NCBI GenBank assembly: GCA_016841825.1
Contig: JAENYK010000002.1
Location: 124,001 to 188,000 of the forward strand
Direction: 5' to 3'
Length of the DNA: 64,000 nt
Source: Halothermothrix sp.
GTDB lineage: Bacteria > Bacillota > Halanaerobiia > DY22613
The notes beneath the pieces are model-generated. The model was not told the DNA's origin. It ran no database searches and saw nothing but the letters and a program-made list of their open reading frames with translations. The first letter of the stretch is position 1, and each line of letters starts with the position of its first letter. The position numbers were made by a program, and so were the translations under genes. Positions 1 to 64,000 of the stretch are shown here, piece after piece.

Positions 1-18
1 TCTGGAAAGGTCATGTAT
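1..18 (+). CDS. possible 3' tail of an ABC permease gene (partial)
   Basis: Only five codons and a TAA stop are visible (W-K-G-H-V). TauC/SsuC-type permeases commonly end in a short basic tail of this kind, and the two genes that follow are the substrate-binding protein and ATPase of such a transporter, with no permease elsewhere in the window. The call rests on this context; the fragment itself is too short to prove anything. Confidence 0.25.
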
Positions 19-46
19 AAAAACTATGATAAAATGGAGGTAGACT

Positions 47-1099
47 ATGAAAATATCTTTAGTAGTAAAGAGAATGTTATTGCTTGCTTTAGTAGGATTG
101 ATAGCAGTTTTTCTTGTGGGTTGCGGCGGTGACTCCGGGAATGCTAATCAAACGGCAAAGTCTTTACCTGAAGAAATCAATTTTGGTATCCTTCGGGTTC
201 CAAATGATGAAACAATCGCAATAGCAGAGGGCTTATTCGATAAATACTTCACAGATAAGGGTATTAAATGTAACCTTATTGTTTTTGATTCAGGCGCGGA
301 AGCTAATAAGGCATTGGCATCAGGTAGCATTGATTTTGCTACTATGGGAAATACGAATGCGATTATAGCTTTATCCAGAGACCTGGATGTAGAGATGGTC
401 TGGATTCATGAAGTACTTGGAGAGATTGAAGCTTTAGCAGTCAAGGATGGTTCAGGCATTAATCAGGTTGAAGATCTTTCCGGTAAGAGGATTGCTACAC
501 CTTTCGCCTCTACATCCCACTATATTTTGTTAAATGTTCTCAAAGAGGCAGGAATTGAAGATCAGGTGCAACTTTTAGATATGCAGACTGCTGAAATTGT
601 TGCAGCCTGGGAAAGAGGAGATATTCAGGCAGCCTACACATGGCAGCCTTCACTGGGAAAACTCTTAGAGAGTGGGAAGATTCTTGTTTCAAGTCAAGAT
701 ATGATCGAGAAAGGCTATATTACAGCTAACGTGGAAGTGGTAAGGAAAAAATTTGCTCAAAAATATCCTGAGTTAGTCGCATCTTTTATTAGCTGCCTAA
801 CAGAAGCAGCAGACATTTATCGGGCAGATCCGGAAAAGGCTGCAGCCATTGTCGCACAAGAGCTGGAGATAACCGTAGAGGACGCTCTAGAGCAGATGAG
901 GGGTTCGTGTTGGGTTACACCACAGGAATTACTGAGTGATGATTATTTTGGAACCAGTGAGCAACCAGGTGCATTTACAACTGTTATGAAAGATACTTCT
1001 GATTTTCTGCAGACCCAGGATTCTATCGAAGTCTCTCCATCACAAACAGAGTTTAATCAGTATGTGACTCCAGTGTATATTGAGAAATCTTTAGATTAG
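47..1099 (+). CDS. ABC transporter substrate-binding lipoprotein, TauA/SsuA/NMT1-like
   Basis: 350-residue lipoprotein that should capture a small anion (taurine, sulfonate, nitrate or thiamine-precursor class) outside the cytoplasmic membrane and pass it to an ABC permease. The N-terminus is a lipoprotein signal with the lipobox L-V-G-C at about residues 23-26, followed by a Gly/Ser/Asn-rich linker and a periplasmic-binding-protein type 2 fold of normal length. A GGAGG site lies 7 bases before the ATG. The ATPase gene follows after 69 bases, so the two are probably one operon whose permease lies upstream of the window. The substrate cannot be told from sequence: no enzyme gene for sulfonate, nitrate or thiamine metabolism is adjacent. 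Confidence 0.88.
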   Translation: MKISLVVKRMLLLALVGLIAVFLVGCGGDSGNANQTAKSLPEEINFGILRVPNDETIAIAEGLFDKYFTDKGIKCNLIVFDSGAEANKALASGSIDFATMGNTNAIIALSRDLDVEMVWIHEVLGEIEALAVKDGSGINQVEDLSGKRIATPFASTSHYILLNVLKEAGIEDQVQLLDMQTAEIVAAWERGDIQAAYTWQPSLGKLLESGKILVSSQDMIEKGYITANVEVVRKKFAQKYPELVASFISCLTEAADIYRADPEKAAAIVAQELEITVEDALEQMRGSCWVTPQELLSDDYFGTSEQPGAFTTVMKDTSDFLQTQDSIEVSPSQTEFNQYVTPVYIEKSLD

Positions 1100-1168
1100 A
1101 TCCCGGCAGCTTCGTCCACGTTTAAATTTTTTGATGATAGTTTTATGGATTAAGAAAGGAAATTAATA

Positions 1169-1966
1169 ATGGTAAATGAAAAAAAGCAGGAAGCTTTGAT
1201 AGAGATCAAAGACTTAAAACTAGAATATGGCGGAAAAAAAGACTCAATCTTAGCATTGGATAAGATTAATTTACAGATTAAACCTGGAGAATTTTTATGT
1301 GTTTTGGGTCCATCTGGTTGTGGAAAAAGTACATTGTTAAAAACCATTGCTGGTTATCTCCAACCAACAAGTGGGAATTGTCTGATGCAGGGAAAAGTCA
1401 TTGAAGGACCTGACTGGCATAGAGGGGTTGTGTTTCAATCCCCAACCCTATATCCCTGGATGACAGTAAAAGATAATGTAGAATTTGGGCCGAGGATGAG
1501 AAATCTTCCTGCAGATGAGATTAAAAAAATCAGGACTTATTTTTTGGAACAGGTAAAACTGACTGGGTTTGGTGATAAAGCTACATTTGAACTTTCCGGA
1601 GGGATGAAACAAAGAGTGGCATTGGCGAGAGTTCTGGCTAATTATCCACAGGTAATTCTTATGGATGAGCCTTTCGGGGCATTGGATGCTTTGACCAGAG
1701 ATAATATGCAGACATTAATTCGTGATATCTGGAAAGAGAACAATAGTACAATCTTTTTTATTACCCATGATGTTGATGAGGCACTGGCACTGGGTACCAG
1801 GGTTCTCGTAATGTCCAAACGTCCCGGTAAGATAATCAAAGAATTTGACGTGGATTTTACCCATACAATTGCTGAAAATAATTCAAAAGATGTAATGTAT
1901 AAAGAGGATTTCTTTGAAATCAAAAAAGAGATTTTGAAACTTATCAATAGCCAGATTGAGGAATGA
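1169..1966 (+). CDS. ABC transporter ATP-binding protein, TauB/SsuB-like
   Basis: 265-residue nucleotide-binding subunit that powers the importer of the preceding lipoprotein. Visible motifs: Walker A G-P-S-G-C-G-K-S-T near residue 50, Q-loop in V-V-F-Q-S-P, signature L-S-G-G-M-K-Q-R near 140, Walker B V-I-L-M-D-E-P and an H-loop in F-I-T-H-D-V-D-E. The text between signature and H-loop (A-L-D-A-L-T-R-D-N-M-Q) is typical of the nitrate/sulfonate/bicarbonate family. AAAGGA precedes the ATG. A strong terminator lies about 60 bases after the stop, so the operon ends here. Confidence 0.92.
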   Translation: MVNEKKQEALIEIKDLKLEYGGKKDSILALDKINLQIKPGEFLCVLGPSGCGKSTLLKTIAGYLQPTSGNCLMQGKVIEGPDWHRGVVFQSPTLYPWMTVKDNVEFGPRMRNLPADEIKKIRTYFLEQVKLTGFGDKATFELSGGMKQRVALARVLANYPQVILMDEPFGALDALTRDNMQTLIRDIWKENNSTIFFITHDVDEALALGTRVLVMSKRPGKIIKEFDVDFTHTIAENNSKDVMYKEDFFEIKKEILKLINSQIEE

Positions 1967-2027
1967 GGTTTTTGGATAGAATACTGTTTGATCTCGTTGA
2001 AAAGCGTAGTCAAAAATGTAGTGAAAA

Positions 2028-2068
2028 AAACCCGGGCATTAACGGTTTGTTGTTAATGCCCGGGTTTT
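2028..2068 (+). terminator. rho-independent terminator of the ABC operon
   Basis: Perfect 16-base stem (AAACCCGGGCATTAAC, 2028-2043, pairing with 2052-2067) with an 8-base loop. The left arm is preceded by A's and the right arm ends in T's, so it may also work for the leftward MBL gene arriving from the other side. Confidence 0.88.
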
Positions 2069-2189
2069 ATGAATTCAAAAGGGGATTGGTAGTAGACACC
2101 ATTAGAAACAGCCTCTTTTTGATTTCTCATATTAAGATGAGCATTGTTCTGGTTTGCCAATTTATTTTTCAAATATCTTCTGGAGAATC

Positions 2190-2951
2190 TTATATTGCTG
2201 TGTGATAATTTTGGCCGTCCATAATAATAACCTGTGTATCATTATTAACGAGTTCTTTGAATTCTTCAATCGCATCTGTTCCAATATTATAATGCATGGG
2301 GACGACAAATTGAGGTTTCAGGTTATTAATAAATTTAGCAGCTTTTTCGGTAGTCATAGTCAAATTACCACCATCTATAGGCGTCAATACTAGGCTAATG
2401 TTTTCGAGCTGCAGCATGCAGGGAATAAAATCTGTATCACCTGTGTGATATATTTGGACATCACCACTCTTAATAATATAGCCTACATCCATAGCTGATC
2501 TGGGGTGAGGTACAAAAAAGCCCGATTTTATATTATAAGCATCAATAGATGTAATGGTTATGTCTCCATAGTTCAGATCATTCCCAGGTTTAGTTTCTAT
2601 TACTGTATAATCTGTTAACACTTTGGAAAGTTTTTTATAAACATTTTTCGGGCAAATCACGGTCGTTTCCTTTTTAAGTAGTTTTTTGAGATCAGGTATA
2701 GAGAAATGATCTTGATGAGAATGGGTTATTAAGATATAATCTGCCGGTTCTTTCTGATCAACGATAACCGGGTCGATATAAATAACCTTTCCGGATATAT
2801 CTAGTCTAAAACTTGATGGGAAAAAATCTACATGATTAACAATGAAAGGTATGTGGATATTGACAACACCTGTTGAAGTTAATGTAACCCCTTCGATAAT
2901 TTCAAAGCTTATAGGTTTAGGTGATCTTTTTTCACTAATACTGACTCCCAT
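2190..2951 (-). CDS. MBL-fold metal-dependent hydrolase
   Basis: 253-residue cytoplasmic metallo-beta-lactamase superfamily protein of the UlaG/Lactamase_B_3 type. The metal-binding motif reads T-H-S-H-Q-D-H (H-x-H-x-D-H) near residue 96, with a later ligand Asp/His pair in Y-H-T-G-D-T-D-F and a last His in V-P-M-H-Y-N. These residues are what the family uses for a di-metal hydrolytic centre. The start has AAAGGAGG 8 bases upstream. The gene stands alone: the ABC operon ends tail-to-tail with it and the TetR gene lies upstream on the same strand after about 76 bases. Substrate unknown; cyclic or phosphorylated esters are typical for relatives. Confidence 0.82.
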   Translation of the reverse strand: MGVSISEKRSPKPISFEIIEGVTLTSTGVVNIHIPFIVNHVDFFPSSFRLDISGKVIYIDPVIVDQKEPADYILITHSHQDHFSIPDLKKLLKKETTVICPKNVYKKLSKVLTDYTVIETKPGNDLNYGDITITSIDAYNIKSGFFVPHPRSAMDVGYIIKSGDVQIYHTGDTDFIPCMLQLENISLVLTPIDGGNLTMTTEKAAKFINNLKPQFVVPMHYNIGTDAIEEFKELVNNDTQVIIMDGQNYHTAI

Positions 2952-3027
2952 AATTAAGCCTCCTTTTTTAATTTTATGACGTTGGATCTGATTATTTGCA
3001 AAACATAATCATTACAAAAAAGTGAAT

Positions 3028-3666
3028 TTAATAACTCGTGATAGTTTTACAGAAAAACTCAATATGATTTACTACTTGTCTTCGTAATTCTTCTACATCT
3101 ATTTCGTATTCCCTCTTCAATAAAATGTTCTCATAATACTTATAAATTACATATGCATGAAATTCATTTGCTAAAAACTCTGTATCAGGATAATTTATTA
3201 AGCCTTTTTCTAGTAATTTATCGAATCGCCGCTGTAATTCTCTTCTTGCCTCTAAGATATAATCATTATAAAAATAATTTCTGATAGTATCATTATTTAG
3301 TTGTTCCTGGGATAATATCTTTAGTATTTTTTGGAGTTTTGGTGTGTGTAAGTTCTGTAAGGACTTTATCAGCAAATCGAGAAGCATCTCCTTTAAAGAA
3401 GCATTTTGCAAAGTGTTCTCCGTTTCTTCATCGGTCTTTTCGGCAAAGTATGTTGTGCTTAATTGGGATTTGTGATATTCCAAAATTTTTTCCAATATGT
3501 CATTTTTGCTTTGAAAATGATTGTAAATTGAACTTCCTTTTATTCCCACATCTCTGGCGATCTCCCTGATAGTTACCGTATCAAATCCTTTTGCTGCGAA
3601 AAGGTCGATTGCTACCTCAAGTATCTTATCTTTTGTAGTAGTTATTTTTTGCTGAGTAGAATCCAT
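3028..3666 (-). CDS. TetR/AcrR family transcriptional regulator
   Basis: 212-residue repressor-type regulator. The N-terminal helix-turn-helix has the TetR pattern: K-I-L-E-V-A-I-D-L-F-A-A-K-G-F-D-T-V-T-I-R-E-I-A then G-I-K-G-S-S-I-Y-N-H-F, with an unrelated ligand-binding C-terminus. I place the start at the ATG at 3666 because GTGAGG lies 9 bases before it; a GTG 15 bases earlier is possible. The upstream alpha/beta hydrolase gene ends 4 bases before this start, so the two form one leftward operon, and the matched palindromes in the operon promoter (4665-4716) are the obvious autoregulatory targets. Its ligand may be a substrate of the hydrolase. Confidence 0.9.
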   Translation of the reverse strand: MDSTQQKITTTKDKILEVAIDLFAAKGFDTVTIREIARDVGIKGSSIYNHFQSKNDILEKILEYHKSQLSTTYFAEKTDEETENTLQNASLKEMLLDLLIKSLQNLHTPKLQKILKILSQEQLNNDTIRNYFYNDYILEARRELQRRFDKLLEKGLINYPDTEFLANEFHAYVIYKYYENILLKREYEIDVEELRRQVVNHIEFFCKTITSY

Positions 3667-3670
3667 ATTC

Positions 3671-4636
3671 TCACGCCTCACTTTTATGATGGGTAAATTT
3701 ATATATTATTTTTTTAATCTCTTCCTCATGACCGATAAATATGTGTCCACCTTCGTCAAAAGATTTAAATGTTACATTTTTAAGTTTAGTGGCAACCTTT
3801 CTGGCAGATTCTATTGGTATACCCGGGTCATCACTGGCATGGATTATCAGAGTGGGCAGTTTAATATCTTCATATCTAAGTTTTTCGCTATTTAATGATG
3901 GATTAGATGTATACATATCATAAAGGACTCCCTCATTTCTTTCGGAAATGGGTAATCCCGGCATTAAGATCTTATCCCGCAATTTGGCTTTATCTTCTTT
4001 AGAGATCTGACTGAGGGTTTTCTTATCAAAAAACATTTTAAAAAGCATTGTATCAAATAATCGTACTGTTGACCAATACATAAAATCTGACCCGAAAATC
4101 GTGTCAATTATCAATTTGGGAGGTAATACTTCGTTTGTTTGCGGGAGATTGGTAGATAGAAGAATTAATCCTCCGCATATTTCTGGATAATTTAAAGCAA
4201 AGTGAAATGCTGATGTACCTCCAGCTGAATTACCCAAAATATATACCTGATTGATTTTTAGGTGAGTTAGTAACTCTTTATAGACATCTGCTTGCATTTT
4301 GGGTGTAGCACCTTCAGGTAAATCTGATTTTAAATATCCAAATCTTGAAATAAATAAAAATTGATATTCTTTAGATAGATAGGTTTCAGCAATTCCTTCT
4401 CCCTGATCTACTCCACCCGTTATCCCATGAGACACCAGAATTGTTGGATTAGTAGGATCTCCTGCTAGAATATATTCAATATCTCCATATTTAGAATTAA
4501 AGACCTGTGAATTTAGATTGCGTATTCTTTGTTGTGCAATTTTTATATCATTTAAAAGCCTTCTATAAGTATTGACAGCATAAATCAGACAAACAATTAT
4601 CAAAATGCAGAGAATAACTATTTTATAAATTTTCAT
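3671..4636 (-). CDS. membrane-anchored alpha/beta hydrolase
   Basis: 321-residue alpha/beta-fold hydrolase with an N-terminal membrane anchor (hydrophobic residues 5-20), so the catalytic domain probably sits on the outer face of the cytoplasmic membrane. Nucleophile elbow G-N-S-A-G-G puts the Ser at about residue 137; the acid is Asp269 or Asp270 in H-A-S-D-D-P-G and the base His298 in G-G-H-I-F. Oxyanion-hole region is V-S-H-G-I-T-G-G. All three catalytic residues are present and the length is normal. It is the first gene of an operon with the TetR regulator, behind a consensus promoter carrying operator palindromes. Substrate unknown (ester or lactone hydrolysis is typical). Confidence 0.85.
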   Translation of the reverse strand: MKIYKIVILCILIIVCLIYAVNTYRRLLNDIKIAQQRIRNLNSQVFNSKYGDIEYILAGDPTNPTILVSHGITGGVDQGEGIAETYLSKEYQFLFISRFGYLKSDLPEGATPKMQADVYKELLTHLKINQVYILGNSAGGTSAFHFALNYPEICGGLILLSTNLPQTNEVLPPKLIIDTIFGSDFMYWSTVRLFDTMLFKMFFDKKTLSQISKEDKAKLRDKILMPGLPISERNEGVLYDMYTSNPSLNSEKLRYEDIKLPTLIIHASDDPGIPIESARKVATKLKNVTFKSFDEGGHIFIGHEEEIKKIIYKFTHHKSEA

Positions 4637-4664
4637 ACTTTACTCACATCCTTCAAAAAATGAT

Positions 4665-4722
4665 TAACTAACATTGTTAGCTTATATTATACTATTATAA
4701 CTAACGGCGTTAGTTAAGTCAA
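4665..4722 (-). promoter_or_regulatory. sigma-A promoter with two TetR-type operators
   Basis: On the minus strand, -35 TTGACT (4717-4722), 17-base spacer and -10 TATAAT (4694-4699). The spacer and -10 edge are filled by a perfect palindrome TAACTAAC-GGC-GTTAGTTA (4698-4716). A second copy of the core, CTAAC-ATT-GTTAG (4668-4680), sits near the start of transcription. Two copies of one palindrome, one between the promoter hexamers, strongly suggest repression by the TetR protein of the same operon. Confidence 0.82.
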
Positions 4723-5010
4723 GGAAAATGTATATTATTCGGTATTCTTTTACATAATTTTAACATCAATAGCGGAGGTTTGAACAATGTTTTGCATGTC
4801 TTCAATGGTGTCCAAAGGAAGCGATTCAGTTTAGGAATGGAACAGCAGAAAGCAAAAGATATCATCATCCGGATGTACAACTATCAGATATATTAATGAA
4901 TGATTAACATAACCTAATTATTAACTACCTCAATACTATAGATTTGTTCTAAAAAATGTATATCAGAGTAGAAGATACTCGAAAAAATTGCACTTGAAAG
5001 TCAAAAATGA
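4723..5010. other. gene-free stretch
   Basis: About 290 AT-rich bases between the hydrolase promoter and the terminator ahead of padR. A good Shine-Dalgarno-like GGAGG at 4773 is followed by an ATG whose reading frame closes after 16 codons. I see no conserved protein or RNA here. Confidence 0.4.
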
Positions 5011-5039
5011 AACCTGCCTCGATAAAGGGCAGGTTTTTG
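5011..5039. terminator. terminator-like hairpin downstream of padR
   Basis: AACCTGCC (5011-5018) pairs with GGCAGGTT (5028-5035), followed by T's on the plus strand. On the minus strand it lies just after the end of the PadR gene and is followed by a weaker T-rich run, so it may serve that gene. Confidence 0.65.
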
Positions 5040-5052
5040 TTAGCGCGTTAAT

Positions 5053-5607
5053 TTATGGTAACAGTTCTTTTTTAGAACCTAATAAATTTGTCTGTAATTG
5101 CTTGACCCATGCTAACTCAGTTTCATAAGCTGAAATAATGTTCTGATAGATCATATCCCAGATAAGTTTTTCTCTTGGAGTCCTGTCAGAAGTGAATGTA
5201 CCCCTGCGTCGGATTTCTTGCTGCATTACAATTTGCATTTTGACCTCATATTCATATTGGGATAATAAAGTGTTTAATTCATCTGTACTGAGTTGGTCCG
5301 CCCAGGCAAGCTGAACCAGAAATGTTTTCTTAAATTCTGGAGGCTCGGGAGTAGAAAGAACCCATTGTTTCAATTCAGCCAATCCTTCTTTAGTAATCGT
5401 ATAAATCTTTTTTGAAGGAGAGCTCTCCTGATGCTGAACTTCATTAGTAACAAATCCTTCATTCAGAAGTTCCACTAATGATTTATATATTTGATTATTG
5501 TTACCAGACCAATACATGAATGACGAATCGCGAATGATTTTTTTCAAATCATATCCAGTTAATGGGTTACAGCTTAAAATTCCTAAAATTGCATGCTTAA
5601 TTGACAT
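5053..5607 (-). CDS. PadR family transcriptional regulator
   Basis: 184-residue regulator with the PadR winged helix at the N-terminus: M-S-I-K-H-A-I-L-G-I-L, then L-T-G-Y-D-L-K-K-I-I and Q-I-Y-K-S-L-V-E-L, ending the wing in a Lys/Tyr-rich strand. The C-terminal half is the helical Vir_C-like dimerisation domain (class 1 PadR). I chose the ATG at 5607 because AAGGAAG sits 8 bases upstream; an in-frame ATG 24 bases earlier lies inside the operator and is unlikely. The gene is monocistronic with its own promoter and a palindromic operator centred on the -10 box, so it is probably autoregulated. No obvious target gene is adjacent. Confidence 0.9.
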   Translation of the reverse strand: MSIKHAILGILSCNPLTGYDLKKIIRDSSFMYWSGNNNQIYKSLVELLNEGFVTNEVQHQESSPSKKIYTITKEGLAELKQWVLSTPEPPEFKKTFLVQLAWADQLSTDELNTLLSQYEYEVKMQIVMQQEIRRRGTFTSDRTPREKLIWDMIYQNIISAYETELAWVKQLQTNLLGSKKELLP

Positions 5608-5624
5608 TCCACACACTTCCTTTC

Positions 5625-5666
5625 GTATCATATGTTAATAATAACACATGATACTCATCTTGTCAA
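5625..5666 (-). promoter_or_regulatory. padR promoter and operator
   Basis: On the minus strand, -35 TTGACA (rc of 5661-5666), 17-base spacer, -10 TATTAT (5638-5643). A near-perfect inverted repeat with 13-base arms (GTATCATATGTTA at 5625-5637 against 5642-5654, one mismatch) is centred on the -10 box. It carries the ATGT/ACAT halves typical of PadR operators, here 10 bases apart. Confidence 0.82.
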
Positions 5667-5782
5667 CCAAAATATTTATAGAATGCTGTTAGTTTCAACT
5701 ATGGTACTGTCAGTTATCGCTGAAGTCATTATCGAAAGCTAATTAAAATTAGACTTATATCTAAAAATGGTACAAAACAGAA

Positions 5783-6130
5783 CTATTTTGAAATATTATT
5801 GGTTTTCATTCTCGCCCCCCAATTAGCAAGTGCTTTTAGGGCTGGGATAAGGTCTTCTCCATTGTCAGTAAGTGAGTACTCAACCCGGGGTGGTATCTCA
5901 TTAAATTGCTTTCTTTTTATAATATCATGTAATTCTAATTCTTTTAGTGTTTGGGTTAGCATCATGTTAGTAATTCCATCAATAACTCTCTTTAATTCAT
6001 TGTATCTCATAAATTCATTTTTGCTTAATGCCCAAATTATTGGTAATCTCCACTTTTTCCCAATAATGTTTAAAGCGAATGTTAACGGACAGTTATCAAA
6101 ATTGCCTTTATATAATGCTGGGTCTTTCAT
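5783..6130 (-). CDS. HxlR family transcriptional regulator
   Basis: 115-residue winged-helix protein of HxlR type: N-C-P-L-T-F-A-L-N-I-I-G-K-K-W near the N-terminus, R-Y-N-E-L-K-R in the recognition region, M-L-T-Q-T-L-K-E-L and the wing P-P-R-V-E-Y-S-L-T-D-N-G. The Cys at residue 14 occupies the place of the redox-sensing Cys of YodB/HypR relatives, so an oxidant or electrophile signal is possible. Divergently transcribed from a GNAT acetyltransferase through overlapping promoters, which makes that gene the likely target. Length is normal for the family. Confidence 0.9.
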   Translation of the reverse strand: MKDPALYKGNFDNCPLTFALNIIGKKWRLPIIWALSKNEFMRYNELKRVIDGITNMMLTQTLKELELHDIIKRKQFNEIPPRVEYSLTDNGEDLIPALKALANWGARMKTNNISK

Positions 6131-6183
6131 AAAATCACTCCTATACTCAGTTTTTACTTACTTAAACAGAAAATACTGCGTAC

Positions 6184-6238
6184 TTGTTAGAGTAAGTCTA
6201 TCTTGATATAATTATATCAAAGATGATTGACTGGTCAA
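6184..6238. promoter_or_regulatory. overlapping divergent promoters sharing one palindrome
   Basis: Rightward promoter: TTGTTA (6184-6189), 17 bases, TATAAT (6207-6212). Leftward promoter: TTGACC (rc of 6233-6238), 16 bases, TATAAT (rc of 6211-6216). Both -10 boxes lie inside one perfect 18-base palindrome TTGATATAATTATATCAA (6203-6220), so two polymerases cannot bind together and a dimeric regulator bound there would block both. Confidence 0.75.
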
Positions 6239-6274
6239 CTACCTTTGATTTTACTTAAAGAGAGGGAGATAAAT

Positions 6275-6823
6275 ATGAATATCCATTATGAGGTTATTTC
6301 TGAAGAGAATATTAGTTGTATTCAGATTTTATGTAATGATTTAATGGCTTATCAAAAATCTGAAGCATATATTCATCCTGAGTTATTTGATGAGATGTGT
6401 TTTGAAACCAGAATGGTTCCATCTGTAAAAAGTGCTAAATCCAACTATATATTGGTAGCTAAAGATGATGATGAAATTGTTGGATATGCATATAGTACTA
6501 TTGCACCAAAAGAGACGTATTCGGGTGATTTTGCTACTTTAAAATGTGATTCTTTTTTTGACTTTAATTCTGTAAAAAATGATGACGTGGGTTGTCTGTC
6601 TCAGTTTTACCTTAAAGAGAATTATCGTAATTCTGGTATTGGTAGCATTTTGTTTGCAAAGTCCATGGATTGGTTAAATTCGTTTGGGTCCATAGCTGAC
6701 CTGTTTATCTTTGTATCCAATGGTAACGACAATGCGTTAAAATTCTATCAAAGTAAAGGATTTAAGATAAGTCATCAGATATTGGATGGATTTATTACTG
6801 TGTTACGGAATATAGATGGCTGA
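6275..6823 (+). CDS. GNAT family N-acetyltransferase
   Basis: 182-residue GCN5-type acetyltransferase. The acetyl-CoA loop appears as Y-R-N-S-G-I-G-S-I-L-F after the beta-4 strand V-G-C-L-S-Q-F-Y-L (the usual Q/RxxGxG/A is N-S-G-I-G here), and the C-terminal Y-Q-S-K-G-F motif is typical. I use the ATG at 6275, which has GAGGGAG six bases upstream, rather than an in-frame start 48 bases earlier that lies within the promoter region. Adjacent and divergent to the HxlR regulator. Substrate unknown; relatives acetylate small molecules, peptides or antibiotics. Confidence 0.85.
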   Translation: MNIHYEVISEENISCIQILCNDLMAYQKSEAYIHPELFDEMCFETRMVPSVKSAKSNYILVAKDDDEIVGYAYSTIAPKETYSGDFATLKCDSFFDFNSVKNDDVGCLSQFYLKENYRNSGIGSILFAKSMDWLNSFGSIADLFIFVSNGNDNALKFYQSKGFKISHQILDGFITVLRNIDG

Positions 6824-6862
6824 AAGCCAAATAATAGTGCTGGTTAATCGCCGCCGAAATAG

Positions 6863-6976
6863 AAGAAGACAGACAAAACCAATAACTCAAGTAGATTAGT
6901 AGGTTATGGTCTATTCGGAATGGGTATGGTTTTGAGTATAATTGACCTGATGAGACTGAAGTTAAAAAAAGCGTAA
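6863..6976 (+). pseudogene. vestigial 3' end of a membrane-protein gene
   Basis: An open stretch of 37 codons without a proper start, ending in TAA, whose translation contains a membrane-helix-like run (G-L-F-G-M-G-M-V-L-S-I-I-D-L-M) and a basic tail. It starts just after an in-frame TAG. This looks like the tail of a decayed gene; I cannot name the parent. Confidence 0.3.
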
Positions 6977-7027
6977 GTGGTTAGCTATTGTCGAGGTTTA
7001 GTATAGTAGAATACTTTGGGAATAAAC

Positions 7028-7080
7028 GGGACTGTCCTGAAATGGATTTTCACAAGCCATTGAAGAGCAGCCCCTTTTTT
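7028..7080 (+). terminator. rho-independent terminator
   Basis: Imperfect 18-base stem between 7028-7045 and 7057-7074 (14 of 18 positions pair, counting one G-T) followed by six T's. It would end transcription coming from the GNAT gene. Confidence 0.65.
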
Positions 7081-7190
7081 ACATAAAATTGGTTAAAAAT
7101 TTAGATTTATTAGGAAAAAATAGTAAAATAAGAGCACAACAAAACGGAGAGTTTTTCCCTTCCTTTTGGTTATAACTAAGTTGACAAATT

Positions 7191-7219
7191 CATAGAAAAA
7201 TAGTATGATTAAAGCATGT
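7191..7219 (+). promoter_or_regulatory. promoter of the repeat lipoprotein
   Basis: TTGACA (7191-7196), 17-base spacer, TATGAT (7214-7219). It is the only strong promoter I find between the terminator at 7080 and the lipoprotein start at 7763, so the transcript would have a leader of roughly 535 bases. Confidence 0.6.
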
Positions 7220-7762
7220 GAAAATTGTAATTAATCTAAAATGAAGATTAGCTGGTTGCTGATAAGTTGGTGAGATTTTGATAACTTAGTGAAAGATAAA
7301 ACATTCACTACTTATGAATAATTATATTTAATAGTTGGTCTATTTTTATTATTGTCAAAATTTTATCATATATCTACTTTATTTTTGGAAAATTATAAGA
7401 ACATGTGAATCGTTCTCTGTAGATGATATATTAATATTTTATAAAATTATCTAACTAATCTTGAGGGAGGTGTGTAGATAGTATTAGATATCGGTTTTTT
7501 AACATTATAAAATAAGTATTAAGTGGAGGTAAGGATTATAATCTATTTCTGCTCTATGAGTAAAGGTAATATCAGTTAGGATTCTATAATTTAAGCATGG
7601 GTTGATGATCAGAATCAAACTTATGAACAGAACTTAATGAAGTTACTGGTAATAGATTTGATAAAGTAAGTGATATTGTCAAGTGGACAAGATGTTATTA
7701 TTTTAGCTCGATTTATAATTGTTAAGGGTATCGAATTAGGATTTAGAAGGAGGAAGACAAAG
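7220..7762 (+). other. long AT-rich 5' leader, no gene recognised
   Basis: About 540 bases between the promoter and the lipoprotein start. Every frame is broken by stops, and I recognise no known riboswitch or T-box. Small helices are possible (for example around 7232-7250, where TAATCT faces AGATTA), but none ends in a U-tract. It may be a regulatory leader or decayed sequence. Confidence 0.4.
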
Positions 7763-9217
7763 ATGAAAAAATATTTATGTTTAAGTTTGATGATTTTATT
7801 ATCTCTTGTGGTATTAGTCGGTTGTGGAGGTAATCAGTCTACTACAAGTGATGAGTCTAATGCTCAAGCAGATGTAGTGACAACAGCTTCTACAGTAAAT
7901 GATGAAGCAGGTTTTAAAAAGGCTATCGGTAAAGATGGTACCTGGATAATTGTAACATTGAATGATTTGACATTTGACGAAGAGTTAGTAGTGGAAGGTG
8001 AATTCAGAGATAAAGATATTGCTACTAACGATCTGTATCGTAAATTAGCTCCTTATACTCAGGATGCGAGCCATAAAGTACAGGATAGATACACTATCAC
8101 CGCACCAAAATTAACTATTAAGAGTCCAAACACTAAACTACAGGGTGGAACTTTTATTGGTGATATTTACGTGCAGGCTAATGGATTTATAATTCAGGAT
8201 GCTAAAGTTGAAGGAAATGTGTATTTTGCAAATGAAGAGTATAAATCAAGTTTTGATATGTCAAATGCTGGTGTTGTAACCGGGGTTACTGAAGTCAAAG
8301 CCGGAGTGGATGTAGTGACAACAGCTTCTACAGTAAATGATGAAGCAGGTTTTAAAAAGGCTATCGGTAAAGATGGTACCTGGATAATTGTAACATTGAA
8401 TGATTTGACATTTGACGAAGAGTTAGTAGTGGAAGGTGAATTCAGAGATAAAGATATTGCTACTAACGATCTGTATCGTAAATTAGCTCCTTATACTCAG
8501 GATGCGAGCCATAAAGTACAGGATAGATACACTATCACCGCACCAAAATTAACTATTAAGAGTCCAAACACTAAACTACAGGGTGGAACTTTTATTGGTG
8601 ATATTTACGTGCAGGCTAATGGATTTATAATTCAGGATGCTAAAGTTGAAGGAAATGTGTATTTTGCAAATGAAGAGTATAAATCAAGTTTTGATATGTC
8701 AAATGCTGGTGTTGTAACCGGGGTTACTGAAGTCAAAGCCGGAGTGGATGTAGTGACAACAGCTTCTACAGTAAATGATGAAGCAGGTTTTAAAAAGGCT
8801 ATCGGTAAAGATGGTACCTGGATAATTGTAACATTGAATGATTTGACATTTGACGAAGAGTTAGTAGTGGAAGGTGAATTCAGAGATAAAGATATTGCTA
8901 CTAACGATCTGTATCGTAAATTAGCTCCTTATACTCAGGATGCGAGCCATAAAGTACAGGATAGATACACTATCACCGCACCAAAATTAACTATTAAGAG
9001 TCCAAACACTAAACTACAGGGTGGAACTTTTATTGGTGATATTTACGTGCAGGCTAATGGATTTATAATTCAGGATGCTAAAGTTGAAGGAAATGTGTAT
9101 TTTGCAAATGAAGAGTATAAATCAAGTTTTGATATGTCAAATGCTGGTGTTGTAACCGGGGTTACTGAAGTTAATGCTGATGCAGATGCAGTGTCATCAG
9201 CATCAACAACTGAATAA
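7763..9217 (+). CDS. lipoprotein made of three identical 146-residue repeats
   Basis: 484-residue surface or periplasmic lipoprotein. Signal peptide with lipobox L-V-G-C near residues 17-20, a Ser/Thr-rich linker to about residue 36, then three copies of a 146-residue unit and a short acidic/Ser tail. Each unit has a helical start (E-A-G-F-K-K-A-I-G), then strands rich in alternating hydrophobic residues with regular Gly turns (K-L-Q-G-G-T-F-I-G-D-I-Y-V-Q-A-N-G), resembling a short right-handed beta-helix or polymer-forming fold. Start chosen at the ATG with AAGGAGG 9 bases upstream. The repeats are identical even at synonymous sites, so the duplications are recent or held by gene conversion. 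Function unknown. Confidence 0.85.
   Translation: MKKYLCLSLMILLSLVVLVGCGGNQSTTSDESNAQADVVTTASTVNDEAGFKKAIGKDGTWIIVTLNDLTFDEELVVEGEFRDKDIATNDLYRKLAPYTQDASHKVQDRYTITAPKLTIKSPNTKLQGGTFIGDIYVQANGFIIQDAKVEGNVYFANEEYKSSFDMSNAGVVTGVTEVKAGVDVVTTASTVNDEAGFKKAIGKDGTWIIVTLNDLTFDEELVVEGEFRDKDIATNDLYRKLAPYTQDASHKVQDRYTITAPKLTIKSPNTKLQGGTFIGDIYVQANGFIIQDAKVEGNVYFANEEYKSSFDMSNAGVVTGVTEVKAGVDVVTTASTVNDEAGFKKAIGKDGTWIIVTLNDLTFDEELVVEGEFRDKDIATNDLYRKLAPYTQDASHKVQDRYTITAPKLTIKSPNTKLQGGTFIGDIYVQANGFIIQDAKVEGNVYFANEEYKSSFDMSNAGVVTGVTEVNADADAVSSASTTE
7871..9170 (+). repeat. three tandem direct repeats, period 438 bp
   Basis: Units begin at 7871, 8309 and 8747. Reading along, I find no base difference between units 1 and 2; unit 3 stays identical until it diverges at about 9171. 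The period is a multiple of three, so copy number can change without breaking the reading frame. Confidence 0.95.
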
Positions 9218-9225
9218 GACTTTCC

Positions 9226-9258
9226 AAAAGAGTAACTCATATCTGGGTTACTCTTTTT
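9226..9258 (+). terminator. terminator of the repeat lipoprotein gene
   Basis: AAAAGAGTAACTC (9226-9238) pairs with GGGTTACTCTTTT (9245-9257), with one G-T pair and a T-run, 9 bases after the stop codon. Confidence 0.85.
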
Positions 9259-9348
9259 AAATTAATCAGTTAATTTTCGAAAGAGTTGATTGCCAAATCA
9301 TTATTCGGATTGGTTTTGAGGTCTGACCCAGGCCGGCATTGGATAGAT

Positions 9349-9385
9349 AAGGGGTTTCTGACATTTTGAGTAGAAACCCCTTTAT
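9349..9385 (+). terminator. second terminator-like hairpin
   Basis: AAGGGGTTTCT (9349-9359) pairs with AGAAACCCCTT (9372-9382), followed by an AT-rich run. It lies between the lipoprotein terminator and the small leftward gene and may act in either direction. Confidence 0.6.
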
Positions 9386-9471
9386 TTATTTAATTGCGTC
9401 CAAGATGTTGACAGGATATGAAAACTAAATTGACTATAATTATCCTTACAATGTATATTTATCTATCCTTG

Positions 9472-9567
9472 CTAGCAATCCTCAAGGCAGCAACAGATAA
9501 TGAATACATATGCAGCTAATAAAACTAATAATATACACAGACGTTCATCCCCAAACAAACCACACAT
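9472..9567 (-). CDS. 31-residue Cys-rich single-helix peptide
   Basis: A small protein with a very strong ribosome site (AAGGAGGGA, about 7 bases before the ATG). It starts M-C-G-L-F-G, has one membrane helix (L-C-I-L-L-V-L-L-A-A-Y-V-F-I-I) and ends C-C-C-L-E-D-C: six Cys in 31 residues. A longer reading frame exists upstream but the ribosome site points to this start. Layout is reminiscent of the very small membrane peptides of spore formers (YjcZ-like), but I see no sequence match that allows a name. No adjacent gene hints at a role. Confidence 0.6.
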   Translation of the reverse strand: MCGLFGDERLCILLVLLAAYVFIICCCLEDC

Positions 9568-9845
9568 AAATTCTCCCTCCTTATATAAAATATTATTTGT
9601 GTAGTATATATTATGCGATATAAAAATTATTGTTAAAGTTATGGCTATTGATATATCATATTTCATAATCCAGTTAGAGAACAACAAGGGAAATTTGCAG
9701 TATTAAGGGAAATAACTCTGGAAGCATATCAAAAAAACTAAATTGGAAACTCTTGATTAAATCTTTTAAAACTTGCAGGATTGAGGTAGTATTTGGCGAA
9801 AATTTGGTGTATTGAAATGATTTTTCATTGAAGGGAGAATAATAT

Positions 9846-10631
9846 ATGGATAAAAAAAATATCGATTACAGAACGGTTCTTGTTACCGGAGGTAATAACG
9901 GTATCGGTCTGGGGATGGTAAAGAGGCTTTTGGAAAAGGGATTACAAACAGTGGTTATTGATATTGCTACGGAAAATTTAACAGAGCTAAAGAAAAGATA
10001 TGAGGAGCAATTTGTTTGTTTTGAGGGTGATGTTACCGACTTTGAAAGAATAAAAACGATAGTGCAGGAAGTAATACAGCACTTTGGAAGCATTGATGTT
10101 CTAGTTAATAATGCCTGTATCGCCATCTTCAACACCTTTGAGGAAAAGAGCATTGAACAGACTTATCAAGAGTTTGAGGTTAATTATTTTGGGTATGTAC
10201 ATATGATCCAGGCGATTTTACCTCATATGAAAAGTCAGGGGAAGGGAATTATTCACAATTTTAGTTCAGGAGTAGGGGCAACAGGTTTCCCAGGTTTGTA
10301 TGGATATGCTTCTACAAAAGGGGCAATCGAGGCGCTAACGAAAACTCTTGCTCTTGAATTACGAAAATACAATATCTGTGTAAATGTTATCCATCCTCCA
10401 CTAACCAGAACTAAATCTTCCGCTCCCCTGGGGATACCATCAGAGATGATGGCCGACCCAGAGCAGGTGGGAGCAAAACTCGCTGATAAGATTTTCTCGA
10501 CCAGACCAATTGTTACTCCAGATTTTCAGAATAGAATTTTAACCAGATTGACTCTCAAATATTCTTACTTTTTTGGAAGGCTATTAAGTAAACTTACAGA
10601 AAAACAGCTTAATAGGGCTGATTCTATCTAG
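9846..10631 (+). CDS. short-chain dehydrogenase/reductase (SDR)
   Basis: 261-residue classical SDR, an NAD(P)-dependent oxidoreductase of alcohols/ketones. Cofactor motif T-G-G-N-N-G-I-G at residues 14-21, N-N-A at 88-90, catalytic Asn113, Ser140/141 and the Y-A-S-T-K pair Tyr154/Lys158 are all present, so it should be active. Asp39 after the second strand (V-V-I-D-I) favours NAD(H) over NADP(H). The C-terminus after residue 225 is longer and more basic than in FabG, as in 3-dehydrosphinganine-reductase-like SDRs. GGGAG precedes the ATG. It may share a transcript with the membrane protein 111 bases downstream. Substrate unknown. Confidence 0.88.
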   Translation: MDKKNIDYRTVLVTGGNNGIGLGMVKRLLEKGLQTVVIDIATENLTELKKRYEEQFVCFEGDVTDFERIKTIVQEVIQHFGSIDVLVNNACIAIFNTFEEKSIEQTYQEFEVNYFGYVHMIQAILPHMKSQGKGIIHNFSSGVGATGFPGLYGYASTKGAIEALTKTLALELRKYNICVNVIHPPLTRTKSSAPLGIPSEMMADPEQVGAKLADKIFSTRPIVTPDFQNRILTRLTLKYSYFFGRLLSKLTEKQLNRADSI

Positions 10632-10742
10632 ACTCCCGGATCGTCTACTGCCGGAAACATTATAATAAAAGTCTGAATTATTTAGTTTATAGAAGCTAAT
10701 ATTAATAAAGAGATAATAATTTAGCGAAGGGAGACTGGAAGT

Positions 10743-11186
10743 ATGGAAGATAGATTTACTACTGGTTTTGTATCTGGAGTACTGGGAGGAATCGTTTCTT
10801 TTATTATCAGTTTCGGTAGTTTTTCGTTAGGCTTAAACACATTGGTCTGGGCAGACTTTATGGGAACATTTATCATGGACAAAAAGCCAGAAGGTTTCAT
10901 TGAGATGCTATTCTTTATCGGTGTGCAATTTGCTTTTTTGGGTATCCTGGGAGCTATTTTTGCCTTTATTATCCCACATATTTCCAGCAAATATATTGCC
11001 TTTAAAGGGGCAATGTATGGTGCAACTATCTGGTTTGTCTTACTCTCTCTTCCCAATCTTTTTCAGGATCCGATAATTGAAGAGATTATCTTTAAGACTG
11101 TGGTATTTAATCTTTTGAGTGCGTTTTTTTGGGGTCTGGCCCTGGGGATGATTCTGAAGAGAATGGGTAGCAGAATAGATAATTAA
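10743..11186 (+). CDS. conserved four-helix membrane protein, function unknown
   Basis: 147-residue integral membrane protein with about four hydrophobic helices (near residues 8-30, 55-75, 85-105 and 117-140) and a short basic end. Glycine-rich first helix (G-F-V-S-G-V-L-G-G-I-V-S-F). It resembles uncharacterised YqhR/YagU-like membrane proteins in length and layout, but I cannot assign a family with certainty. GGGAGA lies upstream of the ATG. It follows the SDR gene by 111 bases and precedes the antiporter gene by 135, so co-transcription with either is possible. Confidence 0.7.
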   Translation: MEDRFTTGFVSGVLGGIVSFIISFGSFSLGLNTLVWADFMGTFIMDKKPEGFIEMLFFIGVQFAFLGILGAIFAFIIPHISSKYIAFKGAMYGATIWFVLLSLPNLFQDPIIEEIIFKTVVFNLLSAFFWGLALGMILKRMGSRIDN

Positions 11187-11321
11187 ATTCGTGTAAACTT
11201 TAGTATAGATTTAGATGCTGGTGCTAAATATTTGACCCTTAGTCAATTAGTGTGGAGATGTATACCGGTTACACGCAATAAAGAATTCGATTATAGAAAA
11301 AACAGTAGGAGAGGTCAAAAA

Positions 11322-12737
11322 ATGTTCTATTCAATTTTCCCACCTGTCATTGCAATTATTGGGGCGATGTTGACCAAAAGAATAATTCCTTCCCTATTAC
11401 TGGGACTCCTGACAGGGACATTTTTAAAGACTAAAACCGTTCTTGGTACTATATATTTTGCAGGTACTTATTTAGCCGATATAGTGGGGAATAAGGAGAA
11501 TGCCTATATAATTTTGTTTCTATTCTCTTTCGGAGCATTAGCAGAAATGTTTAAGTTAGGTGGAGGTATATCTGGTTTTGCCAGGAGGGTAGAAAAACAT
11601 GTCAAAAAAGAGAGAGATGTTTTTCTGACTGTCTGGTTTGCAAGTTTGATCTCGTTTATGGACTGTTGTTTTCATGTGATCTCTACCGGGACTATCTCTT
11701 TACCTTTGCTGGAGAAGGTAAAAGGTACAAAGGAACGGTTAGCTTTAATTATTAATACCACATCTTCCCAGTTAATTGTTTTGATTCCCTTTGCTACTAC
11801 ATACCTTGGATATATCCTTGGTATTTTGTCCTCTTCCATGAGGAGATATGGTGTTAGTGGTAACCCATATAATCTATATTTGAAGAGTATTTTTTTAAAT
11901 TTTTACTCAGTAACTATGCTGCTGATAAGCATTATCCTCATCTTTAAGAGTATTGACATATTCGGATTGCACGGTTCCAAATGGATTAAGAAAACAAAAG
12001 ATGTGAGTGAACACAGTGCACACGAGGGACATGAAGAGTCTAAATTTGCTGCGAAAGTACCTCCCCGATTATTTAACCTTTTGCTTCCCATCATAATGCT
12101 GTTGACTTTGATTATCTATCTATTTTGGTGGACGGGTCGGAATGAAGGAACAACCTTTTGGGAAAAGTTTTTGAATGCTGATTTTGAGAACGCTATTTTT
12201 GTAGCGACGTTAGGAACCATCATTTTTACAGCAATTTTATACTCTCTACAGAAAATTCCCATGCGAAGTATTGAAAAAAGTTTAATCAATGGTGGAGTTG
12301 AGCTGCTCCCTCCGATAATTATTCTGGTTTTAGCCTGGTCGATCGCTGAAGTTACGAGTGATTTGGGGTTTAACGCATTTATCAGTACGCTTATTAAAAC
12401 AAATTTTCCAGATCAATTAGTGCCGATAATGATTTTTCTGATTGGGGTGATTGCCTCTTATTTTATGGGTTCATCCTGGGGAACATGGGCTTTAATGATG
12501 CCACTGGCTTTTTCTCTTGCGGTTGGTACTGGAGCCAATTTACCCCTTACAGTTGGTGCTGTATTAGCGGGTGGGTCTGTGGGTGATAATATTTCTCCTC
12601 TGGGTGAAACCCCCGTTCTGACAGCCTCTGTTTTAAAATTATCAATCTCAGAACATATTAACTATATTTTACCATTTGGAGTTGTTTCAATTATTGTTTC
12701 GGCAGCCTTATATTTGGCACTGGGTTATGCTTTATAG
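11322..12737 (+). CDS. nhaC: NhaC family Na+/H+ antiporter
   Basis: 471-residue cytoplasmic-membrane protein with 10-12 predicted helices. Conserved features of the NhaC/ArsB-like ion-transporter superfamily are visible: P-P-V-I-A-I-I-G at the N-terminus, F-M-D-C-C-F in the first half, the half-helix G-S-S-W-G-T-W near residue 385 and G-G-S-V-G-D-N-I-S-P-L near 420. It should exchange Na+ (or a small organic acid) for H+, fitting a salt-adapted organism. The ATG with AGGAGAGG upstream is preferred to a longer in-frame start 90 bases earlier. A bidirectional terminator follows. Exact ion or substrate pair uncertain. Confidence 0.82.
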   Translation: MFYSIFPPVIAIIGAMLTKRIIPSLLLGLLTGTFLKTKTVLGTIYFAGTYLADIVGNKENAYIILFLFSFGALAEMFKLGGGISGFARRVEKHVKKERDVFLTVWFASLISFMDCCFHVISTGTISLPLLEKVKGTKERLALIINTTSSQLIVLIPFATTYLGYILGILSSSMRRYGVSGNPYNLYLKSIFLNFYSVTMLLISIILIFKSIDIFGLHGSKWIKKTKDVSEHSAHEGHEESKFAAKVPPRLFNLLLPIIMLLTLIIYLFWWTGRNEGTTFWEKFLNADFENAIFVATLGTIIFTAILYSLQKIPMRSIEKSLINGGVELLPPIIILVLAWSIAEVTSDLGFNAFISTLIKTNFPDQLVPIMIFLIGVIASYFMGSSWGTWALMMPLAFSLAVGTGANLPLTVGAVLAGGSVGDNISPLGETPVLTASVLKLSISEHINYILPFGVVSIIVSAALYLALGYAL

Positions 12738-12816
12738 TGTGAGGTTTGATAGGGTAAATATATCTTTTAGAGGTAATTGGTAATGATTTACAAAGATACT
12801 CTGATCAAGCAGACAA

Positions 12817-12846
12817 AAAGAGCAAGCCAGTTCAGGCTTGCTCTTT
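12817..12846. terminator. bidirectional terminator between convergent genes
   Basis: AAAGAGCAAGCC (12817-12828) pairs with GGCTTGCTCTTT (12835-12846). T-rich runs follow on both strands; it lies between the antiporter gene and the convergent secreted-protein gene. Confidence 0.85.
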
Positions 12847-12850
12847 AAAG

Positions 12851-14374
12851 TTACTCAGAGATAGGCACACGATAACCAAATGTATGCCAGATTCCAAAAT
12901 TATCTTTGACAGTTATCCCCCTCTGGCCTCCCATGGCGGCGTCGGCATAGAAAGGATAACTTTTCCCTGGAGTATAGTGCCCTTGATAATCACCGGAAAA
13001 TACTATAGGGACAGCATCGAATTGTAGTTCATTATCTGTTACAGATAATACACAGGTTTTTTGGGTTGAATCTCCATAGTTTGACTCTTCAACCTGTTGA
13101 ACATGACTCTCTGCTTTTAACATATCAATATCATTTTGCATAGCAGTCAGGGTGTTGTTTGGAGAAAAATATTTGGCCTCAAGGGTTGAGACTATATCTT
13201 TTCTGTATTGATCAATCTGGTCTGTCAGCTGGTAGTTATTTTCTGCTAATATATCGAGATATCCCTGTAGGATTTCAATCAATTGGCTGCTTTGATGATT
13301 TTTTACTGCCTTTGTGTAAACGTTTTTGGCATCATCTTCAATAAGCTTAGAGTCATAATTGAATAAAGGTGTATTATTTAAGCCATATAAAGTAAAAGTG
13401 ACATATTTTTTAAATAACTGCTTCATATCATACATTTTCATTGAGTTTGGATAGCGATTTATAAATTTTTCCTGAGACAATGCTCTCTTTAAAATTTCAT
13501 CCCAACTTATAACTAAGGCTGCATCTTTGGCAGGGACTTTATTGGATTCAACAGCCATAATCTCAATATATTCTCTGATGTCAAAGGTGACAGAGGAGCT
13601 ATAATTTTTGTATAATTCATAGTCAATTACTGGGAAATACATACCTTCTGCTGTTTCAACCTTATATCCACTGTCTCTTGCTTCTATTAGAAGGGTTTTC
13701 AATTTTTGATTATCAATACTGTCAATTTTGTTCAGGTCAAATCCTGGTTGATAAATATTGTTGATTTCAGTTTGAATCTCAGCGCTGTAGAATTTTTCTT
13801 CTATCTTGGGTAAATTGGCTTTCTGAAACTCTTCAAACTTATCAAGCATGGTGGAAGCATTTTCTGGAGAAAGAGCTGAAATATTGTTATTAACAAATTC
13901 TAGAACGGTCATTATTTCTGTATCCTGATTAATTAGAGTAGTGAACTCATCCATGAAAGTATTCTCCAATGAACTATTATCCGGAGAATCTATTTGTTCT
14001 GCCTTTTCTTTTATAGCTTCGGTTGAAGCTGTTACTTTGATTTGTTCTGCTTCAATTCGCGCAGGGTAGATCATCAGCATAGGACCTTCTTTGAATATAA
14101 TATTTATTGTTTGACCTTCTGCTAATTCAGTTATCTCAAGATCATTTTTTAAAATTTTTGTGTTATCAGTAATAATGGCTATCACTTTGTCATATGACTC
14201 TTTAATTTCATCATTATTTATTACCGAAACCTCTTTCATGTTTCCCTGGTCGTCAAAAACGACTTTTTGGATGATACCTGTCATTTCTGTGGTTGGTTGT
14301 GTACCACCATAAGCGATTCCCAAACATAGCACTATACTTAGTAGTAAAATCAATAGAATAGCTTTAACCTTCAT
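12851..14374 (-). CDS. exported protein with N-terminal DUF3221-like domain
   Basis: 507-residue exported protein. Signal peptide at residues 1-23 (hydrophobic, ending I-A-Y-G-G). Residues 30-115 read like the DUF3221/YobA beta-barrel: a T-G-I-I-Q-K-V strand, V-I-A-I-I-T-D-N-T-K-I-L, a G-Q-T-I-N-I strand and the G-P-M-L-M-I-Y-P-A-R signature. The middle (about 130-430) is helical and acidic and I cannot place it; the C-terminus (430-507) is beta-rich with G-I-W-H-T-F-G-Y. AAAGGGG lies upstream of the ATG. Single gene ending at a shared terminator. The family name is given on motif resemblance only. Confidence 0.65.
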   Translation of the reverse strand: MKVKAILLILLLSIVLCLGIAYGGTQPTTEMTGIIQKVVFDDQGNMKEVSVINNDEIKESYDKVIAIITDNTKILKNDLEITELAEGQTINIIFKEGPMLMIYPARIEAEQIKVTASTEAIKEKAEQIDSPDNSSLENTFMDEFTTLINQDTEIMTVLEFVNNNISALSPENASTMLDKFEEFQKANLPKIEEKFYSAEIQTEINNIYQPGFDLNKIDSIDNQKLKTLLIEARDSGYKVETAEGMYFPVIDYELYKNYSSSVTFDIREYIEIMAVESNKVPAKDAALVISWDEILKRALSQEKFINRYPNSMKMYDMKQLFKKYVTFTLYGLNNTPLFNYDSKLIEDDAKNVYTKAVKNHQSSQLIEILQGYLDILAENNYQLTDQIDQYRKDIVSTLEAKYFSPNNTLTAMQNDIDMLKAESHVQQVEESNYGDSTQKTCVLSVTDNELQFDAVPIVFSGDYQGHYTPGKSYPFYADAAMGGQRGITVKDNFGIWHTFGYRVPISE

Positions 14375-14573
14375 TAAAATAGATCCCCTTTCGTGTGATT
14401 GATTGCTGCGTCTATCAATGTAGACGAAAAATTGCTGGACAAGTTCCGTTATTCTTAAATTTGTTCTAGTCGATATTTACCTGCTATTATCTAATTTATT
14501 TCTGATTTTTTTTACATATATAATTAAAAATTTGGGTAAAGTATATTTAAACTCATTTAAAAAGGAGGAATTT

Positions 14574-15083
14574 ATGAAATTGTCAGATATATTAGGTAAA
14601 AGTAATACTAATGTATTAAAAAATCTACACACAGGGGAAGTCTTTGCTTTATGGCAACATCTATTAAGTAGATATGATATCTATGAAATGACAGATATCT
14701 TCCAGAATTTTGCTTATGACACAGAATTTAAAGCAATATTGTCCTTGGGACTTAAAGAATTACAAACAGAGATTACAGAGATGGAAGATAAACTAAACAA
14801 GTTTGGTATTCCTCTGCCTCCACGTCCACCAAAATCAATTAATACACCAACTAACACAGAAGTCTTACGGGATGAACTGATGTTTCGCCTGGTATATATG
14901 GGAATACAGAATTTTTTGCGACAACACATTCGTACTATATTAAACACGGATAACGAAGAGCTTCTTTCAATGTTTATAAAATTTGAAAGACTTGAAATGA
15001 ATATTTACATTAAATTAAAAAAATATGCTAATTTCAAAGGTTGGCTCTTTATTCCTCCTGCATATAAAAATTCGTCTAGTTGA
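14574..15083 (+). CDS. DUF3231-like helical protein
   Basis: 169-residue, all-helical protein. N-terminal block (L-H-T-G-E-V-F-A-L-W, D-I-F-Q-N-F-A-Y-D-T-E-F) and the central L-P-P-R-P-P turn followed by helices rich in aromatic residues match what I know of DUF3231 proteins, which are related to spore-coat CotF and have a ferritin-like bundle. Most DUF3231 proteins carry two such halves (about 330 residues); this one has a single unit. AAGGAGG sits upstream of the ATG. Probably monocistronic; the next element is the cobalamin riboswitch. The spore link is an inference. Confidence 0.65.
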   Translation: MKLSDILGKSNTNVLKNLHTGEVFALWQHLLSRYDIYEMTDIFQNFAYDTEFKAILSLGLKELQTEITEMEDKLNKFGIPLPPRPPKSINTPTNTEVLRDELMFRLVYMGIQNFLRQHIRTILNTDNEELLSMFIKFERLEMNIYIKLKKYANFKGWLFIPPAYKNSSS

Positions 15084-15211
15084 TTGAGTCAGTCAATTTT
15101 GATTTTATAGTAATTTTTGACAAAAATAAAAAACCAAACCGTTGTTTTGATATGTGGATTAAGGAGGCAGTTACTCTCTGGTTAATTGAATAAAAATTAT
15201 CAGAATTTTTA

Positions 15212-15240
15212 TTGCAATTTTTATTTCTCTATGGTAAGAT
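15212..15240 (+). promoter_or_regulatory. promoter of the cobalamin-riboswitch transcript
   Basis: TTGCAA (15212-15217), 17 bases, TAAGAT (15235-15240), about 28 bases before the riboswitch begins. Confidence 0.6.
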
Positions 15241-15267
15241 GAACTTGGTACAATTACATAATACGCA

Positions 15268-15450
15268 TAAATCGGTGTCCATAGGGACTTAATTGGGAAA
15301 GTGGTTAGAATCCACTACAACCCCCGTTACTGTGTGTGTAGATGAAACTGACAGATATTCAATGTTAGAGCATTGAGTTAATCCACTGGGTGGGATGCCC
15401 GGGAAGGAGTCAGAAGTAAAGTGAGACACAAGTCAGGAGACCAGCCTTTT
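15268..15450 (+). promoter_or_regulatory. cobalamin (B12) riboswitch
   Basis: Contains the ordered signature blocks of the B12 element: A-A-T-C-G-G-T-G near 15269, T-T-G-G-G-A-A near 15293, A-A-T-C-C-A-C-T near 15310, CCCCCGTTACTGT near 15321, then ATCCACTGGGTGGGATGCC and the 3' block AGTCAGGAGACCAGCC (15431-15446). A terminator at 15542-15580 lies between it and cbiX, so adenosylcobalamin binding should switch off cbiX by termination. Confidence 0.92.
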
Positions 15451-15541
15451 TATGAGAAGTTAGACCTTCGGGTGGAAGGATAGACTTGGTATGAATAATA
15501 CTAAATCATGTTTTAATTTGATATGTAAATAAGCAAATTAT

Positions 15542-15580
15542 AATAACCCTGTCCTATAGCTAGGTCAGGGTTATTTTTTT
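15542..15580 (+). terminator. riboswitch-controlled terminator ahead of cbiX
   Basis: AATAACCCTG pairs with CAGGGTTATT, with an extra inner CCT/AGG helix, followed by seven T's. It stands between the B12 aptamer and the gene. Confidence 0.85.
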
Positions 15581-15657
15581 ATGCTTCGGGAATTATACTG
15601 TTTGGTAAAACTTTGGAATTCCCGCTGTAATAAAAACCAAACAAAGGAGGAGATAAA

Positions 15658-16041
15658 ATGAGCAAAGCTTTTTTGATTATTGGACATGGCAGCAGGGCGA
15701 CAGAAGCAAGACAAATTTTTGAGCAGGTGGTCCAGTTTGTCCGGGAATCTGTAACAGATGTTCTGGTAGAAGGGGCTCATATGGAACTATGTAATCCGTC
15801 GATACCTGAAGTTGTGGACATATTAGCGAAAAAAGATGTTAAAGAGATTACTTTAATTCCTTATTTTTTATATAAAGGAATTCATCTTCAGGAAGATATA
15901 CCTCAAATTGTTCACGAACTATCAGACAAGTATTCATCAATTCAATTCAAAATGGCGGAACCAATTGGTGCGGAACCGATATTGGCCAAAATTTTACTGA
16001 ACCGTGCGGATAATGCGACAGTATTAAAGAATATTTCGTAA
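15658..16041 (+). CDS. cbiX: sirohydrochlorin cobaltochelatase, short CbiX type
   Basis: 127-residue chelatase that inserts Co2+ into sirohydrochlorin (anaerobic cobalamin route) or a metal into a related tetrapyrrole. The start G-H-G-S-R places the catalytic His at residue 10; the second metal His is in the G-I-H-L-Q-E-D block near residue 81. Length equals the short (homodimeric) CbiX/CbiXS class. AAAGGAGG precedes the ATG. It is the only gene controlled by the upstream B12 riboswitch here; the other cobalamin genes must lie elsewhere. A relative, SirB, inserts iron; B12 control favours cobalt. Confidence 0.88.
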   Translation: MSKAFLIIGHGSRATEARQIFEQVVQFVRESVTDVLVEGAHMELCNPSIPEVVDILAKKDVKEITLIPYFLYKGIHLQEDIPQIVHELSDKYSSIQFKMAEPIGAEPILAKILLNRADNATVLKNIS

Positions 16042-16135
16042 AATGAAAGAAGAGAAAAGTACCACGAAAAAATTTTTACTATCCTATCACATATGTTGGA
16101 CACAGTGAATTTTTCGGTAAATCATCAAATTACGG

Positions 16136-16164
16136 TTGACAAAGGAAAGAGAATTTGTTACTAT
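16136..16164 (+). promoter_or_regulatory. promoter of the lysine biosynthesis operon
   Basis: TTGACA (16136-16141), 17 bases, TACTAT (16159-16164), directly upstream of the first lysine riboswitch. Confidence 0.78.
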
Positions 16165-16187
16165 ATGATTAATCGAATACAGCAGAA

Positions 16188-16355
16188 CGATGTGGTTTAG
16201 AGGTTGCGATTGTTAAGAGTACTGTTCAGTTTTACCTGAGTGGGAAAGGAGCAATTGCCGAAATACGCACTGAAGTGTATTGGGACTATGCTGAAGAAGT
16301 ATAGTACTCTTGTTGAAAGATTGCCCAATCTTCCAACAGGGTGCTGACCACATTG
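16188..16355 (+). promoter_or_regulatory. lysine riboswitch (L box), first copy
   Basis: P1 is closed by ATGTGGT (16190-16196) with ACCACAT (16347-16353). Between them stand the L-box blocks TTTAGAGGTTGCGAT, AAGAGTAC, GGGAAAGGAGCAATTGCC followed by GAAATAC, and the long P4-like arm GGGACTATGCTG. A terminator follows at 16378. Confidence 0.9.
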
Positions 16356-16377
16356 GGGCGAAAGGTTATGAGGATTG

Positions 16378-16414
16378 AACAGTCAAGGAGGCCTTTTGCT
16401 CTTGACTGTTTTTG
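16378..16414 (+). terminator. terminator of lysine riboswitch 1
   Basis: AACAGTCAAG (16378-16387) pairs with CTTGACTGTT (16401-16410), then T's. It should form when lysine is bound. Confidence 0.85.
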
Positions 16415-16438
16415 TATTTATAAATAAATATATGCAGT

Positions 16439-16594
16439 GTGATATAGAGGACGCGGTTTGTCAAGAGTACTGTTAAATTAGCAGCAGGAAAGGGGCTACC
16501 GCCGAAATATGTAGAAGCATATTGGGACTATACTGAAAAAGTATAGTACTGCTATCAAAAAATTAACCCATCTTTTGATAGAGCGCTATATCAC
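16439..16594 (+). promoter_or_regulatory. lysine riboswitch (L box), second copy
   Basis: P1 is closed by GTGATATA (16439-16446) with TATATCAC (16587-16594). It repeats the core blocks of the first copy (AGAGGACGCGG, AAGAGTACTG, GGAAAGGGGCTACCGCCGAA, GGGACTATACTG) but differs widely in the helices, so it is a complete, separately evolving aptamer and not a recent duplication. Confidence 0.9.
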
Positions 16595-16610
16595 ATTGGG
16601 GTAAAAGGTT

Positions 16611-16654
16611 AAACACAGTTAGGAGTCCTTTTGCTCATTACTGTGTTTTTTTTG
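16611..16654 (+). terminator. terminator of lysine riboswitch 2
   Basis: AAACACAGT (16611-16619) pairs with ACTGTGTTT (16640-16648), followed by a run of T's. It lies 37 bases before the lysC start. Confidence 0.85.
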
Positions 16655-16690
16655 TGACTAAAATGTTCTCAATTAAGGGAGGGTTTGGAG

Positions 16691-17896
16691 TTGGCAGTGA
16701 TTGTACAGAAGTATGGAGGATCATCAGTTGAAACAATTGAAAAAATGCGAAAGATTGCTGAAAGGGTGATTTTGGAAAAAAAGCGGGGGCATAGCCTGGT
16801 GGTTGTTGTCTCGGCAATGGGGAAAACCACTAATCAGTTAATTCAGATTGCCAGGTCGGTTACGGAAAATCCGAATAAACGCGAGTTAGATATGTTGGTC
16901 TCAACGGGTGAACAGGTATCAATCTCTCTATTGGCGATGATATTACAGAGCGCAGGGTATGATTCTGTATCTTTGACAGGTTTTCAGGCCGGAATTCAGA
17001 CAGAGGGAATTCATACAAAAAATCGAATTATAGATATAGATGTAAAACGTATCCAAAAATATTTGAATCAGGGTAAAATTGTGATCGTTGCAGGTTTTCA
17101 GGGAATCAATACTGCAGGGGATATTACAACTTTGGGTCGGGGAGGTTCTGATACTACAGCGGTCGCTCTGGCAGCTAAATTGCAAACTAGATGTGAGATT
17201 TACACTGATGTAGACGGAATTTATGCCGTGGATCCCCGAATCTATGCCGGAGCTAAAAAACTTGACGCTGTCTTTTATGAAGAGATGATGGAGATGGCAA
17301 GTCTTGGTGCCAAAGTTATGGAACCCAGAGCAGTTGAAATTGGACAGAAATATAAAGTACCGATTTATGTTGCAGCCAGTCATAAAACCACGCGGGGAAC
17401 ATATATAAAGGAAAGGGATGAGACTATGGAACAAAAAGGGGTGACCGGGATCACAGTGAGCGACCACGTGGCGATGATTACTGTGAACCATGTACCATAT
17501 ATGGTTCAAAATATTGCCCTAATCTTTGAAAGACTGGGACGACAGGATGTTAATCTTGACATGATTTCGCAAACACCACCAACTGCAGGTTTCGTAAATC
17601 TATCATTTACTGCATCGCAGGAAGATGAGCTTGTAATTGATCAGATTATGGCAGATTTAGAGAAAGAGATGCCGACAATTCAGGTGGTAAAAGATTTGGA
17701 GATCAGTAAGATATCGGTGGTGGGAATAGGTATGCGGAACCTTTCAGGGGTAGCAGCCAGGGTATTTAAGTTGTTTGCCAATCATCAGATAGAGTTTAAG
17801 CAGGTAACTACTTCTGAGATAAGTATCTCGTATACTATCAGTATTCAAGATCAGGAGAAGGCTGTACGAATCCTGGCAGAAGCATTTGATCTGTAG
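16691..17896 (+). CDS. lysC: aspartate kinase, lysine-type
   Basis: 401-residue enzyme phosphorylating aspartate, first step of the aspartate family. Kinase domain begins V-Q-K-Y-G-G-S-S-V and contains G-R-G-G-S-D-T-T (ATP/aspartate site) and D-V-D-G-I-Y-A-V-D-P-R; two ACT domains occupy residues 265-401 and should bind the feedback effector. I use the TTG at 16691, which has GGGAGGG 7 bases before it and gives the usual M-A-V-I-V-Q-K start; a TTG two codons earlier is too close to that site. First gene of an operon behind two lysine riboswitches, so this is the lysine-controlled isozyme. Confidence 0.95.
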   Translation: MAVIVQKYGGSSVETIEKMRKIAERVILEKKRGHSLVVVVSAMGKTTNQLIQIARSVTENPNKRELDMLVSTGEQVSISLLAMILQSAGYDSVSLTGFQAGIQTEGIHTKNRIIDIDVKRIQKYLNQGKIVIVAGFQGINTAGDITTLGRGGSDTTAVALAAKLQTRCEIYTDVDGIYAVDPRIYAGAKKLDAVFYEEMMEMASLGAKVMEPRAVEIGQKYKVPIYVAASHKTTRGTYIKERDETMEQKGVTGITVSDHVAMITVNHVPYMVQNIALIFERLGRQDVNLDMISQTPPTAGFVNLSFTASQEDELVIDQIMADLEKEMPTIQVVKDLEISKISVVGIGMRNLSGVAARVFKLFANHQIEFKQVTTSEISISYTISIQDQEKAVRILAEAFDL

Positions 17897-17950
17897 CTAG
17901 AAAAAAACAACTATCTACGTTTTAGATATAAATAATGGAGGTGATCAAAG

Positions 17951-18949
17951 ATGAAAAAACTGAACATGGCAATTGTCGGTGCTACTGGTCTGGTTGGTCG
18001 AACATTTTTGCAGGTATTGACAGAAAGAAATTTCCCTATAGATAATTTGTATCTGTTTGCATCAGTTCGTTCTGCCGGTAAGAAGATTGAATTTCGGGGA
18101 AGGGAGTATCTGGTTGAAGAACTAACTCCGGCATCTTTTGATCGGAAGGTGGATATTGCACTATTTTCCGCAGGGGCAGAGGTGAGTTTGCAGTATGGGT
18201 CTATTGCAAGAGATAAAGGGGTTGTTGTGATCGATAATAGTAGTGCCTGGCGGATGGAGCCGACTGTTCCTCTGGTGGTACCGGAGGTAAATCCAGAAGA
18301 TATTCATCAACATCGGGGGATCATTGCTAATCCAAACTGTTCAACCATTCAAGCTGTGGTACCATTAAAAAATTTGCATACCGCTCTTCAACTCAAACGA
18401 ATTATTTATTGCACATATCAGTCGGTTTCAGGCTCAGGACTAAGAGGGATTCAAGATTTAGAAGCGGGAATCTCAGGTCAAAATCCTCAAACCTATCCTT
18501 ATCCGATTGCTTTTAACTGTCTACCCCAGATCGGCATGTTTATGGAAGATGGTTATACTAAAGAAGAGATTAAGATGGTGGAAGAAACAAGGAAGATTCT
18601 TCATGCTGACGATTTGAAAATTACGGCGACAGCAGTTCGGATTCCGGTCAGATATAGTCACAGTATTGTTGTCAATCTGGAATTTGCGAAAGCTTTTGAA
18701 CTCAGAGATGTGTATCGGCTATTACGGGAAACAGACGGTCTAATTGTTCAGGATGATGTGAAGAATAATCTCTATCCGCTGCCTATTCTGGCAGAAGGTA
18801 CAGATCAAGTTTATGTAGGGCGGATACGGCGAGATCATAGTGTGGAAAATGGAATCAATATGTGGGTGGTGGCAGACAACATCCGAAAAGGTGCTGCTAC
18901 TAATACTGTTCAAATTGCTGAATTATTAGTCAGCGAAGGATTGATCTAA
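17951..18949 (+). CDS. asd: aspartate-semialdehyde dehydrogenase
   Basis: 332-residue NADPH-dependent enzyme reducing aspartyl phosphate to the semialdehyde. NADP-binding G-A-T-G-L-V-G at residues 10-16, catalytic Cys130 in N-P-N-C-S-T-I-Q, and the base His237 in R-I-P-V-R-Y-S-H-S. Length and motifs match the Gram-positive type. It follows lysC after 54 bases with GGAGGTG upstream of the ATG, inside the riboswitch-controlled operon. Confidence 0.96.
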   Translation: MKKLNMAIVGATGLVGRTFLQVLTERNFPIDNLYLFASVRSAGKKIEFRGREYLVEELTPASFDRKVDIALFSAGAEVSLQYGSIARDKGVVVIDNSSAWRMEPTVPLVVPEVNPEDIHQHRGIIANPNCSTIQAVVPLKNLHTALQLKRIIYCTYQSVSGSGLRGIQDLEAGISGQNPQTYPYPIAFNCLPQIGMFMEDGYTKEEIKMVEETRKILHADDLKITATAVRIPVRYSHSIVVNLEFAKAFELRDVYRLLRETDGLIVQDDVKNNLYPLPILAEGTDQVYVGRIRRDHSVENGINMWVVADNIRKGAATNTVQIAELLVSEGLI

Positions 18950-18992
18950 AAATTTTGAAGCTGGGAAGTAAATTAAACGGAGGTGTCGAAAG

Positions 18993-19892
18993 ATGAGTTT
19001 ATTTGCTGGGTCAGGTGTGGCTTTGGTAACACCTATGAAAGATGGTGGAGTGAATTATTCCAGGCTGGAGCAGTTGATCAATTGGCAGATTGAGAAGCAG
19101 ACAGACGCGATTATTATCTGTGGAACAACTGGAGAAGCTGCGACAATGACAGAAGAGGAACGGAGGAAGGTGATCCGTTTTACGGTTGAGAAAGTGGCTG
19201 GTCAGATTCCTGTAATTGCGGGGACAGGAAGTAATAACACCAGGCATACAGTGGAGATGAGCCAATATGCAGAGAAAGTGGGGGTAGATGGTTTACTGCT
19301 TGTTACCCCTTATTATAATAAGACAACCCAGAAAGGGTTAAAAGAACATTATCTCAACATTGCTGATGCTGTAAATATACCAATAATTTTGTATAATGTC
19401 CCGGGAAGAACCGGTTTAAATCTGTTACCACAGACTGTGGCTGCTCTCACTGAACATCCAATGATTCAGGGAGTAAAAGAAGCCAGTGGTGACATTAGTC
19501 AGGTGGCAGAGATTGCCCGACTTTGTCCGGATGATTTTATGATATATTCGGGTAATGATGATATGATTGTGCCATTGCTTTCTTTAGGTGGCAAAGGGGT
19601 AATCTCAGTGGTTGCCAATATTTTACCAGAGAAGATTCATAATCTGGTAGTAGATTATCTGGAAGGGCGGACAGAGAAGGCTCGGCAAAACCAACTGCAG
19701 GTAAATGGCCTAGTTCATGCTTTATTTATTGAAACTAATCCAATTCCTATTAAGACAGCTATGAATCTGTTGGGGATGGAAGTTGGTGAAGTTCGTCTAC
19801 CTCTAACTACTATGGACCCTGAGAATAAGGAAATCCTGGTGCGGGAGATGGAAGCCTATGGTCTGACTGTTGGGAGGGGCGATAATGCTTAG
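18993..19892 (+). CDS. dapA: 4-hydroxy-tetrahydrodipicolinate synthase
   Basis: 299-residue TIM-barrel aldolase condensing pyruvate with aspartate semialdehyde, first committed step to diaminopimelate and lysine. Schiff-base Lys162 in G-V-K-E-A-S, catalytic Tyr134 in I-L-Y-N-V-P-G-R-T, Thr45-Thr46 in G-T-T-G-E-A and Tyr107 in P-Y-Y-N-K are all present. GGAGG lies before the ATG; the gene overlaps dapB by 8 bases. Confidence 0.97.
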
Positions 19893-20670
19893 GGTGATTT
19901 TAAGTGGATGTAATGGACAGATGGGTCAGGTTGTAAGTCAGATGATTAGTGAAAAAAGTTATTTGGAAGTAGTGGCTGGCCTGGATCGGGATGTCTATAA
20001 ACATGAAAATAGTTACCCTGTCTTTGCTAACCTATCTAAGTTTACAGATCAGGCAGACCTGGTAATCGACTTCTCTCACCCGTCGCTCTTGAGTCATCTA
20101 CTGGAGATCTGTCTGGAACGGAATCTACCACTGGTATCGGCTACCACTGGTCTGACAGCCAATCAACTAAAAGATTTGCGGCAGGCAGCAGAAGTAATCC
20201 CCATCTTTTATTCGGCAAATATGTCTGTGGGGATCAATCTATTGATTAAAGTGATAAAACAGGCGACGACTATTTTACATGATACATTTGATATTGAAAT
20301 TATTGAAAAACACCATAATCGAAAAGTAGATGCTCCCAGTGGTACAGCTTTTATGTTAGCTAATGCTGTTAATGAGACTTTAGATCAATCACGAAAATTG
20401 ATCTTTGGGCGGGAAGGAGAGGGAAGAAGAGATAAGCAAGATTTGGGAATACATGCTGTACGGGGCGGTACTATTGCCGGAGAGCATACTGTAATTTTTG
20501 CCGGGGAAGACGAAGTATTGGAGTTGAAACACTCAGCTTTATCAAAAAAAGTTTTTGGAGCTGGAGCTTTACGGGCGGCAGAATTTGTGATTCACGAGAC
20601 CCGTGGGTTTTATACAATGGATGATCTTTTGCGTTCTTCTGAAGATCTGGAGAATTTGATTTTGAAATAA
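19885..20670 (+). CDS. dapB: 4-hydroxy-tetrahydrodipicolinate reductase
   Basis: 261-residue NAD(P)H-dependent reductase producing tetrahydrodipicolinate. Nucleotide motif G-C-N-G-Q-M-G-Q near residue 8, catalytic block [18 protein letters not shown] around residues 138-155 with the His-His pair and Lys, and the later G-I-H-A-V-R-G-G-T. The ATG at 19885 overlaps the end of dapA and has GGGAGGGG upstream; an earlier in-frame ATG is less likely. Middle of the lysine operon. Confidence 0.96.
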
Positions 20671-20691
20671 ATGAAAGGTAGGTAATGAATT

Positions 20692-21432
20692 ATGACGACG
20701 GTTGTGAATCAACAGATAAGTGAGGAAAGAGAATTGACAGATCCTTATGAGATCGCACGGTATATCAAAGAAGTGAAGAAAACAACACCTGTCAAATTAT
20801 ATATTAAAGGGGATTTAGAGCAGATCGATTTTTCCAATGTAAAAGTCTTTGGTGAAGGAAGAAATCGCACTGTATTTGGCGAATATAGTGAAGTAGCTCA
20901 GATTTTGAATAATTACAAGAATGTGATCGAAGATTATCACCTGGAGAATGATCGTCGAAATTCAGCTATTCCGTTGCTGGATCTGACGGATATTCAGGCA
21001 CGAATCGAGCCTGGTGCTATTATTCGGGATAGAGTAAAAATTGGAAATAATGCGATTATCATGATGGGAGCTTCTATCAATATTGGAGCAGTAATTGGTG
21101 AAGGAACGATGATTGATATGAATGCTGTCGTCGGGGCCAGAGGCACAATCGGTAATAATTGCCACATCGGTGCTGGTGCTGTAGTCGCGGGAGTTCTGGA
21201 ACCGCCAAGTAAAACACCTGTGATCATTGAAGATAATGTTTTAATTGGAGCCAATGCAGTGATTCTGGAAGGTGTACGGGTTGGTGAAAATGCTGTGGTT
21301 GCTGCAGGTGCCATTGTGACTCAGGATGTCCCACCTAATGTGGTAGTCGCGGGATCTCCGGCAAAAATTGTGAAAGATAAAGATGATCAGACCAGAGAGA
21401 AGGTACAACTCCTGGATGACTTACGCAAGTAG
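20692..21432 (+). CDS. dapH: tetrahydrodipicolinate N-acetyltransferase
   Basis: 246-residue acetyl-CoA-dependent enzyme of the acetyl branch of the diaminopimelate pathway (B. subtilis DapH/YkuQ type). N-terminal helical domain (residues 1-85) is characteristic of DapH, followed by a left-handed beta-helix of hexapeptide repeats (I-G-N-N-A-I-I, I-G-A-V-I-G, I-G-A-N-A-V-I, V-G-E-N-A-V-V) from about 95 to 220 and the closing P-A-K-I-V. 21 bases after dapB. Its presence means lysine is made through N-acetyl intermediates, not the succinyl or dehydrogenase routes. Confidence 0.94.
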
Positions 21433-21523
21433 TATGTTTGTATAGATTTGGGAACAGGATTTATTGATGATTTGTAGTAATAAATGTAGTGAAGATGCTA
21501 ATCTATTTAAAGAGGTGACTTTG

Positions 21524-22714
21524 ATGAGGGATTTATATATGGAGGATCGGCAATATATATTAAATGTTTATAGTCGTATGAATCTGGAGCTGGTGTCCGG
21601 TGAGGGTTCATATCTCCTCGATCGGGAAGGAAATCAATATCTGGATATGTTTAGTGGCCTTTCTGTAAACAATCTGGGTCACAACAATCCAGAGATTGTT
21701 TCCATTATTGCCGATCAAGCTGCAAAGTATTTACATTTATCAAATTATTTTCCCAGTGAACCAACAGTGAACCTGGCAAAACTGTTGGTGGAGAATACAT
21801 TTGCTTCGAAAGTTTTTTTTGTCAATTCGGGTACTGAGGCTAATGAAGCTGCATTGAAATTAGCCCGGAAGTATGGGAAGAAGTTCGCAGAAGATAAGGT
21901 TCAGGTTTTATCTGCCTTTAACTCATTTCATGGGCGAACCTATGGTGGTTTGACCCTTACTGGACAGGAGAAATTCCATCGGGATTTTCGACCCCTAATC
22001 CCCGAGGTGGTTCATTTTAGGTTTAATGACCTGGAAGATTTTCAAACTAAAGTGAGTGAGAAGACCTGTGCGGTTTTTCTGGAGATCGTTCAGGGAGAAG
22101 GTGGGGTACGGGAGGTGAGTGCTGAGTTTTTGCAGACTTTAGCCCGGCTTTCCAGAGAGTATAATTTCCTGATTATCTTTGATGAGATTCAGACCGGAAT
22201 TGGACGGGTTGGTGATTTTTTCGCCTTTGAAAAGTTTGACATTCAGCCCGATGTGGTAACTCTGGCCAAGTCCCTGGGAGGAGGTATTCCTTTGGGAGCT
22301 ATGTTGGTGAGTGAGGAGGTAGAAGGAGTGCTGACTCCTGGCGATCATGGAAGTACTTTTGGCGGCAATCCTCTGGCATGTGCTGTGGGTAAATATGTGG
22401 TGGAAACTGTTATGAATGTGGATTTTCAATGGGAGTTGAAGAAGAAGAGTGAGCTTCTTTTTACTGGATTATATCGATTACGTGACAAATTCCCCCATTT
22501 GATCGGAGAGATTCGCGGGCGCGGCTTGATGATTGGAATTGAGATGGGAGAATATGCGTCCAGGGTTAAAGAACTGGCACTGAGGAAAAATATACTATTA
22601 AATGTAACCAGTCAAACAGTGGTAAGATTATTGCCAGCTCTGAATATCTCAATTGAGACTTTGCAAGAATTTTTGGGAGTATTTGCAGAAATTTTGATTG
22701 AAGTCAACGTTTAA
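21524..22714 (+). CDS. class III aminotransferase, probable N-acetyl-diaminopimelate aminotransferase
   Basis: 396-residue PLP enzyme of the acetylornithine/ornithine aminotransferase (ArgD-like) fold. PLP lysine is Lys249 in T-L-A-K-S-L-G-G-G, with the phosphate loop N-S-G-T-E-A-N near residue 101 and Asp220 in I-I-F-D-E-I-Q-T-G. The ATG at 21524 with GAGGTG upstream is chosen over one 60 bases earlier. Being last in a lysine operon directly after dapH, it most likely transaminates N-acetyl-L-2-amino-6-oxopimelate, a job done in Bacillus by the class I enzyme PatA; the argD role is the alternative. The deacetylase (dapL/ykuR), dapF and lysA are not in the window. Confidence 0.8.
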   Translation: MRDLYMEDRQYILNVYSRMNLELVSGEGSYLLDREGNQYLDMFSGLSVNNLGHNNPEIVSIIADQAAKYLHLSNYFPSEPTVNLAKLLVENTFASKVFFVNSGTEANEAALKLARKYGKKFAEDKVQVLSAFNSFHGRTYGGLTLTGQEKFHRDFRPLIPEVVHFRFNDLEDFQTKVSEKTCAVFLEIVQGEGGVREVSAEFLQTLARLSREYNFLIIFDEIQTGIGRVGDFFAFEKFDIQPDVVTLAKSLGGGIPLGAMLVSEEVEGVLTPGDHGSTFGGNPLACAVGKYVVETVMNVDFQWELKKKSELLFTGLYRLRDKFPHLIGEIRGRGLMIGIEMGEYASRVKELALRKNILLNVTSQTVVRLLPALNISIETLQEFLGVFAEILIEVNV

Positions 22715-22885
22715 GAATATTCATCTCGCTATTTTTCTTATTTATTTAATTATAAATATGATGAATTCATCAAATGATATTAAAGGATTATGAATGAATT
22801 ATGTGCATTTGTAATCCATCGTGCTCAAAAGATACTCATATTCAAGAGTTCACGCTGAGATTATAAAATGAGGTGAATTGAGGAT

Positions 22886-23773
22886 ATGTATTCGAATACA
22901 CTCAAGAAAAAAGATAGAGCTGGTCTCTTAATCAGAGAAAATCAAAAGCTATTTAAATGTCCCGTATGTGGTGAGAAGATGGCGATGAATGACTCTGGTA
23001 GTTTGATCTGTGATTCCAGACATTGTTTTGATTTATCTAAAAATGGTTATCTGAACTTATTAGTATCTGCTAATAAGGCTTCATATTCTAAAGAATTGTT
23101 TGAAGCAAGGCATATACTTTGTGAAAATGGTTTTTATGATCCATTAATTGATGAGATAAATAAAATAATTTATAGATACGTAGAATCCATAGATGCAAAA
23201 GAATTGACTATTGTTGACGCCGGATGTGGTGAGGGGTCTCACCTTTATAAGTTGTCGCAAAAAGATAGGAGAGATATAGCATACAGTCTCTTTGGGATTG
23301 ATATCTCAAAAGATAGTATTAATATCGCTGCACGCAGCCAGAGTGACATTATCTGGTGTGTGGCAGATTTAGCGAGACTGCCTTTCACAGATGAGAGTTT
23401 TGATGTTATTTTAAACATATTATCTCCGGCGAATTATGCAGAATTTACAAGAATAGTAACTGATTTAGGAATTGTAATTAAGGTAGTCCCGGGGCGATTA
23501 TACCTTAAAGAATTAAGAGATGCAATTTATCGTGGTAGAGAAGGTGGAAGTTATTCCAATGACAAAGTGGTAGATTATTTTATGAAGAATTTAAAAGTTG
23601 TATCTGTTCAAGATGTAATGTACGAATTTAGTTTTGATAAAGGACTTTTACCACATCTGATTAATATGACACCTTTAACCTGGGGTGAGAGGATAGATAA
23701 TTTGCAGATCATGGAAGAAGATGTTTCATCTATCACTGTGGATTTAACTATAATTGTGGGCAGAAAGAGTTAA
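22886..23773 (+). CDS. 23S rRNA (guanine-N1)-methyltransferase, RlmA family
   Basis: 295-residue SAM-dependent methyltransferase of the RlmA-I/RlmA-II (TlrB) family, which methylates G745 or G748 of 23S rRNA. The N-terminal zinc finger is intact: Cys25, Cys28, Cys42 and His46, with the typical R-H-C-F-D-L-S-K-N-G-Y-L-N-L-L following. SAM motif I is V-D-A-G-C-G-E-G-S near residue 107 and the catalytic-region block is N-I-L-S-P-A-N-Y. GAGGTGAATTGAGG lies upstream. A perfect palindrome TGATGAATTCATCA (22759-22772) precedes the gene. Which guanine is modified cannot be told; some members give macrolide/tylosin tolerance. Confidence 0.85.
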   Translation: MYSNTLKKKDRAGLLIRENQKLFKCPVCGEKMAMNDSGSLICDSRHCFDLSKNGYLNLLVSANKASYSKELFEARHILCENGFYDPLIDEINKIIYRYVESIDAKELTIVDAGCGEGSHLYKLSQKDRRDIAYSLFGIDISKDSINIAARSQSDIIWCVADLARLPFTDESFDVILNILSPANYAEFTRIVTDLGIVIKVVPGRLYLKELRDAIYRGREGGSYSNDKVVDYFMKNLKVVSVQDVMYEFSFDKGLLPHLINMTPLTWGERIDNLQIMEEDVSSITVDLTIIVGRKS

Positions 23774-23852
23774 AGTTCCTTGAGTTTTCTCATAAATATA
23801 GGCAGAATGAGGATAATGATCTAATAGTGTGGTTGTGTAAATTTACCCTATT

Positions 23853-23895
23853 AATCAAAGAGAGTAAGTCTAACAGGCTTACTCTCTTTGATTTG
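23853..23895. terminator. strong terminator after the rRNA methyltransferase
   Basis: Perfect 16-base stem AATCAAAGAGAGTAAG (23853-23868) with 23878-23893 and a 9-base loop. A-T rich ends let it work in both directions. It insulates the sigma-54 operon that follows. Confidence 0.8.
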
Positions 23896-23901
23896 AGCTG
23901 A

Positions 23902-24003
23902 GCAGCAAAATGGAAAAGAGCAGTAATTGGAACAATCTTTATCATGGTGGTGCTGCTAACTGTATTGATATTTTACAAATGGATCATTGTAAAACCGTGT
24001 TAG
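23902..24003 (+). pseudogene. remnant coding for a hydrophobic segment
   Basis: A 33-codon open stretch beginning right after an in-frame TGA, without a usable start at its head, ending in TAG. It encodes one convincing membrane helix (I-F-I-M-V-V-L-L-T-V-L-I-F-Y) with basic flanks. Probably a decayed gene or a very short membrane peptide from an internal ATG at 23944. Confidence 0.25.
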
Positions 24004-24026
24004 AATTTGTGAGAAATCCGACGTAA

Positions 24027-24045
24027 TGTGAGAATATTTATCACA
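24027..24045. promoter_or_regulatory. inverted repeat upstream of the sigma-54 promoter, candidate activator site
   Basis: TGTGA-N9-TCACA, about 95-115 bases upstream of the -24 element. This is the usual distance and symmetry for an upstream activator site bound by a sigma-54 enhancer-binding protein. AGAAATTTCT at 24053-24062 is a second palindrome. The assignment is an inference from position. Confidence 0.45.
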
Positions 24046-24139
24046 AAACGTTAGAAATTTCTCTTTTACCGAAGATTCAAGCAGAAAGATTGATAAAGAA
24101 ATATCACCATTTATCAGATAAATTAGACAATAAAAAATT

Positions 24140-24156
24140 TTGGCACGGATTTTGCT
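24140..24156 (+). promoter_or_regulatory. sigma-54 (-24/-12) promoter
   Basis: TTGGCACGGATTTTGCT: the GG (24142-24143) and GC (24154-24155) are exactly 10 bases apart and match the consensus TGGCACG-N4-TTGCW at every fixed position. Transcription should start near 24167, 87 bases before the TRAP binding-protein gene. A sigma-54 activator gene lies at the end of the same gene run (31946-33355). Confidence 0.9.
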
Positions 24157-24253
24157 TTATTAATTATCGAACAGTAAAATTCTCTATAATCGATATTCGG
24201 TTTAGCATTCTGGACTGGATATCTGGGAGGACAAAATTTAAGGAGGTAGACAA

Positions 24254-25228
24254 ATGAAAAAGTTTTCAAGCGTTTTCATCATCACTCTGGTAGCTGTATT
24301 ATGTCTGAGTTTCTCAATTTCAGCAGCAAGAACTTTGAAAGTAGGACATGTACTAGCACCAAGCCATCCCTACCAATATGGTCTGGAAAAGTTTGCTCAA
24401 TTAGTTGAGGAAAAAACTGGTGGCAGTATTGTTGTTAAAGTATTCCATAGTTCTCAGTTAGGTGGAGAGCGAGAGATGATTGAAGCTCTTCAATTTGGTA
24501 CTCTGGATATGACTCTGGTTTCCACCGCACCATTAGCAGGATTTTTGCCACAGTTTCAGGTTTTTGATTTGCCATTCATCTTTGGAGACAGGGAACAGGC
24601 ATACAAAGTATTGGACAATCAGATTGGGCAGGATCTATTGGAAAAATTAGAGCCCAAAGGAATTATTGGTCTGACTTATTGGGAGAATGGATTCCGTCAT
24701 GTGACAAATTCTAAACGTCCTATCGTAACTCCTGAAGATTTGTCAGGTCTAAAGATTCGTTTAATGGAGAATCCAGTCCATCAAGATAGCTTTAGAGCTA
24801 TGGGTGCACTACCTACTCCTATGGCCTTTGGTGAACTTTTCACTGCTTTGCAGCAACATACAGTTGATGGTCAGGAGAATCCACTGGCGATTATTGAGAC
24901 TTCTAAGTTCTATGAAGTTCAAAAATACTTATCCACTACTGGTCATTTTTATGCCGCTTCTCCATTACTGGTTAGTAAGATCGTCTGGAAAAAGTTAAGT
25001 GCTGAAGAACAGCAGGCAATTCAGGAAGCTGCGATAGAAGCTCGTGATTATGAAAGAAGCCTGATCATTCAGATGGACAATGAGTTATTGGAGACAATGA
25101 AAGAAAATGGTATGGAAGTAACTATCGTTGATAAATCTCTCTTTAGAGAGGCAACTAAATCAGTTTATGAAAAATATGAAAAAGTTATAGGAAAAGATCT
25201 TTTAGAGGCAGTACTAAACTCAAAATAG
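24254..25228 (+). CDS. dctP: TRAP transporter substrate-binding protein, DctP family (system 1)
   Basis: 324-residue periplasmic binding protein delivering an organic acid to a TRAP transporter. Signal peptide at residues 1-24 ending S-I-S-A-A. The substrate-carboxylate Arg is Arg169 in G-L-K-I-R-L-M; the core F-D-L-P-F-I-F and G-E-L-F-T-A-L-Q-Q blocks are typical. AAGGAGG precedes the ATG. First gene after the sigma-54 promoter. The ligand is likely a monocarboxylate or hydroxy acid; the downstream LarA homologue makes a 2-hydroxy acid attractive, but this is inference. Confidence 0.92.
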   Translation: MKKFSSVFIITLVAVLCLSFSISAARTLKVGHVLAPSHPYQYGLEKFAQLVEEKTGGSIVVKVFHSSQLGGEREMIEALQFGTLDMTLVSTAPLAGFLPQFQVFDLPFIFGDREQAYKVLDNQIGQDLLEKLEPKGIIGLTYWENGFRHVTNSKRPIVTPEDLSGLKIRLMENPVHQDSFRAMGALPTPMAFGELFTALQQHTVDGQENPLAIIETSKFYEVQKYLSTTGHFYAASPLLVSKIVWKKLSAEEQQAIQEAAIEARDYERSLIIQMDNELLETMKENGMEVTIVDKSLFREATKSVYEKYEKVIGKDLLEAVLNSK

Positions 25229-25244
25229 GCAAACTTACCTTAGA

Positions 25245-25268
25245 GAGGGATGGAACTAACCATCCCTC
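25245..25268 (+). other. intercistronic hairpin between dctP and dctQ (system 1)
   Basis: GAGGGATGG (25245-25253) pairs with CCATCCCTC (25260-25268), loop of 6. No T-run follows, so it is probably an mRNA-stabilising or partial-attenuation hairpin raising binding-protein output over permease, a common arrangement in TRAP and ABC operons. Confidence 0.6.
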
Positions 25269-25300
25269 CAGATTATCATAATCAGAAGGGAGATTCAAGC

Positions 25301-25849
25301 ATGGAATTTATCAAAAAGCATTTTGCCAGACTAGAAGAATATCTAGTTATGATTCTTTTAACGATTATGTCTTTTTTGGTTATCTGGCAAGTTATTGCCC
25401 GGTTTATTCTCAAAGCTCCCCTCTCCTGGACTGAGGAATCGGCTAGATATCTGATGGTCTGGCTAACTTTTCTTGGTGCAAGTATTGGAGTTAAACAGGG
25501 AGCCCATATTGGAGTTACAGCATTTTTGCAGATTTTGCCACAAAAGGTTCGTAAGGTTGGGCTTCTCTTTGGTAACCTGGTCGCTCTGGTCTTTGTGGTA
25601 GTTATTTGTATATATGGTTTTAAAGTTGTATCTATTCAGCGAATGATGGGCCAGCTCTCCCCCGCTCTACAGATTCCTATGTGGTGGTCATATTTAGGAA
25701 TCCCCGTAGGTGGTATCTTTATTTTCATTCGCCTGGCTCAAAATGCCTGGAGTAATTTTATTACTGATGAGATTAGTTTTGAATCAACTGAAGTAAAAGA
25801 TGCTCTCGATCTGGCGAAGGAGACTATGAAACAGGGAGGTCAAAACTGA
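25301..25849 (+). CDS. dctQ: TRAP transporter small permease DctQ (system 1)
   Basis: 182-residue membrane protein with four helices (about 15-37, 50-68, 90-112, 132-152). The motif P-L-S-W-T-E-E-S-A-R-Y with a W-L-T-F-L-G-A helix and L-Q-I-P-M-W-W are hallmarks of DctQ. The ATG at 25301 with AAGGGAG upstream is chosen over an in-frame start 51 bases earlier that would lie in the intercistronic hairpin. Its stop codon overlaps the ATG of the large permease (TGATG). Confidence 0.9.
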   Translation: MEFIKKHFARLEEYLVMILLTIMSFLVIWQVIARFILKAPLSWTEESARYLMVWLTFLGASIGVKQGAHIGVTAFLQILPQKVRKVGLLFGNLVALVFVVVICIYGFKVVSIQRMMGQLSPALQIPMWWSYLGIPVGGIFIFIRLAQNAWSNFITDEISFESTEVKDALDLAKETMKQGGQN

Positions 25850-27120
25850 TGGCAACCTTACTATTTGGATCTTTTGTTTTTCTATTATTATTTAATGTTC
25901 CAATTGCGTTTTGTTTAGGTATGGCTGCTGTTGTAACTTTGTGTTTGCTCAGCGGTGTACCATTAATGGTTGTACCACAAAAAATGTTTAATGCTATTGA
26001 TTCTTTTCCATTGATGGCGATTCCATTTTTTATGCTAGCTGGTTCGCTGATGCAGAATGGAGGAATTTCCCGGCGCTTAATTAATCTGGCGAAAAATATT
26101 GTCGGTTCAGTATCTGGTGGATTGGCGATGGTTGTGGTAATTACCAGTATGTTTTTTGCCGCAATCTCGGGTTCTGGTCCTTCCACTGTTGCGGCTATGG
26201 GTTCGATTTTGATCCCTGCGATGATTAAAGAAAAATATGATAAAGGATTTGCCGCTGCTATTCAGGCTGCATCTGGTTCATTGGGGGTAATTATCCCACC
26301 CAGTATCACAATGATCACTTATGGTGTGGTCACGGGAAGTTCGATTGGTGATCTTTTCCTTGGTGGATTTGGAGCCGGATTAATCTATGGTGGATTAATT
26401 TTGCTTACAGCCTATGTGATCTCCCGCATCAAAGGATATCATGGTTCAGATAAAGCTTCCTTCAAAGAGGCCTGGGGTTCTGCTAAAGATGCTATTTGGG
26501 CGATCCTGATGCCATTCATTATTCTCGGTGGAATTTATGCGGGAATTTTTACCCCAACTGAAGCCGCAGCCATAGCTGTGTTGTATGGTTTTATTGTGGG
26601 AATGTTTATTTATAAAGATTTAAAATGGGCTGATTTACCAAAGGTCTTAATTGATTCTGCTAAGTCTACTTCTGTAGTTATGTTAATTATCTCTACCGCC
26701 ACTGTATTTGGTTGGTTGTTAACATCTGAACAGATTCCGGAAGCTATTGCACAAGGATTTTTGGCTGTATCCTCCAGTCCAGTAATTATTCTGTTGTTGA
26801 TCAATATTCTTTTATTGTTTGTTGGATGTTTTATCGAAACAAATGCAGCAATTATTATTTTAGCTCCAATTCTATTACCTGTTGTTACTAAGATTGGGGT
26901 AGATCCTGTACATTTTGGCTTAATTATGATTGTGAACACTGCTATGGGTATGATAACGCCCCCGTTGGGAGTTAACCTCTTTGTGGCGTGCGGAATCTCA
27001 GGAGTGTCACTGGAGCGAATTTCTAAGGCAGCGATTCCTTTTGTTATTGTCTTAATTCTTGCAACACTGATGATTACCTTTGTACCGGCAATAACTATGT
27101 TTCTGCCCAGGCTCTTTTAA
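25849..27120 (+). CDS. dctM: TRAP transporter large permease DctM (system 1)
   Basis: 423-residue, roughly 12-helix membrane protein that carries out Na+-coupled transport of the substrate presented by DctP. Typical DctM blocks: I-P-F-F-M-L-A-G, F-F-A-A-I-S-G-S-G-P-S-T-V-A-A, I-I-P-P-S, F-T-P-T-E-A-A-A and T-P-P-L-G-V-N-L. Translationally coupled to dctQ. Same length as the DctM of system 2 but clearly diverged, so the two systems probably differ in substrate. Confidence 0.94.
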   Translation: MATLLFGSFVFLLLFNVPIAFCLGMAAVVTLCLLSGVPLMVVPQKMFNAIDSFPLMAIPFFMLAGSLMQNGGISRRLINLAKNIVGSVSGGLAMVVVITSMFFAAISGSGPSTVAAMGSILIPAMIKEKYDKGFAAAIQAASGSLGVIIPPSITMITYGVVTGSSIGDLFLGGFGAGLIYGGLILLTAYVISRIKGYHGSDKASFKEAWGSAKDAIWAILMPFIILGGIYAGIFTPTEAAAIAVLYGFIVGMFIYKDLKWADLPKVLIDSAKSTSVVMLIISTATVFGWLLTSEQIPEAIAQGFLAVSSSPVIILLLINILLLFVGCFIETNAAIIILAPILLPVVTKIGVDPVHFGLIMIVNTAMGMITPPLGVNLFVACGISGVSLERISKAAIPFVIVLILATLMITFVPAITMFLPRLF

Positions 27121-27140
27121 GAGTTAGGAGGTGAATAATC

Positions 27141-28379
27141 ATGCTACCAAAATTAGCACTTGTTAAACAGAATTTTACTAATGATCGGATTACTGATATC
27201 ACAGCAGCAATCACCGGGGAATTGTCCAGAATTAAGCTGGCAGAGATGATTAAGCCAGGTGCGAAGATTGGTGTAGTTACTGGGAGTAGAGGAATCCATG
27301 CCATCGAAGAGATGGTGACAGCAATTGTTAAAGAAGTAAAAGACCTGGGTGGTCAACCTATTGTGATTCCCGGAATGGGGAGTCATGGTGGTGCTACTGC
27401 AGAAGGTCAGGTTAAGGTTTTGAAAAGTCTTGGAATAACTGAAGAGACAGTTGGAGCTCCGATAATATCGTCAATGAAAGTTGAGGTATTAGGTAGTACT
27501 GCCAATGGTGCTCCCGTATATTTTGATCGAAATGCTATGCAGTGTGATGGAATTATCATCATTAATCGTATCAAACCGCATACAGATTTCCGTGGTGCCT
27601 ATGAAAGTGGACTGATGAAAATGTTGGCAGTAGGTCTGGGTAAACATGCCGGTTGTAGTACTATGCATCGCTATGGTCTTGGTCAGACGATTCCTGATGC
27701 AGCGAAAATTATCTTACAAAAAGCTCCTCTTCTTTGCGGAATTGGGGTGATTGAAAACGCACTGGATAAACCAATACTCATCGAGGCAGTGTGTCCACAG
27801 GATTTTGAATCCAGAGAACCTGAGTTATTAAAAATTGCCAAAGGATACTTACCACAGATTCCTTTTGACAAGTTGGATCTGTTGGTGGTCTATGAGATGG
27901 GCAAGAACATTAGTGGTACGGGTATGGATACCAATGTTCTTGGACGATTTAAAATTGCGGGAGTAGAAGAACCTGAGCGTCCACTGATAAAGAAGGTGGG
28001 AGTATTGCGCCTTAACGATAAATCTTATGGTAATGCACTGGGGGTTGGTTTAGCTGATTTGACCACTAAGGAGTTATACGACAGTATCGACTTTGAAGTA
28101 ATGTATGCCAATCTTATTCCCACTTCCTATTTGGAGAGGGGTAAGATTCCGGTTGTTCTGCCCACAGATCGAGCTCTCGTGGAGGCAGGATTGAAAACTA
28201 TCGGGCCAGTCAAACCAGAGAATGCCCGGGTAGTGGTGATTAAAAATACTCTGGAATTGAGTAGAATTTATGTATCAGAAGCTCTCATATCGGAAGTACA
28301 GGCAAATTCGTCTTTAGTATTGGAGACAGATTTTACAGATTGGCCATTTGTTAATGATTCTTTACAACTTGAGTTATAG
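27141..28379 (+). CDS. LarA-like nickel-pincer racemase/epimerase homologue 1 (DUF2088)
   Basis: 412-residue cytoplasmic protein of the lactate racemase LarA superfamily, which uses a nickel-pincer nucleotide to racemise or epimerise 2-hydroxy acids. Catalytic-type residues visible: His82 in M-G-S-H-G-G, His147 in R-I-K-P-H-T-D, and Lys160/His176, 16 residues apart exactly as Lys184/His200 that hold the cofactor in Lactobacillus LarA. Further conserved block G-K-N-I-S-G-T-G-M-D-T-N near residue 255. AGGAGGTG precedes the ATG, 20 bases after dctM. Genes making the cofactor (larB, larC, larE) are not in the window. Substrate unknown: lactate, malate or sugar acids are known for relatives. Confidence 0.8.
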   Translation: MLPKLALVKQNFTNDRITDITAAITGELSRIKLAEMIKPGAKIGVVTGSRGIHAIEEMVTAIVKEVKDLGGQPIVIPGMGSHGGATAEGQVKVLKSLGITEETVGAPIISSMKVEVLGSTANGAPVYFDRNAMQCDGIIIINRIKPHTDFRGAYESGLMKMLAVGLGKHAGCSTMHRYGLGQTIPDAAKIILQKAPLLCGIGVIENALDKPILIEAVCPQDFESREPELLKIAKGYLPQIPFDKLDLLVVYEMGKNISGTGMDTNVLGRFKIAGVEEPERPLIKKVGVLRLNDKSYGNALGVGLADLTTKELYDSIDFEVMYANLIPTSYLERGKIPVVLPTDRALVEAGLKTIGPVKPENARVVVIKNTLELSRIYVSEALISEVQANSSLVLETDFTDWPFVNDSLQLEL

Positions 28380-28393
28380 GAGGTAGATGATCC

Positions 28394-28774
28394 ATGAGGT
28401 TAATGCATACAAGTTTGCCTGAGTTTAAATTAAAGATGCAAGGGGCAGTTTTAAAAGCTTCATCGAATAAGAAACTGGAGATTCGCGGCCTGGAAAATCT
28501 GAAATCTGCCAAGATGCAGTCCCTTAGAACAGGTCGAATTGAGAATGCTGTTGAGAGTATATCTCAGGAGAAAACTGTTAGTCGGGTAGAAGTGGTAATT
28601 ATGCCGCGGGTTCCTGAAACGATGCACACAGTAATTGTCAAAGGGTATGATACAGATAATCAACCTCAAAAAGCAGTATTAGAAGTGATTAATATTATCC
28701 ATCCAACTGAAGAAGTAGAACTGGACGGTTTTATGGAGATTGACGACCGTCGTCCAGTAATCGGTAAACACTAG
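28394..28774 (+). CDS. 126-residue protein of unknown function in the sigma-54 island
   Basis: I do not recognise this protein. It is small, soluble, without signal peptide or Cys, and looks beta-rich: residues 45-110 alternate strands such as S-R-V-E-V-V-I-M-P-R and M-H-T-V-I-V-K-G-Y, then A-V-L-E-V-I-N-I-I and a charged E-E-V-E-L-D-G-F. It begins 14 bases after the LarA homologue with GGAGG before the ATG, and 13 bases before the next gene, so it is firmly inside the operon. Position suggests a subunit or partner of the following 341-residue protein. Confidence 0.75.
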   Translation: MRLMHTSLPEFKLKMQGAVLKASSNKKLEIRGLENLKSAKMQSLRTGRIENAVESISQEKTVSRVEVVIMPRVPETMHTVIVKGYDTDNQPQKAVLEVINIIHPTEEVELDGFMEIDDRRPVIGKH

Positions 28775-28787
28775 GAGGTGACCAACA

Positions 28788-29813
28788 ATGAAAAAACTAC
28801 CCTTTCGCCTGATGAAAAAAGGAATTGGGGCAAAACATGGTGCTCCGATTAATGTAGCATTTGTAGATATACAGGACATTTTGGAGAATGGTCTTACCGA
28901 AACAGAAGCCCTGGATGCCATTGCCAGTTATATGAATGCTCCGACAGCTATTAATCTATTCAATATGGATGCAATCACAACTACCAGTGATGGCGTTCTG
29001 GTCGAAAGTGCAATTACAACTATGGCTGCTGCTGATAAGGGACGGGTACACAAAGAGTTTGGAACTTTGCGGATGAAGCAGATTGAGATTGATGATGAAC
29101 TTATCTCTTTGGAGCCACATTTGAAGCAGATTAAAGCTCTGGGGTTAGAAAGTAGACCCTTGTTTAGAGGTCCGGACCCCAAAGATAAACTAATTCCAGT
29201 TCACAATGTGGTAATGACCGGAGCTGCCATTAACAATAATTCGGCAACCGAGATTATGAATGCCATCACTATGGAAGAGATGTTACTTCCATATCTGGGT
29301 CAGAAACAGATCATGGAAGATGGCGAGATTCTTTTCGGTGTTACAGGAGAGGTAATTTCGGTCGGTATCGGGATGACTGTTGCAGAAAAATATGGACGAG
29401 TTTTTCCAACCCGCCAATTTAAAGCGGGAGAAACTGCTCACGGTTCAGGCGAATATGCGAAAACTTTGAAAGCAAATATTCCCTGTGTAGTAGCGCCTAA
29501 AGAAGTGCTGGCCAAATATACAGTAGCTGCATTAGAAGCTGGAATGATCCCGGGACGGGAGATTGGCTGCTCACCGGCTGTATTGAGTCTGGCTCATGCA
29601 CTGGGCAAGGAGATTGATTTCGAGCGGATTCAGCCTGCTGCCTGGGCAGAACTTAATAGTGTGGGAATCACGGAGAGTCAATTGCTCACACCTTCGCCAA
29701 AAATGAGTGTTGAAGAAGCCATTCAATCGGCAGAAAAGATTATTCCCGGGGTGAAGAATCCACAACGAGTCAAATCCACTGATGTAATTGAAAAGATTAC
29801 AATTAGTGTTTAA
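28788..29813 (+). CDS. 341-residue protein of unknown function in the sigma-54 island
   Basis: I cannot assign a family. Soluble, no signal peptide, no membrane helix. Notable blocks: G-I-G-A-K-H-G-A-P near the N-terminus, M-T-G-A-A-I-N-N-N-S-A-T near residue 147, F-G-V-T-G-E-V-I-S-V-G-I-G-M near 184, the motif G-E-T-A-H-G-S-G-E-Y around 215 and C-V-V-A-P then G-R-E-I-G-C-S-P-A near 230-265. The glycine-rich turns with His, Glu and two Cys look like an enzyme active site rather than a structural protein. I considered the proline/glycine reductase proteins and saw no convincing match. AGGAGGTG lies before the ATG. Confidence 0.75.
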   Translation: MKKLPFRLMKKGIGAKHGAPINVAFVDIQDILENGLTETEALDAIASYMNAPTAINLFNMDAITTTSDGVLVESAITTMAAADKGRVHKEFGTLRMKQIEIDDELISLEPHLKQIKALGLESRPLFRGPDPKDKLIPVHNVVMTGAAINNNSATEIMNAITMEEMLLPYLGQKQIMEDGEILFGVTGEVISVGIGMTVAEKYGRVFPTRQFKAGETAHGSGEYAKTLKANIPCVVAPKEVLAKYTVAALEAGMIPGREIGCSPAVLSLAHALGKEIDFERIQPAAWAELNSVGITESQLLTPSPKMSVEEAIQSAEKIIPGVKNPQRVKSTDVIEKITISV

Positions 29814-29846
29814 CGACATTTCATAAGGGAAGTCTCCCGTGGAGTA

Positions 29847-29889
29847 CGACTGTTTACTTCATGGGGGTACATATCCCCTTCTGAAGTCG
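29847..29889 (+). other. intercistronic hairpin
   Basis: In the 157-base gap after the 341-residue protein, ACTTCA (29856-29861) pairs with TGAAGT (29882-29887) around GGGG/CCCC (29863-29866 with 29875-29878). No T-run follows; it may set relative expression or protect mRNA ends. Confidence 0.45.
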
Positions 29890-29970
29890 ATAAATTGAAG
29901 GCATTAATAGGCCTACTGTTAATGTGACTTTAACTTTATAAAATAGATAATCAATGAAGGGTGGTTTATC

Positions 29971-30318
29971 ATGGAACATGTTATTGCCTATGCTGATAAA
30001 ACTGTTTTGAAAATTGATGGAATAGCTGTCAAAGGTCTAAAACCTGAAGAATTGGAAGCCCAATTATTTGTTCTATTTCAACGTCCTGTTCGATTGATTG
30101 GTGTGACCAGTAACTCTCTGGAGATGGATATTTATAATTTAGAACCTGAGCAGATTTTAAGTAATGAAAAAGGAATTATTACCGCAATCTCGACAGTTCC
30201 TGGATTAACCGCCACAGAGGTTACACAGATTGTGCAAGCTGAAAAAGCGAAAGAGGTGACTGCCGATCAGATCATACCTGGGTCTGGAAATGGTTGTGCG
30301 AGGGAGAGGTGGCTTTAA
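29971..30318 (+). CDS. 115-residue protein of unknown function in the sigma-54 island
   Basis: Not recognised. The first half is compatible with a small alpha/beta or PDZ-like fold (V-L-K-I-D-G-I-A-V-K-G-L-K-P-E-E-L then R-P-V-R-L-I-G-V-T), followed by a helical region and a C-terminus G-S-G-N-G-C-A-R-E-R with one Cys. No signal peptide. GGGTGG precedes the ATG. It ends one base before the start of the molybdopterin-binding-like gene, so the two are translated together and may interact. Confidence 0.7.
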   Translation: MEHVIAYADKTVLKIDGIAVKGLKPEELEAQLFVLFQRPVRLIGVTSNSLEMDIYNLEPEQILSNEKGIITAISTVPGLTATEVTQIVQAEKAKEVTADQIIPGSGNGCARERWL

Positions 30319-30319
30319 A

Positions 30320-30850
30320 ATGCGTAAGATCTTGATTTTACCAACCGGGGATGAGGTGTTCTCTGGTATTATCCTGGATACAAATAGTCCCAAGATTATG
30401 GCTAAGATCCTGGAAGACTATCCCGCAGCACAGATCACCCGGGCTACACCTTTAAAAGATCGTCAGGCAGAGATTCTCAACGCTTTACAGATTGGAGTGG
30501 AAGCTGGGAATGATCTGATCATCACTATCGGAGGATCGGGCGGAGGTGGGAAATATTCTCATTCTCTGGCACCAGATTACACTCATGAAGCTATTTTGCA
30601 ATTAGCACCTGATGCGGCTAGAATTTCCATCTTCGGGTATAATGGTCATTTGTGGTCTAAAATCGTCGTGGGGAAAGTCGAGCAGACTTTAATAATCACC
30701 TTGCCTGGTCCACAAGTAGAGGCTTTGGCAGGTTTATCTGCAGGAATTGAGAAGATTCAAGCCGGGAATGATGTGCAAAGGATCTGTCAGGCGATGGCTT
30801 CTGCAGTGTTGGCTCAATACCCCAGAGGAGGTCATTGCCAATGCAGTTAG
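30320..30850 (+). CDS. MoCF-like (MogA/MoeA-fold) small protein
   Basis: 176-residue soluble protein with the look of a molybdopterin-binding (MoCF_biosynth) domain: L-P-T-G-D-E-V at residues 7-13, G-I-I-L-D-T-N-S-P at 16-24, I-T-R-A-T-P-L-K-D near 39-47, and D-L-I-I-T-I-G-G-S-G-G-G-G at 65-77, then V-E-Q-T-L-I-I-T-L-P-G-P near 120. In MoeA/MogA the corresponding loops hold molybdopterin, but the usual D-x-T-P/E motif after the Gly loop is not clear here, so the ligand may differ. The ATG at 30320 has GAGAGGTGG upstream. No molybdoenzyme is nearby, which makes its role here open. Confidence 0.65.
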   Translation: MRKILILPTGDEVFSGIILDTNSPKIMAKILEDYPAAQITRATPLKDRQAEILNALQIGVEAGNDLIITIGGSGGGGKYSHSLAPDYTHEAILQLAPDAARISIFGYNGHLWSKIVVGKVEQTLIITLPGPQVEALAGLSAGIEKIQAGNDVQRICQAMASAVLAQYPRGGHCQCS

Positions 30851-31347
30851 GAGTTATGGTAATTACAGAAAACGATTTTGGATCTATAGAGGAAATGAAG
30901 ATGATTGAGTGGATTGAACAGGAATTTTTCCCGCTTTTCAAGTTGAAAGAGCGTCGGTTCTGTAGGGATGATGTGTATGATATTACCAATGATATTCAGG
31001 GTTTTGCTCAGGTAGATGTGATTATTATTATAGCTGACTTGAGTTTGAAAAAACTGGAACATACTGTCCAGACGATCCGTTCCTGTTTACATTCCCGAAT
31101 TCAGCCTCTGGAAGAGGCGATGAAATTTGCCTTGTTAATGAAGAGTGGACCTTTATCGGCATTAAATACAACAGTGGCAGGATTGAGAGATCAGACCCAT
31201 GTTTTTGCAATTCCAAAAAACTTTGTGGAAATACAGACACTAATTAGTACTATTGTAAAACCATATTTGCTTAACCATGTTTTTTTTGATAAAATTAGAT
31301 TAAGACCACTAGAAATGCTAAAGGAGTATCTAGAAAGTGAAAAATGA
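30841..31347 (+). CDS. degenerate MogA-like protein
   Basis: 168-residue soluble protein overlapping the previous gene by 10 bases. Its start (L-G-V-M-V-I-T-E-N-D) and end (S-A-L-N-T-T-V-A-G-L-R-D-Q-T-H-V-F-A-I-P) recall the first strand and the S-R-x-x-A-G-x-R...L-P-G region of MogA/MoaB, but the glycine-rich nucleotide loop is replaced by V-I-I-I-I-A-D-L-S-L. I therefore read it as a diverged relative that may pair with the preceding protein. The ATG at 30841 with GAGGAGG 9 bases upstream is chosen over a TTG two codons earlier. Confidence 0.6.
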   Translation: MQLGVMVITENDFGSIEEMKMIEWIEQEFFPLFKLKERRFCRDDVYDITNDIQGFAQVDVIIIIADLSLKKLEHTVQTIRSCLHSRIQPLEEAMKFALLMKSGPLSALNTTVAGLRDQTHVFAIPKNFVEIQTLISTIVKPYLLNHVFFDKIRLRPLEMLKEYLESEK

Positions 31348-31939
31348 ACTATATCCTTTTATCAAAGAGGCAATAACTAGTACTGGAGAATCTGTTTTGC
31401 TAATTGGTTGTGGAATTGGACCAGTAGCAGAGTTCGTTGCTGAGCTAACTACCAGGTTTGCTCAGTGGTCGGTTCCATTGGAGACCAGAGACGAGCCTTT
31501 TCTGCTGGATTTTTATCTGGCCCGGGAATTGAAGCGAGATGTTCCGGAGCAGGTGATCGTTTTGGGAGCAACTATCAAAGCAGAACTCTCACATGGTTGT
31601 TCAGGTGGAGTAATCGGAGATCCGCATATGGAATCCCGTTCTATCAACCTCTACACAGAGGTTTTACGGGAAGGGCTCTGTCTGGCTGGATTACCTGGAG
31701 GGCCAGGACTAGTTTTTTTGGGGCAGGAAGCAGATGGGGTAGTTTTAATGGAGATTGCAGAAAAATTGGATCGCAAAAATGGTGGGCAGATTTTACGTCG
31801 ACTCGCCGAAGAAGCTGTTGAGCTTGGTATCTCCTTTCTTCTTGGTGTTGCTGATGGATCAGGCGACCGGGAGGGGGCAGTTCTCTTAATGGATGGAGCA
31901 CGGATAGAGGTCTTACAATTCCTTAAAGAGAAAGGTTGA
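31337..31939 (+). CDS. 200-residue protein of unknown function in the sigma-54 island
   Basis: Not recognised. It begins with a GTG inside the end of the preceding gene (11-base overlap) after AAGGAG. Soluble; glycine-rich blocks are V-L-L-I-G-C-G-I-G-P near residue 21, E-L-S-H-G-C-S-G-G-V-I-G-D-P-H near 85 and L-A-G-L-P-G-G-P-G-L-V-F near 115. The Cys/His/Asp cluster in the middle block could bind a metal or nucleotide. The G-L-P-G-G-P segment recalls the L-P-G turn of the MogA fold, so a third divergent member is possible but unproven. Confidence 0.68.
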   Translation: MKNELYPFIKEAITSTGESVLLIGCGIGPVAEFVAELTTRFAQWSVPLETRDEPFLLDFYLARELKRDVPEQVIVLGATIKAELSHGCSGGVIGDPHMESRSINLYTEVLREGLCLAGLPGGPGLVFLGQEADGVVLMEIAEKLDRKNGGQILRRLAEEAVELGISFLLGVADGSGDREGAVLLMDGARIEVLQFLKEKG

Positions 31940-31945
31940 TTCCTC

Positions 31946-33355
31946 ATGAAAGATGAGCACATTAATTCCCCGACACATTTAATTCTGAATCAGATCATTC
32001 AAAATTTGAAAGAAGGCGTAAATGTTGTTAATTTAAAAGGTGAGATAATCTATGCTAATGCAACTTCAGCCCGTTATGCCAATACCACTGTGGATAATAT
32101 GTTGGGAAAACATGTCACAGAATTTTATCCCAAAGCGGCGTTAGTCGAGGTATTGGAGTCTCGTGAACCGATTTTGAATAGTCCAACAGACCATCCGGAT
32201 GGTCGATATTATGTGGTGGATGCGTATCCGCTAATTCTGGATGGTCAGTTTAAGGGTGGATTTGCTATCTTTCGAGATATTACAGATATAAAGATTATGA
32301 ACTCAGAAATCTCCCAACTGCGGTCAAAATTAATTCGCAAATCTTCGATTATCTTTGATCAGTTGATTGGGTATGATGGTAGTTTGAAAGAGGTTGTTAA
32401 AAAAGCGGGTAAAACTATTGGCTCTCTGGGAGGGCCACGTCATTGTATGATTCTTGGTCAGACTGGTACTGGGAAGACTTATCTGGCCAAACTGATGTAT
32501 CAATTTGCCAAAGATACGGGAGTGCTGGACGCAGATGCTCCGTTTATTGAAGTTAACTGTGCTCAATTTACAAATCCGGATGTGGCAGCTTCGGAAATTT
32601 TTGGCTGTTCTAAAGGTGCGTTTACAGGTGCCACGGATAAAAGTGGATTGATTGAAGCTGCTGACCATGGAATTCTCTTTTTGGACGAGGCCCATGCGTT
32701 AGCAGAATATCAAAACTTACTGTTGAAAGTTATTGATGAACAGAAAGTTAGGAGAATTGGTAGTCGAATAGAGAAGAAAGTTAATGTAATCATCATCACT
32801 GCATCTACTCAGAACTTACAGGATAAATTTTTGCCAGAGTTATATCAACGTCTTGCCCAATATCAACTACATTTACCGACTCTGGCAGAGCGACCTTATA
32901 GTGAAAAAGAACAACTTTTGCATTTGTTCAAGGTTAATTATAAGAAAGCTGCGCTGCAAAATTATGGACTAGACCTGGAGATTATTTTTGAACCAGAGGT
33001 GCGGGAGATGTTGCTGCAAACCAACTATTCCAGAAATGTTCGGCATTTTAAAGACGTAGTCAATGCTACAATTGATGCGGCAACTCCCTTGATTCATAAT
33101 TTGCAGAGTAAAAAACTTGTAACCTATGTCAAATTGGAACATTTACCCGAAGGGATTTTGACAAAACAGTCTGAACCTATAGCTAAGAAGATCTGGCGAA
33201 AAGAAGATAACAAAGAAGAACTGAATAAGTTAATTCGGGATTTTCGAAAAAAAGGTTTTGGTGCACGGAAAATAGCTTCCCGTTTACAGGAGATAGGTCT
33301 GGATATACAGTATTATCATGTGGCCTATATCTTAAAAAAGATGGAGGCTGAATAA
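31946..33355 (+). CDS. sigma-54-dependent activator with PAS sensor and AAA+ domain
   Basis: 469-residue enhancer-binding protein. PAS domain at residues 12-115 (I-I-Y-A-N-A-T-S-A-R-Y), AAA+ domain about 135-380 with Walker A G-Q-T-G-T-G-K-T (171-178), the sigma-54 contact loop G-A-F-T-G-A (224-229) and Walker B I-L-F-L-D-E-A-H (243-250). The C-terminus (435-469) is not the usual Fis helix-turn-helix but a G-A-R-K-I-A-S-R-L-Q-E-I-G resolvase-like one. The intact G-A-F-T-G-A means it should activate sigma-54 promoters; the consensus one at 24140 is the obvious target. The PAS domain probably senses the pathway substrate. Confidence 0.92.
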   Translation: MKDEHINSPTHLILNQIIQNLKEGVNVVNLKGEIIYANATSARYANTTVDNMLGKHVTEFYPKAALVEVLESREPILNSPTDHPDGRYYVVDAYPLILDGQFKGGFAIFRDITDIKIMNSEISQLRSKLIRKSSIIFDQLIGYDGSLKEVVKKAGKTIGSLGGPRHCMILGQTGTGKTYLAKLMYQFAKDTGVLDADAPFIEVNCAQFTNPDVAASEIFGCSKGAFTGATDKSGLIEAADHGILFLDEAHALAEYQNLLLKVIDEQKVRRIGSRIEKKVNVIIITASTQNLQDKFLPELYQRLAQYQLHLPTLAERPYSEKEQLLHLFKVNYKKAALQNYGLDLEIIFEPEVREMLLQTNYSRNVRHFKDVVNATIDAATPLIHNLQSKKLVTYVKLEHLPEGILTKQSEPIAKKIWRKEDNKEELNKLIRDFRKKGFGARKIASRLQEIGLDIQYYHVAYILKKMEAE

Positions 33356-33386
33356 CAGATCATGATGTCATCTGGAGATATAGGCT

Positions 33387-33414
33387 GAAAATATTGCACT
33401 TTGTGCAATATTTC
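33387..33414 (+). terminator. terminator-like hairpin after the activator gene
   Basis: AATATTGCAC (33390-33399) pairs perfectly with GTGCAATATT (33403-33412) around three bases, followed by a short T-rich run. GC-poor, so possibly leaky into the oxidoreductase genes. Confidence 0.5.
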
Positions 33415-33427
33415 TTAAAGGTGAAAT

Positions 33428-33441
33428 AGTTGTCAACAACT
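33428..33441. promoter_or_regulatory. palindrome AGTTGTCAACAACT, copy 1
   Basis: Perfect 14-base palindrome 237 bases before the oxidoreductase gamma gene. The same palindrome occurs at 36811-36824 ahead of TRAP system 2. The form and size suit a FadR-type GntR regulator such as the one at 43117. Confidence 0.6.
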
Positions 33442-33487
33442 CGAAGCTGTGAAAGGGATATTCCTAATTTTTCTAGAAAAACTGAAT

Positions 33488-33597
33488 GAAGAAATTTTAG
33501 TGAAACAACCTGAGCTTCTGATCACAAAGATCTGTGAAAAGAAGATATCCAGTATTATCATGTGGCATATATCTTAAAAAAGATGAAAGCTGAGTAA
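33488..33597 (+). pseudogene. decayed duplicate of the activator gene's 3' end
   Basis: The translation of 33488-33540 (E-E-I-L-V-K-Q-P-E-L) matches activator residues near 408 (E-G-I-L-T-K-Q-S-E-P), and after a frameshift 33541-33597 matches the last 18 residues (D-I-Q-Y-Y-H-V-A-Y-I-L-K-K-M) with two changes, ending in TAA. The intervening roughly 30 codons are missing. The bases after the stop (33598-33663) also resemble those after the real stop (33356-33427), so the copied unit extended into the intergenic region. Confidence 0.75.
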
Positions 33598-33677
33598 TAA
33601 ATTATAATGATAACTGGAGAAAAGCTGAGGGTATTAAACGTTGGACAAATTTCTTAATAGTGAAAGGAGGAAAATAT

Positions 33678-34253
33678 ATGGCTCAATTACTGGAAATTCG
33701 TTGGCATGGCCGCGGCGGACAGGGTTCCAAAACGGCATCTATTTTGTTAGGTAAAGCGTGTTCAGAAGCGGGCAAGTTCATTCAAGCTTTTCCTGAATAC
33801 GGTCCTGAACGGATGGGAGCACCAGTCATTGCCTACAACCGCATTAGTGATCAACAGGTTTCGGTTCACTGTCAGATTGAAGAGCCGGACCTGGTGGTGG
33901 TCTTAGATCCCACTTTAATCGCCACCATTGATGTAGCAGAAGGGTTAAAAGCAGATGGAAAGATTATTGTGAATACAGAAATGCCAGCTAGCAAGATGAA
34001 GGAAAAATTAGGATATGCTGGTGAGGTGTACACACTGGATGCCAATGGGATCTCAGAGCAGGAATTAGGCAAAGCCTTCCCAAATACACCAATGTTGGGG
34101 GCTGTGGTAAAGGTAACTAACATGTTTTCCATGGAAGAATTTATGGAGTTGATCAAAAAAGAGTTTGCTGCTAAGTTTGCTCATAAACCTGAAGTGATTG
34201 CAGGAAATTTACAGTGTATTAAAAGGTCTTTTGAGGAGGTGAAGAGCGAATAA
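33678..34253 (+). CDS. porC: 2-oxoacid:ferredoxin oxidoreductase, gamma subunit
   Basis: 191-residue subunit of the four-subunit pyruvate (or 2-ketoisovalerate):ferredoxin oxidoreductase. Typical start L-L-E-I-R-W-H-G-R-G-G-Q-G and the G-P-E-R-M-G-A-P-V block around residue 47. The ATG at 33678 has AAAGGAGG 7 bases upstream; an in-frame GTG 18 bases before is less likely. Its stop overlaps the next ATG (TAATG). The subunit order gamma-delta-alpha-beta is the usual one for this enzyme in anaerobes. Confidence 0.93.
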   Translation: MAQLLEIRWHGRGGQGSKTASILLGKACSEAGKFIQAFPEYGPERMGAPVIAYNRISDQQVSVHCQIEEPDLVVVLDPTLIATIDVAEGLKADGKIIVNTEMPASKMKEKLGYAGEVYTLDANGISEQELGKAFPNTPMLGAVVKVTNMFSMEEFMELIKKEFAAKFAHKPEVIAGNLQCIKRSFEEVKSE

Positions 34254-34570
34254 TGGGAGATTCAGTTAAAAAACCTGGTTGGAAAGATATCCCCATCGGG
34301 GGACGGATTGAAGATGCAGGTAATTCACAGAAATACTATGTTGGGGGCTGGAGAACACGTCGTCCGGTCTGGATAAAAGAGAATTGTATCCATTGTTTGT
34401 TCTGTTGGGTAGCCTGTCCGGATGCAGCTATTGTAGTTGAAGATGGAAAAATTCAGGGTTTCGACTATGACCATTGTAAAGGTTGTGGAATCTGTGCCAG
34501 AGAATGTCCAGCAAAAAGTCCTGCGATACAGATGAGATCCGAAAATATAGAAGATCAATTTGACAGTTAG
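34253..34570 (+). CDS. porD: 2-oxoacid:ferredoxin oxidoreductase, delta subunit (2x[4Fe-4S])
   Basis: 105-residue ferredoxin-like subunit passing electrons to ferredoxin. Two cluster motifs are complete: C-I-H-C-L-F-C-W-V-A-C-P (residues about 47-58) and C-K-G-C-G-I-C-A-R-E-C-P (about 78-89). Translationally coupled to the gamma gene and 17 bases before alpha. Confidence 0.94.
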   Translation: MGDSVKKPGWKDIPIGGRIEDAGNSQKYYVGGWRTRRPVWIKENCIHCLFCWVACPDAAIVVEDGKIQGFDYDHCKGCGICARECPAKSPAIQMRSENIEDQFDS

Positions 34571-34587
34571 AGGAAGGGGGAAAAACA

Positions 34588-35769
34588 ATGGGAAATAGAA
34601 TAGCCCTGACCGGGAATGAAGCGGTAGCATTGGGAATGAAACAGATTGCCCCAGATGTGGTAGCTGCTTATCCGATCACACCACAGACTGAAGTTGTGCA
34701 GATTTTTTCTCAGTATGTGGCAGATGGTGATGTAGATACAGAATTTGTGACAGTTGAGAGTGAGCATAGTGCTATGAGTGCTGCTTTAGGTGCATCTGCA
34801 GCAGGAGCACGGGCGATGACGGCTACTTCATCTAATGGTTTAGAGTTGATGTTTGAGGTGGTGAACATCACTGCTTCGCTGCGTTTACCTATCGTGATGC
34901 CAATTGTTAATCGGGCGATTACTGGACCAATTAACATTCATTGTGACCATAGTGATGTGATGACTATTCGTGATAGTAGTTGGATTTTGCTCTTTGGAGA
35001 AAATGCCCAGGAAGCGTACGATAACCTGTTAATGGCCAATCGAATCGCTGAGCATTCAGATATTTTGCTGCCAGTGGCGGTGAATATGGATGGGTTCATT
35101 ATCTCTCACGCTGTTGAGAATATTGAGATTGTGGAAGATGAAGTCGTCAAGGAATTTGTTGGTGATTACTACCCAGAAAAGTATTTGCTTGATGCGGCAA
35201 ATCCGATTACAATGGGTCCGGTGGACTTACAGGATTATCTTTTTGAGCATAAACGTCAACAGATTGAAGCGATCAAAAAAGTTTCCGGGGTTGTTCGACA
35301 AGTGAGTCAGGAGTTCGCTGAGTTGACAGGTCGCCACTATGATCTTTTTGAAGAATATAGACTGGATGATGCTGAGGTGGCTCTGATAGCTATCGGTTCT
35401 ACTGCCGGAACTGCCAAAGCGGCGATTGATAATCTGCGGGAGCAGGGTATTAAGGTTGGTCTCTTAAAGATAAGACTATATCGTCCTTTCCCGGCAAAAG
35501 AGATTGTGGAAGCTCTCAAGGGAGTAAAAACTATTGGAGTTATGGATCGGGCTGAATCTTATAGTAATACCGGTGGGCCTCTGTATGCCGATATTCGTGC
35601 TGCCATGTATGATGTAGGCGGAACAGCTCAGGTAATGAATATAGTATATGGGATTGGTGGTCGCGACATGACTGTCCGGGATCTGGAGAACCTGATTACG
35701 CAGCTTCAAAAGGTGACAGAAACTGGAGAGATAGAGGAAAGAATCATCCATTATGGAGTACGGGATTAG
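34588..35769 (+). CDS. porA: 2-oxoacid:ferredoxin oxidoreductase, alpha subunit
   Basis: 393-residue subunit carrying the pyrimidine-binding part of the thiamine-diphosphate site. Typical blocks: G-N-E-A-V-A-L-G, A-A-Y-P-I-T-P-Q-T near residue 30, T-V-E-S-E-H-S-A-M-S-A near 55 and T-A-T-S-S-N-G-L near 73. Length is normal. GGAAGGGGG precedes the ATG. The S-S-N-G-L form (where many pyruvate enzymes read S-S-P-G-L) leaves the exact 2-oxoacid open. Confidence 0.94.
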   Translation: MGNRIALTGNEAVALGMKQIAPDVVAAYPITPQTEVVQIFSQYVADGDVDTEFVTVESEHSAMSAALGASAAGARAMTATSSNGLELMFEVVNITASLRLPIVMPIVNRAITGPINIHCDHSDVMTIRDSSWILLFGENAQEAYDNLLMANRIAEHSDILLPVAVNMDGFIISHAVENIEIVEDEVVKEFVGDYYPEKYLLDAANPITMGPVDLQDYLFEHKRQQIEAIKKVSGVVRQVSQEFAELTGRHYDLFEEYRLDDAEVALIAIGSTAGTAKAAIDNLREQGIKVGLLKIRLYRPFPAKEIVEALKGVKTIGVMDRAESYSNTGGPLYADIRAAMYDVGGTAQVMNIVYGIGGRDMTVRDLENLITQLQKVTETGEIEERIIHYGVRD

Positions 35770-35780
35770 GAGGTGGATTA

Positions 35781-36719
35781 ATGGCAACTTTAAAAGAACT
35801 AGCAACACGTGATGGTAAGTTTTGTGGAGGTCATCGATTGTGTCCCGGTTGTGGAGCGGGAATCGTTACCCGTCAGGTATTGGCTGCAGCCAAAGACAAT
35901 GTAGTAGTAGGTTGTGCCACTGGCTGTCTGGAAGTATCGACAACCATTTATCCCTATACAGCTTGGAATACCTCCTTTATTCATAATGCTTTTGAGAATG
36001 CTGCTGCTACCACATCCGGAGTTGAAGCGGCATATCGGGCATTGAAAAAACGGAAGAAGTTTGGACTCGAAGATAGCAAGTACAACTTTATTGCTTTCGG
36101 CGGCGATGGTGGAACATATGATATTGGTTTTCAGTCTCTTTCAGGTGCTATGGAGAGAGGACATCGGATGCTCTATGTCTGTTATGACAACGGCGCATAT
36201 ATGAACACCGGTATTCAACGATCTTCAGCTACTCCATTGGGAGCTGATACGACTACCAGTCCTGCCGGGAAAGAGATTCCGGGTAAAGTACAGTATCGTA
36301 AGGAATTAACTGATATAATTGCAGCTCATTATATTCCTTATGTAGCCCAGGCGTCTCCATCTAATTGGAAGGATTTGACCAGAAAGGTTGAGAAGGCATT
36401 ATCTATTGATGGGCCATCTTTTATCAACATTATCTCTGCCTGTCCACGTGGTTGGCGGATTCCAGAAGATCAGGGATTAGAGTTACATAGAATTGCAATT
36501 GATTCCTGCTTCTGGCCGTTGTTTGAAATAGAGGACGGTGTGAAATACACTATCAACTACAAACCTAAAACTAAGCGTCCGGTTGAGGATTGGTTAAAAC
36601 CGCAGGGTAGATTTAAGCATCTGTTTAAACCAGAGAATCGTTATCTGATTGCGGAAGAGCAAAAGCGGATTGATGAGAGATGGGAGATGCTTTTAAGACG
36701 TGCCGGAGAGCTTGATTAA
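35781..36719 (+). CDS. porB: 2-oxoacid:ferredoxin oxidoreductase, beta subunit
   Basis: 312-residue thiamine-diphosphate- and [4Fe-4S]-binding subunit. Cluster ligands: L-C-P-G-C-G-A-G near residue 21 (two Cys), a third Cys in V-G-C-A-T-G-C near 52 and a fourth in I-S-A-C-P-R-G-W near 216. Thiamine-diphosphate motif G-G-D-G-G-T-Y-D-I-G near 108 ending in Y-D-N-G-A-Y-M-N-T-G. Complete. A terminator follows, ending the gene run that began at the sigma-54 promoter or at a promoter after the activator gene. Confidence 0.95.
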   Translation: MATLKELATRDGKFCGGHRLCPGCGAGIVTRQVLAAAKDNVVVGCATGCLEVSTTIYPYTAWNTSFIHNAFENAAATTSGVEAAYRALKKRKKFGLEDSKYNFIAFGGDGGTYDIGFQSLSGAMERGHRMLYVCYDNGAYMNTGIQRSSATPLGADTTTSPAGKEIPGKVQYRKELTDIIAAHYIPYVAQASPSNWKDLTRKVEKALSIDGPSFINIISACPRGWRIPEDQGLELHRIAIDSCFWPLFEIEDGVKYTINYKPKTKRPVEDWLKPQGRFKHLFKPENRYLIAEEQKRIDERWEMLLRRAGELD

Positions 36720-36741
36720 AGTTTAATATCCAGATTATCTG

Positions 36742-36776
36742 AAAATGACTGGTCTATGAAGATCAGTCATTTTTAT
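36742..36776 (+). terminator. terminator of the oxidoreductase operon
   Basis: AAAATGACTGGTCT (36742-36755) pairs with AGATCAGTCATTTT (36760-36773), one G-T pair, 4-base loop, T-rich end. Confidence 0.85.
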
Positions 36777-36810
36777 ATCTAACACTCCTGAATAGATATG
36801 AAAATTAATT

Positions 36811-36875
36811 AGTTGTCAACAACTAGATACTTTGAGAGGAATATTCCTAATTTTCTAGAAAAACTGAATATAGAA
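36811..36875 (+). promoter_or_regulatory. palindrome copy 2 plus block shared with the activator-gene duplicate
   Basis: TAGTTGTCAACAACTA (36810-36825) is a perfect palindrome; its core also stands at 33428-33441. The next 50 bases (…ATATTCCTAATTTTCTAGAA…) match 33441-33490 with few changes, so the whole block of about 65 bases is duplicated. It sits 50-115 bases before the dctP gene of system 2 and is the likely control region of that operon. Confidence 0.65.
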
Positions 36876-36925
36876 ACAATAAATAAAATAAATAAAGAGC
36901 AAATTTTAAAAAAGGAGAGGATCGT

Positions 36926-37918
36926 ATGAAGAAGATTTTTGCTTTGTCCCTGGTTCTTTTAGTCTCTGTCTTTCTATCAGTATCTGTAGGTATGAGTCAG
37001 GTGGTTAGTGCGGATGGAACAATTGTGATGAAATTAGCTAATGCTAATCCTCCGGGTGATGTGAAAGACCTGGCAGCTCAAAAATTTGCAGAATTGGTTA
37101 ATGAAAAAACAGGTGGTAGAGTACAGATTAAGGTGTATTCTGGTGGACAATTAGGAGACTGGAGAGATACTATCGAAGGGCTTGGTCTGGGTATTGATGA
37201 GATTGTAATCGAAAGTTTGGGAACACTTCAGGCTTATTCCGATTATGCCAATATTGACGCAGTACCTTATCTGTATAACGATTATGAGCACTTTATGGGA
37301 GTATGGGATAGTTCACTTGGTGACAAAATACTCCAGAAGGTTGGGGATGCAGGTAACTTTAGTCTGTTTGGTCCAATGTATAGAGGAGTTAGGATAACCA
37401 CAAGTAAAAAGGAATTTAGTACTCTAGATGAGATAAAAGGGCTGAAGATTAGAGTTCCAAATATTCAGGTGTATGTAAAGACATGGGAAGCTCTGGGTGC
37501 AACCCCTACACCGGTAGCTTTAACTGAAACCTTTACTGCTCTGCAGCAGGGTACAGTTGATGCACAGGAAAACCCAATTATCGCTTCTTATAATTTCGGT
37601 TTTTATGATGTGGCACCTTATCTAATACTTACTAACCATGTTTATAGTACTGACCTGTTTATCTTTGATCGGGATTATTTCAATAGTTTACCTCAAGATA
37701 TTCAGGAAGCAATAAAAGAAGCTGCCAATGAAACAGCAACCTGGCGTAGTGAATATACCCTCGAGATTGAAAATGAATTTATTCAGAAATTTAAAGATCA
37801 AGGGGTAGAAGTTGTGCATCCTGACCTTATTCAAATTAGAAAACAGTTTGACGGTTTTGTAAATGATTATTTCCCCTACCTGGATCAATGGGTTGAAGAG
37901 ATTAAAGCAGTTAAATAA
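36926..37918 (+). CDS. dctP: TRAP transporter substrate-binding protein, DctP family (system 2)
   Basis: 330-residue periplasmic binding protein with a signal peptide ending near residue 29 (V-V-S-A-D). The carboxylate-binding Arg176 stands in G-L-K-I-R-V-P, with a second conserved Arg in Y-R-G-V-R near 153. Only loosely similar to the system 1 protein. AAAGGAGAGG lies before the ATG. Genes downstream (IlvD-type dehydratase, LarA homologue) point to a sugar acid or other hydroxy acid as ligand; inference. Confidence 0.92.
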   Translation: MKKIFALSLVLLVSVFLSVSVGMSQVVSADGTIVMKLANANPPGDVKDLAAQKFAELVNEKTGGRVQIKVYSGGQLGDWRDTIEGLGLGIDEIVIESLGTLQAYSDYANIDAVPYLYNDYEHFMGVWDSSLGDKILQKVGDAGNFSLFGPMYRGVRITTSKKEFSTLDEIKGLKIRVPNIQVYVKTWEALGATPTPVALTETFTALQQGTVDAQENPIIASYNFGFYDVAPYLILTNHVYSTDLFIFDRDYFNSLPQDIQEAIKEAANETATWRSEYTLEIENEFIQKFKDQGVEVVHPDLIQIRKQFDGFVNDYFPYLDQWVEEIKAVK

Positions 37919-37944
37919 TTAGGGTAAATTATCATCATAGTTTT

Positions 37945-37984
37945 CTTCCCTGGAATACCTGATCTGTATTGGATTCCAGGGAAG
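37945..37984 (+). other. intercistronic hairpin between dctP and dctQ (system 2)
   Basis: CTTCCCTGGAAT (37945-37956) pairs perfectly with ATTCCAGGGAAG (37973-37984), loop 16. No T-run. It mirrors the hairpin at the same place in system 1 and probably favours the binding protein over the permease. Confidence 0.6.
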
Positions 37985-38119
37985 GGGCTGCTAAAAATTT
38001 AAAGAATAAAATTTATTTGCAATATTGGTGTCACTGCACTTGCTTAACAAAACTTGTAATCTAAATGATTATGGATAAAGGCGGTGTAAGGTATATAACG
38101 GAGAAAGGTGGCATTTAAA

Positions 38120-38608
38120 ATGGCTCATTTGAAAAAATTTTTAGATGGTTTAGAAGGCATCTTAAAAGTGCTGATGGCAGTTCTTTTAATGGTTATGACC
38201 TTAACAATTTTTTATCAAGTAGTTTTACGTTATGTTTTTCACCACTCTAATATATGGGCAGAGGAATTGACGAGATTCCTTTTTGTCTGGGTCTCTTTTC
38301 TGGGTTCTGCAGTGGCAATCAGGAGAAATCGGCATCTAAAAGTTGAGTTTTTCCTGGATTTACTAAAACCAAAGGCCAGATCTATAATTCAAATATGTAT
38401 GTATCTGGGGAGTTTAGTGTTTTTATATGTACTTTTGAAAAATGGCATTAGTCTGGTGAGTAAAACTACTCATAACGTGTCAACAGGTTTACAAATTCCT
38501 ATGTCGATACCTTATTCAGCGATCGTGATCGGTACTGGTTTAATCATTCTCTTTGTGTTCGAAATGATCGGTGAAGAGATTAATAATTTAAGAACAATCG
38601 ACGAATAA
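38120..38608 (+). CDS. dctQ: TRAP transporter small permease DctQ (system 2)
   Basis: 162-residue, four-helix membrane protein. Diagnostic motif N-I-W-A-E-E-L-T-R-F-L-F-V-W near residue 48 and L-Q-I-P-M-S-I-P near 125. The ATG at 38120 follows GAAAGGTGG by about 10 bases; an earlier GTG overlaps that site. The 201-base gap after dctP holds the hairpin and no other gene. Confidence 0.9.
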   Translation: MAHLKKFLDGLEGILKVLMAVLLMVMTLTIFYQVVLRYVFHHSNIWAEELTRFLFVWVSFLGSAVAIRRNRHLKVEFFLDLLKPKARSIIQICMYLGSLVFLYVLLKNGISLVSKTTHNVSTGLQIPMSIPYSAIVIGTGLIILFVFEMIGEEINNLRTIDE

Positions 38609-38662
38609 TCACTATTCTTTGTGAGAGATGAGAAATAGTCTGACGTGAAAAGGAGTGATTTT

Positions 38663-39934
38663 ATGAATATAGGGTTATTTTTGATTATAGCGTTATTAGC
38701 GTTATCCTTTCTGGGAATGCCTATTGCATTTGCTATGGGGATAGGTACACTTGGAGCTCTTATATTGGGTGGTTTTCCCTTAATGGTTATTCCTCAGAAA
38801 ATGTTTGCCGGGATAAATACGTTTGCTCTTTTAGCTATTCCTTTCTTTATGTTGGCTGGGAATTTAATGTCAGGAGGGATAAATAAAAAGATATTGGATG
38901 TATCAAACGCACTATTTGGTTGGGTTAAGGGTAGTTTAGCTATCGTGACAACAGTTGCTTCTGCTATCTTTGCAGCGATTTCTGGTTCCGGTGTTGCCAC
39001 AGTTTCTGCAATAGGCGGCATAACCATACCGGCAATGAAAAAAGAAGGTTATCCAGCATCTTTCTCTGCAGCGGTATCTGCTACTGCTTCCATTTTAGGG
39101 CCTTTAATTCCACCCAGTATCTTTCTGATTGTTTATGGTAATGTTACTGCTACTTCGATAGCCAAACTATTTCTGGGGGCTGTTATCCCTGGAGTAGGTT
39201 TAACATTAATCATCGCACTTTATGTATATTTTGTGGCGAGGAAAGAAGATTATCCAAGTCATAGTTTTGAAGGATTCGGCAATATTTGGAAAAAGACTAA
39301 AAGTGGTATCTGGGCGTTGTTTATGCCTTTATTGATTCTGGGAGGGATTTTTTCTGGTGTTTTCACTCCAACTGAAGCTGCTGCTGTTTCTGCAGTTTAC
39401 GCTCTGATTATTAGTTTGTTCATTTACAAAGAGATAAAATTTTCCGACCTCATTAATGTATTTAGTGAAAGTGCACTGGTTGCTTCGACAATAATGATTT
39501 TGATCGCTACCTCCAAAGTTTCCAGTTGGGTTATCGTAGTTTCCGATCTGCCTTCACAGTTAATTAATCAATTTTATAGTGTTACAACTAATCCGATATT
39601 AATTTTACTCTTTGTTGTAGTATTGTTATTAATTATCGGTACGGTAGTTGAGGCAAATGCAGCGATAGTAATGATTACTCCTCTCTTGCTACCTCTTATT
39701 CAAAAAATTGGAATGAGTACTATTCAATTTGGAGTAGTCATGGCTCTGAGTTTGTGTATAGGCTTATTAACGCCGCCGGTGGGAGTGTGTTTACTTTTAG
39801 GCAACAGTATTGCGAATGAGGATCTGATGAAAACTTTAAAAAGTGTCTTTCCATTATTGATAATAGCTGTCGTTTTTTTGGTGTTAGTCACATTTGTTCC
39901 AGGCATGACAAACTGGTTGCCAAATTTACTGTAA
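38663..39934 (+). CDS. dctM: TRAP transporter large permease DctM (system 2)
   Basis: 423-residue membrane permease of about 12 helices. Typical blocks: I-P-F-F-M-L-A-G-N-L-M, F-A-A-I-S-G-S-G-V-A-T-V, L-I-P-P-S-I, F-T-P-T-E-A-A-A and T-P-P-V-G-V. AAAGGAG precedes the ATG at 38663. Same length as the system 1 permease but diverged. Confidence 0.94.
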   Translation: MNIGLFLIIALLALSFLGMPIAFAMGIGTLGALILGGFPLMVIPQKMFAGINTFALLAIPFFMLAGNLMSGGINKKILDVSNALFGWVKGSLAIVTTVASAIFAAISGSGVATVSAIGGITIPAMKKEGYPASFSAAVSATASILGPLIPPSIFLIVYGNVTATSIAKLFLGAVIPGVGLTLIIALYVYFVARKEDYPSHSFEGFGNIWKKTKSGIWALFMPLLILGGIFSGVFTPTEAAAVSAVYALIISLFIYKEIKFSDLINVFSESALVASTIMILIATSKVSSWVIVVSDLPSQLINQFYSVTTNPILILLFVVVLLLIIGTVVEANAAIVMITPLLLPLIQKIGMSTIQFGVVMALSLCIGLLTPPVGVCLLLGNSIANEDLMKTLKSVFPLLIIAVVFLVLVTFVPGMTNWLPNLL

Positions 39935-40055
39935 GAGATTTAGTTTTAAAAAGGAGAAAATCAGTAAAGTTCGAGTTCGGGGTTAAAATGTCTGCAGCTT
40001 GGTTAGTTATTACTAATTTAAATTTATAAATAAATATCTAAGGGAGGATGAAACT

Positions 40056-41723
40056 ATGTTTTGGCGTAGCAAAAATGTGTTGTCTAGACCGGATTTTTCC
40101 TTTGGTAGGGCTCTTTATAAGTCAATGGGATATGCAGATGAAGAATTGGATAGACCAATTGTAGGAATAGCAAATTCGTGGAATGATATTGTTCCTGGAC
40201 ATAATAATTTGCGAAAAGTAGCGGAATCTGTGAGGAAAGGGATAATTCAGGCCGGTGGTACTCCTATGGAATTTGGGGTGATTGCTGCCTGTGATGGAAT
40301 TGCTAATGGACATGAAGGTATGCACTATATTTTACCTTCCAGAGAGGTTATTGCCAACAGTATCGAGATGGTCACTCAGGCTCATATGTTTGATGCGTTA
40401 GTTCTTTTGGGTTCCTGTGATAAAATAGTTCCCGGAATGCTAATGGCAGCAGCCCGTCTTGATATTCCGGCTATCTTAGTACCCGGAGGGCCTATGCAGG
40501 GAGGAGTTGTGTTTGATGGAAGAGAGTCCGATTCTACAACTATGACAGAAGCTTTAGGTATGTTGAATAGAGGAGCAATCACAGAAGAAGAGTTTATTGA
40601 TTTAGAGAATCGGTGTGCTCCCGGGTGTGGTTCCTGTGCTTTTTTGGGAACAGCTAATACTATGTGCACGATAGCAGAAGCTCTGGGTATGACCTTGCCA
40701 TATAGCGGCACAGCTCCGGCAATAACCAGTGAAAGGTTAAGGTTAGCACAGGCGTCGGGTAGAGCGATAATGGAATTGATTAACAAAGGAATAACTGCCC
40801 GTCAGATTATTAATCAGGAATCTATTGAGAATGCAATTAGAGTGAGTACGGCCATTGGTGGTTCAACAAATGCTGTTTTACATCTTTTAGCTATTGCCTA
40901 TGAGGCCGGACAAGATGTATCAATTGAATTATTTGAAGAGATTAATCGATTAACACCACAGGTTGCCAGAATCTATCCTGCTGCAGCACCTAATGTTCCG
41001 AACTTCCATGACGCAGGTGGTGTACCGGCAGTTATGAAAGAGATTTTACCTTTAATAAATAAAGAGGTTTTGACTGTAACCGGTGAAAAAGTAGAAAATA
41101 GTGTCAAACAGGGTAGAAGTAACAATCGGGAGATTATCAGAACCATGGATGATCCTTTTAGAGCTAAAGGTGGTCTGGCCATTCTTAAAGGTAATCTGGC
41201 ACCAAATACTGCTGTAACTAAACCTGCAGCTATAGATGATTCAATGTTGACTTTTACCGGATCTGCAAAGGTCTTTAACTCGGAAGAGGAAGCCAATCAG
41301 GCAATAACAGGTGGGAAAATTGTTGAGGGAGATGTAGTAGTCATCCGTTATGAAGGACCTAAAGGTGGTCCAGGAATGCGAGAAATGTACAAATCCATGA
41401 AGCTGTTGTATGGAATGGGTTTGGCTTTAAAAACAGCATTAATTACTGATGGACGTTTTTCCGGTACGAATAACGGTTGTTTTGTTGGTCATATCTCCCC
41501 GGAAGCAGCAGAGGGAGGACCGTTGGCAATTGTTCAGGATGGGGATAGAATTACAATCGATATACCTAATAGGAAGCTTGAACTTCACCTGGATGAAGAA
41601 GAGATCCAATCTAGACTGAAGGAATGGAAGAAACCTGAAACAAAAATAAAAAATAGTTATCTTTCTCTATACGCCCGTCTGGCAGAATCTGCTAACTATG
41701 GTGGTGTTATCAAACACGATTAG
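40056..41723 (+). CDS. IlvD/Edd family dehydratase, probably sugar-acid type
   Basis: 555-residue Fe-S dehydratase that removes water from a 2,3-dihydroxy acid to give a 2-oxo acid. V-P-G-H-N-N-L near residue 46, Cys121 in G-S-C-D-K, and C-G-S-C at 191-194 with A-N-T-M after it are the cluster region; E. coli IlvD also has V-P-G-H at the first position. The segment C-A-F-L-G-T-A replaces the usual C-S-G-M-F-T-A of dihydroxy-acid dehydratase. No valine/isoleucine gene is near; it sits between a TRAP transporter and a LarA homologue, so a gluconate/xylonate-type role is likelier. True IlvD function is the alternative. GGGAGG precedes the ATG. Confidence 0.85.
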   Translation: MFWRSKNVLSRPDFSFGRALYKSMGYADEELDRPIVGIANSWNDIVPGHNNLRKVAESVRKGIIQAGGTPMEFGVIAACDGIANGHEGMHYILPSREVIANSIEMVTQAHMFDALVLLGSCDKIVPGMLMAAARLDIPAILVPGGPMQGGVVFDGRESDSTTMTEALGMLNRGAITEEEFIDLENRCAPGCGSCAFLGTANTMCTIAEALGMTLPYSGTAPAITSERLRLAQASGRAIMELINKGITARQIINQESIENAIRVSTAIGGSTNAVLHLLAIAYEAGQDVSIELFEEINRLTPQVARIYPAAAPNVPNFHDAGGVPAVMKEILPLINKEVLTVTGEKVENSVKQGRSNNREIIRTMDDPFRAKGGLAILKGNLAPNTAVTKPAAIDDSMLTFTGSAKVFNSEEEANQAITGGKIVEGDVVVIRYEGPKGGPGMREMYKSMKLLYGMGLALKTALITDGRFSGTNNGCFVGHISPEAAEGGPLAIVQDGDRITIDIPNRKLELHLDEEEIQSRLKEWKKPETKIKNSYLSLYARLAESANYGGVIKHD

Positions 41724-41775
41724 GGCGGCATTGTCTAAAATATATATGATAGCATAGGAAAAGGGGGTAAACTAT

Positions 41776-43089
41776 ATGCAAATAATGGAGATACCGGATG
41801 TAGTTGAGGTGCAAAAACACTATAATCAGCCAGTAATCAAGGATGTAAAACAAGAGTTAGTAAATATTCTGGATACTTATAAATTATCGGATAGAATAAA
41901 ACCCGGAGATCAAATAGCAATTACCGTAGGCAGTCGGGGTATTCAGAATATCGTCGCAATGGTTCAACAGGTTGTGGAAGAAGTTAAAAAATGCGGTGGT
42001 ATACCTTTTATTATTCCGGCTATGGGTAGTCATGGTGGTGGAACAGCAGAAGGACAGGTGGAGATTTTAGAATCATTGGGAATCACTGAAGAGAATATTC
42101 ATGCAGAAATCAGGGCCACCATGTCTGTTGTTGAAGTAGGAACAACAGAACATGGTACTCCAACTTACGTTGATGAGTACGCTTTTAAAGCAGATGGAAT
42201 TATCGTCATGAACAGAATAAAAAAACATACAGACCATAATAACATAACCGAGAGTGGTCTGATGAAGATGATGACTATTGGTCTGGGCAAACAAAAGCAG
42301 GCTGAACTTGTCCATTCTTATGGTGTCTGGGGTCTGAAAAATCTTATTCCGGCGAACGCTAAAATAGTTATCGAAAAGCAAAATATAATTGTAGGAATCG
42401 CGATTATTGAAAATGCTTTGGATGAGACAGCATATTTGGAAGCTGTCAGACCAGAAGATATATTGAAGAGAGAACCTGACTTATACAAGATAGCAGAAGA
42501 ATATTTTCCCTGGTTACCCTTTAAGACCTGTGATGTATTAGTTATTAAAGAGGTAGGTAAAAATATCAGTGGAACAGGGATGGATACCAACACAATTGGT
42601 AGAAATGGTGTCTGGGGAGATGCGGATGTGGCTAAACTCTATGCTGCAGGTCAAAACGAACTTCCATCTGCTCTGATCGAACATATAGTTGCATTGGATA
42701 TAACTGAGGAAAGTCATGGAAATGCGACAGGAATCGGACAGGCAGATATAATATCGAAGAGATTATATGATAAAATAGATTTACAGGCGACCTACAATAA
42801 TGTTATTACCGCTTCTTTTCTGGATAAAGGAAAAATACCGCTTACTGTAGAAGATGATAAAAGAGCCATTCAAGTTGCATTGAAAACATTAAATGGATTA
42901 ATTCGATTAGAAGGGAAAAAGACAATTGACAATGTAAAAATGTGCATAATTAAGAGCACATTGCATCATGGTAAGATGTGGGTTTCCCGGGGCTTGCTTA
43001 CAGAATTAAAGAAAAATGAAGAGATCGAGGTGATTGGAGAGTTTAAACCACTTGAGTTTGATAAGGATGGTAATCTGTTGGAACTCTGA
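41776..43089 (+). CDS. LarA-like nickel-pincer racemase/epimerase homologue 2 (DUF2088)
   Basis: 437-residue relative of the protein at 27141 with the same residue set: His86 in M-G-S-H-G-G, His151 in I-K-K-H-T-D, Lys164 and His180 spaced by 16 as in LarA. The loop between the last two differs (G-L-G-K-Q-K-Q-A-E instead of G-L-G-K-H-A-G-C-S). Block G-K-N-I-S-G-T-G-M-D-T-N is shared. It follows the dehydratase by 52 bases with AAGGGGG upstream, so the two enzymes probably act in sequence: 2-epimerisation of a sugar acid followed by dehydration. LarAs of this class include sugar-acid 2-epimerases; the substrate here is inferred. Confidence 0.8.
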   Translation: MQIMEIPDVVEVQKHYNQPVIKDVKQELVNILDTYKLSDRIKPGDQIAITVGSRGIQNIVAMVQQVVEEVKKCGGIPFIIPAMGSHGGGTAEGQVEILESLGITEENIHAEIRATMSVVEVGTTEHGTPTYVDEYAFKADGIIVMNRIKKHTDHNNITESGLMKMMTIGLGKQKQAELVHSYGVWGLKNLIPANAKIVIEKQNIIVGIAIIENALDETAYLEAVRPEDILKREPDLYKIAEEYFPWLPFKTCDVLVIKEVGKNISGTGMDTNTIGRNGVWGDADVAKLYAAGQNELPSALIEHIVALDITEESHGNATGIGQADIISKRLYDKIDLQATYNNVITASFLDKGKIPLTVEDDKRAIQVALKTLNGLIRLEGKKTIDNVKMCIIKSTLHHGKMWVSRGLLTELKKNEEIEVIGEFKPLEFDKDGNLLEL

Positions 43090-43116
43090 TAGAAAACAGA
43101 AAAGAGGTCGATTTTA

Positions 43117-43842
43117 ATGGAAGATAAGAATAAGTTCGATATGGTAATAGATAAATTTTTAGAACTTAGTAAAGATGGTAAGGTCGATCTTGATAAAAAA
43201 ATTTATTCTGAAAATAGATTATCTAATTTGTTACATTATAGTCGTTCTTCCATTAGAGAGATTTATGCGGCATTAAGGTTGATTGGAGTCCTGGAATGTA
43301 GACGTGGCGAGGGGAGTTATCTGTCTTTTTCTAATTTTGACAATCTTTCCAAGGTATTTTTATTGAAAATGATCTTAGAAGATGGAAAAGTGCAGGATAT
43401 AATGCAGGTTCGAAATATCCTGGAACTGAGTGCAGTTAGAACCTGTGCTCAGGATAACTCAGAAGAAGAGATTAAATCATTGGAAGAATGTCTAGAAAAC
43501 ATGCGGAAATTTAGGGATCCTACATTAAATGCCAGAGAAGATGTTAAATTTCATTCAATCATTCTAATGTCTAATAAAAACGTCCTTTTAGAGCTGTTGT
43601 ATAATATCTTGTCAGGTTTACTAGAGGAACTTACAACAAAAAATTGGCGGACAATTCTTATGAGAAAGCAAGATGATTTTGATATTATTATGAAACAACA
43701 TGAAGAAGTTTTACAGGGAATTAAAGTAAAGAATCCAGAATTGGCAGAATCAGCTTTGAAAAATCACTTACTATTTGTTTCCAAAAAGCTGGAATTTAAA
43801 ATAGATAGTTTTTTTACAGAAGACTATTGTGACCAGAATTAA
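43117..43842 (+). CDS. FadR-type GntR family regulator
   Basis: 241-residue regulator. The winged helix (residues 10-75) reads K-I-Y-S-E-N-R-L-S-N-L-L-H-Y-S-R-S-S-I-R-E-I with G-V-L-E-C-R-R-G-E-G-S-Y in the wing; the all-helical FCD domain follows with M-Q-V-R-N-I-L-E, D-V-K-F-H-S-I-I and H-E-E-V-L-Q-G-I supplying the Asp/His metal-ligand region. Last gene of the TRAP-dehydratase-LarA run, 27 bases after larA homologue 2. Its likely operators are the TTGTCAACAA palindromes at 33428 and 36811; ligands of FCD regulators are usually the catabolised acid. Confidence 0.9.
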   Translation: MEDKNKFDMVIDKFLELSKDGKVDLDKKIYSENRLSNLLHYSRSSIREIYAALRLIGVLECRRGEGSYLSFSNFDNLSKVFLLKMILEDGKVQDIMQVRNILELSAVRTCAQDNSEEEIKSLEECLENMRKFRDPTLNAREDVKFHSIILMSNKNVLLELLYNILSGLLEELTTKNWRTILMRKQDDFDIIMKQHEEVLQGIKVKNPELAESALKNHLLFVSKKLEFKIDSFFTEDYCDQN

Positions 43843-43971
43843 GGAAGCATAAAGATAAATTAATGGAAACAAGAGACGTTTTAACGGTTTTGCCGAATTT
43901 GAATATGATTCAGGTATAGGAATAGAGTTGTCTGTCTTATATTTTGATAAAAAAAGTATTTTATTTATTTG

Positions 43972-44013
43972 GATAGGAAGCGATTTAATTATATCGGCCT
44001 CCTATCTTTTTTT
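43972..44013 (+). terminator. terminator after the GntR gene
   Basis: GATAGGA (43972-43978) pairs with TCCTATC (44000-44006), with an inner GAT/ATC helix, then seven T's. The surrounding 43843-44140 holds no gene I can recognise. Confidence 0.8.
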
Positions 44014-44143
44014 GTCTAGCGGAATGTAGATTATTTTTGGAATATACAAAGCTGGCGATAGGCTGTTTAGTAGCGGAAGATTGGTGCAAAAAAGTTTTCT
44101 TATAATACTGCCAAATGTTAACTGGTTATTATGGAAACTCAAT

Positions 44144-44232
44144 GAAAATGATTGTCATTTTCTTCTTGACACCAATAGGCAAATTGTGATAAACTAATAC
44201 TCAGAAGAACCATGAAAATGAAAATCATTATC
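44144..44232 (+). promoter_or_regulatory. feo promoter flanked by two Fur boxes
   Basis: Fur box 1 is a perfect palindrome GAAAATGA-TTG-TCATTTTC (44144-44162). Promoter: TTGACA (44166-44171), 18 bases, TAAACT (44190-44195). Fur box 2, GAAAATGAAAATCATTATC (44214-44232), matches 17 of 19 bases of the Fur consensus and lies just after the start of transcription. Repression in iron-rich cells is expected. Confidence 0.85.
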
Positions 44233-44307
44233 AAAGAAAATATAAAAGACAGAGATAATTAATAACCAAACTGATTAAAAATTATTAATTCGGGGAAGGG
44301 GAGGATA

Positions 44308-44529
44308 ATGATGCCACTTACCATGTTAAATCGAAATGTTGAAGCTGTGCTTAAAATGTGTCAGGTTAAAGATGCTACTAGGAAATTCCTGGAAGGATTA
44401 GGAGTCTTACCAGGTACTAAAATTACTGTTTTATCAGAGCTAAACGGTAATTTAATTATTTTGGTAAAGGGAAGTAGATTGGCTATTAGTAAAGGGGTTG
44501 CACAGAGACTATTTGTCGAGACAGTTTAA
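44308..44529 (+). CDS. feoA: FeoA family protein (first copy)
   Basis: 73-residue SH3-like FeoA protein, a small cytoplasmic partner of the FeoB ferrous-iron transporter. Pattern: A-T-R-K-F-L-E-G-L-G-V-L-P-G-T-K-I-T-V near residue 28 and K-G-S-R-L-A-I-S-K-G near 53. Less typical than the second copy. GGGGAGG precedes the start; ATG codons at 44308 and 44311 are both possible. First gene after the Fur-controlled promoter. Confidence 0.88.
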   Translation: MMPLTMLNRNVEAVLKMCQVKDATRKFLEGLGVLPGTKITVLSELNGNLIILVKGSRLAISKGVAQRLFVETV

Positions 44530-44620
44530 ATAGTATTTTGGTTGGCAGCAGATTATATTGTCAAAAATGGGCAGGATATATGCCGAAAGAGTAACAAAAA
44601 ATTAAGGGGAGTGAAAATGG

Positions 44621-44845
44621 ATGAACAAGACTTTACACGACTTAAAGCCAGGTGAAAAAGGTACCGTATTAAAAGTGACAGGTGACGGTGCAGCAAAAAG
44701 ACGATTAATGGATATGGGTGTTACCAGGGGGGTGGAAGTACTGGTTAGAAAAGTTGCACCTTTAGGTGACCCGATTGAAGTAAATATTCGTGGATATGAA
44801 CTGAGTTTTCGTAAGCAAGAGGCTAAAAATATACTCATAAAATAA
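44621..44845 (+). CDS. feoA: FeoA family protein (second copy)
   Basis: 74-residue FeoA with the canonical pattern: L-K-P-G-E-K-G-T-V-L-K-V near residue 8, R-R-L-M-D-M-G-V-T-R-G near 27 and I-E-V-N-I-R-G-Y-E-L-S-F-R near 52. 91 bases after the first copy and 82 before feoB, with a third Fur box in that gap. Two FeoA genes before one feoB is a common clostridial layout. Confidence 0.92.
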   Translation: MNKTLHDLKPGEKGTVLKVTGDGAAKRRLMDMGVTRGVEVLVRKVAPLGDPIEVNIRGYELSFRKQEAKNILIK

Positions 44846-44887
44846 GTAGTGTGTTCGATTAACGGGGAGTTTTTTTTAGCTGGTAAA

Positions 44888-44902
44888 TGATAATAATTAT
44901 CA
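44888..44902 (+). promoter_or_regulatory. Fur box ahead of feoB
   Basis: TGATAATAATTATCA is a perfect 7-1-7 Fur site (consensus TGATAAT-N-ATTATCA), 25 bases before the feoB start. It suggests iron control also acts inside the operon. Confidence 0.82.
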
Positions 44903-44927
44903 AAATCATTTGAGGGGAGAGTTAAAC

Positions 44928-46973
44928 ATGTCATACACTTTTGCTTTAGTGGGCAACCCGAATAGTGGGAAGACCACAATGTTCAATGAAATAACAGGTA
45001 GCACCCAGTATGTTGGTAACTGGCCGGGGGTTACCGTAGAAAAAAAAGAAGGTAGAGCCCGTAAATTTAAAGAGGATATAAAGATTATAGATTTACCGGG
45101 AATCTACTCCCTGTCTCCATATTCTCTTGAAGAGATTATAGCCAGGGATTATCTGGTAGACGAGAAACCAGATGTGGTAATTAATATTGTTGATGCTTCG
45201 AATATTGAAAGAAATTTATATCTGACAACTGAATTATTAGAGTTAGGTTTACCTATCGTAGTGGCCTTAAACATGATGGATATTGTCTCCTCTAAAGGAG
45301 ATCAGATTGATATCGCAAAGTTGACTAAAGATTTAGGTATTCCTATAGTACCGACCTCAGCCAGTAAAGGTAAAGGGATTGAAGATGTGATCAGTAAGGC
45401 ACTTAGCGTTGCTCAAACAGCTGTAGTTGCAGAGAGCCAGAGTAAAAAGGTTCGCTATGAAGATCAGATTGAGCAATCTCTGGAGACTATTGGAGATTTA
45501 ATCGCTGAGTACGGGGAGAAATATAATTATAATAAGCGATGGTTAGCTTTAAAATTACTGGAAGAGGATCAAAAATTAAAAGAAAAGATCGATCTTTCTT
45601 CAGCAGCTGAAAAGACTGTTAAGGATTGGATAGAAAAATTAAGACAGGAATATGATGATGATCCAGAAACCTTGATTGCAGATGGAAGGTATCAATTTAT
45701 CGCTCAGGTGATAAATCAAACAGTTAAGAAAAAAGCAAAAGGAGACAATCTTACTGTATCAGATAAGATTGATAAAGTAGTAACTAACAGAATATTGGCT
45801 ATACCGATCTTTTTATTGATGATGTGGGGAGTATTTCGGGTTACCTTTGGAGTTGTGGGTACCTGGACTATTGATTTTCTGGATGTCTTTATCAATGACA
45901 CAGTTGCGGGTATTCTATCCTCCGGCCTGGAGAGTTTAGGAGCAGCTGAATGGTTACACGCATTAGTAATTGACGGGATTATCGGTGGTGTTGGAGGAGT
46001 ATTGGTCTTTGTACCACAGATTATGCTGTTATTCTTCTTCCTTTCTTTATTAGAAGATAGTGGATATATGGCCCGGGCTGCTTTTATCATGGATAAGGCA
46101 CTTCGGAGAATTGGTCTTTCGGGTAAATCTTTTATTCCGATGTTAATGGGTTTTGGTTGTAGTGTACCGGCGGTAATGGCAACCAGAACATTAGAAAAGG
46201 ATACAGATCGCAAATTGACGATTATCTTAACTCCTTTTATGTCTTGTGGAGCGAAGTTTCCGATTTATGCATTGTTTACAGCTGCATTTTTTGCTCAGGG
46301 ACAGAGTACGGTGATCTTTTCAATTTATGTTTTGGGGATGTTAATAGCTATCATTTCGGGTATTATTTTAAAGAAAACTGTATTTAAGGGGGATACTGCT
46401 CCTTTTGTAATTGAATTACCACCATATCGAATTCCTACTTTAAAGGGTACATTAATTCATATGTGGGATAGAGGAAAAGCGTTCCTGATTAAAGCTGGTA
46501 CAGTTATTTTCTCTGCCGCTGTTGTTATCTGGTTCTTACAGACTTTCAGTTTCACATTGCAAATGGTCGAAGATCCTGCTACTAGTATTCTGGGAGTTAT
46601 CGGTCATATTCTGGCACCTATCTTTGCACCATTAGGTTTTGGCGATTGGATCTCAGCAACAGCTATGGCTACAGGATTAATTGCTAAAGAAGTGGTTGTT
46701 GCTTCGCTGGGTATTTTACATGGTGTTGGGGAAGTGGCTGAAGATTCTGTGGCCTTGCATCAGGTTCTACAAACTGTTTTCACACCATTGAAAGCATATT
46801 CGTTTATGGCTTTCTCCCTGTTGTATTTCCCATGTATAGCTGCCTTTGGTGCGATGAAAAGAGAACTCAATTCCTGGAAATGGACATTCTTTGCAGTAGG
46901 TTATCAGACTGTAGTAGCATGGATCGTCGCTTTTCTCATCTACAATGTGGGTAGACTGATCGGATTATCATAA
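44928..46973 (+). CDS. feoB: ferrous iron transporter FeoB
   Basis: 681-residue Fe2+ transporter. N-terminal GTPase with G1 G-N-P-N-S-G-K-T (residues 9-16), G3 D-L-P-G near 55 and G4 N-M-M-D near 118, then the helical GDI-like region (about 175-270) and a C-terminal membrane domain with two Gate motifs (G-F-G-C-S-V-P-A and the second P-C-I-A-A region). The ATG at 44928 has GAGGGGAG upstream; a TTG 18 bases earlier is less likely. Complete and normal in length. Confidence 0.96.
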   Translation: MSYTFALVGNPNSGKTTMFNEITGSTQYVGNWPGVTVEKKEGRARKFKEDIKIIDLPGIYSLSPYSLEEIIARDYLVDEKPDVVINIVDASNIERNLYLTTELLELGLPIVVALNMMDIVSSKGDQIDIAKLTKDLGIPIVPTSASKGKGIEDVISKALSVAQTAVVAESQSKKVRYEDQIEQSLETIGDLIAEYGEKYNYNKRWLALKLLEEDQKLKEKIDLSSAAEKTVKDWIEKLRQEYDDDPETLIADGRYQFIAQVINQTVKKKAKGDNLTVSDKIDKVVTNRILAIPIFLLMMWGVFRVTFGVVGTWTIDFLDVFINDTVAGILSSGLESLGAAEWLHALVIDGIIGGVGGVLVFVPQIMLLFFFLSLLEDSGYMARAAFIMDKALRRIGLSGKSFIPMLMGFGCSVPAVMATRTLEKDTDRKLTIILTPFMSCGAKFPIYALFTAAFFAQGQSTVIFSIYVLGMLIAIISGIILKKTVFKGDTAPFVIELPPYRIPTLKGTLIHMWDRGKAFLIKAGTVIFSAAVVIWFLQTFSFTLQMVEDPATSILGVIGHILAPIFAPLGFGDWISATAMATGLIAKEVVVASLGILHGVGEVAEDSVALHQVLQTVFTPLKAYSFMAFSLLYFPCIAAFGAMKRELNSWKWTFFAVGYQTVVAWIVAFLIYNVGRLIGLS

Positions 46974-46994
46974 TCTGGAAAGAAGGTGATCCAA

Positions 46995-47135
46995 ATGATT
47001 AATTATTTATTAGGCGGACTTATTGTTGGAGCAACTATTTTGATAATAGTTAAGCAAGTGAGGAAGCTAAAGCAAGGTGATTGTAGTTGTGGACATTCAT
47101 GCCCAGGTTGTAATAGTACTTGTCATATAGATTAG
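46995..47135 (+). CDS. FeoB-associated Cys-rich membrane protein
   Basis: 46-residue protein 21 bases after feoB with AAGGTGAT before the ATG. One membrane helix (L-L-G-G-L-I-V-G-A-T-I-L-I-I-V), a basic stretch, and a tail with five Cys (C-S-C-G-H-S-C-P-G-C-N-S-T-C-H). This is the layout of the FeoB_associated family, thought to assist iron handling at the membrane. It was found by reading past feoB; it is shorter than common gene-calling limits. Confidence 0.85.
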   Translation: MINYLLGGLIVGATILIIVKQVRKLKQGDCSCGHSCPGCNSTCHID

Positions 47136-47141
47136 ATTGGC

Positions 47142-47176
47142 AGAGCATGCGGAAAACCCCGCGTGCTCTTTGTTTT
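47142..47176 (+). terminator. terminator of the feo operon
   Basis: AGAGCATGCGG (47142-47152) pairs with CCGCGTGCTCT (47159-47169), one G-T pair, then T's. Confidence 0.88.
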
Positions 47177-47482
47177 TTAAAATTACTAATTAGCTCAAAA
47201 ATCATGAGTAATTGCAGGATTTTTTTGATTAATGGGTAATATAAGACTATAAGAACCAGGGATACTCTTGAATGGAACAACTTTTGCAGTTAATTGATGG
47301 GAAGTTATCGAGGTGGAGGTGATAGTACTAGAACTGTGAATTTTCGTTCTGTATTGTGAGGGCTGAATTAACCCAAATATGGAGACTTATGGGAACAACC
47401 TGAGTATTTGTGGGGATGGAAAGTTGGATATTTGATCAGCTGATGATCTATAAATTATTTTAATACTGATGAGGTGGACAAA
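47177..47482. other. gene-free stretch
   Basis: About 300 bases between the feo terminator and the exported hydrolase. No gene, known RNA element or convincing promoter was recognised. Confidence 0.4.
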
Positions 47483-48616
47483 ATGCGTAAATATAGATTT
47501 GGCTTGATAGTTTTGGTTGTGACACTCTTTTGCTGGTCAGTCAATTGTCTGGCTTCAGAGCTAATAGATGTTCAGACCTTTGATGGTTATCAGATTACCG
47601 GTAAATTGGATCTGCCAGAAGAAGGTCCAATTCCCGCGGTCGTTGTCTTTGTTCCGGGAACTGGCCCCTGTACTTATGACAATCACCGTAAGATTGGTGA
47701 GCTAGAGTTCAACTATTTTGATCTATTTGCCGATGAGTTAACTGATAGAGGAATAGCCTTTTTTAGATATAATACCCGGGGAACCAGTTCAGGACCTAAT
47801 CCGCCCTACTATGATACTATTGATCGGGAGATTTTTGCTACTAACCTTCCGATTAATCATGCTCGTGATGTGGAGAACATAGTAAGAGAATTAAAAGAAA
47901 AGGAAGCTTTGCAACATGCCAAAATTATTCTGCTGGGTTGGAGTGAAGGTACGGTGATTGCTTCGATCGTTGCAGAACGTGATAATGTCAAAATTGATGC
48001 TCTCTTCCTTGCCGGATATGAGAATGATACAATTCCTGAGACAGTTGAGTGGCAATTGACAGGTGGATCTTCGATGATCTTTTATCGAAAATATTTTGAT
48101 ACAGATGGCGACGGTATCGTTTCTAAACTAGAATTTGCTGAGGGACCTGAAGAGATTAAAACAAATACTTTGCAGGGAACACAGTTTGAACAGATTGATC
48201 TGACCGGAGATGGTTTTTTGACTGCTGAGGATTTCAAGATCATGCTGGCCAGTATGTATCAACAGGTTTCTCAGGCGTTTAATTCTGGAGATGATGATTG
48301 GGTATGGAATAACTATTTTAGAATCTCTACCGACTGGTATCAGGCCCATGCGCAATTGGAACCTAACAGAACCCGACTGGTTAGATTGGATTTACCAATT
48401 TATATCTTCCATGGTGTTGAGGACGCTAATGTAGCAGTAGAAGGTGTTTATGATGTTCAGAGTCGCTTTGAAAAAGCTGGTAAAGATAATCTTCACACCT
48501 TTATATTTGCAGGTCACGATCATGATCTGAATTATTTGGATTGGCCTCTAAAGGGGATGATTTCTGACGGGTTTAGTAAACTGTTTGAGGAATTAGAGAA
48601 CCTGGCTGACCAATAA
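47483..48616 (+). CDS. exported alpha/beta hydrolase with inserted EF-hand pair
   Basis: 377-residue protein with a signal peptide (residues 1-24). Alpha/beta hydrolase core: oxyanion turn V-P-G-T-G-P-C near 58, nucleophile Ser154 in G-W-S-E-G, acid Asp314 in G-V-E-D-A-N and base His345 or His347 in G-H-D-H-D. Between strands 6 and 7, residues 206-217 form a textbook EF-hand loop (D-T-D-G-D-G-I-V-S-K-L-E) and 239-250 a second one (D-L-T-G-D-G-F-L-T-A-E-D). Calcium binding in the lid is therefore likely. The ATG at 47483 follows GAGGTGG. Single gene with its own terminator. Substrate unknown. Confidence 0.85.
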   Translation: MRKYRFGLIVLVVTLFCWSVNCLASELIDVQTFDGYQITGKLDLPEEGPIPAVVVFVPGTGPCTYDNHRKIGELEFNYFDLFADELTDRGIAFFRYNTRGTSSGPNPPYYDTIDREIFATNLPINHARDVENIVRELKEKEALQHAKIILLGWSEGTVIASIVAERDNVKIDALFLAGYENDTIPETVEWQLTGGSSMIFYRKYFDTDGDGIVSKLEFAEGPEEIKTNTLQGTQFEQIDLTGDGFLTAEDFKIMLASMYQQVSQAFNSGDDDWVWNNYFRISTDWYQAHAQLEPNRTRLVRLDLPIYIFHGVEDANVAVEGVYDVQSRFEKAGKDNLHTFIFAGHDHDLNYLDWPLKGMISDGFSKLFEELENLADQ

Positions 48617-48670
48617 ATTGGATTATTATCGTAAGCTTAAGGTAGGAATATAGGTGATGTTTGCAAGGCT

Positions 48671-48708
48671 AGGGGTTGTCTCACAGAGAGATAACTCCTT
48701 TTTGTTTT
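48671..48708 (+). terminator. terminator of the EF-hand hydrolase gene
   Basis: AGGGGTTGTCTC (48671-48682) pairs with GAGATAACTCCT (48688-48699) with two G-T pairs, then T's. Confidence 0.82.
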
Positions 48709-48737
48709 ACCTTTTTATTATGCTATAAGTATCATAT

Positions 48738-48783
48738 TAAAAAACGGGTTGTTTGATGGTTAAACCATTGGATGACAACCCGT
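48738..48783 (-). terminator. terminator of the leftward MMPL operon
   Basis: On the minus strand ACGGGTTGT pairs with ACAACCCGT (48775-48783 with 48744-48752), with an inner ATGGT/ACCAT helix, followed by T's. It lies 37 bases after the TPR gene. Confidence 0.82.
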
Positions 48784-48820
48784 CTTGTGAGGAGGCTGGA
48801 CTAGAAGCTTACTCTGCTTA

Positions 48821-49573
48821 CTAATCTATCGCTTCTGCGGCGAGTTTTTTAATCTCTTCTGCAGTTAATTCTTCGCGATAGATATTATCAAAATCATAGT
48901 CGAGAGGTAGATTAAGGATCGTTTTGAGAACAGATTCAGCTTCATCTTGTCTGCCTAGTTTTCGATATATTTTGTATAGTGCCCATTGGTAATGGAAGTG
49001 ATTTGGCACCAATTGAACTGCTTTTAACTCATATTCCAGTGCCTTTTTATAATCTCCTATACTTATCGGTCTACCGGGAACCTTCGTATATATTATAGAC
49101 AAAGCATGATAGGCATAGTCATAGTTGGGATTCAGCGCAATACATTTTTCAAATTCTTCACATATTGGTTTTACCATGAAGAGACTTTTTAGTATGCCTC
49201 GTGCCTGTCCGATCTGGCCATAAAGTGCCGCCAACCAGAAGTGTGCATCCGCATTATCTTTAAGTCCGATTGAGCGTTGGGCGAGATCAGCTCCAGTTTC
49301 AAAAGCACTAATTGGGTCTTCTGAAACTGGAGCATATTCATTGTAACACCGGGCTGCTTTCCAACAAATCTCCCAATCATCGGGATATATTGTCAGCAGA
49401 TCATCAAAGATCGATATGGCTGTTTTTATCTGTTCTTCGTCGTTTGTTTGGATATAGTCTCTGTATAATTGATCTGTTTTCGTTAAAAGAGTCAGGCGAT
49501 CTTCTTTAGCAAAAGCATAACACTGCATAACCAGAAGTAGTATCACTGTTAACCAACAGATCATTTTTTTCAT
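48821..49573 (-). CDS. exported TPR-repeat protein
   Basis: 250-residue exported protein: signal peptide to about residue 22 (C-Y-A-F-A), then tetratricopeptide-like helices between about 25 and 230 (blocks W-E-I-C-W-K-A-A-R-C-Y-N-E-Y, A-D-A-H-F-W-L-A-A-L-Y-G, F-H-Y-Q-W-A-L-Y-K-I-Y-R-K-L-G-R-Q-D-E-A). The layout resembles TatT-type periplasmic TPR proteins. Last gene of the operon, 22 bases after the beta-barrel gene; probably a periplasmic scaffold or adaptor for the envelope transport system. Exact role unknown. Confidence 0.8.
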   Translation of the reverse strand: MKKMICWLTVILLLVMQCYAFAKEDRLTLLTKTDQLYRDYIQTNDEEQIKTAISIFDDLLTIYPDDWEICWKAARCYNEYAPVSEDPISAFETGADLAQRSIGLKDNADAHFWLAALYGQIGQARGILKSLFMVKPICEEFEKCIALNPNYDYAYHALSIIYTKVPGRPISIGDYKKALEYELKAVQLVPNHFHYQWALYKIYRKLGRQDEAESVLKTILNLPLDYDFDNIYREELTAEEIKKLAAEAID

Positions 49574-49595
49574 TGGATATCTTCTATTTCAACGT

Positions 49596-50864
49596 TTAAA
49601 AACCATAGGTGATACCCAGATAAGCCTGTGTGCTTCCATAATTACCGAGAAGAGAGGAGGAAGTATCTTTTAAGTTTGCAATATAACTGCCACCCAGGTT
49701 TAATTTTAAATTATTTTGCAGTGAATACTGAACTTCTGGATTTAATAAAATACTACCTGCACCAAGATCATACATGAGTGTAGTAGTAAGTTGGTGAATT
49801 TGGCGCAGTGGTAACTGACCATGCACCATCACATATTGATCGGCTTTAGTTTCATCATCTAACTGATCGCGATAATAATACTGGACAATCGTATACAGAT
49901 TATTCTCAAATGTATAATCACCCCCCAAAAGTGTTTCCAGACTCTTCTGTTCGGCTTCATTTAAACTAAAAGCTGCTTCAGCCCATAATCCCACACCCTG
50001 GAGTTCTCCAATCATATCTAATCCGATGGTATTGGTTCTTTTATAGGCAAAGTTTATCGCTGCAGGTTGGCTAGTAACAATATTTTGAATTACCTGCTCT
50101 AAATCTGAATCTAATACCGGATAATCTTCATAACCTGAAAAGAAACTCAATGATATATCATAACCAGAAAAATCTCGTTGTGTAAGCTTAAAAGCATATT
50201 CCAGATCCTCTATGTTTTTAAGCTCTGGTTCGGTGGTCTGAAAAGATAAATTTTGCATGAGCGCTTCTGCTGTGGTTTGATCCTGAACAAGTGCTAATAC
50301 TTGCTGATAAATGTTGTGCTGCAGGAGTTCTATGTTAGAATTTTGCAGACTCTCAGGTAAAACCCCAGGAATGAATTCCCCGACTATGACACCACTAATA
50401 ATGGTATCGCGATTTAGATAATAATCGGCTTTGAGTGCTCTAACTCCCAATTGAGTGGTAGGATCACTGGCAGTCAAATCCAAAGGGTTAATCCTGTCTG
50501 TTGGATTTTGTTTAAAGGCTGAACCCCAATTTACCAGCTGTTTACCTAGTCGTAAATCCATCTTATCTAGATAGAGATCAATAAAACCTTCATTTAATTG
50601 AAGATCGACTGTGGTATTATCAGGGAGTGTTGTATCAAAGGTTATCTCTGGATTCAAATAAAAACTCAGACTATAACCATAATCTACATTTATCTGTAAG
50701 TCTACTTCCAATAGATTTCGCCATTCAGTCAAAGTATCATTGTAAATGATCTTTTCGTTTATGTTTCCCTGTGAGTCTAAGTAAAAGTTTTCCAGTTCCA
50801 TTGCTTGTAAGGGACAACTTATCAGAACAAGAGCCAGAACAATAGGAAACCAAAGTTTTCTCAT
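49596..50864 (-). CDS. outer-membrane beta-barrel protein, DUF1302-like
   Basis: 422-residue protein with a signal peptide (1-21, ending L-Q-A) and a mature part made of amphipathic beta-strands, for example L-D-L-R-L-G-K-Q-L-V-N-W-G-S near 105 and paired strands to the end. The C-terminus is Q-A-Y-L-G-I-T-Y-G-F: a terminal Phe with alternating hydrophobic residues, the signal read by the BAM outer-membrane assembly machinery. This shows a diderm host. The R-L-G-K-Q-x-V-x-W-G motif occurs in DUF1302/porin-like proteins that travel with MMPL pumps. It should form the outer-membrane exit or entry point of this system. Confidence 0.8.
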   Translation of the reverse strand: MRKLWFPIVLALVLISCPLQAMELENFYLDSQGNINEKIIYNDTLTEWRNLLEVDLQINVDYGYSLSFYLNPEITFDTTLPDNTTVDLQLNEGFIDLYLDKMDLRLGKQLVNWGSAFKQNPTDRINPLDLTASDPTTQLGVRALKADYYLNRDTIISGVIVGEFIPGVLPESLQNSNIELLQHNIYQQVLALVQDQTTAEALMQNLSFQTTEPELKNIEDLEYAFKLTQRDFSGYDISLSFFSGYEDYPVLDSDLEQVIQNIVTSQPAAINFAYKRTNTIGLDMIGELQGVGLWAEAAFSLNEAEQKSLETLLGGDYTFENNLYTIVQYYYRDQLDDETKADQYVMVHGQLPLRQIHQLTTTLMYDLGAGSILLNPEVQYSLQNNLKLNLGGSYIANLKDTSSSLLGNYGSTQAYLGITYGF

Positions 50865-50883
50865 AATCTTTTAACCTCCTAAT

Positions 50884-51645
50884 TTATTTTTCCAAATTTC
50901 TAGTGCTAAAGACCTGATCTGGGATAGTTTGATTATATTTGATATCTGTCATTTCGAGAATTGTCCTGGTATTCTGCTGTACGTTTTCCATGACGATCAT
51001 CTGAGGAGTTAACTGTCCATCCAGATCTAAAATATCACTGTTAGTCATAACTTTCAGAAGATTATCTTGCAGGTCATAGAATTCCAGTTTTAAAGCCATA
51101 AAATTGGTACTATCAACCCAGATTCGTATTTTTGAGTACCCACGATCTTCACTGGTTGGTAGGGTTTCGAGAAGATAGCATTCCGTTTCATCGTAAACAG
51201 TAGTATTTAGTTCAGTTTGCTGATAAGCTTCCTGATATTTTTCTCCACCAAACATATTGAAGTCTTGATAGGTGAAATCACTGCCCATAAAACTACCATT
51301 TTGCATATGAGAAGCTACTTTTCTGACATTACCAAGAGCAGGTAAGTATAACCACATATCGCTTTCGTCATTCTCTTCTAACAATAGGAGCGCAGTGCCT
51401 TCGACATCCATGGGATGAAGAAATCTGACTAATGCATTATTCCCTTTTGTTAAAATTTCAATAGTTCTCTCTCGTTTTAGACCATCTTCATTGACCAGAG
51501 TCATTTTCATCTCGATTCTACTGGTTTCAACTTGCAGTGTCTGGTCCATCTTTTCCAAAACCTCTTGTCCGGTGAGGGCAAAGGCACTCCCGGAAAATAC
51601 CAGAATACAAAATAGTAAAAGGATCAAACAAATATTTCTTTTCAC
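50884..51645 (-). CDS. LolA-like outer membrane lipoprotein-sorting protein
   Basis: 253-residue periplasmic protein with a signal peptide (ending G-S-A-F-A near residue 22) and the open beta-barrel pattern of the LolA_like family: L-T-G-Q-E-V-L-E-K-M-D, M-W-L-Y-L-P-A-L-G-N-V-R-K-V, F-M-G-S-D-F-T-Y-Q-D-F and Y-S-K-I-R-I-W-V-D. Such proteins carry lipids or lipoproteins across the periplasm. The GTG at 51645 is used because AAGGAGGGA, overlapping the stop codon of the MMPL gene, lies 6 bases before it; the earlier in-frame ATG would lie upstream of that site. Confidence 0.85.
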   Translation of the reverse strand: MKRNICLILLLFCILVFSGSAFALTGQEVLEKMDQTLQVETSRIEMKMTLVNEDGLKRERTIEILTKGNNALVRFLHPMDVEGTALLLLEENDESDMWLYLPALGNVRKVASHMQNGSFMGSDFTYQDFNMFGGEKYQEAYQQTELNTTVYDETECYLLETLPTSEDRGYSKIRIWVDSTNFMALKLEFYDLQDNLLKVMTNSDILDLDGQLTPQMIVMENVQQNTRTILEMTDIKYNQTIPDQVFSTRNLEK

Positions 51646-51658
51646 TAAAAATCCCTCC

Positions 51659-53926
51659 TTAAAGTTTTTTGACATAATTTTGAGTTGCTTTTGGTTTCAA
51701 AAGAATAAGTGATGGTAGTAGAAAAATTGCACTAGAGAACGAGACTACCATGGTTAATGCTGTTAATCCACCAAAACTAACTATAGGTGGAAATGATGAG
51801 AGGAGAAGGACACAGAATCCAGCAATGACTGCAAATGCATTATATAAATTGGCTCGCCCAACATGTTGGATAGTATTCTGCATAGCTAGATAAGGGTCAT
51901 GCTTAGAGTTTTCTTCTTCACGATAGCGAGTGGAAATATGAATACTGTAATCAACTCCGATTCCAACAGCAATACTGGCAATCATAGTAGTAGCAATATC
52001 TAATGGGACTTTTAACCAACTCATGACACCAAAATTAACAACTACAGTCAGAATGATTGTTAAGCAGCAGAACAAACCGCGCTTGATTGATTTTAGTAAA
52101 ATACTGGTGATGACAAAGGTTAAAAGTATGGAAGCTATAATACTTTGAATCTGGCTGCGAATTAATAGATTGGATATCTCATTGGTTAGAACTGGCATAC
52201 CTGTTACTTCCACCTGATATTTGTCGGAGAAATGGTTAAGAATTAACTGATCTACCTGTTCTAAGGCTTGTTGAATCTTACTACCTTCCATATTTTCCAT
52301 AAGAAATTGGATTCGAGATGTCTGTTCGTCAAAGGTTAGATATGGTTTTGTAGCATCTGGGCCAGACATGTTCAGCAGTAAAAGATACTGAGCAATCTGT
52401 TGTCTGGTTGTTGGAATCACCTTCATTGACGGATCATCTCCGTTTAATGCTTGATTGACAGTTCTGAGTAGGGTGACAATGGAGATCGGATTATTTAAAC
52501 CATCAATCTGAACTGCCGCATCCTGAAATTCTGCCATTCTGGAAAGAAGGTCTGGATCTTTGACGTCCCCCTGAATAATAATGTCGAGAGTACCTGAACC
52601 ACCAAATCGTTGGTCAACTATTGCTGCTGCAATTCGGGTTGATGAATCTGCTTTAAAATAGTTCAGATAACCTGTTTCCGGATATAGTCTGGGCATTCCC
52701 AGTAGAGAGATTAGCACCATAAGAATTACTACTCCGAAGACAAAATAGCTTTTTTGTGATACCAGATTAAAAACCCAGGCAAAGCCTCTGGTTAAAGAAC
52801 GGTTACCTTGAGCGGATTTTTTTTCTCTGGATTTGACGGATATATGGGCATAGACTGCCGGAACAAAGAAGATTGAGATTGCCAATGCGATTGCAATCCC
52901 AAAAGCTGTACTAAGGGCAAACTCTTTGATGATGACTAAATCGGAAAATACCAGCGAACCAAAACCGACGATGGTGGTAATACCGGCGATCAATACAGCA
53001 ATTCCAACATGAGTGATGGCATTTTTGACTGCAATGATTCCTGTGGCACCGGCAGCTAATTCTTCCTGTAACCGGGCGATGATGTGGATTGTATATGCAC
53101 TCCCGACACTTACCAGCAAAATAGGTAAGGCCACACTTATAATTGATAGTGGTTTGTTCAATAATGCCAGGGCACCGATAGTCCAGATGATGCTGATTAG
53201 GACTGTGGCAAGAGGTAGCAATATTCCACTGACTCTTCTAAATGAGAGCCAGAGAATTAAGATGAAAATCGCCAGTACAAAGGGGAGTAATTTAAAAATA
53301 TCACCTTTCAACGATTCCTGGGCATCGTTGACTATCACTGGATTACCGGTAAAATAAATTTTTTCCGGGCCTATGTAACTTTGGGCGACTTTCTTGATCT
53401 CCTGGACAGGCTGCAAGGTATCAGCAAGATCTTTTCCAAATGTGACCGTAATTCCGGTCGCTTTACAATCTTTGCTAATGAGTGAACCAGAATATTGATC
53501 ATTGTTCATTATAATTTCCTTTAATTCATCTTCTTCAATTTTGGTTTCAGGTATAGTTTTAATTAGTTGGGAGATTTCAATGCCAAAAAGATTGCCTTTA
53601 ATCTGATCGACATTGGTTAGACTTACAACTTCCTCAACACCGCTGATCTTTTCCAGTTCTTCTGTCAAGTTAGCAATTTTATGGAGTGTTTCACTGTCAA
53701 TAATATTATCATCTTCCATCATTAGAACAGCAAAAGTCATACCTCCAAATTGATCATTGGCCCGATTAAATCGCTGGACAATTGGGTTATGATCTGGAAA
53801 CATGTCTTCTATTCCGGCTTGAATCTCGATCTTACTTACGAAATAACCCATGATAATAGTAATGAGGACAACAAACGTAATGATCGTTTTTGAATACTTG
53901 ATCACAAAATCAGAGACCTTTTTCAT
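51659..53926 (-). CDS. RND-superfamily MMPL lipid/hydrophobe transporter
   Basis: 755-residue cytoplasmic-membrane pump with two halves, each of one N-terminal helix, a large periplasmic loop and five more helices (about 12 in all). Conserved blocks: L-P-I-L-L-V-S-V-G-S-A-Y-T-I-H in half 1 and A-V-G-I-G-V-D-Y-S-I-H-I-S-T-R-Y in half 2, the MMPL/HpnN-type helix 4 signatures. Proton-driven transfer of lipids or hydrophobic compounds is the family's usual job. The ATG at 53926 has GGGAGGAA upstream. First gene of a four-gene operon behind an operator-bearing promoter next to a divergent TetR gene. Confidence 0.9.
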   Translation of the reverse strand: MKKVSDFVIKYSKTIITFVVLITIIMGYFVSKIEIQAGIEDMFPDHNPIVQRFNRANDQFGGMTFAVLMMEDDNIIDSETLHKIANLTEELEKISGVEEVVSLTNVDQIKGNLFGIEISQLIKTIPETKIEEDELKEIIMNNDQYSGSLISKDCKATGITVTFGKDLADTLQPVQEIKKVAQSYIGPEKIYFTGNPVIVNDAQESLKGDIFKLLPFVLAIFILILWLSFRRVSGILLPLATVLISIIWTIGALALLNKPLSIISVALPILLVSVGSAYTIHIIARLQEELAAGATGIIAVKNAITHVGIAVLIAGITTIVGFGSLVFSDLVIIKEFALSTAFGIAIALAISIFFVPAVYAHISVKSREKKSAQGNRSLTRGFAWVFNLVSQKSYFVFGVVILMVLISLLGMPRLYPETGYLNYFKADSSTRIAAAIVDQRFGGSGTLDIIIQGDVKDPDLLSRMAEFQDAAVQIDGLNNPISIVTLLRTVNQALNGDDPSMKVIPTTRQQIAQYLLLLNMSGPDATKPYLTFDEQTSRIQFLMENMEGSKIQQALEQVDQLILNHFSDKYQVEVTGMPVLTNEISNLLIRSQIQSIIASILLTFVITSILLKSIKRGLFCCLTIILTVVVNFGVMSWLKVPLDIATTMIASIAVGIGVDYSIHISTRYREEENSKHDPYLAMQNTIQHVGRANLYNAFAVIAGFCVLLLSSFPPIVSFGGLTALTMVVSFSSAIFLLPSLILLKPKATQNYVKKL

Positions 53927-53974
53927 GCTTTTAATTCCTCCCATAGTATTAATTGTAATGAGACAACTTACTTA

Positions 53975-54045
53975 ATGAACAATAATTCATAAAGTGAATT
54001 GCGATTCACTAACTTAATTATATGCCTACTCCATGCAAAAATCAA
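53975..54045 (-). promoter_or_regulatory. MMPL operon promoter with TetR-type operators
   Basis: Minus strand: -35 TTGATT (rc of 54040-54045), 17 bases, -10 TATAAT (rc of 54017-54022). The palindrome AGTGAATTGCGATTCACT (53993-54010) falls on the predicted start of transcription; a weaker ATGAA-N6-TTCAT (53975-53990) follows. The divergent TetR regulator is the probable ligand-responsive repressor. That gene has its own extended -10 promoter TGCTATAAT (54145-54153). Confidence 0.78.
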
Positions 54046-54177
54046 GGGCATAATATTTTTTTTCACACAAAATTTACTTACTTTTGTCTTAAATAATGGT
54101 AGATACATATCAAATACTGGACTCTAGGTTTTTGATGCAATTTATGCTATAATTAAATTATGGAAGGAGGCATTTGA

Positions 54178-54759
54178 ATGGCAAGTAAACAGCAGGAAAA
54201 GTCTGAACAGACCCGAATGGAGTTAAAAGAGTCGGCATATAAGCTTTTTTTAGAAAAAGGATATGACGGAACAACCATTGCTGAGATAACTTCCAATGCT
54301 GGCTATTCTACGGGTTCTTTTTATCGGCATTGGAAGGAGAAAGAAGAATTATTTAACCTGATTCAAGATGAATTTCTTGAAAAGATAATAACCTTGATTC
54401 AACAAGCAATTTCTGAGATAACTTCTCAGGAGCAGATTGTGGATCTTCTAGTCAATATATATTTTGAGTTAACAAAAGATAGTGCAACATTGCGTCTGTT
54501 TGTCGAGAGTCCACAAGCTATAAAACCTGATAAATTCATGCCGAAAATCAGAGAATTGTTAGGTTTTTGTACAAATATACTCTCTGCGAAAATTAATTCA
54601 TTATCTCAAGGTCAGAGGAATGAGCTTTCGAGTTATCAAATATCTAGTTTAATTTATTCTTTTTTGGGTGGTTATATTCTATTAAATTCCATTGGTATGG
54701 AGGTATCATCTATTGAAACTTTGAGATCAGCCCTGTTAGCGGTTTTAAAAATTGATTAA
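54178..54759 (+). CDS. TetR/AcrR family transcriptional regulator
   Basis: 193-residue regulator with the TetR helix-turn-helix at residues 10-55: A-Y-K-L-F-L-E-K-G-Y-D-G-T-T-I-A-E-I then A-G-Y-S-T-G-S-F-Y-R-H-W. The C-terminal half is all-helical. GGAAGGAGG lies before the ATG. It is divergent from the MMPL operon, whose start site carries a palindrome of suitable size, so repression of that envelope transport operon in response to a lipid or hydrophobic compound is the best guess. Confidence 0.9.
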   Translation: MASKQQEKSEQTRMELKESAYKLFLEKGYDGTTIAEITSNAGYSTGSFYRHWKEKEELFNLIQDEFLEKIITLIQQAISEITSQEQIVDLLVNIYFELTKDSATLRLFVESPQAIKPDKFMPKIRELLGFCTNILSAKINSLSQGQRNELSSYQISSLIYSFLGGYILLNSIGMEVSSIETLRSALLAVLKID

Positions 54760-54775
54760 AGTTAAATGAAATTAT

Positions 54776-54799
54776 CCCATCGGTAAGATGGGTTTTTTT
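54776..54799 (+). terminator. terminator of the TetR gene
   Basis: CCCATC (54776-54781) pairs with GATGGG (54787-54792), followed by seven T's. Confidence 0.85.
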
Positions 54800-54818
54800 A
54801 TGAAAATTAATTTTGGTC

Positions 54819-54876
54819 TTGACAAATAATATGAACAATAGTAAAATATATTTTGTACACGAAATATTTGATTTCG
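54819..54876 (+). promoter_or_regulatory. marR-ABC operon promoter and operator
   Basis: TTGACA (54819-54824), 17 bases, TAAAAT (54842-54847). Just downstream of the expected start lies the palindrome CGAAAT-N5-ATTTCG (54860-54876), of MarR-operator size and form. Confidence 0.8.
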
Positions 54877-54905
54877 AAATAAATTTGTGTGAGGTGGGAT
54901 ATTAA

Positions 54906-55343
54906 ATGGAGGAGATGAATGTTAGTATTGGTATTTTTAAAATCATCAGACAGTTAAAAGATTCTATTAAACAGAATATAGAAGAGGAATTTGGAGAGAT
55001 GGATATAACAGGTACACAGGGAATGTTGGTTGGAACCCTGGCGCATGAAGGAGAGATGAAGATTAGTGAATTAAGTGCTAAGATGGGTCTTTCTAATAGT
55101 ACTGTATCGGGAATGATCGATCGCCTGGAAAAACAGGGTATGGTCGAAAGATCACGAAGTGAAGATGATCGGCGGGTTGTAAATGTCAGAGTGACAGCTA
55201 ATTTAAGGAAAGCTGCTAAAAGTCATTTTACAGCAATTGAAAATAAGATTGAATCGATTTTAAATGAAGCAACTCCCGAAGAAGTCCAAAAAGTAGTTGA
55301 AGGATTTCAGATTTTGAAAGAATTGCTGAATAGGCAGAAATAG
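54906..55343 (+). CDS. MarR family transcriptional regulator
   Basis: 145-residue winged-helix repressor. Recognition helix region M-K-I-S-E-L-S-A-K-M-G-L-S-N-S-T-V-S-G-M-I-D-R-L-E and the wing R-S-R-S-E-D-D-R-R-V-V-N-V-R-V-T are classic MarR. It heads an operon with two ABC exporter genes and has a palindrome just after its promoter, so it should repress itself and the exporter until a drug or other ligand binds. GAGGTGGG precedes the ATG. Confidence 0.93.
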   Translation: MEEMNVSIGIFKIIRQLKDSIKQNIEEEFGEMDITGTQGMLVGTLAHEGEMKISELSAKMGLSNSTVSGMIDRLEKQGMVERSRSEDDRRVVNVRVTANLRKAAKSHFTAIENKIESILNEATPEEVQKVVEGFQILKELLNRQK

Positions 55344-55441
55344 ATTGGAGATGATTATATATAGCAAAAAATATACTTGTAAATTTAGCATAATCCATAT
55401 AAAAGTTACTGAAGATAATAATTTATTAAGAAGGAGTAGAT

Positions 55442-57673
55442 TTGAGAATGTTTAAATTAGCGAAGTATCTTAAGCCATTTATCGGATTAATCCTGGCTGC
55501 AATAGTTCTCCTTTTTGTTCAGGCGATGGCTGATCTGTCATTACCCGACTATATGTCCAAAATAGTGAATGTTGGTATCCAACAGGGTGGTATAGAGAAC
55601 GCAGTTCCTGAAGCAGTTAGGCAAAGTAAAATGAATCAACTCTCCATATTTATGGATGAAGCTGATAAAACTGAGGTTATGGAATCCTATAAATTAATTG
55701 ACAAAAACAGTACTGAATATGACAAATTAGTCAAAAAATATCCGATTTTAAGTGAAGAGCCTGTCTATGTTCTGCAGGATGTTGATCAGGCAGGGATTGA
55801 TGAATTAAATCTAATCATGGGGAAAGCTTTTCTTACAGTCACTGGTATTGAAACAATGAAAGCTAACGCAAAGGATGGAATGGTGGAATTTAATGGAAGG
55901 CAAATACCCGCTGATATGGATATTATCGCTTTGCTTTCTAATCTTCCCAGTGAACAGCGTGAGCAAATTAGTCAACAGATTAGCCAACAGTTCACTGCTC
56001 TTGGAGACAGTATGATTGTTCAGGCCGCAGCAGGACCAATTAAAGCAGAATACGCAGCTATTGGAATGAACACTGATAAAATTCAGAATGGATATATTCT
56101 ACGCACAGGCTTAATTATGCTATTGATCTCGTTGGTCAGTGCTGCAAGTATCGTGGCTGTAGGCTTTTTAGCGTCAAGATCAGCTGCAGGTTTAGCGCAA
56201 AATTTGCGAAGAAATGTATTTACTAAGGTTGAAAGTTTCTCCAATACAGAATTAGATCAGTTCTCCACTGCATCATTGATAACAAGAACCACTAATGATA
56301 TCACTCAAATTCAGATGCTTATTGTTATTATGATCAGAATGGTATTCTATGCACCGATTATGGGTGTTGGTGGGGTAATTCGAGCTCTGGGTAAGAGTTC
56401 ATCTATGTCCTGGATTATTGGAGTGGCAGTTATGTCTCTATTGGGTTTAATCGCTGTCGTATTTGCTATCGCCTTACCAAAGTTTAAGATAATTCAAAAA
56501 CTGATTGATAGATTGAACCTGGTTACCCGTGAAAATCTTTCCGGAATGATGGTAATTAGGGCTTTTAATACACAAAACTTTGAAGAAGAAAGATTTGATA
56601 AAGCTAATAAAAATCTTACAAATACTAGTCTGTTTGTCAATCGGGTTATGGTAGTTATGTTCCCGACAATGATGCTTGTGATGAATGGAGTTACATTGTT
56701 AATTGTCTGGGTTGGTGCCCATCAGATTGCCAATTCAAGTATGCAGGTTGGGGATATGATGGCATTTATGCAATATGCGATGCAGATTATTTTCGCATTC
56801 TTAATGATGTCGTTTATGTTTATTATGATTCCAAGGGCTTCAGTTGCAGCAAATCGGGTTGCTGAAGTGTTGGAGACAGAGACGATGATTAAAGACCCGG
56901 AAAATCCCAGAGAGTTCACACAGGGAGTAGAAGGTGTTGTAGAGTTCAAGAATGTATCTTTTAGATACCATGAAGCCGAAGAGGATATGTTGAAAAATAT
57001 TAGTTTTAAAGCTCTTCCAGGTCAAACTACAGCGTTTATTGGCTCTACAGGGTCTGGTAAGACTACTCTGGTCAACTTAATTCCGCGTTTCTATGATGTT
57101 ACAGCAGGTCAAATTCTGGTTGACGGAGTAGATGTGAGAGATGTGACTCAACATGATTTGCGAGATAAAATTGGTTATGTACCGCAGAAGAGTTCTTTAT
57201 TTAGTGGTACTATTGAATCCAACTTAAAATATGCCAATGAAGGTGCATCAGATGAAGATCTGGAGAAGGCTGCTGAGATTGCCCAGGCGATGGAGTTTAT
57301 CAGTGAGAAAGGTGAAGGTTTTCAGGCTGATATCTCTCAGGGTGGGGGAAATGTATCTGGTGGGCAGAAACAACGCTTATCAATTGCCCGGGCTCTGATG
57401 AAGAGACCTGAGATATTTATTTTTGATGATAGTTTTTCTGCTCTGGATTTTAAAACAGATTCTGCACTCAGGAAGGCTCTAAGAGAACAGACAAAATCAA
57501 GCACAATTCTTCTTGTTGCTCAACGTATTTCAACAATAATGAATGCAGAACAAATCATAGTTCTTGATGAAGGTAAAATTGTCGGTAGAGGCACGCATAA
57601 AGAGCTGATGAAAAATTGCACCACATATCAAGAAATTGCATTGTCACAGCTCTCAAAGGAGGAATTAGCATGA
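55442..57673 (+). CDS. ABC exporter half-transporter, degenerate-site subunit
   Basis: 743-residue ABC exporter (type IV fold): six helices, the first two separated by an unusually long extracytoplasmic insertion (about residues 45-215), then a nucleotide-binding domain with Walker A G-S-T-G-S-G-K-T-T near 537 and signature V-S-G-G-Q-K-Q-R. Walker B ends in D-D (I-F-I-F-D-D-S-F-S-A-L-D): the catalytic Glu is replaced by Asp, as in the degenerate subunit of heterodimeric exporters such as LmrCD/BmrCD. Start could be the TTG at 55442 or the ATG at 55448; AAGGAG is 5 bases from the TTG. Its end overlaps the second subunit by four bases (ATGA). Confidence 0.9.
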   Translation: MRMFKLAKYLKPFIGLILAAIVLLFVQAMADLSLPDYMSKIVNVGIQQGGIENAVPEAVRQSKMNQLSIFMDEADKTEVMESYKLIDKNSTEYDKLVKKYPILSEEPVYVLQDVDQAGIDELNLIMGKAFLTVTGIETMKANAKDGMVEFNGRQIPADMDIIALLSNLPSEQREQISQQISQQFTALGDSMIVQAAAGPIKAEYAAIGMNTDKIQNGYILRTGLIMLLISLVSAASIVAVGFLASRSAAGLAQNLRRNVFTKVESFSNTELDQFSTASLITRTTNDITQIQMLIVIMIRMVFYAPIMGVGGVIRALGKSSSMSWIIGVAVMSLLGLIAVVFAIALPKFKIIQKLIDRLNLVTRENLSGMMVIRAFNTQNFEEERFDKANKNLTNTSLFVNRVMVVMFPTMMLVMNGVTLLIVWVGAHQIANSSMQVGDMMAFMQYAMQIIFAFLMMSFMFIMIPRASVAANRVAEVLETETMIKDPENPREFTQGVEGVVEFKNVSFRYHEAEEDMLKNISFKALPGQTTAFIGSTGSGKTTLVNLIPRFYDVTAGQILVDGVDVRDVTQHDLRDKIGYVPQKSSLFSGTIESNLKYANEGASDEDLEKAAEIAQAMEFISEKGEGFQADISQGGGNVSGGQKQRLSIARALMKRPEIFIFDDSFSALDFKTDSALRKALREQTKSSTILLVAQRISTIMNAEQIIVLDEGKIVGRGTHKELMKNCTTYQEIALSQLSKEELA

Positions 57674-59541
57674 GCGAGAACAATAATAAAGGGAAGAACT
57701 CTCGCAATCGGAACAGACGTGGTGGGATGCATGGCCCGGGAGGTATGATGCGGGGAGGCGAAAAAGCCCGTGATTTTAAGGGAACAATGGGAAAATTAAT
57801 TAAACACTTGAGTGTTTATAAAATATCTATAATTACAGTATTGGTTTTCGCTGTTGCCAGTTCCGCGTTTTCTATAGTGGGTCCAAAGATTTTAGGTAAA
57901 GCTACAACCGAACTTTTTGAAGGCATTATGGCAAAAATTGCAGGTACAGGTAATATAGATTTTGACTATATCGGTAGAATTATTCTGACTCTAATTGGTT
58001 TATATCTGATTAGTGCTGCATTTCGTTATATCCAGGGTTGGATAATGTCGGGTGTTTCGATGAAGGTAAGTTATGGTTTTCGAAAAAACATCTCTGAGAA
58101 GATTAATCGGATGCCTCTCAAATATTTTGACAGTACGAACCATGGTGAAGTGTTGTCCCGGGTAACCAACGATGTTGATACACTTAGTCAGACGCTTAAT
58201 CAGAGTTTGAGTCAGATTATCACATCTGTGACCACGGTGATTGGTGTCCTAATTATGATGCTGAGTATTAGTTGGCGCATGACTCTGGTAGCTTTGGGAA
58301 TCATTCCTATCTCGATGATTCTCATTATGGTAATCGTGAAACATTCCCAGAAGTATTTTAAACAACAACAGGATTATCTGGGGAATGTAAATGGTCATGT
58401 TGAGGAGATGTATGGTGGACACGTAGTAATGAAAGCCTTTAATGGTGAGAAGAAAAGTGTTGAGCAGTTTGATGTGTTAAATGGTAGGTTATATGGTGCG
58501 GCATGGAAGTCACAGTTCTTGACCAGTATTATGATGCCTTTGATGAATTTTGTTGGCAATTTGGGCTATGTGGCTGTGAGTATTCTTGGAGGTTATCTGG
58601 CGGTTAAGAGTATGATTGAAGTTGGTGATATTCAGGCATTTATCCAGTATGTACGCCAATTTACTCAACCTATCTCTCAGATTGCTAATATATCTAATAT
58701 ACTTCAACAGACTGCCGCTTCGGCAGAACGGGTATTTGAGTTCTTAGAAGAGGATGAAGAAATACCTGAGTCTGCTAGTCCTGTGAAATTAGATAAGGTT
58801 GAAGGCAGTGTGGAGTTTAGAAATGTTCATTTCGGATACAATCCTGACAAACCTGTTATTAATGATTTCTCAGCTTCCATTAAACCAGGTCAGAAAGTAG
58901 CTATAGTTGGGCCTACAGGTGCGGGGAAAACAACTATCGTCAAGTTACTGATGAGATTTTATGACGTAAATGATGGTGCTATTTTGATTGATGGTCATGA
59001 TATTAGAGACTTTTTGCGGAATGATTTGCGTTCAGAGTTTGGTATGGTTCTTCAGGATACCTGGCTGTATAATGGAAGTGTAATGGAGAATATTCGTTAT
59101 GGTCGTCTTGATGCGACAGATGAAGAAGTAATTACTGCAGCCAAGGCAGCCCATGTGGATAGTTTTGTCCATACTTTACCACATGGTTATGATATGATCT
59201 TAAATGAGGAAGCAACTAATGTATCCCAGGGCCAGAAGCAGTTGATTACTATTGCCAGAGCTATACTTGCTGATCCAACAATTTTGATCTTCGATGAGGC
59301 TACCAGTTCAGTTGATACACGCACTGAGGTACAAATTCAAAAGGCTATGGATAACCTGATGCATAATCGTACTAGTTTTATCATCGCTCACCGTCTATCA
59401 ACGATCCGGGATGCAGACTTAATTCTTGTGATGAACCATGGAGACATTGTTGAGCAGGGTAAACATTTGGATCTCCTTGAACAAGGCGGTTTTTATGCTA
59501 ATCTGTATTATAGCCAATTTGAAGTATCGCAGGCGAGCTAG
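57670..59541 (+). CDS. ABC exporter half-transporter, catalytic subunit
   Basis: 623-residue partner of the preceding protein. A flexible N-terminal extension of about 45 residues rich in Asn, Arg, Gly and Met (N-R-N-R-R-G-G-M-H-G-P) comes before six helices and a nucleotide-binding domain with Walker A G-P-T-G-A-G-K-T-T, signature N-V-S-Q-G-Q-K-Q and a normal Walker B with Glu (L-I-F-D-E-A-T-S-S-V-D). The S-Q-G-Q signature is common in this class. ATG with AAAGGAGG upstream, overlapping the first subunit. Together they form a heterodimeric multidrug-type exporter under MarR control. Confidence 0.92.
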   Translation: MSENNNKGKNSRNRNRRGGMHGPGGMMRGGEKARDFKGTMGKLIKHLSVYKISIITVLVFAVASSAFSIVGPKILGKATTELFEGIMAKIAGTGNIDFDYIGRIILTLIGLYLISAAFRYIQGWIMSGVSMKVSYGFRKNISEKINRMPLKYFDSTNHGEVLSRVTNDVDTLSQTLNQSLSQIITSVTTVIGVLIMMLSISWRMTLVALGIIPISMILIMVIVKHSQKYFKQQQDYLGNVNGHVEEMYGGHVVMKAFNGEKKSVEQFDVLNGRLYGAAWKSQFLTSIMMPLMNFVGNLGYVAVSILGGYLAVKSMIEVGDIQAFIQYVRQFTQPISQIANISNILQQTAASAERVFEFLEEDEEIPESASPVKLDKVEGSVEFRNVHFGYNPDKPVINDFSASIKPGQKVAIVGPTGAGKTTIVKLLMRFYDVNDGAILIDGHDIRDFLRNDLRSEFGMVLQDTWLYNGSVMENIRYGRLDATDEEVITAAKAAHVDSFVHTLPHGYDMILNEEATNVSQGQKQLITIARAILADPTILIFDEATSSVDTRTEVQIQKAMDNLMHNRTSFIIAHRLSTIRDADLILVMNHGDIVEQGKHLDLLEQGGFYANLYYSQFEVSQAS

Positions 59542-59565
59542 ATTTGCTTATATCTTTTAGATATT

Positions 59566-59598
59566 GCGATAGGAGGATAATTCCTTCTGTCGCTTTTT
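59566..59598 (+). terminator. terminator of the marR-ABC operon
   Basis: GCGATAGGAGG (59566-59576) pairs imperfectly with CCTTCTGTCGC (59583-59593), then five T's. Confidence 0.72.
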
Positions 59599-59786
59599 AT
59601 TTATTTTAATTAAATATATTAAATAATTTACCACAAAGAGGATATTTATAAACTCTGAAGAATAAATTAGATAGAGGATCATAAAATATGTTTACAGTTT
59701 TGATATGGAGGTACTGTTTCTGTGGAAAATCCTGTCAATAAAAACTTTAAAAATAATGAAAATTGTTATCAAAGCCTTTTTAAAAG

Positions 59787-59917
59787 ATGAATTATAATAT
59801 TAAGTGCAACAATAAAAAAGTGACACATCAATCACGTTCTGTTATTGTAGTAAGTAACCACACTAACTAAATAAAGGATGTGATTAAATGAGTCACTATA
59901 CTTATCTTACTACAAAT
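59787..59917 (+). mobile_element. truncated IS30-like element (left end and transposase start)
   Basis: An ATG at 59888 after AAAGGATGTG begins M-S-H-Y-T-Y-L-T-T-N-E, which is how IS30-family transposases of clostridia and Halanaerobiales start; homology stops there and the frame closes after 24 codons. Upstream, the stretch ending ATATTAAGTGCAAC (to about 59812) looks like an IS30 terminal repeat. Only the left end is left. The exact left boundary is uncertain. Confidence 0.55.
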
Positions 59918-59919
59918 GA

Positions 59920-60144
59920 ATGCTGTTGTATGATGTCGGAAATACCTCGAGATTATTAGCTCATATGGAATTTATGGGATCTGGAGTTAAAACTGAATTC
60001 CAAATGCAAAAGATGATTGAGTCATCAGGTTTAAATGTGGGGTTAGAATTAACGAAACTAGGTATTGATATATCTAAGGAATTCTTTGTTAATGGTAAAG
60101 CTTTCATCTATGAAGATAACATGGTACACTTAATTGAAAATTAG
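59920..60144 (+). pseudogene. 74-codon fragment of unknown parent
   Basis: An open frame fused to the point where the IS30-like sequence stops. No ribosome site stands before its ATG. It encodes a mixed helical segment (Q-M-Q-K-M-I-E-S-S-G-L-N-V-G-L-E) ending F-V-N-G-K-A-F-I-Y-E-D-N. It looks like the 3' end of a gene cut by the insertion event; I cannot identify the parent. A terminator follows. Confidence 0.4.
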
Positions 60145-60161
60145 AATAAACTTACTATAAG

Positions 60162-60196
60162 AATCTCCCAAATTAAACCTTATTGGGGAGATTTTT
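60162..60196 (+). terminator. rho-independent terminator
   Basis: AATCTCCC (60162-60169) pairs with GGGAGATT (60186-60193), then T's; 18 bases after the fragment's stop codon, consistent with its being the tail of a former gene. Confidence 0.8.
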
Positions 60197-60355
60197 ATGT
60201 ATGAATAGAATATTATTTTGGGGGTTTTTCTTAAAAAAGTCCATCGGTTGTATTCTGAGATGGATTTTTTTCTGTTCCTCAGAATGTCGCACAAATTATC
60301 AAAAAATCAAAGTCATCATCTGGTATTATTAAAACAAGGTATGGGAGGGGTATTG

Positions 60356-61225
60356 ATGGGCTATCTGGATAAAGTCGAAAGGGTTATTAAGTATATCGAG
60401 GAGAATCTTACTTTAAAGATCGATCTAGAGGAGGTGGCAGAGCGGGCTTGCTTTTCCTTGTATCATTTTCATAAGGTTTTCCATGCCATAACCCAGACAA
60501 CAATTAAGGAATATATTCGAAAACGAAGATTAACAGAAGCGGCTTTGGAATTAATCAACACTGAAAAAAGAATAATTGATATAGCTTTTGACTATCAGTA
60601 TCAGTCTCAGGAGGCTTTTACCAGGGCTTTTAAAGAACTATTTGGCACTACCCCAGCCAGATACCGGAGAAGAAAAGAGCACTATATCATGCTGCAAAGA
60701 GAAGAGTTAACCGTAAACAGGTTAAAACACTTAAATGGAGGGATGACTTTGACACCGAAAATTGTCAACAAAGATGAATTTATGATCATTGGAGTGGAGT
60801 ATTATGGAACAAATCAGAATAATGAGATAGCTGAGCTATGGGGTGACTTTTCCAAAAGAATCCCCGAGATAAAAAACATAGTTAATCCTGGTACTAATCT
60901 TGGCGTGTGCGAACATGTTCCGGGGTTGACTGATGACAGTTCCTTTAGCTACATCATCTGTGTAGAGGTGGATTCTCTGGTTGAGATTCCACATGGAATG
61001 GTCGGGAAAAAGATTGCTGCTCAACAATATGCTGTATTTACTCATAAAGGATCAGCTGATAGTTTGAATGAGACATATCAGTATATCTATGGGAACTGGT
61101 TTTTAAAATCTGATTATGAACGCACAGAGGATCCTGATTTCGAACTGTATGATAAAAGATTTACTAATGCAGAGGATTCAGAAATGGATATCTATATCCC
61201 AATAAGGAGATTGAAAAAGATGTGA
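60356..61225 (+). CDS. AraC family regulator with GyrI-like effector domain
   Basis: 289-residue regulator of the Rob/BmrR-like type. N-terminal double helix-turn-helix (residues 5-105): D-L-E-E-V-A-E-R-A-C-F-S-L-Y-H-F-H-K-V-F and I-I-D-I-A-F-D-Y-Q-Y-Q-S-Q-E-A-F-T-R-A-F-K with the T-P-A-R-Y-R-R end. A GyrI-like small-molecule-binding domain follows (about 130-289), with the typical G-V-E-Y-Y-G and F-E-L-Y-D blocks. The ATG at 60356 has GGGAGGGG upstream; a longer frame exists but adds non-conserved sequence. Hydrophobic or cationic drugs are typical ligands. No divergent exporter is adjacent. Confidence 0.9.
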   Translation: MGYLDKVERVIKYIEENLTLKIDLEEVAERACFSLYHFHKVFHAITQTTIKEYIRKRRLTEAALELINTEKRIIDIAFDYQYQSQEAFTRAFKELFGTTPARYRRRKEHYIMLQREELTVNRLKHLNGGMTLTPKIVNKDEFMIIGVEYYGTNQNNEIAELWGDFSKRIPEIKNIVNPGTNLGVCEHVPGLTDDSSFSYIICVEVDSLVEIPHGMVGKKIAAQQYAVFTHKGSADSLNETYQYIYGNWFLKSDYERTEDPDFELYDKRFTNAEDSEMDIYIPIRRLKKM

Positions 61226-61435
61226 AGATTAAAAAATGCTGAGCAGTTGATGGTGATTATCGATTAAAAAGACGGTGTATATCGGCTTTTGTGTAAAATA
61301 ATCGTCTAAAGAAAAATATACCACAGCAGACAGGATATCGTTACCATACCAGAGAAATTATAAAAAATAACTATAGAGAAGCATGATTAATGCTAAATTT
61401 GGAGGGAAATTATTAGTCGAGGGAGGAGTCGGATA
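61226..61435. other. gene-free stretch
   Basis: About 210 AT-rich bases. Nothing recognised apart from the GGGAGGAG ribosome site of the following gene. Confidence 0.4.
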
Positions 61436-64000
61436 ATGTTTGGTAAAAAGAATCCTTTTTGCTGGAAGGGTTTGGTGATGGGGTTATTGATCCTGGGTAT
61501 AGTCTCATCCCTAATAGGGGTTGCTCGGGCTGAAGACTATGCTCAGATTAGTGGACATGAAAAGTTTAGAAATCTGCAATTCAGCGGTTATGGAAACTCA
61601 CTGGTTGCCAAGTATTATGATGCCAATGAAACGTATGTGGAATTTTGGAGAGTTGTTGGCTCAGATATAAAATTATTGGGTCAAGAGAAAATGAGTCAGT
61701 GGATAATAAATTCTGAGGGTTATAATATTACTATCTCGCCAGATGGTAGTAGATATGCTCTGAGGAATGATAAAGGTGATAAGATAGTCGTTAAAAAAAT
61801 GGATGGCAGTGTGATTAATACTTTTGATATTCCTCACTGGGTAGGGGTTATGGATTGCATATTAGCATTCACTCCAGATAACAGACGACTTATCTGTGGG
61901 ATTACTCCGATTATTGAATTAGTGAAGAATACAGAGTATACACAAAAAAGATATTTGCTGCTCTGGAATTTGGAGAATGGTAATTGTTTGGAATATGAGA
62001 TCCCCGATAATTATGCCAGAGCAAGTATGATAAAAATCTCCCCTGATGGTCAATATATTTCTACTTATGGATGGCATGAGGTTACCGGGAAAGGTAAATT
62101 ACAGGGCAAAGATGATCAAACTACATTGGTGAGGCTTTCTGACGGGTTTGGCGTTTCTGTCTTTAGGTTAGATGGAGATAAGATTGTTCCTGTAATTGAG
62201 GGGTTTATGCAGGATTATCAGAATGAAGATGAGGAGAAAGTTGGTTCATTCATGTTTTTACCCGATTCAGATCAGTGCCTGTTCGTTCAGGGTGGGGCGA
62301 CAAAGTTGGCCAAAATTATACCAGATCAGAATCAGAATTATCAGGTATGGGCTGCGGGACCAGTAAGTTTTTCGGATATGGCGGTCGGTCCGCAGGGTAG
62401 GTACTTATTCTATACTGACAAGACATATGATCCTGATAAGCGATTTATCCTGGAATATCAACAGATCAATACACAGTTTTCTAAAGTACAGGAAATCGAA
62501 TGGCCAGAAGAGAAGTCACCTAAAGATATTGTGTACAATATGGAGACTGGTGAATGGCTAGTGGCGGGAGAACAGTTATATAGACTTAAATCCAAAGCTA
62601 CTGGATTCATTATGGGTGAACCGGGTTCAATATTAGCTAAAGCTCAGGAGTTATTAGAAGTCGGATTTACCGGAGAAGCTATCCAGTTGATTAAAGATGC
62701 GATTATCGCAGAACCGGCGAAAGATATCTTTAAAAATACGGATTTTTATGCATTTCTGGCGCAAAAGTATCAACTAAGTCTGTATGAGATTGGTGATCTA
62801 TTATTGACACATCTGACTGAATTATTAAAAGGTGAAGTTCAATTAGGGATTGGTATCACTCCAAGCACTGCTCTGAACCAGATTCAGATGGGAGCGGCAA
62901 TTCAGAGTGTTCGGCAAGGTAGTCCGGCAGACCTGGCAGGGATCACTACTAATTGTAGTATTCAGAAGATTAATCAGCAGATAGTAAGAACGACTAAAGA
63001 TCTGGCACAGCTATATTCATTGCCTCCCGGGAGTCCGGTGGAAGTAATAGTGTATGATAGTGTTCTTCGGGATTTTGTTAATTTTAGCCTGAAGATGCAG
63101 TTAGGTTTTGTTGATCAGAGCTTATTCAATATTGCTATAATGCGTTTAGTGGACTATGCCATGTTAGCTGGTAATGCAGGTCAAGTTGAATGTATTCGTC
63201 AGGCTGAACAGATCTTTAAAGATTTACGAGAACAATATCCACTATCTACAGACTGGCAGCAGATTGGTAAGGTCGATATCTTATTGGAGGCTTATGCAAT
63301 CGCCATTGAGGAGAGTCCCGATGCGGCGTATAAGTATTTATTGCAGCATGATCGTCTGGATGCCCCTGGAGAGAGTTCGTTTGCCAGTTATTATCTGCTA
63401 AGATACTCTACATCCTGGTCTGTCTTCTATCAGGATAAGAAGAAGTTAGCTTATTTTCTGGGAAAACAGGCTTCTGAACTGCCAGCGGTAGAGTATATGA
63501 TTCCCGAAAAAGCAGATTATCCAGATATTCCCAGGGGAGTGATTCCGGATTTGGCTTCAGTTCAACAGAATCTGAAAACGGAGATAAGCGGACTGGCTAA
63601 TCAGGAGGAAGAGAATGTTCCTTATTTTCAGAAATTGATCTCAACCGGAAGCCCAGCAGAGATTAAAGCTGCAATCAACCTGGGCGAGGACGTCAATCAG
63701 AGATTTGACACATTTTTTGATTCCTTTTCAGTTTTACAGTGGGCGATTATGCAAAATCGTGAACCAGAGGTTATTCAACTCTTATTAGAGGAAGGAGCCA
63801 ACTGGGAGGAAGATATTTTGTTTGATGTCGTGAATTATAACAACCATTTTGCTGTTTTAGAACTATTCATTGATGCAGGTGCAGATGTCAGTTACACTGA
63901 TGAATGGAATACATCACCTCTAATTATCTGGGCAGTTAATCCGGGAGCAAATATTCAGGCTTCAAAAGAGATAGTAGAACGATTGATTGAGTTAGGCCAG
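61436..64000 (+). CDS. large exported beta-propeller / PDZ / ankyrin protein (3' end outside window)
   Basis: At least 855 residues, open to the end of the window. Signal peptide at about residues 13-32 (ending A-R-A). Residues 40-400 form repeated four-strand blocks with I-S-P-D-G and F-T-P-D-N turns, as in WD40/TolB-type propellers. Residues 465-545 are a PDZ domain (L-G-I-G-I-T, then V-R-Q-G-S-P-A-D-L-A-G-I). A helical part follows, and from about 740 on ankyrin repeats (A-A-I-N-L-G-E-D-V-N, V-I-Q-L-L-L-E-E-G-A-N, L-E-L-F-I-D-A-G-A-D-V). Probably a periplasmic or surface scaffold for protein-protein contacts. GGGAGGAG precedes the ATG. Function unknown. Confidence 0.82.
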   Translation, partial: MFGKKNPFCWKGLVMGLLILGIVSSLIGVARAEDYAQISGHEKFRNLQFSGYGNSLVAKYYDANETYVEFWRVVGSDIKLLGQEKMSQWIINSEGYNITISPDGSRYALRNDKGDKIVVKKMDGSVINTFDIPHWVGVMDCILAFTPDNRRLICGITPIIELVKNTEYTQKRYLLLWNLENGNCLEYEIPDNYARASMIKISPDGQYISTYGWHEVTGKGKLQGKDDQTTLVRLSDGFGVSVFRLDGDKIVPVIEGFMQDYQNEDEEKVGSFMFLPDSDQCLFVQGGATKLAKIIPDQNQNYQVWAAGPVSFSDMAVGPQGRYLFYTDKTYDPDKRFILEYQQINTQFSKVQEIEWPEEKSPKDIVYNMETGEWLVAGEQLYRLKSKATGFIMGEPGSILAKAQELLEVGFTGEAIQLIKDAIIAEPAKDIFKNTDFYAFLAQKYQLSLYEIGDLLLTHLTELLKGEVQLGIGITPSTALNQIQMGAAIQSVRQGSPADLAGITTNCSIQKINQQIVRTTKDLAQLYSLPPGSPVEVIVYDSVLRDFVNFSLKMQLGFVDQSLFNIAIMRLVDYAMLAGNAGQVECIRQAEQIFKDLREQYPLSTDWQQIGKVDILLEAYAIAIEESPDAAYKYLLQHDRLDAPGESSFASYYLLRYSTSWSVFYQDKKKLAYFLGKQASELPAVEYMIPEKADYPDIPRGVIPDLASVQQNLKTEISGLANQEEENVPYFQKLISTGSPAEIKAAINLGEDVNQRFDTFFDSFSVLQWAIMQNREPEVIQLLLEEGANWEEDILFDVVNYNNHFAVLELFIDAGADVSYTDEWNTSPLIIWAVNPGANIQASKEIVERLIELGQ

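Follow-up and report, generated by a model that had tools for sequence, protein, structure and literature searches.

The window analysed here, a stretch of 64,000 nucleotides (64 kb) from the genome of a Halothermothrix species, contains a run of genes on the forward strand (24254–33355, about nine kb) that has the structure of a single operon. The run starts with a TRAP transporter: the solute-binding protein DctP (24254–25228; PF03480, E 9e-104), a small membrane subunit recognised by its place between DctP and the large subunit (25250–25849; orthologs at 47–50% in relatives), and the large membrane subunit, assigned from sequence and conserved order (25849–27120; orthologs at ~64% in relatives). 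It continues with a nickel-pincer (NPN)-dependent isomerase of group 22 of the LarA superfamily (27141–28379), which scores 515.2 bits against NF052515 (cut-off 400). Then come the conserved proteins p126 (28394–28774; 55–74% identity in all relatives) and p341 (28788–29813), the small conserved protein p115 (29971–30318), two proteins with a MoCF_biosynth domain (PF00994; 30290–30850 and 30835–31347), the second of which is a separate gene in none of the relatives compared, and the conserved protein p200 (31337–31939), which has counterparts of 25–31% identity at the same place in relatives. The last gene (31946–33355) codes for a sigma-54 activator, or enhancer-binding protein (EBP), with a PAS domain, an AAA+ domain bearing the GAFTGA loop, and a non-Fis HTH-like tail.

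The genes are separated by at most 21 nt or overlap, with the exception of 157 nt after p341; the gap immediately before the EBP gene is 6 nt. Neither promoters nor terminators within the operon exceeded the chance level in a scan against shuffled sequence (23 promoter-like matches for 23.1 expected). The one large gap is filled by a structured repeat of 152 bp (29814–29965), lying between p341 and p115, from a family of 80–150 bp elements with ~40 diverged copies in the genome. The Rfam scan of 23700–37000 gave nothing above the gathering score of any family, this repeat included. The repeat could weaken read-through towards the EBP gene.

Four proteins of the operon (28394–28774, 28788–29813, 29971–30318, and 31337–31939) match no Pfam or NCBIfam family and are conserved in Firmicutes. 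In p341, numerous positions are invariant, among them C233 and C261. The structural model of this protein has a pLDDT of 89; neither Foldseek nor VIA-align assigned it a confident fold, and its weak similarity to PrpF/DapF-type isomerases may be taken as a lead. A plasmid search using the operon gave no match. The operon is predicted to serve the uptake and conversion of a hydroxy-acid; a plausible guess at the substrate is a short-chain polyhydroxy acid or a 2-hydroxy acid. Members of the LarA superfamily act on 2-hydroxy acids (PMC7583248, PMC11770544), and a term search of these two papers yielded neither an activity nor a mode of regulation for group 22.

The sequence TTGGCACGGATTTTGCT at 24140–24156, on the same strand as the operon, had been put forward in a preliminary description as a perfect sigma-54 promoter. 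Direct reading confirms the sequence and its exact fit: GG at −24 (24142–24143) and GC at −12 (24154–24155) are at the right spacing, and the whole of the consensus TTGGCAY-N5-TTGCW is present. The expected start at ~24167 lies, as claimed, 87 nt before the ATG of DctP at 24254. This is the only exact match to the TTGGCACNNNNNTTGCT pattern in the window; the other four matches listed differ from it at two positions each, and matches overall are no more frequent than chance predicts. The complete genome (5.08 Mb) has four exact matches to the consensus, three of them intergenic and 5′ of a gene, and when the 250 bp before the start codon were shuffled 500 times, no site of equal quality arose. 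A genome devoid of rpoN would have spoken against the promoter; the gene was looked for and found on contig 25, as an intact ORF of 474 aa (PF04552, 209 bits) whose N-terminal part is Q-rich and which carries the RpoN box SRRTVAKYR (RRTVAKYR). We take 24140–24156 to be the promoter of the operon 24254–33355, and its use is predicted to depend on sigma-54.

The inverted repeat TGTGAGAATATTTATCACA (24027–24045), previously noted as standing at enhancer distance, is indeed present, but it makes up only two of about five half-sites. With up to one mismatch it occurs at 123 places in the genome (94 for the control), and because it is so unspecific on its own the analysis was turned to half-sites. 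Each of the eight upstream regions taken from relatives contains the 8-mer TGTTATAA, and a position weight matrix was built from these regions only, the window and the locus L080 (see following) being excluded from training. The leave-one-out scores of the relatives are partly circular, since every one of them contributed to the choice of the core. Over all 64 kb of the window, the matrix puts its top-scoring 64-bp cluster at 23997–24060 (score 25.9), a score reached by 1 of 1,000 shuffles of the intergenic region. The predicted upstream activating sequence (UAS) at 23998–24056 is composed of five TGTKAKAA-like half-sites: TGTTAGAA (23998–24005, forward), TGTGAGAA (24008–24015, forward), TGTGAGAA again (24027–24034, forward), TGTGATAA (24038–24045, reverse), and CGTTAGAA (24049–24056, forward), all one or two bases off the 8-mer of the relatives. 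Their centres are 140.5, 130.5, 111.5, 100.5, and 89.5 bp 5′ of the −24 element; neighbouring half-sites are thus about one turn of the helix, or a multiple of that, apart, and the array is helically phased.

The EBP was said to be the only activator in the window. It is the sole sigma-54 activator there, but an AraC-type regulator, judged by its sequence, is encoded at 60218–61225. The EBP is complete, with the PAS domain, the sigma-54 AAA+ domain (PF00158, E 5e-37, 127.5 bits; Walker A and B motifs and GAFTGA loop present), and a short C-terminal tail, and its AlphaFold model matches solved sigma-54 activators, the AAA+ fold matching NtrC1 and FleQ. A Fis-type HTH at the C-terminus is usual in EBPs but not required. 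In the tail, there is no match to it (PF02954, HTH_8) at E 5–10, and the matches to HTH_12 and RecX_HTH2 are all below threshold. The genome has 12 EBPs, of which this one is the most divergent, and the other eleven, all full-length, have C-termini that look Fis-like by eye; the tail thus apparently sets the EBP of the window apart from them. Nine of the twelve have a −24/−12 site 160–560 bp past their own stop codon, so that the usual layout in this genome is the EBP first and the target after, the reverse of what is found in the window. The 3′ end of the EBP gene and its trailer are duplicated in diverged form (33302–33426 and 33544–33665, 78% over ~125 bp).

Relatives of the cluster were sought with p341. 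A search of GTDB contigs with the single sequence gave nothing, and one with a four-sequence alignment gave 13 loci. No other copy was found in the class to which the genome of the window belongs, and distant Firmicutes were therefore used for comparison; three distant genomes of the phylum have orthologs at 51–53% identity. The whole operon, in the same order and with the EBP last, occurs at four loci (L060, L061, L062, and L064), of which L061 is the same locus as L069, from Thermosediminibacter litoriperuensis, and L064 is from Fonticella tunisiensis. In L068, from Clostridium luticellarii, the cluster is rearranged: the EBP precedes an oxidoreductase operon, which itself has a −24/−12 site in front. 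The EBP orthologs of relatives are 46–51% identical over the alignment. In another seven loci (L063, L065, L070, and L072–L075), the cluster lacks a neighbouring EBP, and some of these have GntR- or DeoR-like genes close by, as judged from sequence. Other neighbours in relatives are presumably OtnK/PdxA2-like genes, acting on four-carbon sugar acids (L063, L065), and LarB/LarC-like genes. An oxidoreductase is among the neighbours of the cluster in L067 (Clostridiaceae BL-3) and L068.

Promoters were compared by a single rule, the best TTGGCAY-N5-TTGCW match in 250 bp with GG and GC intact. Every one of the ten EBP-type promoters, that of the window among them, has a −24/−12 site with at most two mismatches; L067 is counted as EBP-type for its promoters and motif, although a search of its genome found no EBP ortholog. 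In the nine promoters of relatives, the site is always 53–74 bp 5′ of the start codon. Such a site is missing from all nine upstream regions that have no EBP-type arrangement next to them; two of these controls come from the window itself, from its oxidoreductase operon and its second TRAP operon. No significant half-site cluster was found in the EBP-less upstream regions. The sigma-54 promoters kept in L067 are at 6247 and 9532, along with the half-site motif. The strongest independent test comes from the genome of L070, where an EBP ortholog is encoded elsewhere, apart from the cluster (L080), and adjoins a divergent operon for a CoA-transferase and a transporter. The same half-site motif occurs between this EBP and the CoA-transferase operon (score 29.5, reached by 0 of 300 shuffles), and a sigma-54 site, TTGGCATACCGCTTGCT, faces that operon. 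The half-site motif goes with the EBP and not with the operon, and the position of this EBP beside an apparently unrelated operon (L080, 2572–2719) suggests target switching.

The pairing of promoter and local EBP proposed in the preliminary description is thus supported by phylogenetic footprinting, by a motif matrix built from other genomes, and by the EBP-less control clusters, and we give a probability of about 0.85 to the reading that the promoter at 24140–24156 is driven by the EBP encoded last in its own operon, through the array at 23998–24056. The PAS domain would sense a signal, which is probably the acid brought in by the transporter or something made from it; an oligomer of the EBP would then bind the phased half-sites, the DNA would loop over ~100 bp to the promoter, and ATP hydrolysis, acting through the GAFTGA loop, would open the complex of RNA polymerase and sigma-54. 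With 12 EBPs in the genome, another one might serve the promoter and the local EBP act elsewhere. This is very improbable: across genomes, the motif tracks the orthologs of the local EBP, even to an unrelated operon, and because most of the genome's EBPs own an adjacent −24/−12 site, the promoter is left to the local one. Slightly less probable still is that the inverted repeat is the site of another regulator, for example a CRP/FNR- or Rex-like one, and that a sigma-A promoter lies in 24060–24250. The arrangement TGTGA..TCACA does resemble a pair of CRP half-sites, and a 9/12 sigma-A-like match overlaps the promoter at 24140–24167. However, the half-sites of the repeat are 9 apart, against 6 in the CRP/FNR consensus, the sigma-A-like matches in the region are at chance level (4 for 3.0 expected), and the motif of the relatives accounts for the repeat together with its neighbouring half-sites.

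The pairing of promoter and EBP has a further consequence. Since the operon that the EBP would activate ends with the EBP gene itself, switching on the operon would raise the level of the activator, i.e., a positive feedback, and most likely the operon does drive the gene of its activator. We infer this from the gene order, and it is well supported by the anatomy: the genes stand close together, promoters and terminators inside the operon are no more frequent than chance allows, and the EBP gene closes the operon both in the window and in four relatives. Both co-transcription over 9 kb and the strength of the feedback are read from this arrangement and would follow from it. Without an activator, sigma-54 promoters are silent, their basal activity being close to nil. 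Thus, a loop in which the EBP had no other promoter could not start itself, and a low level of EBP from elsewhere would be needed; a source for this start-up was not found. Such a need would be answered if a sigma-A promoter, either a weak one inside the operon or a separate one, accounted for most of the EBP transcription, the pairing being right and the feedback of no meaningful size. Weak 9/12 matches do occur in the operon (e.g., 29924–29951 and 30595–30624), and the EBP of L080 is encoded apart from any such operon. Yet the promoter-like matches are as many as expected, just 6 nt precede the EBP gene, and four relatives also keep it last in the operon, so that we regard separate transcription as unlikely. 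A bolder extension of the positive-feedback reading, doubtful but a little more probable than separate transcription, is that EBPs of this group, with their non-Fis tail and phased arrays, form a mobile self-contained switch that sits at the end of the operon under its control, has no other promoter of its own, and would give all-or-none (bistable) expression of a catabolic pathway with a nickel isomerase that has so far not been described.

Elsewhere in the window, the oxidoreductase operon at 33660 and the second TRAP cluster were considered as further targets of the EBP and rejected, as neither has a sigma-54 site or a half-site cluster. Both are preceded by a 71-bp block (33424–33494 and 36807–36876, 86% identical) with the palindrome AGTTGTCAACAACT, which is likely the operator of the FCD/GntR regulator encoded at 43117–43842. 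A second group-22 nickel-pincer isomerase (41776–43089) adjoins an IlvD/Edd-type dehydratase (40056–41723) and the second TRAP system; this region may be a parallel pathway, one devoid of sigma-54 signals.

The analysis provides a defined regulator, motif, and promoter, as predicted from sequence, for an operon with at least four conserved family-less proteins and a group-22 isomerase. The ligand of the regulator could reveal the substrate of the operon. Clusters with and without the activator offer a natural comparison of the same genes, and the specificity of an EBP with an unusual DNA-binding tail is open to testing.

In Clostridiales, the control of catabolic operons by sigma-54 together with local EBPs of the one-component kind has been well documented, and 39 groups of such regulons have been defined, with UAS-promoter distances mostly of 100–250 bp and 65% of the EBPs controlling one operon (PMC6615313). 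The window resembles these regulons in its local EBP, its UAS before a promoter of the TTGGCAT-N5-TTGCT type, and its catabolic targets; it differs in that the UAS is ~90–140 bp before the −24 element and the C-terminal domain is not of the Fis type. Table 1 of the same work has no target group combining TRAP and nickel-pincer isomerase genes. Another close parallel is PrdR with the prd operon for proline reductase: PrdR too is a sigma-54 activator whose catabolic target operon is local, and its UAS, with TGT/ACA inverted repeats (PMC6615313), is similar to that of the window. PrdR is also the best NCBIfam match of the EBP (NF041552), but 194.8 bits is far below the curated cut-off of 795, and the identification was rejected; no prd-type NCBIfam match was found among the operon proteins scanned. 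Unlike the prd system, the window has other target genes and phased arrays of TGTTATAA-type half-sites, and its EBP gene closes the operon to which it belongs. With the clusters of LarA superfamily group 22, it shares an isomerase belonging to NF052515. In conclusion, the operon of the window is a new group within a known kind of switch, the catabolic operons controlled by sigma-54 and an EBP.
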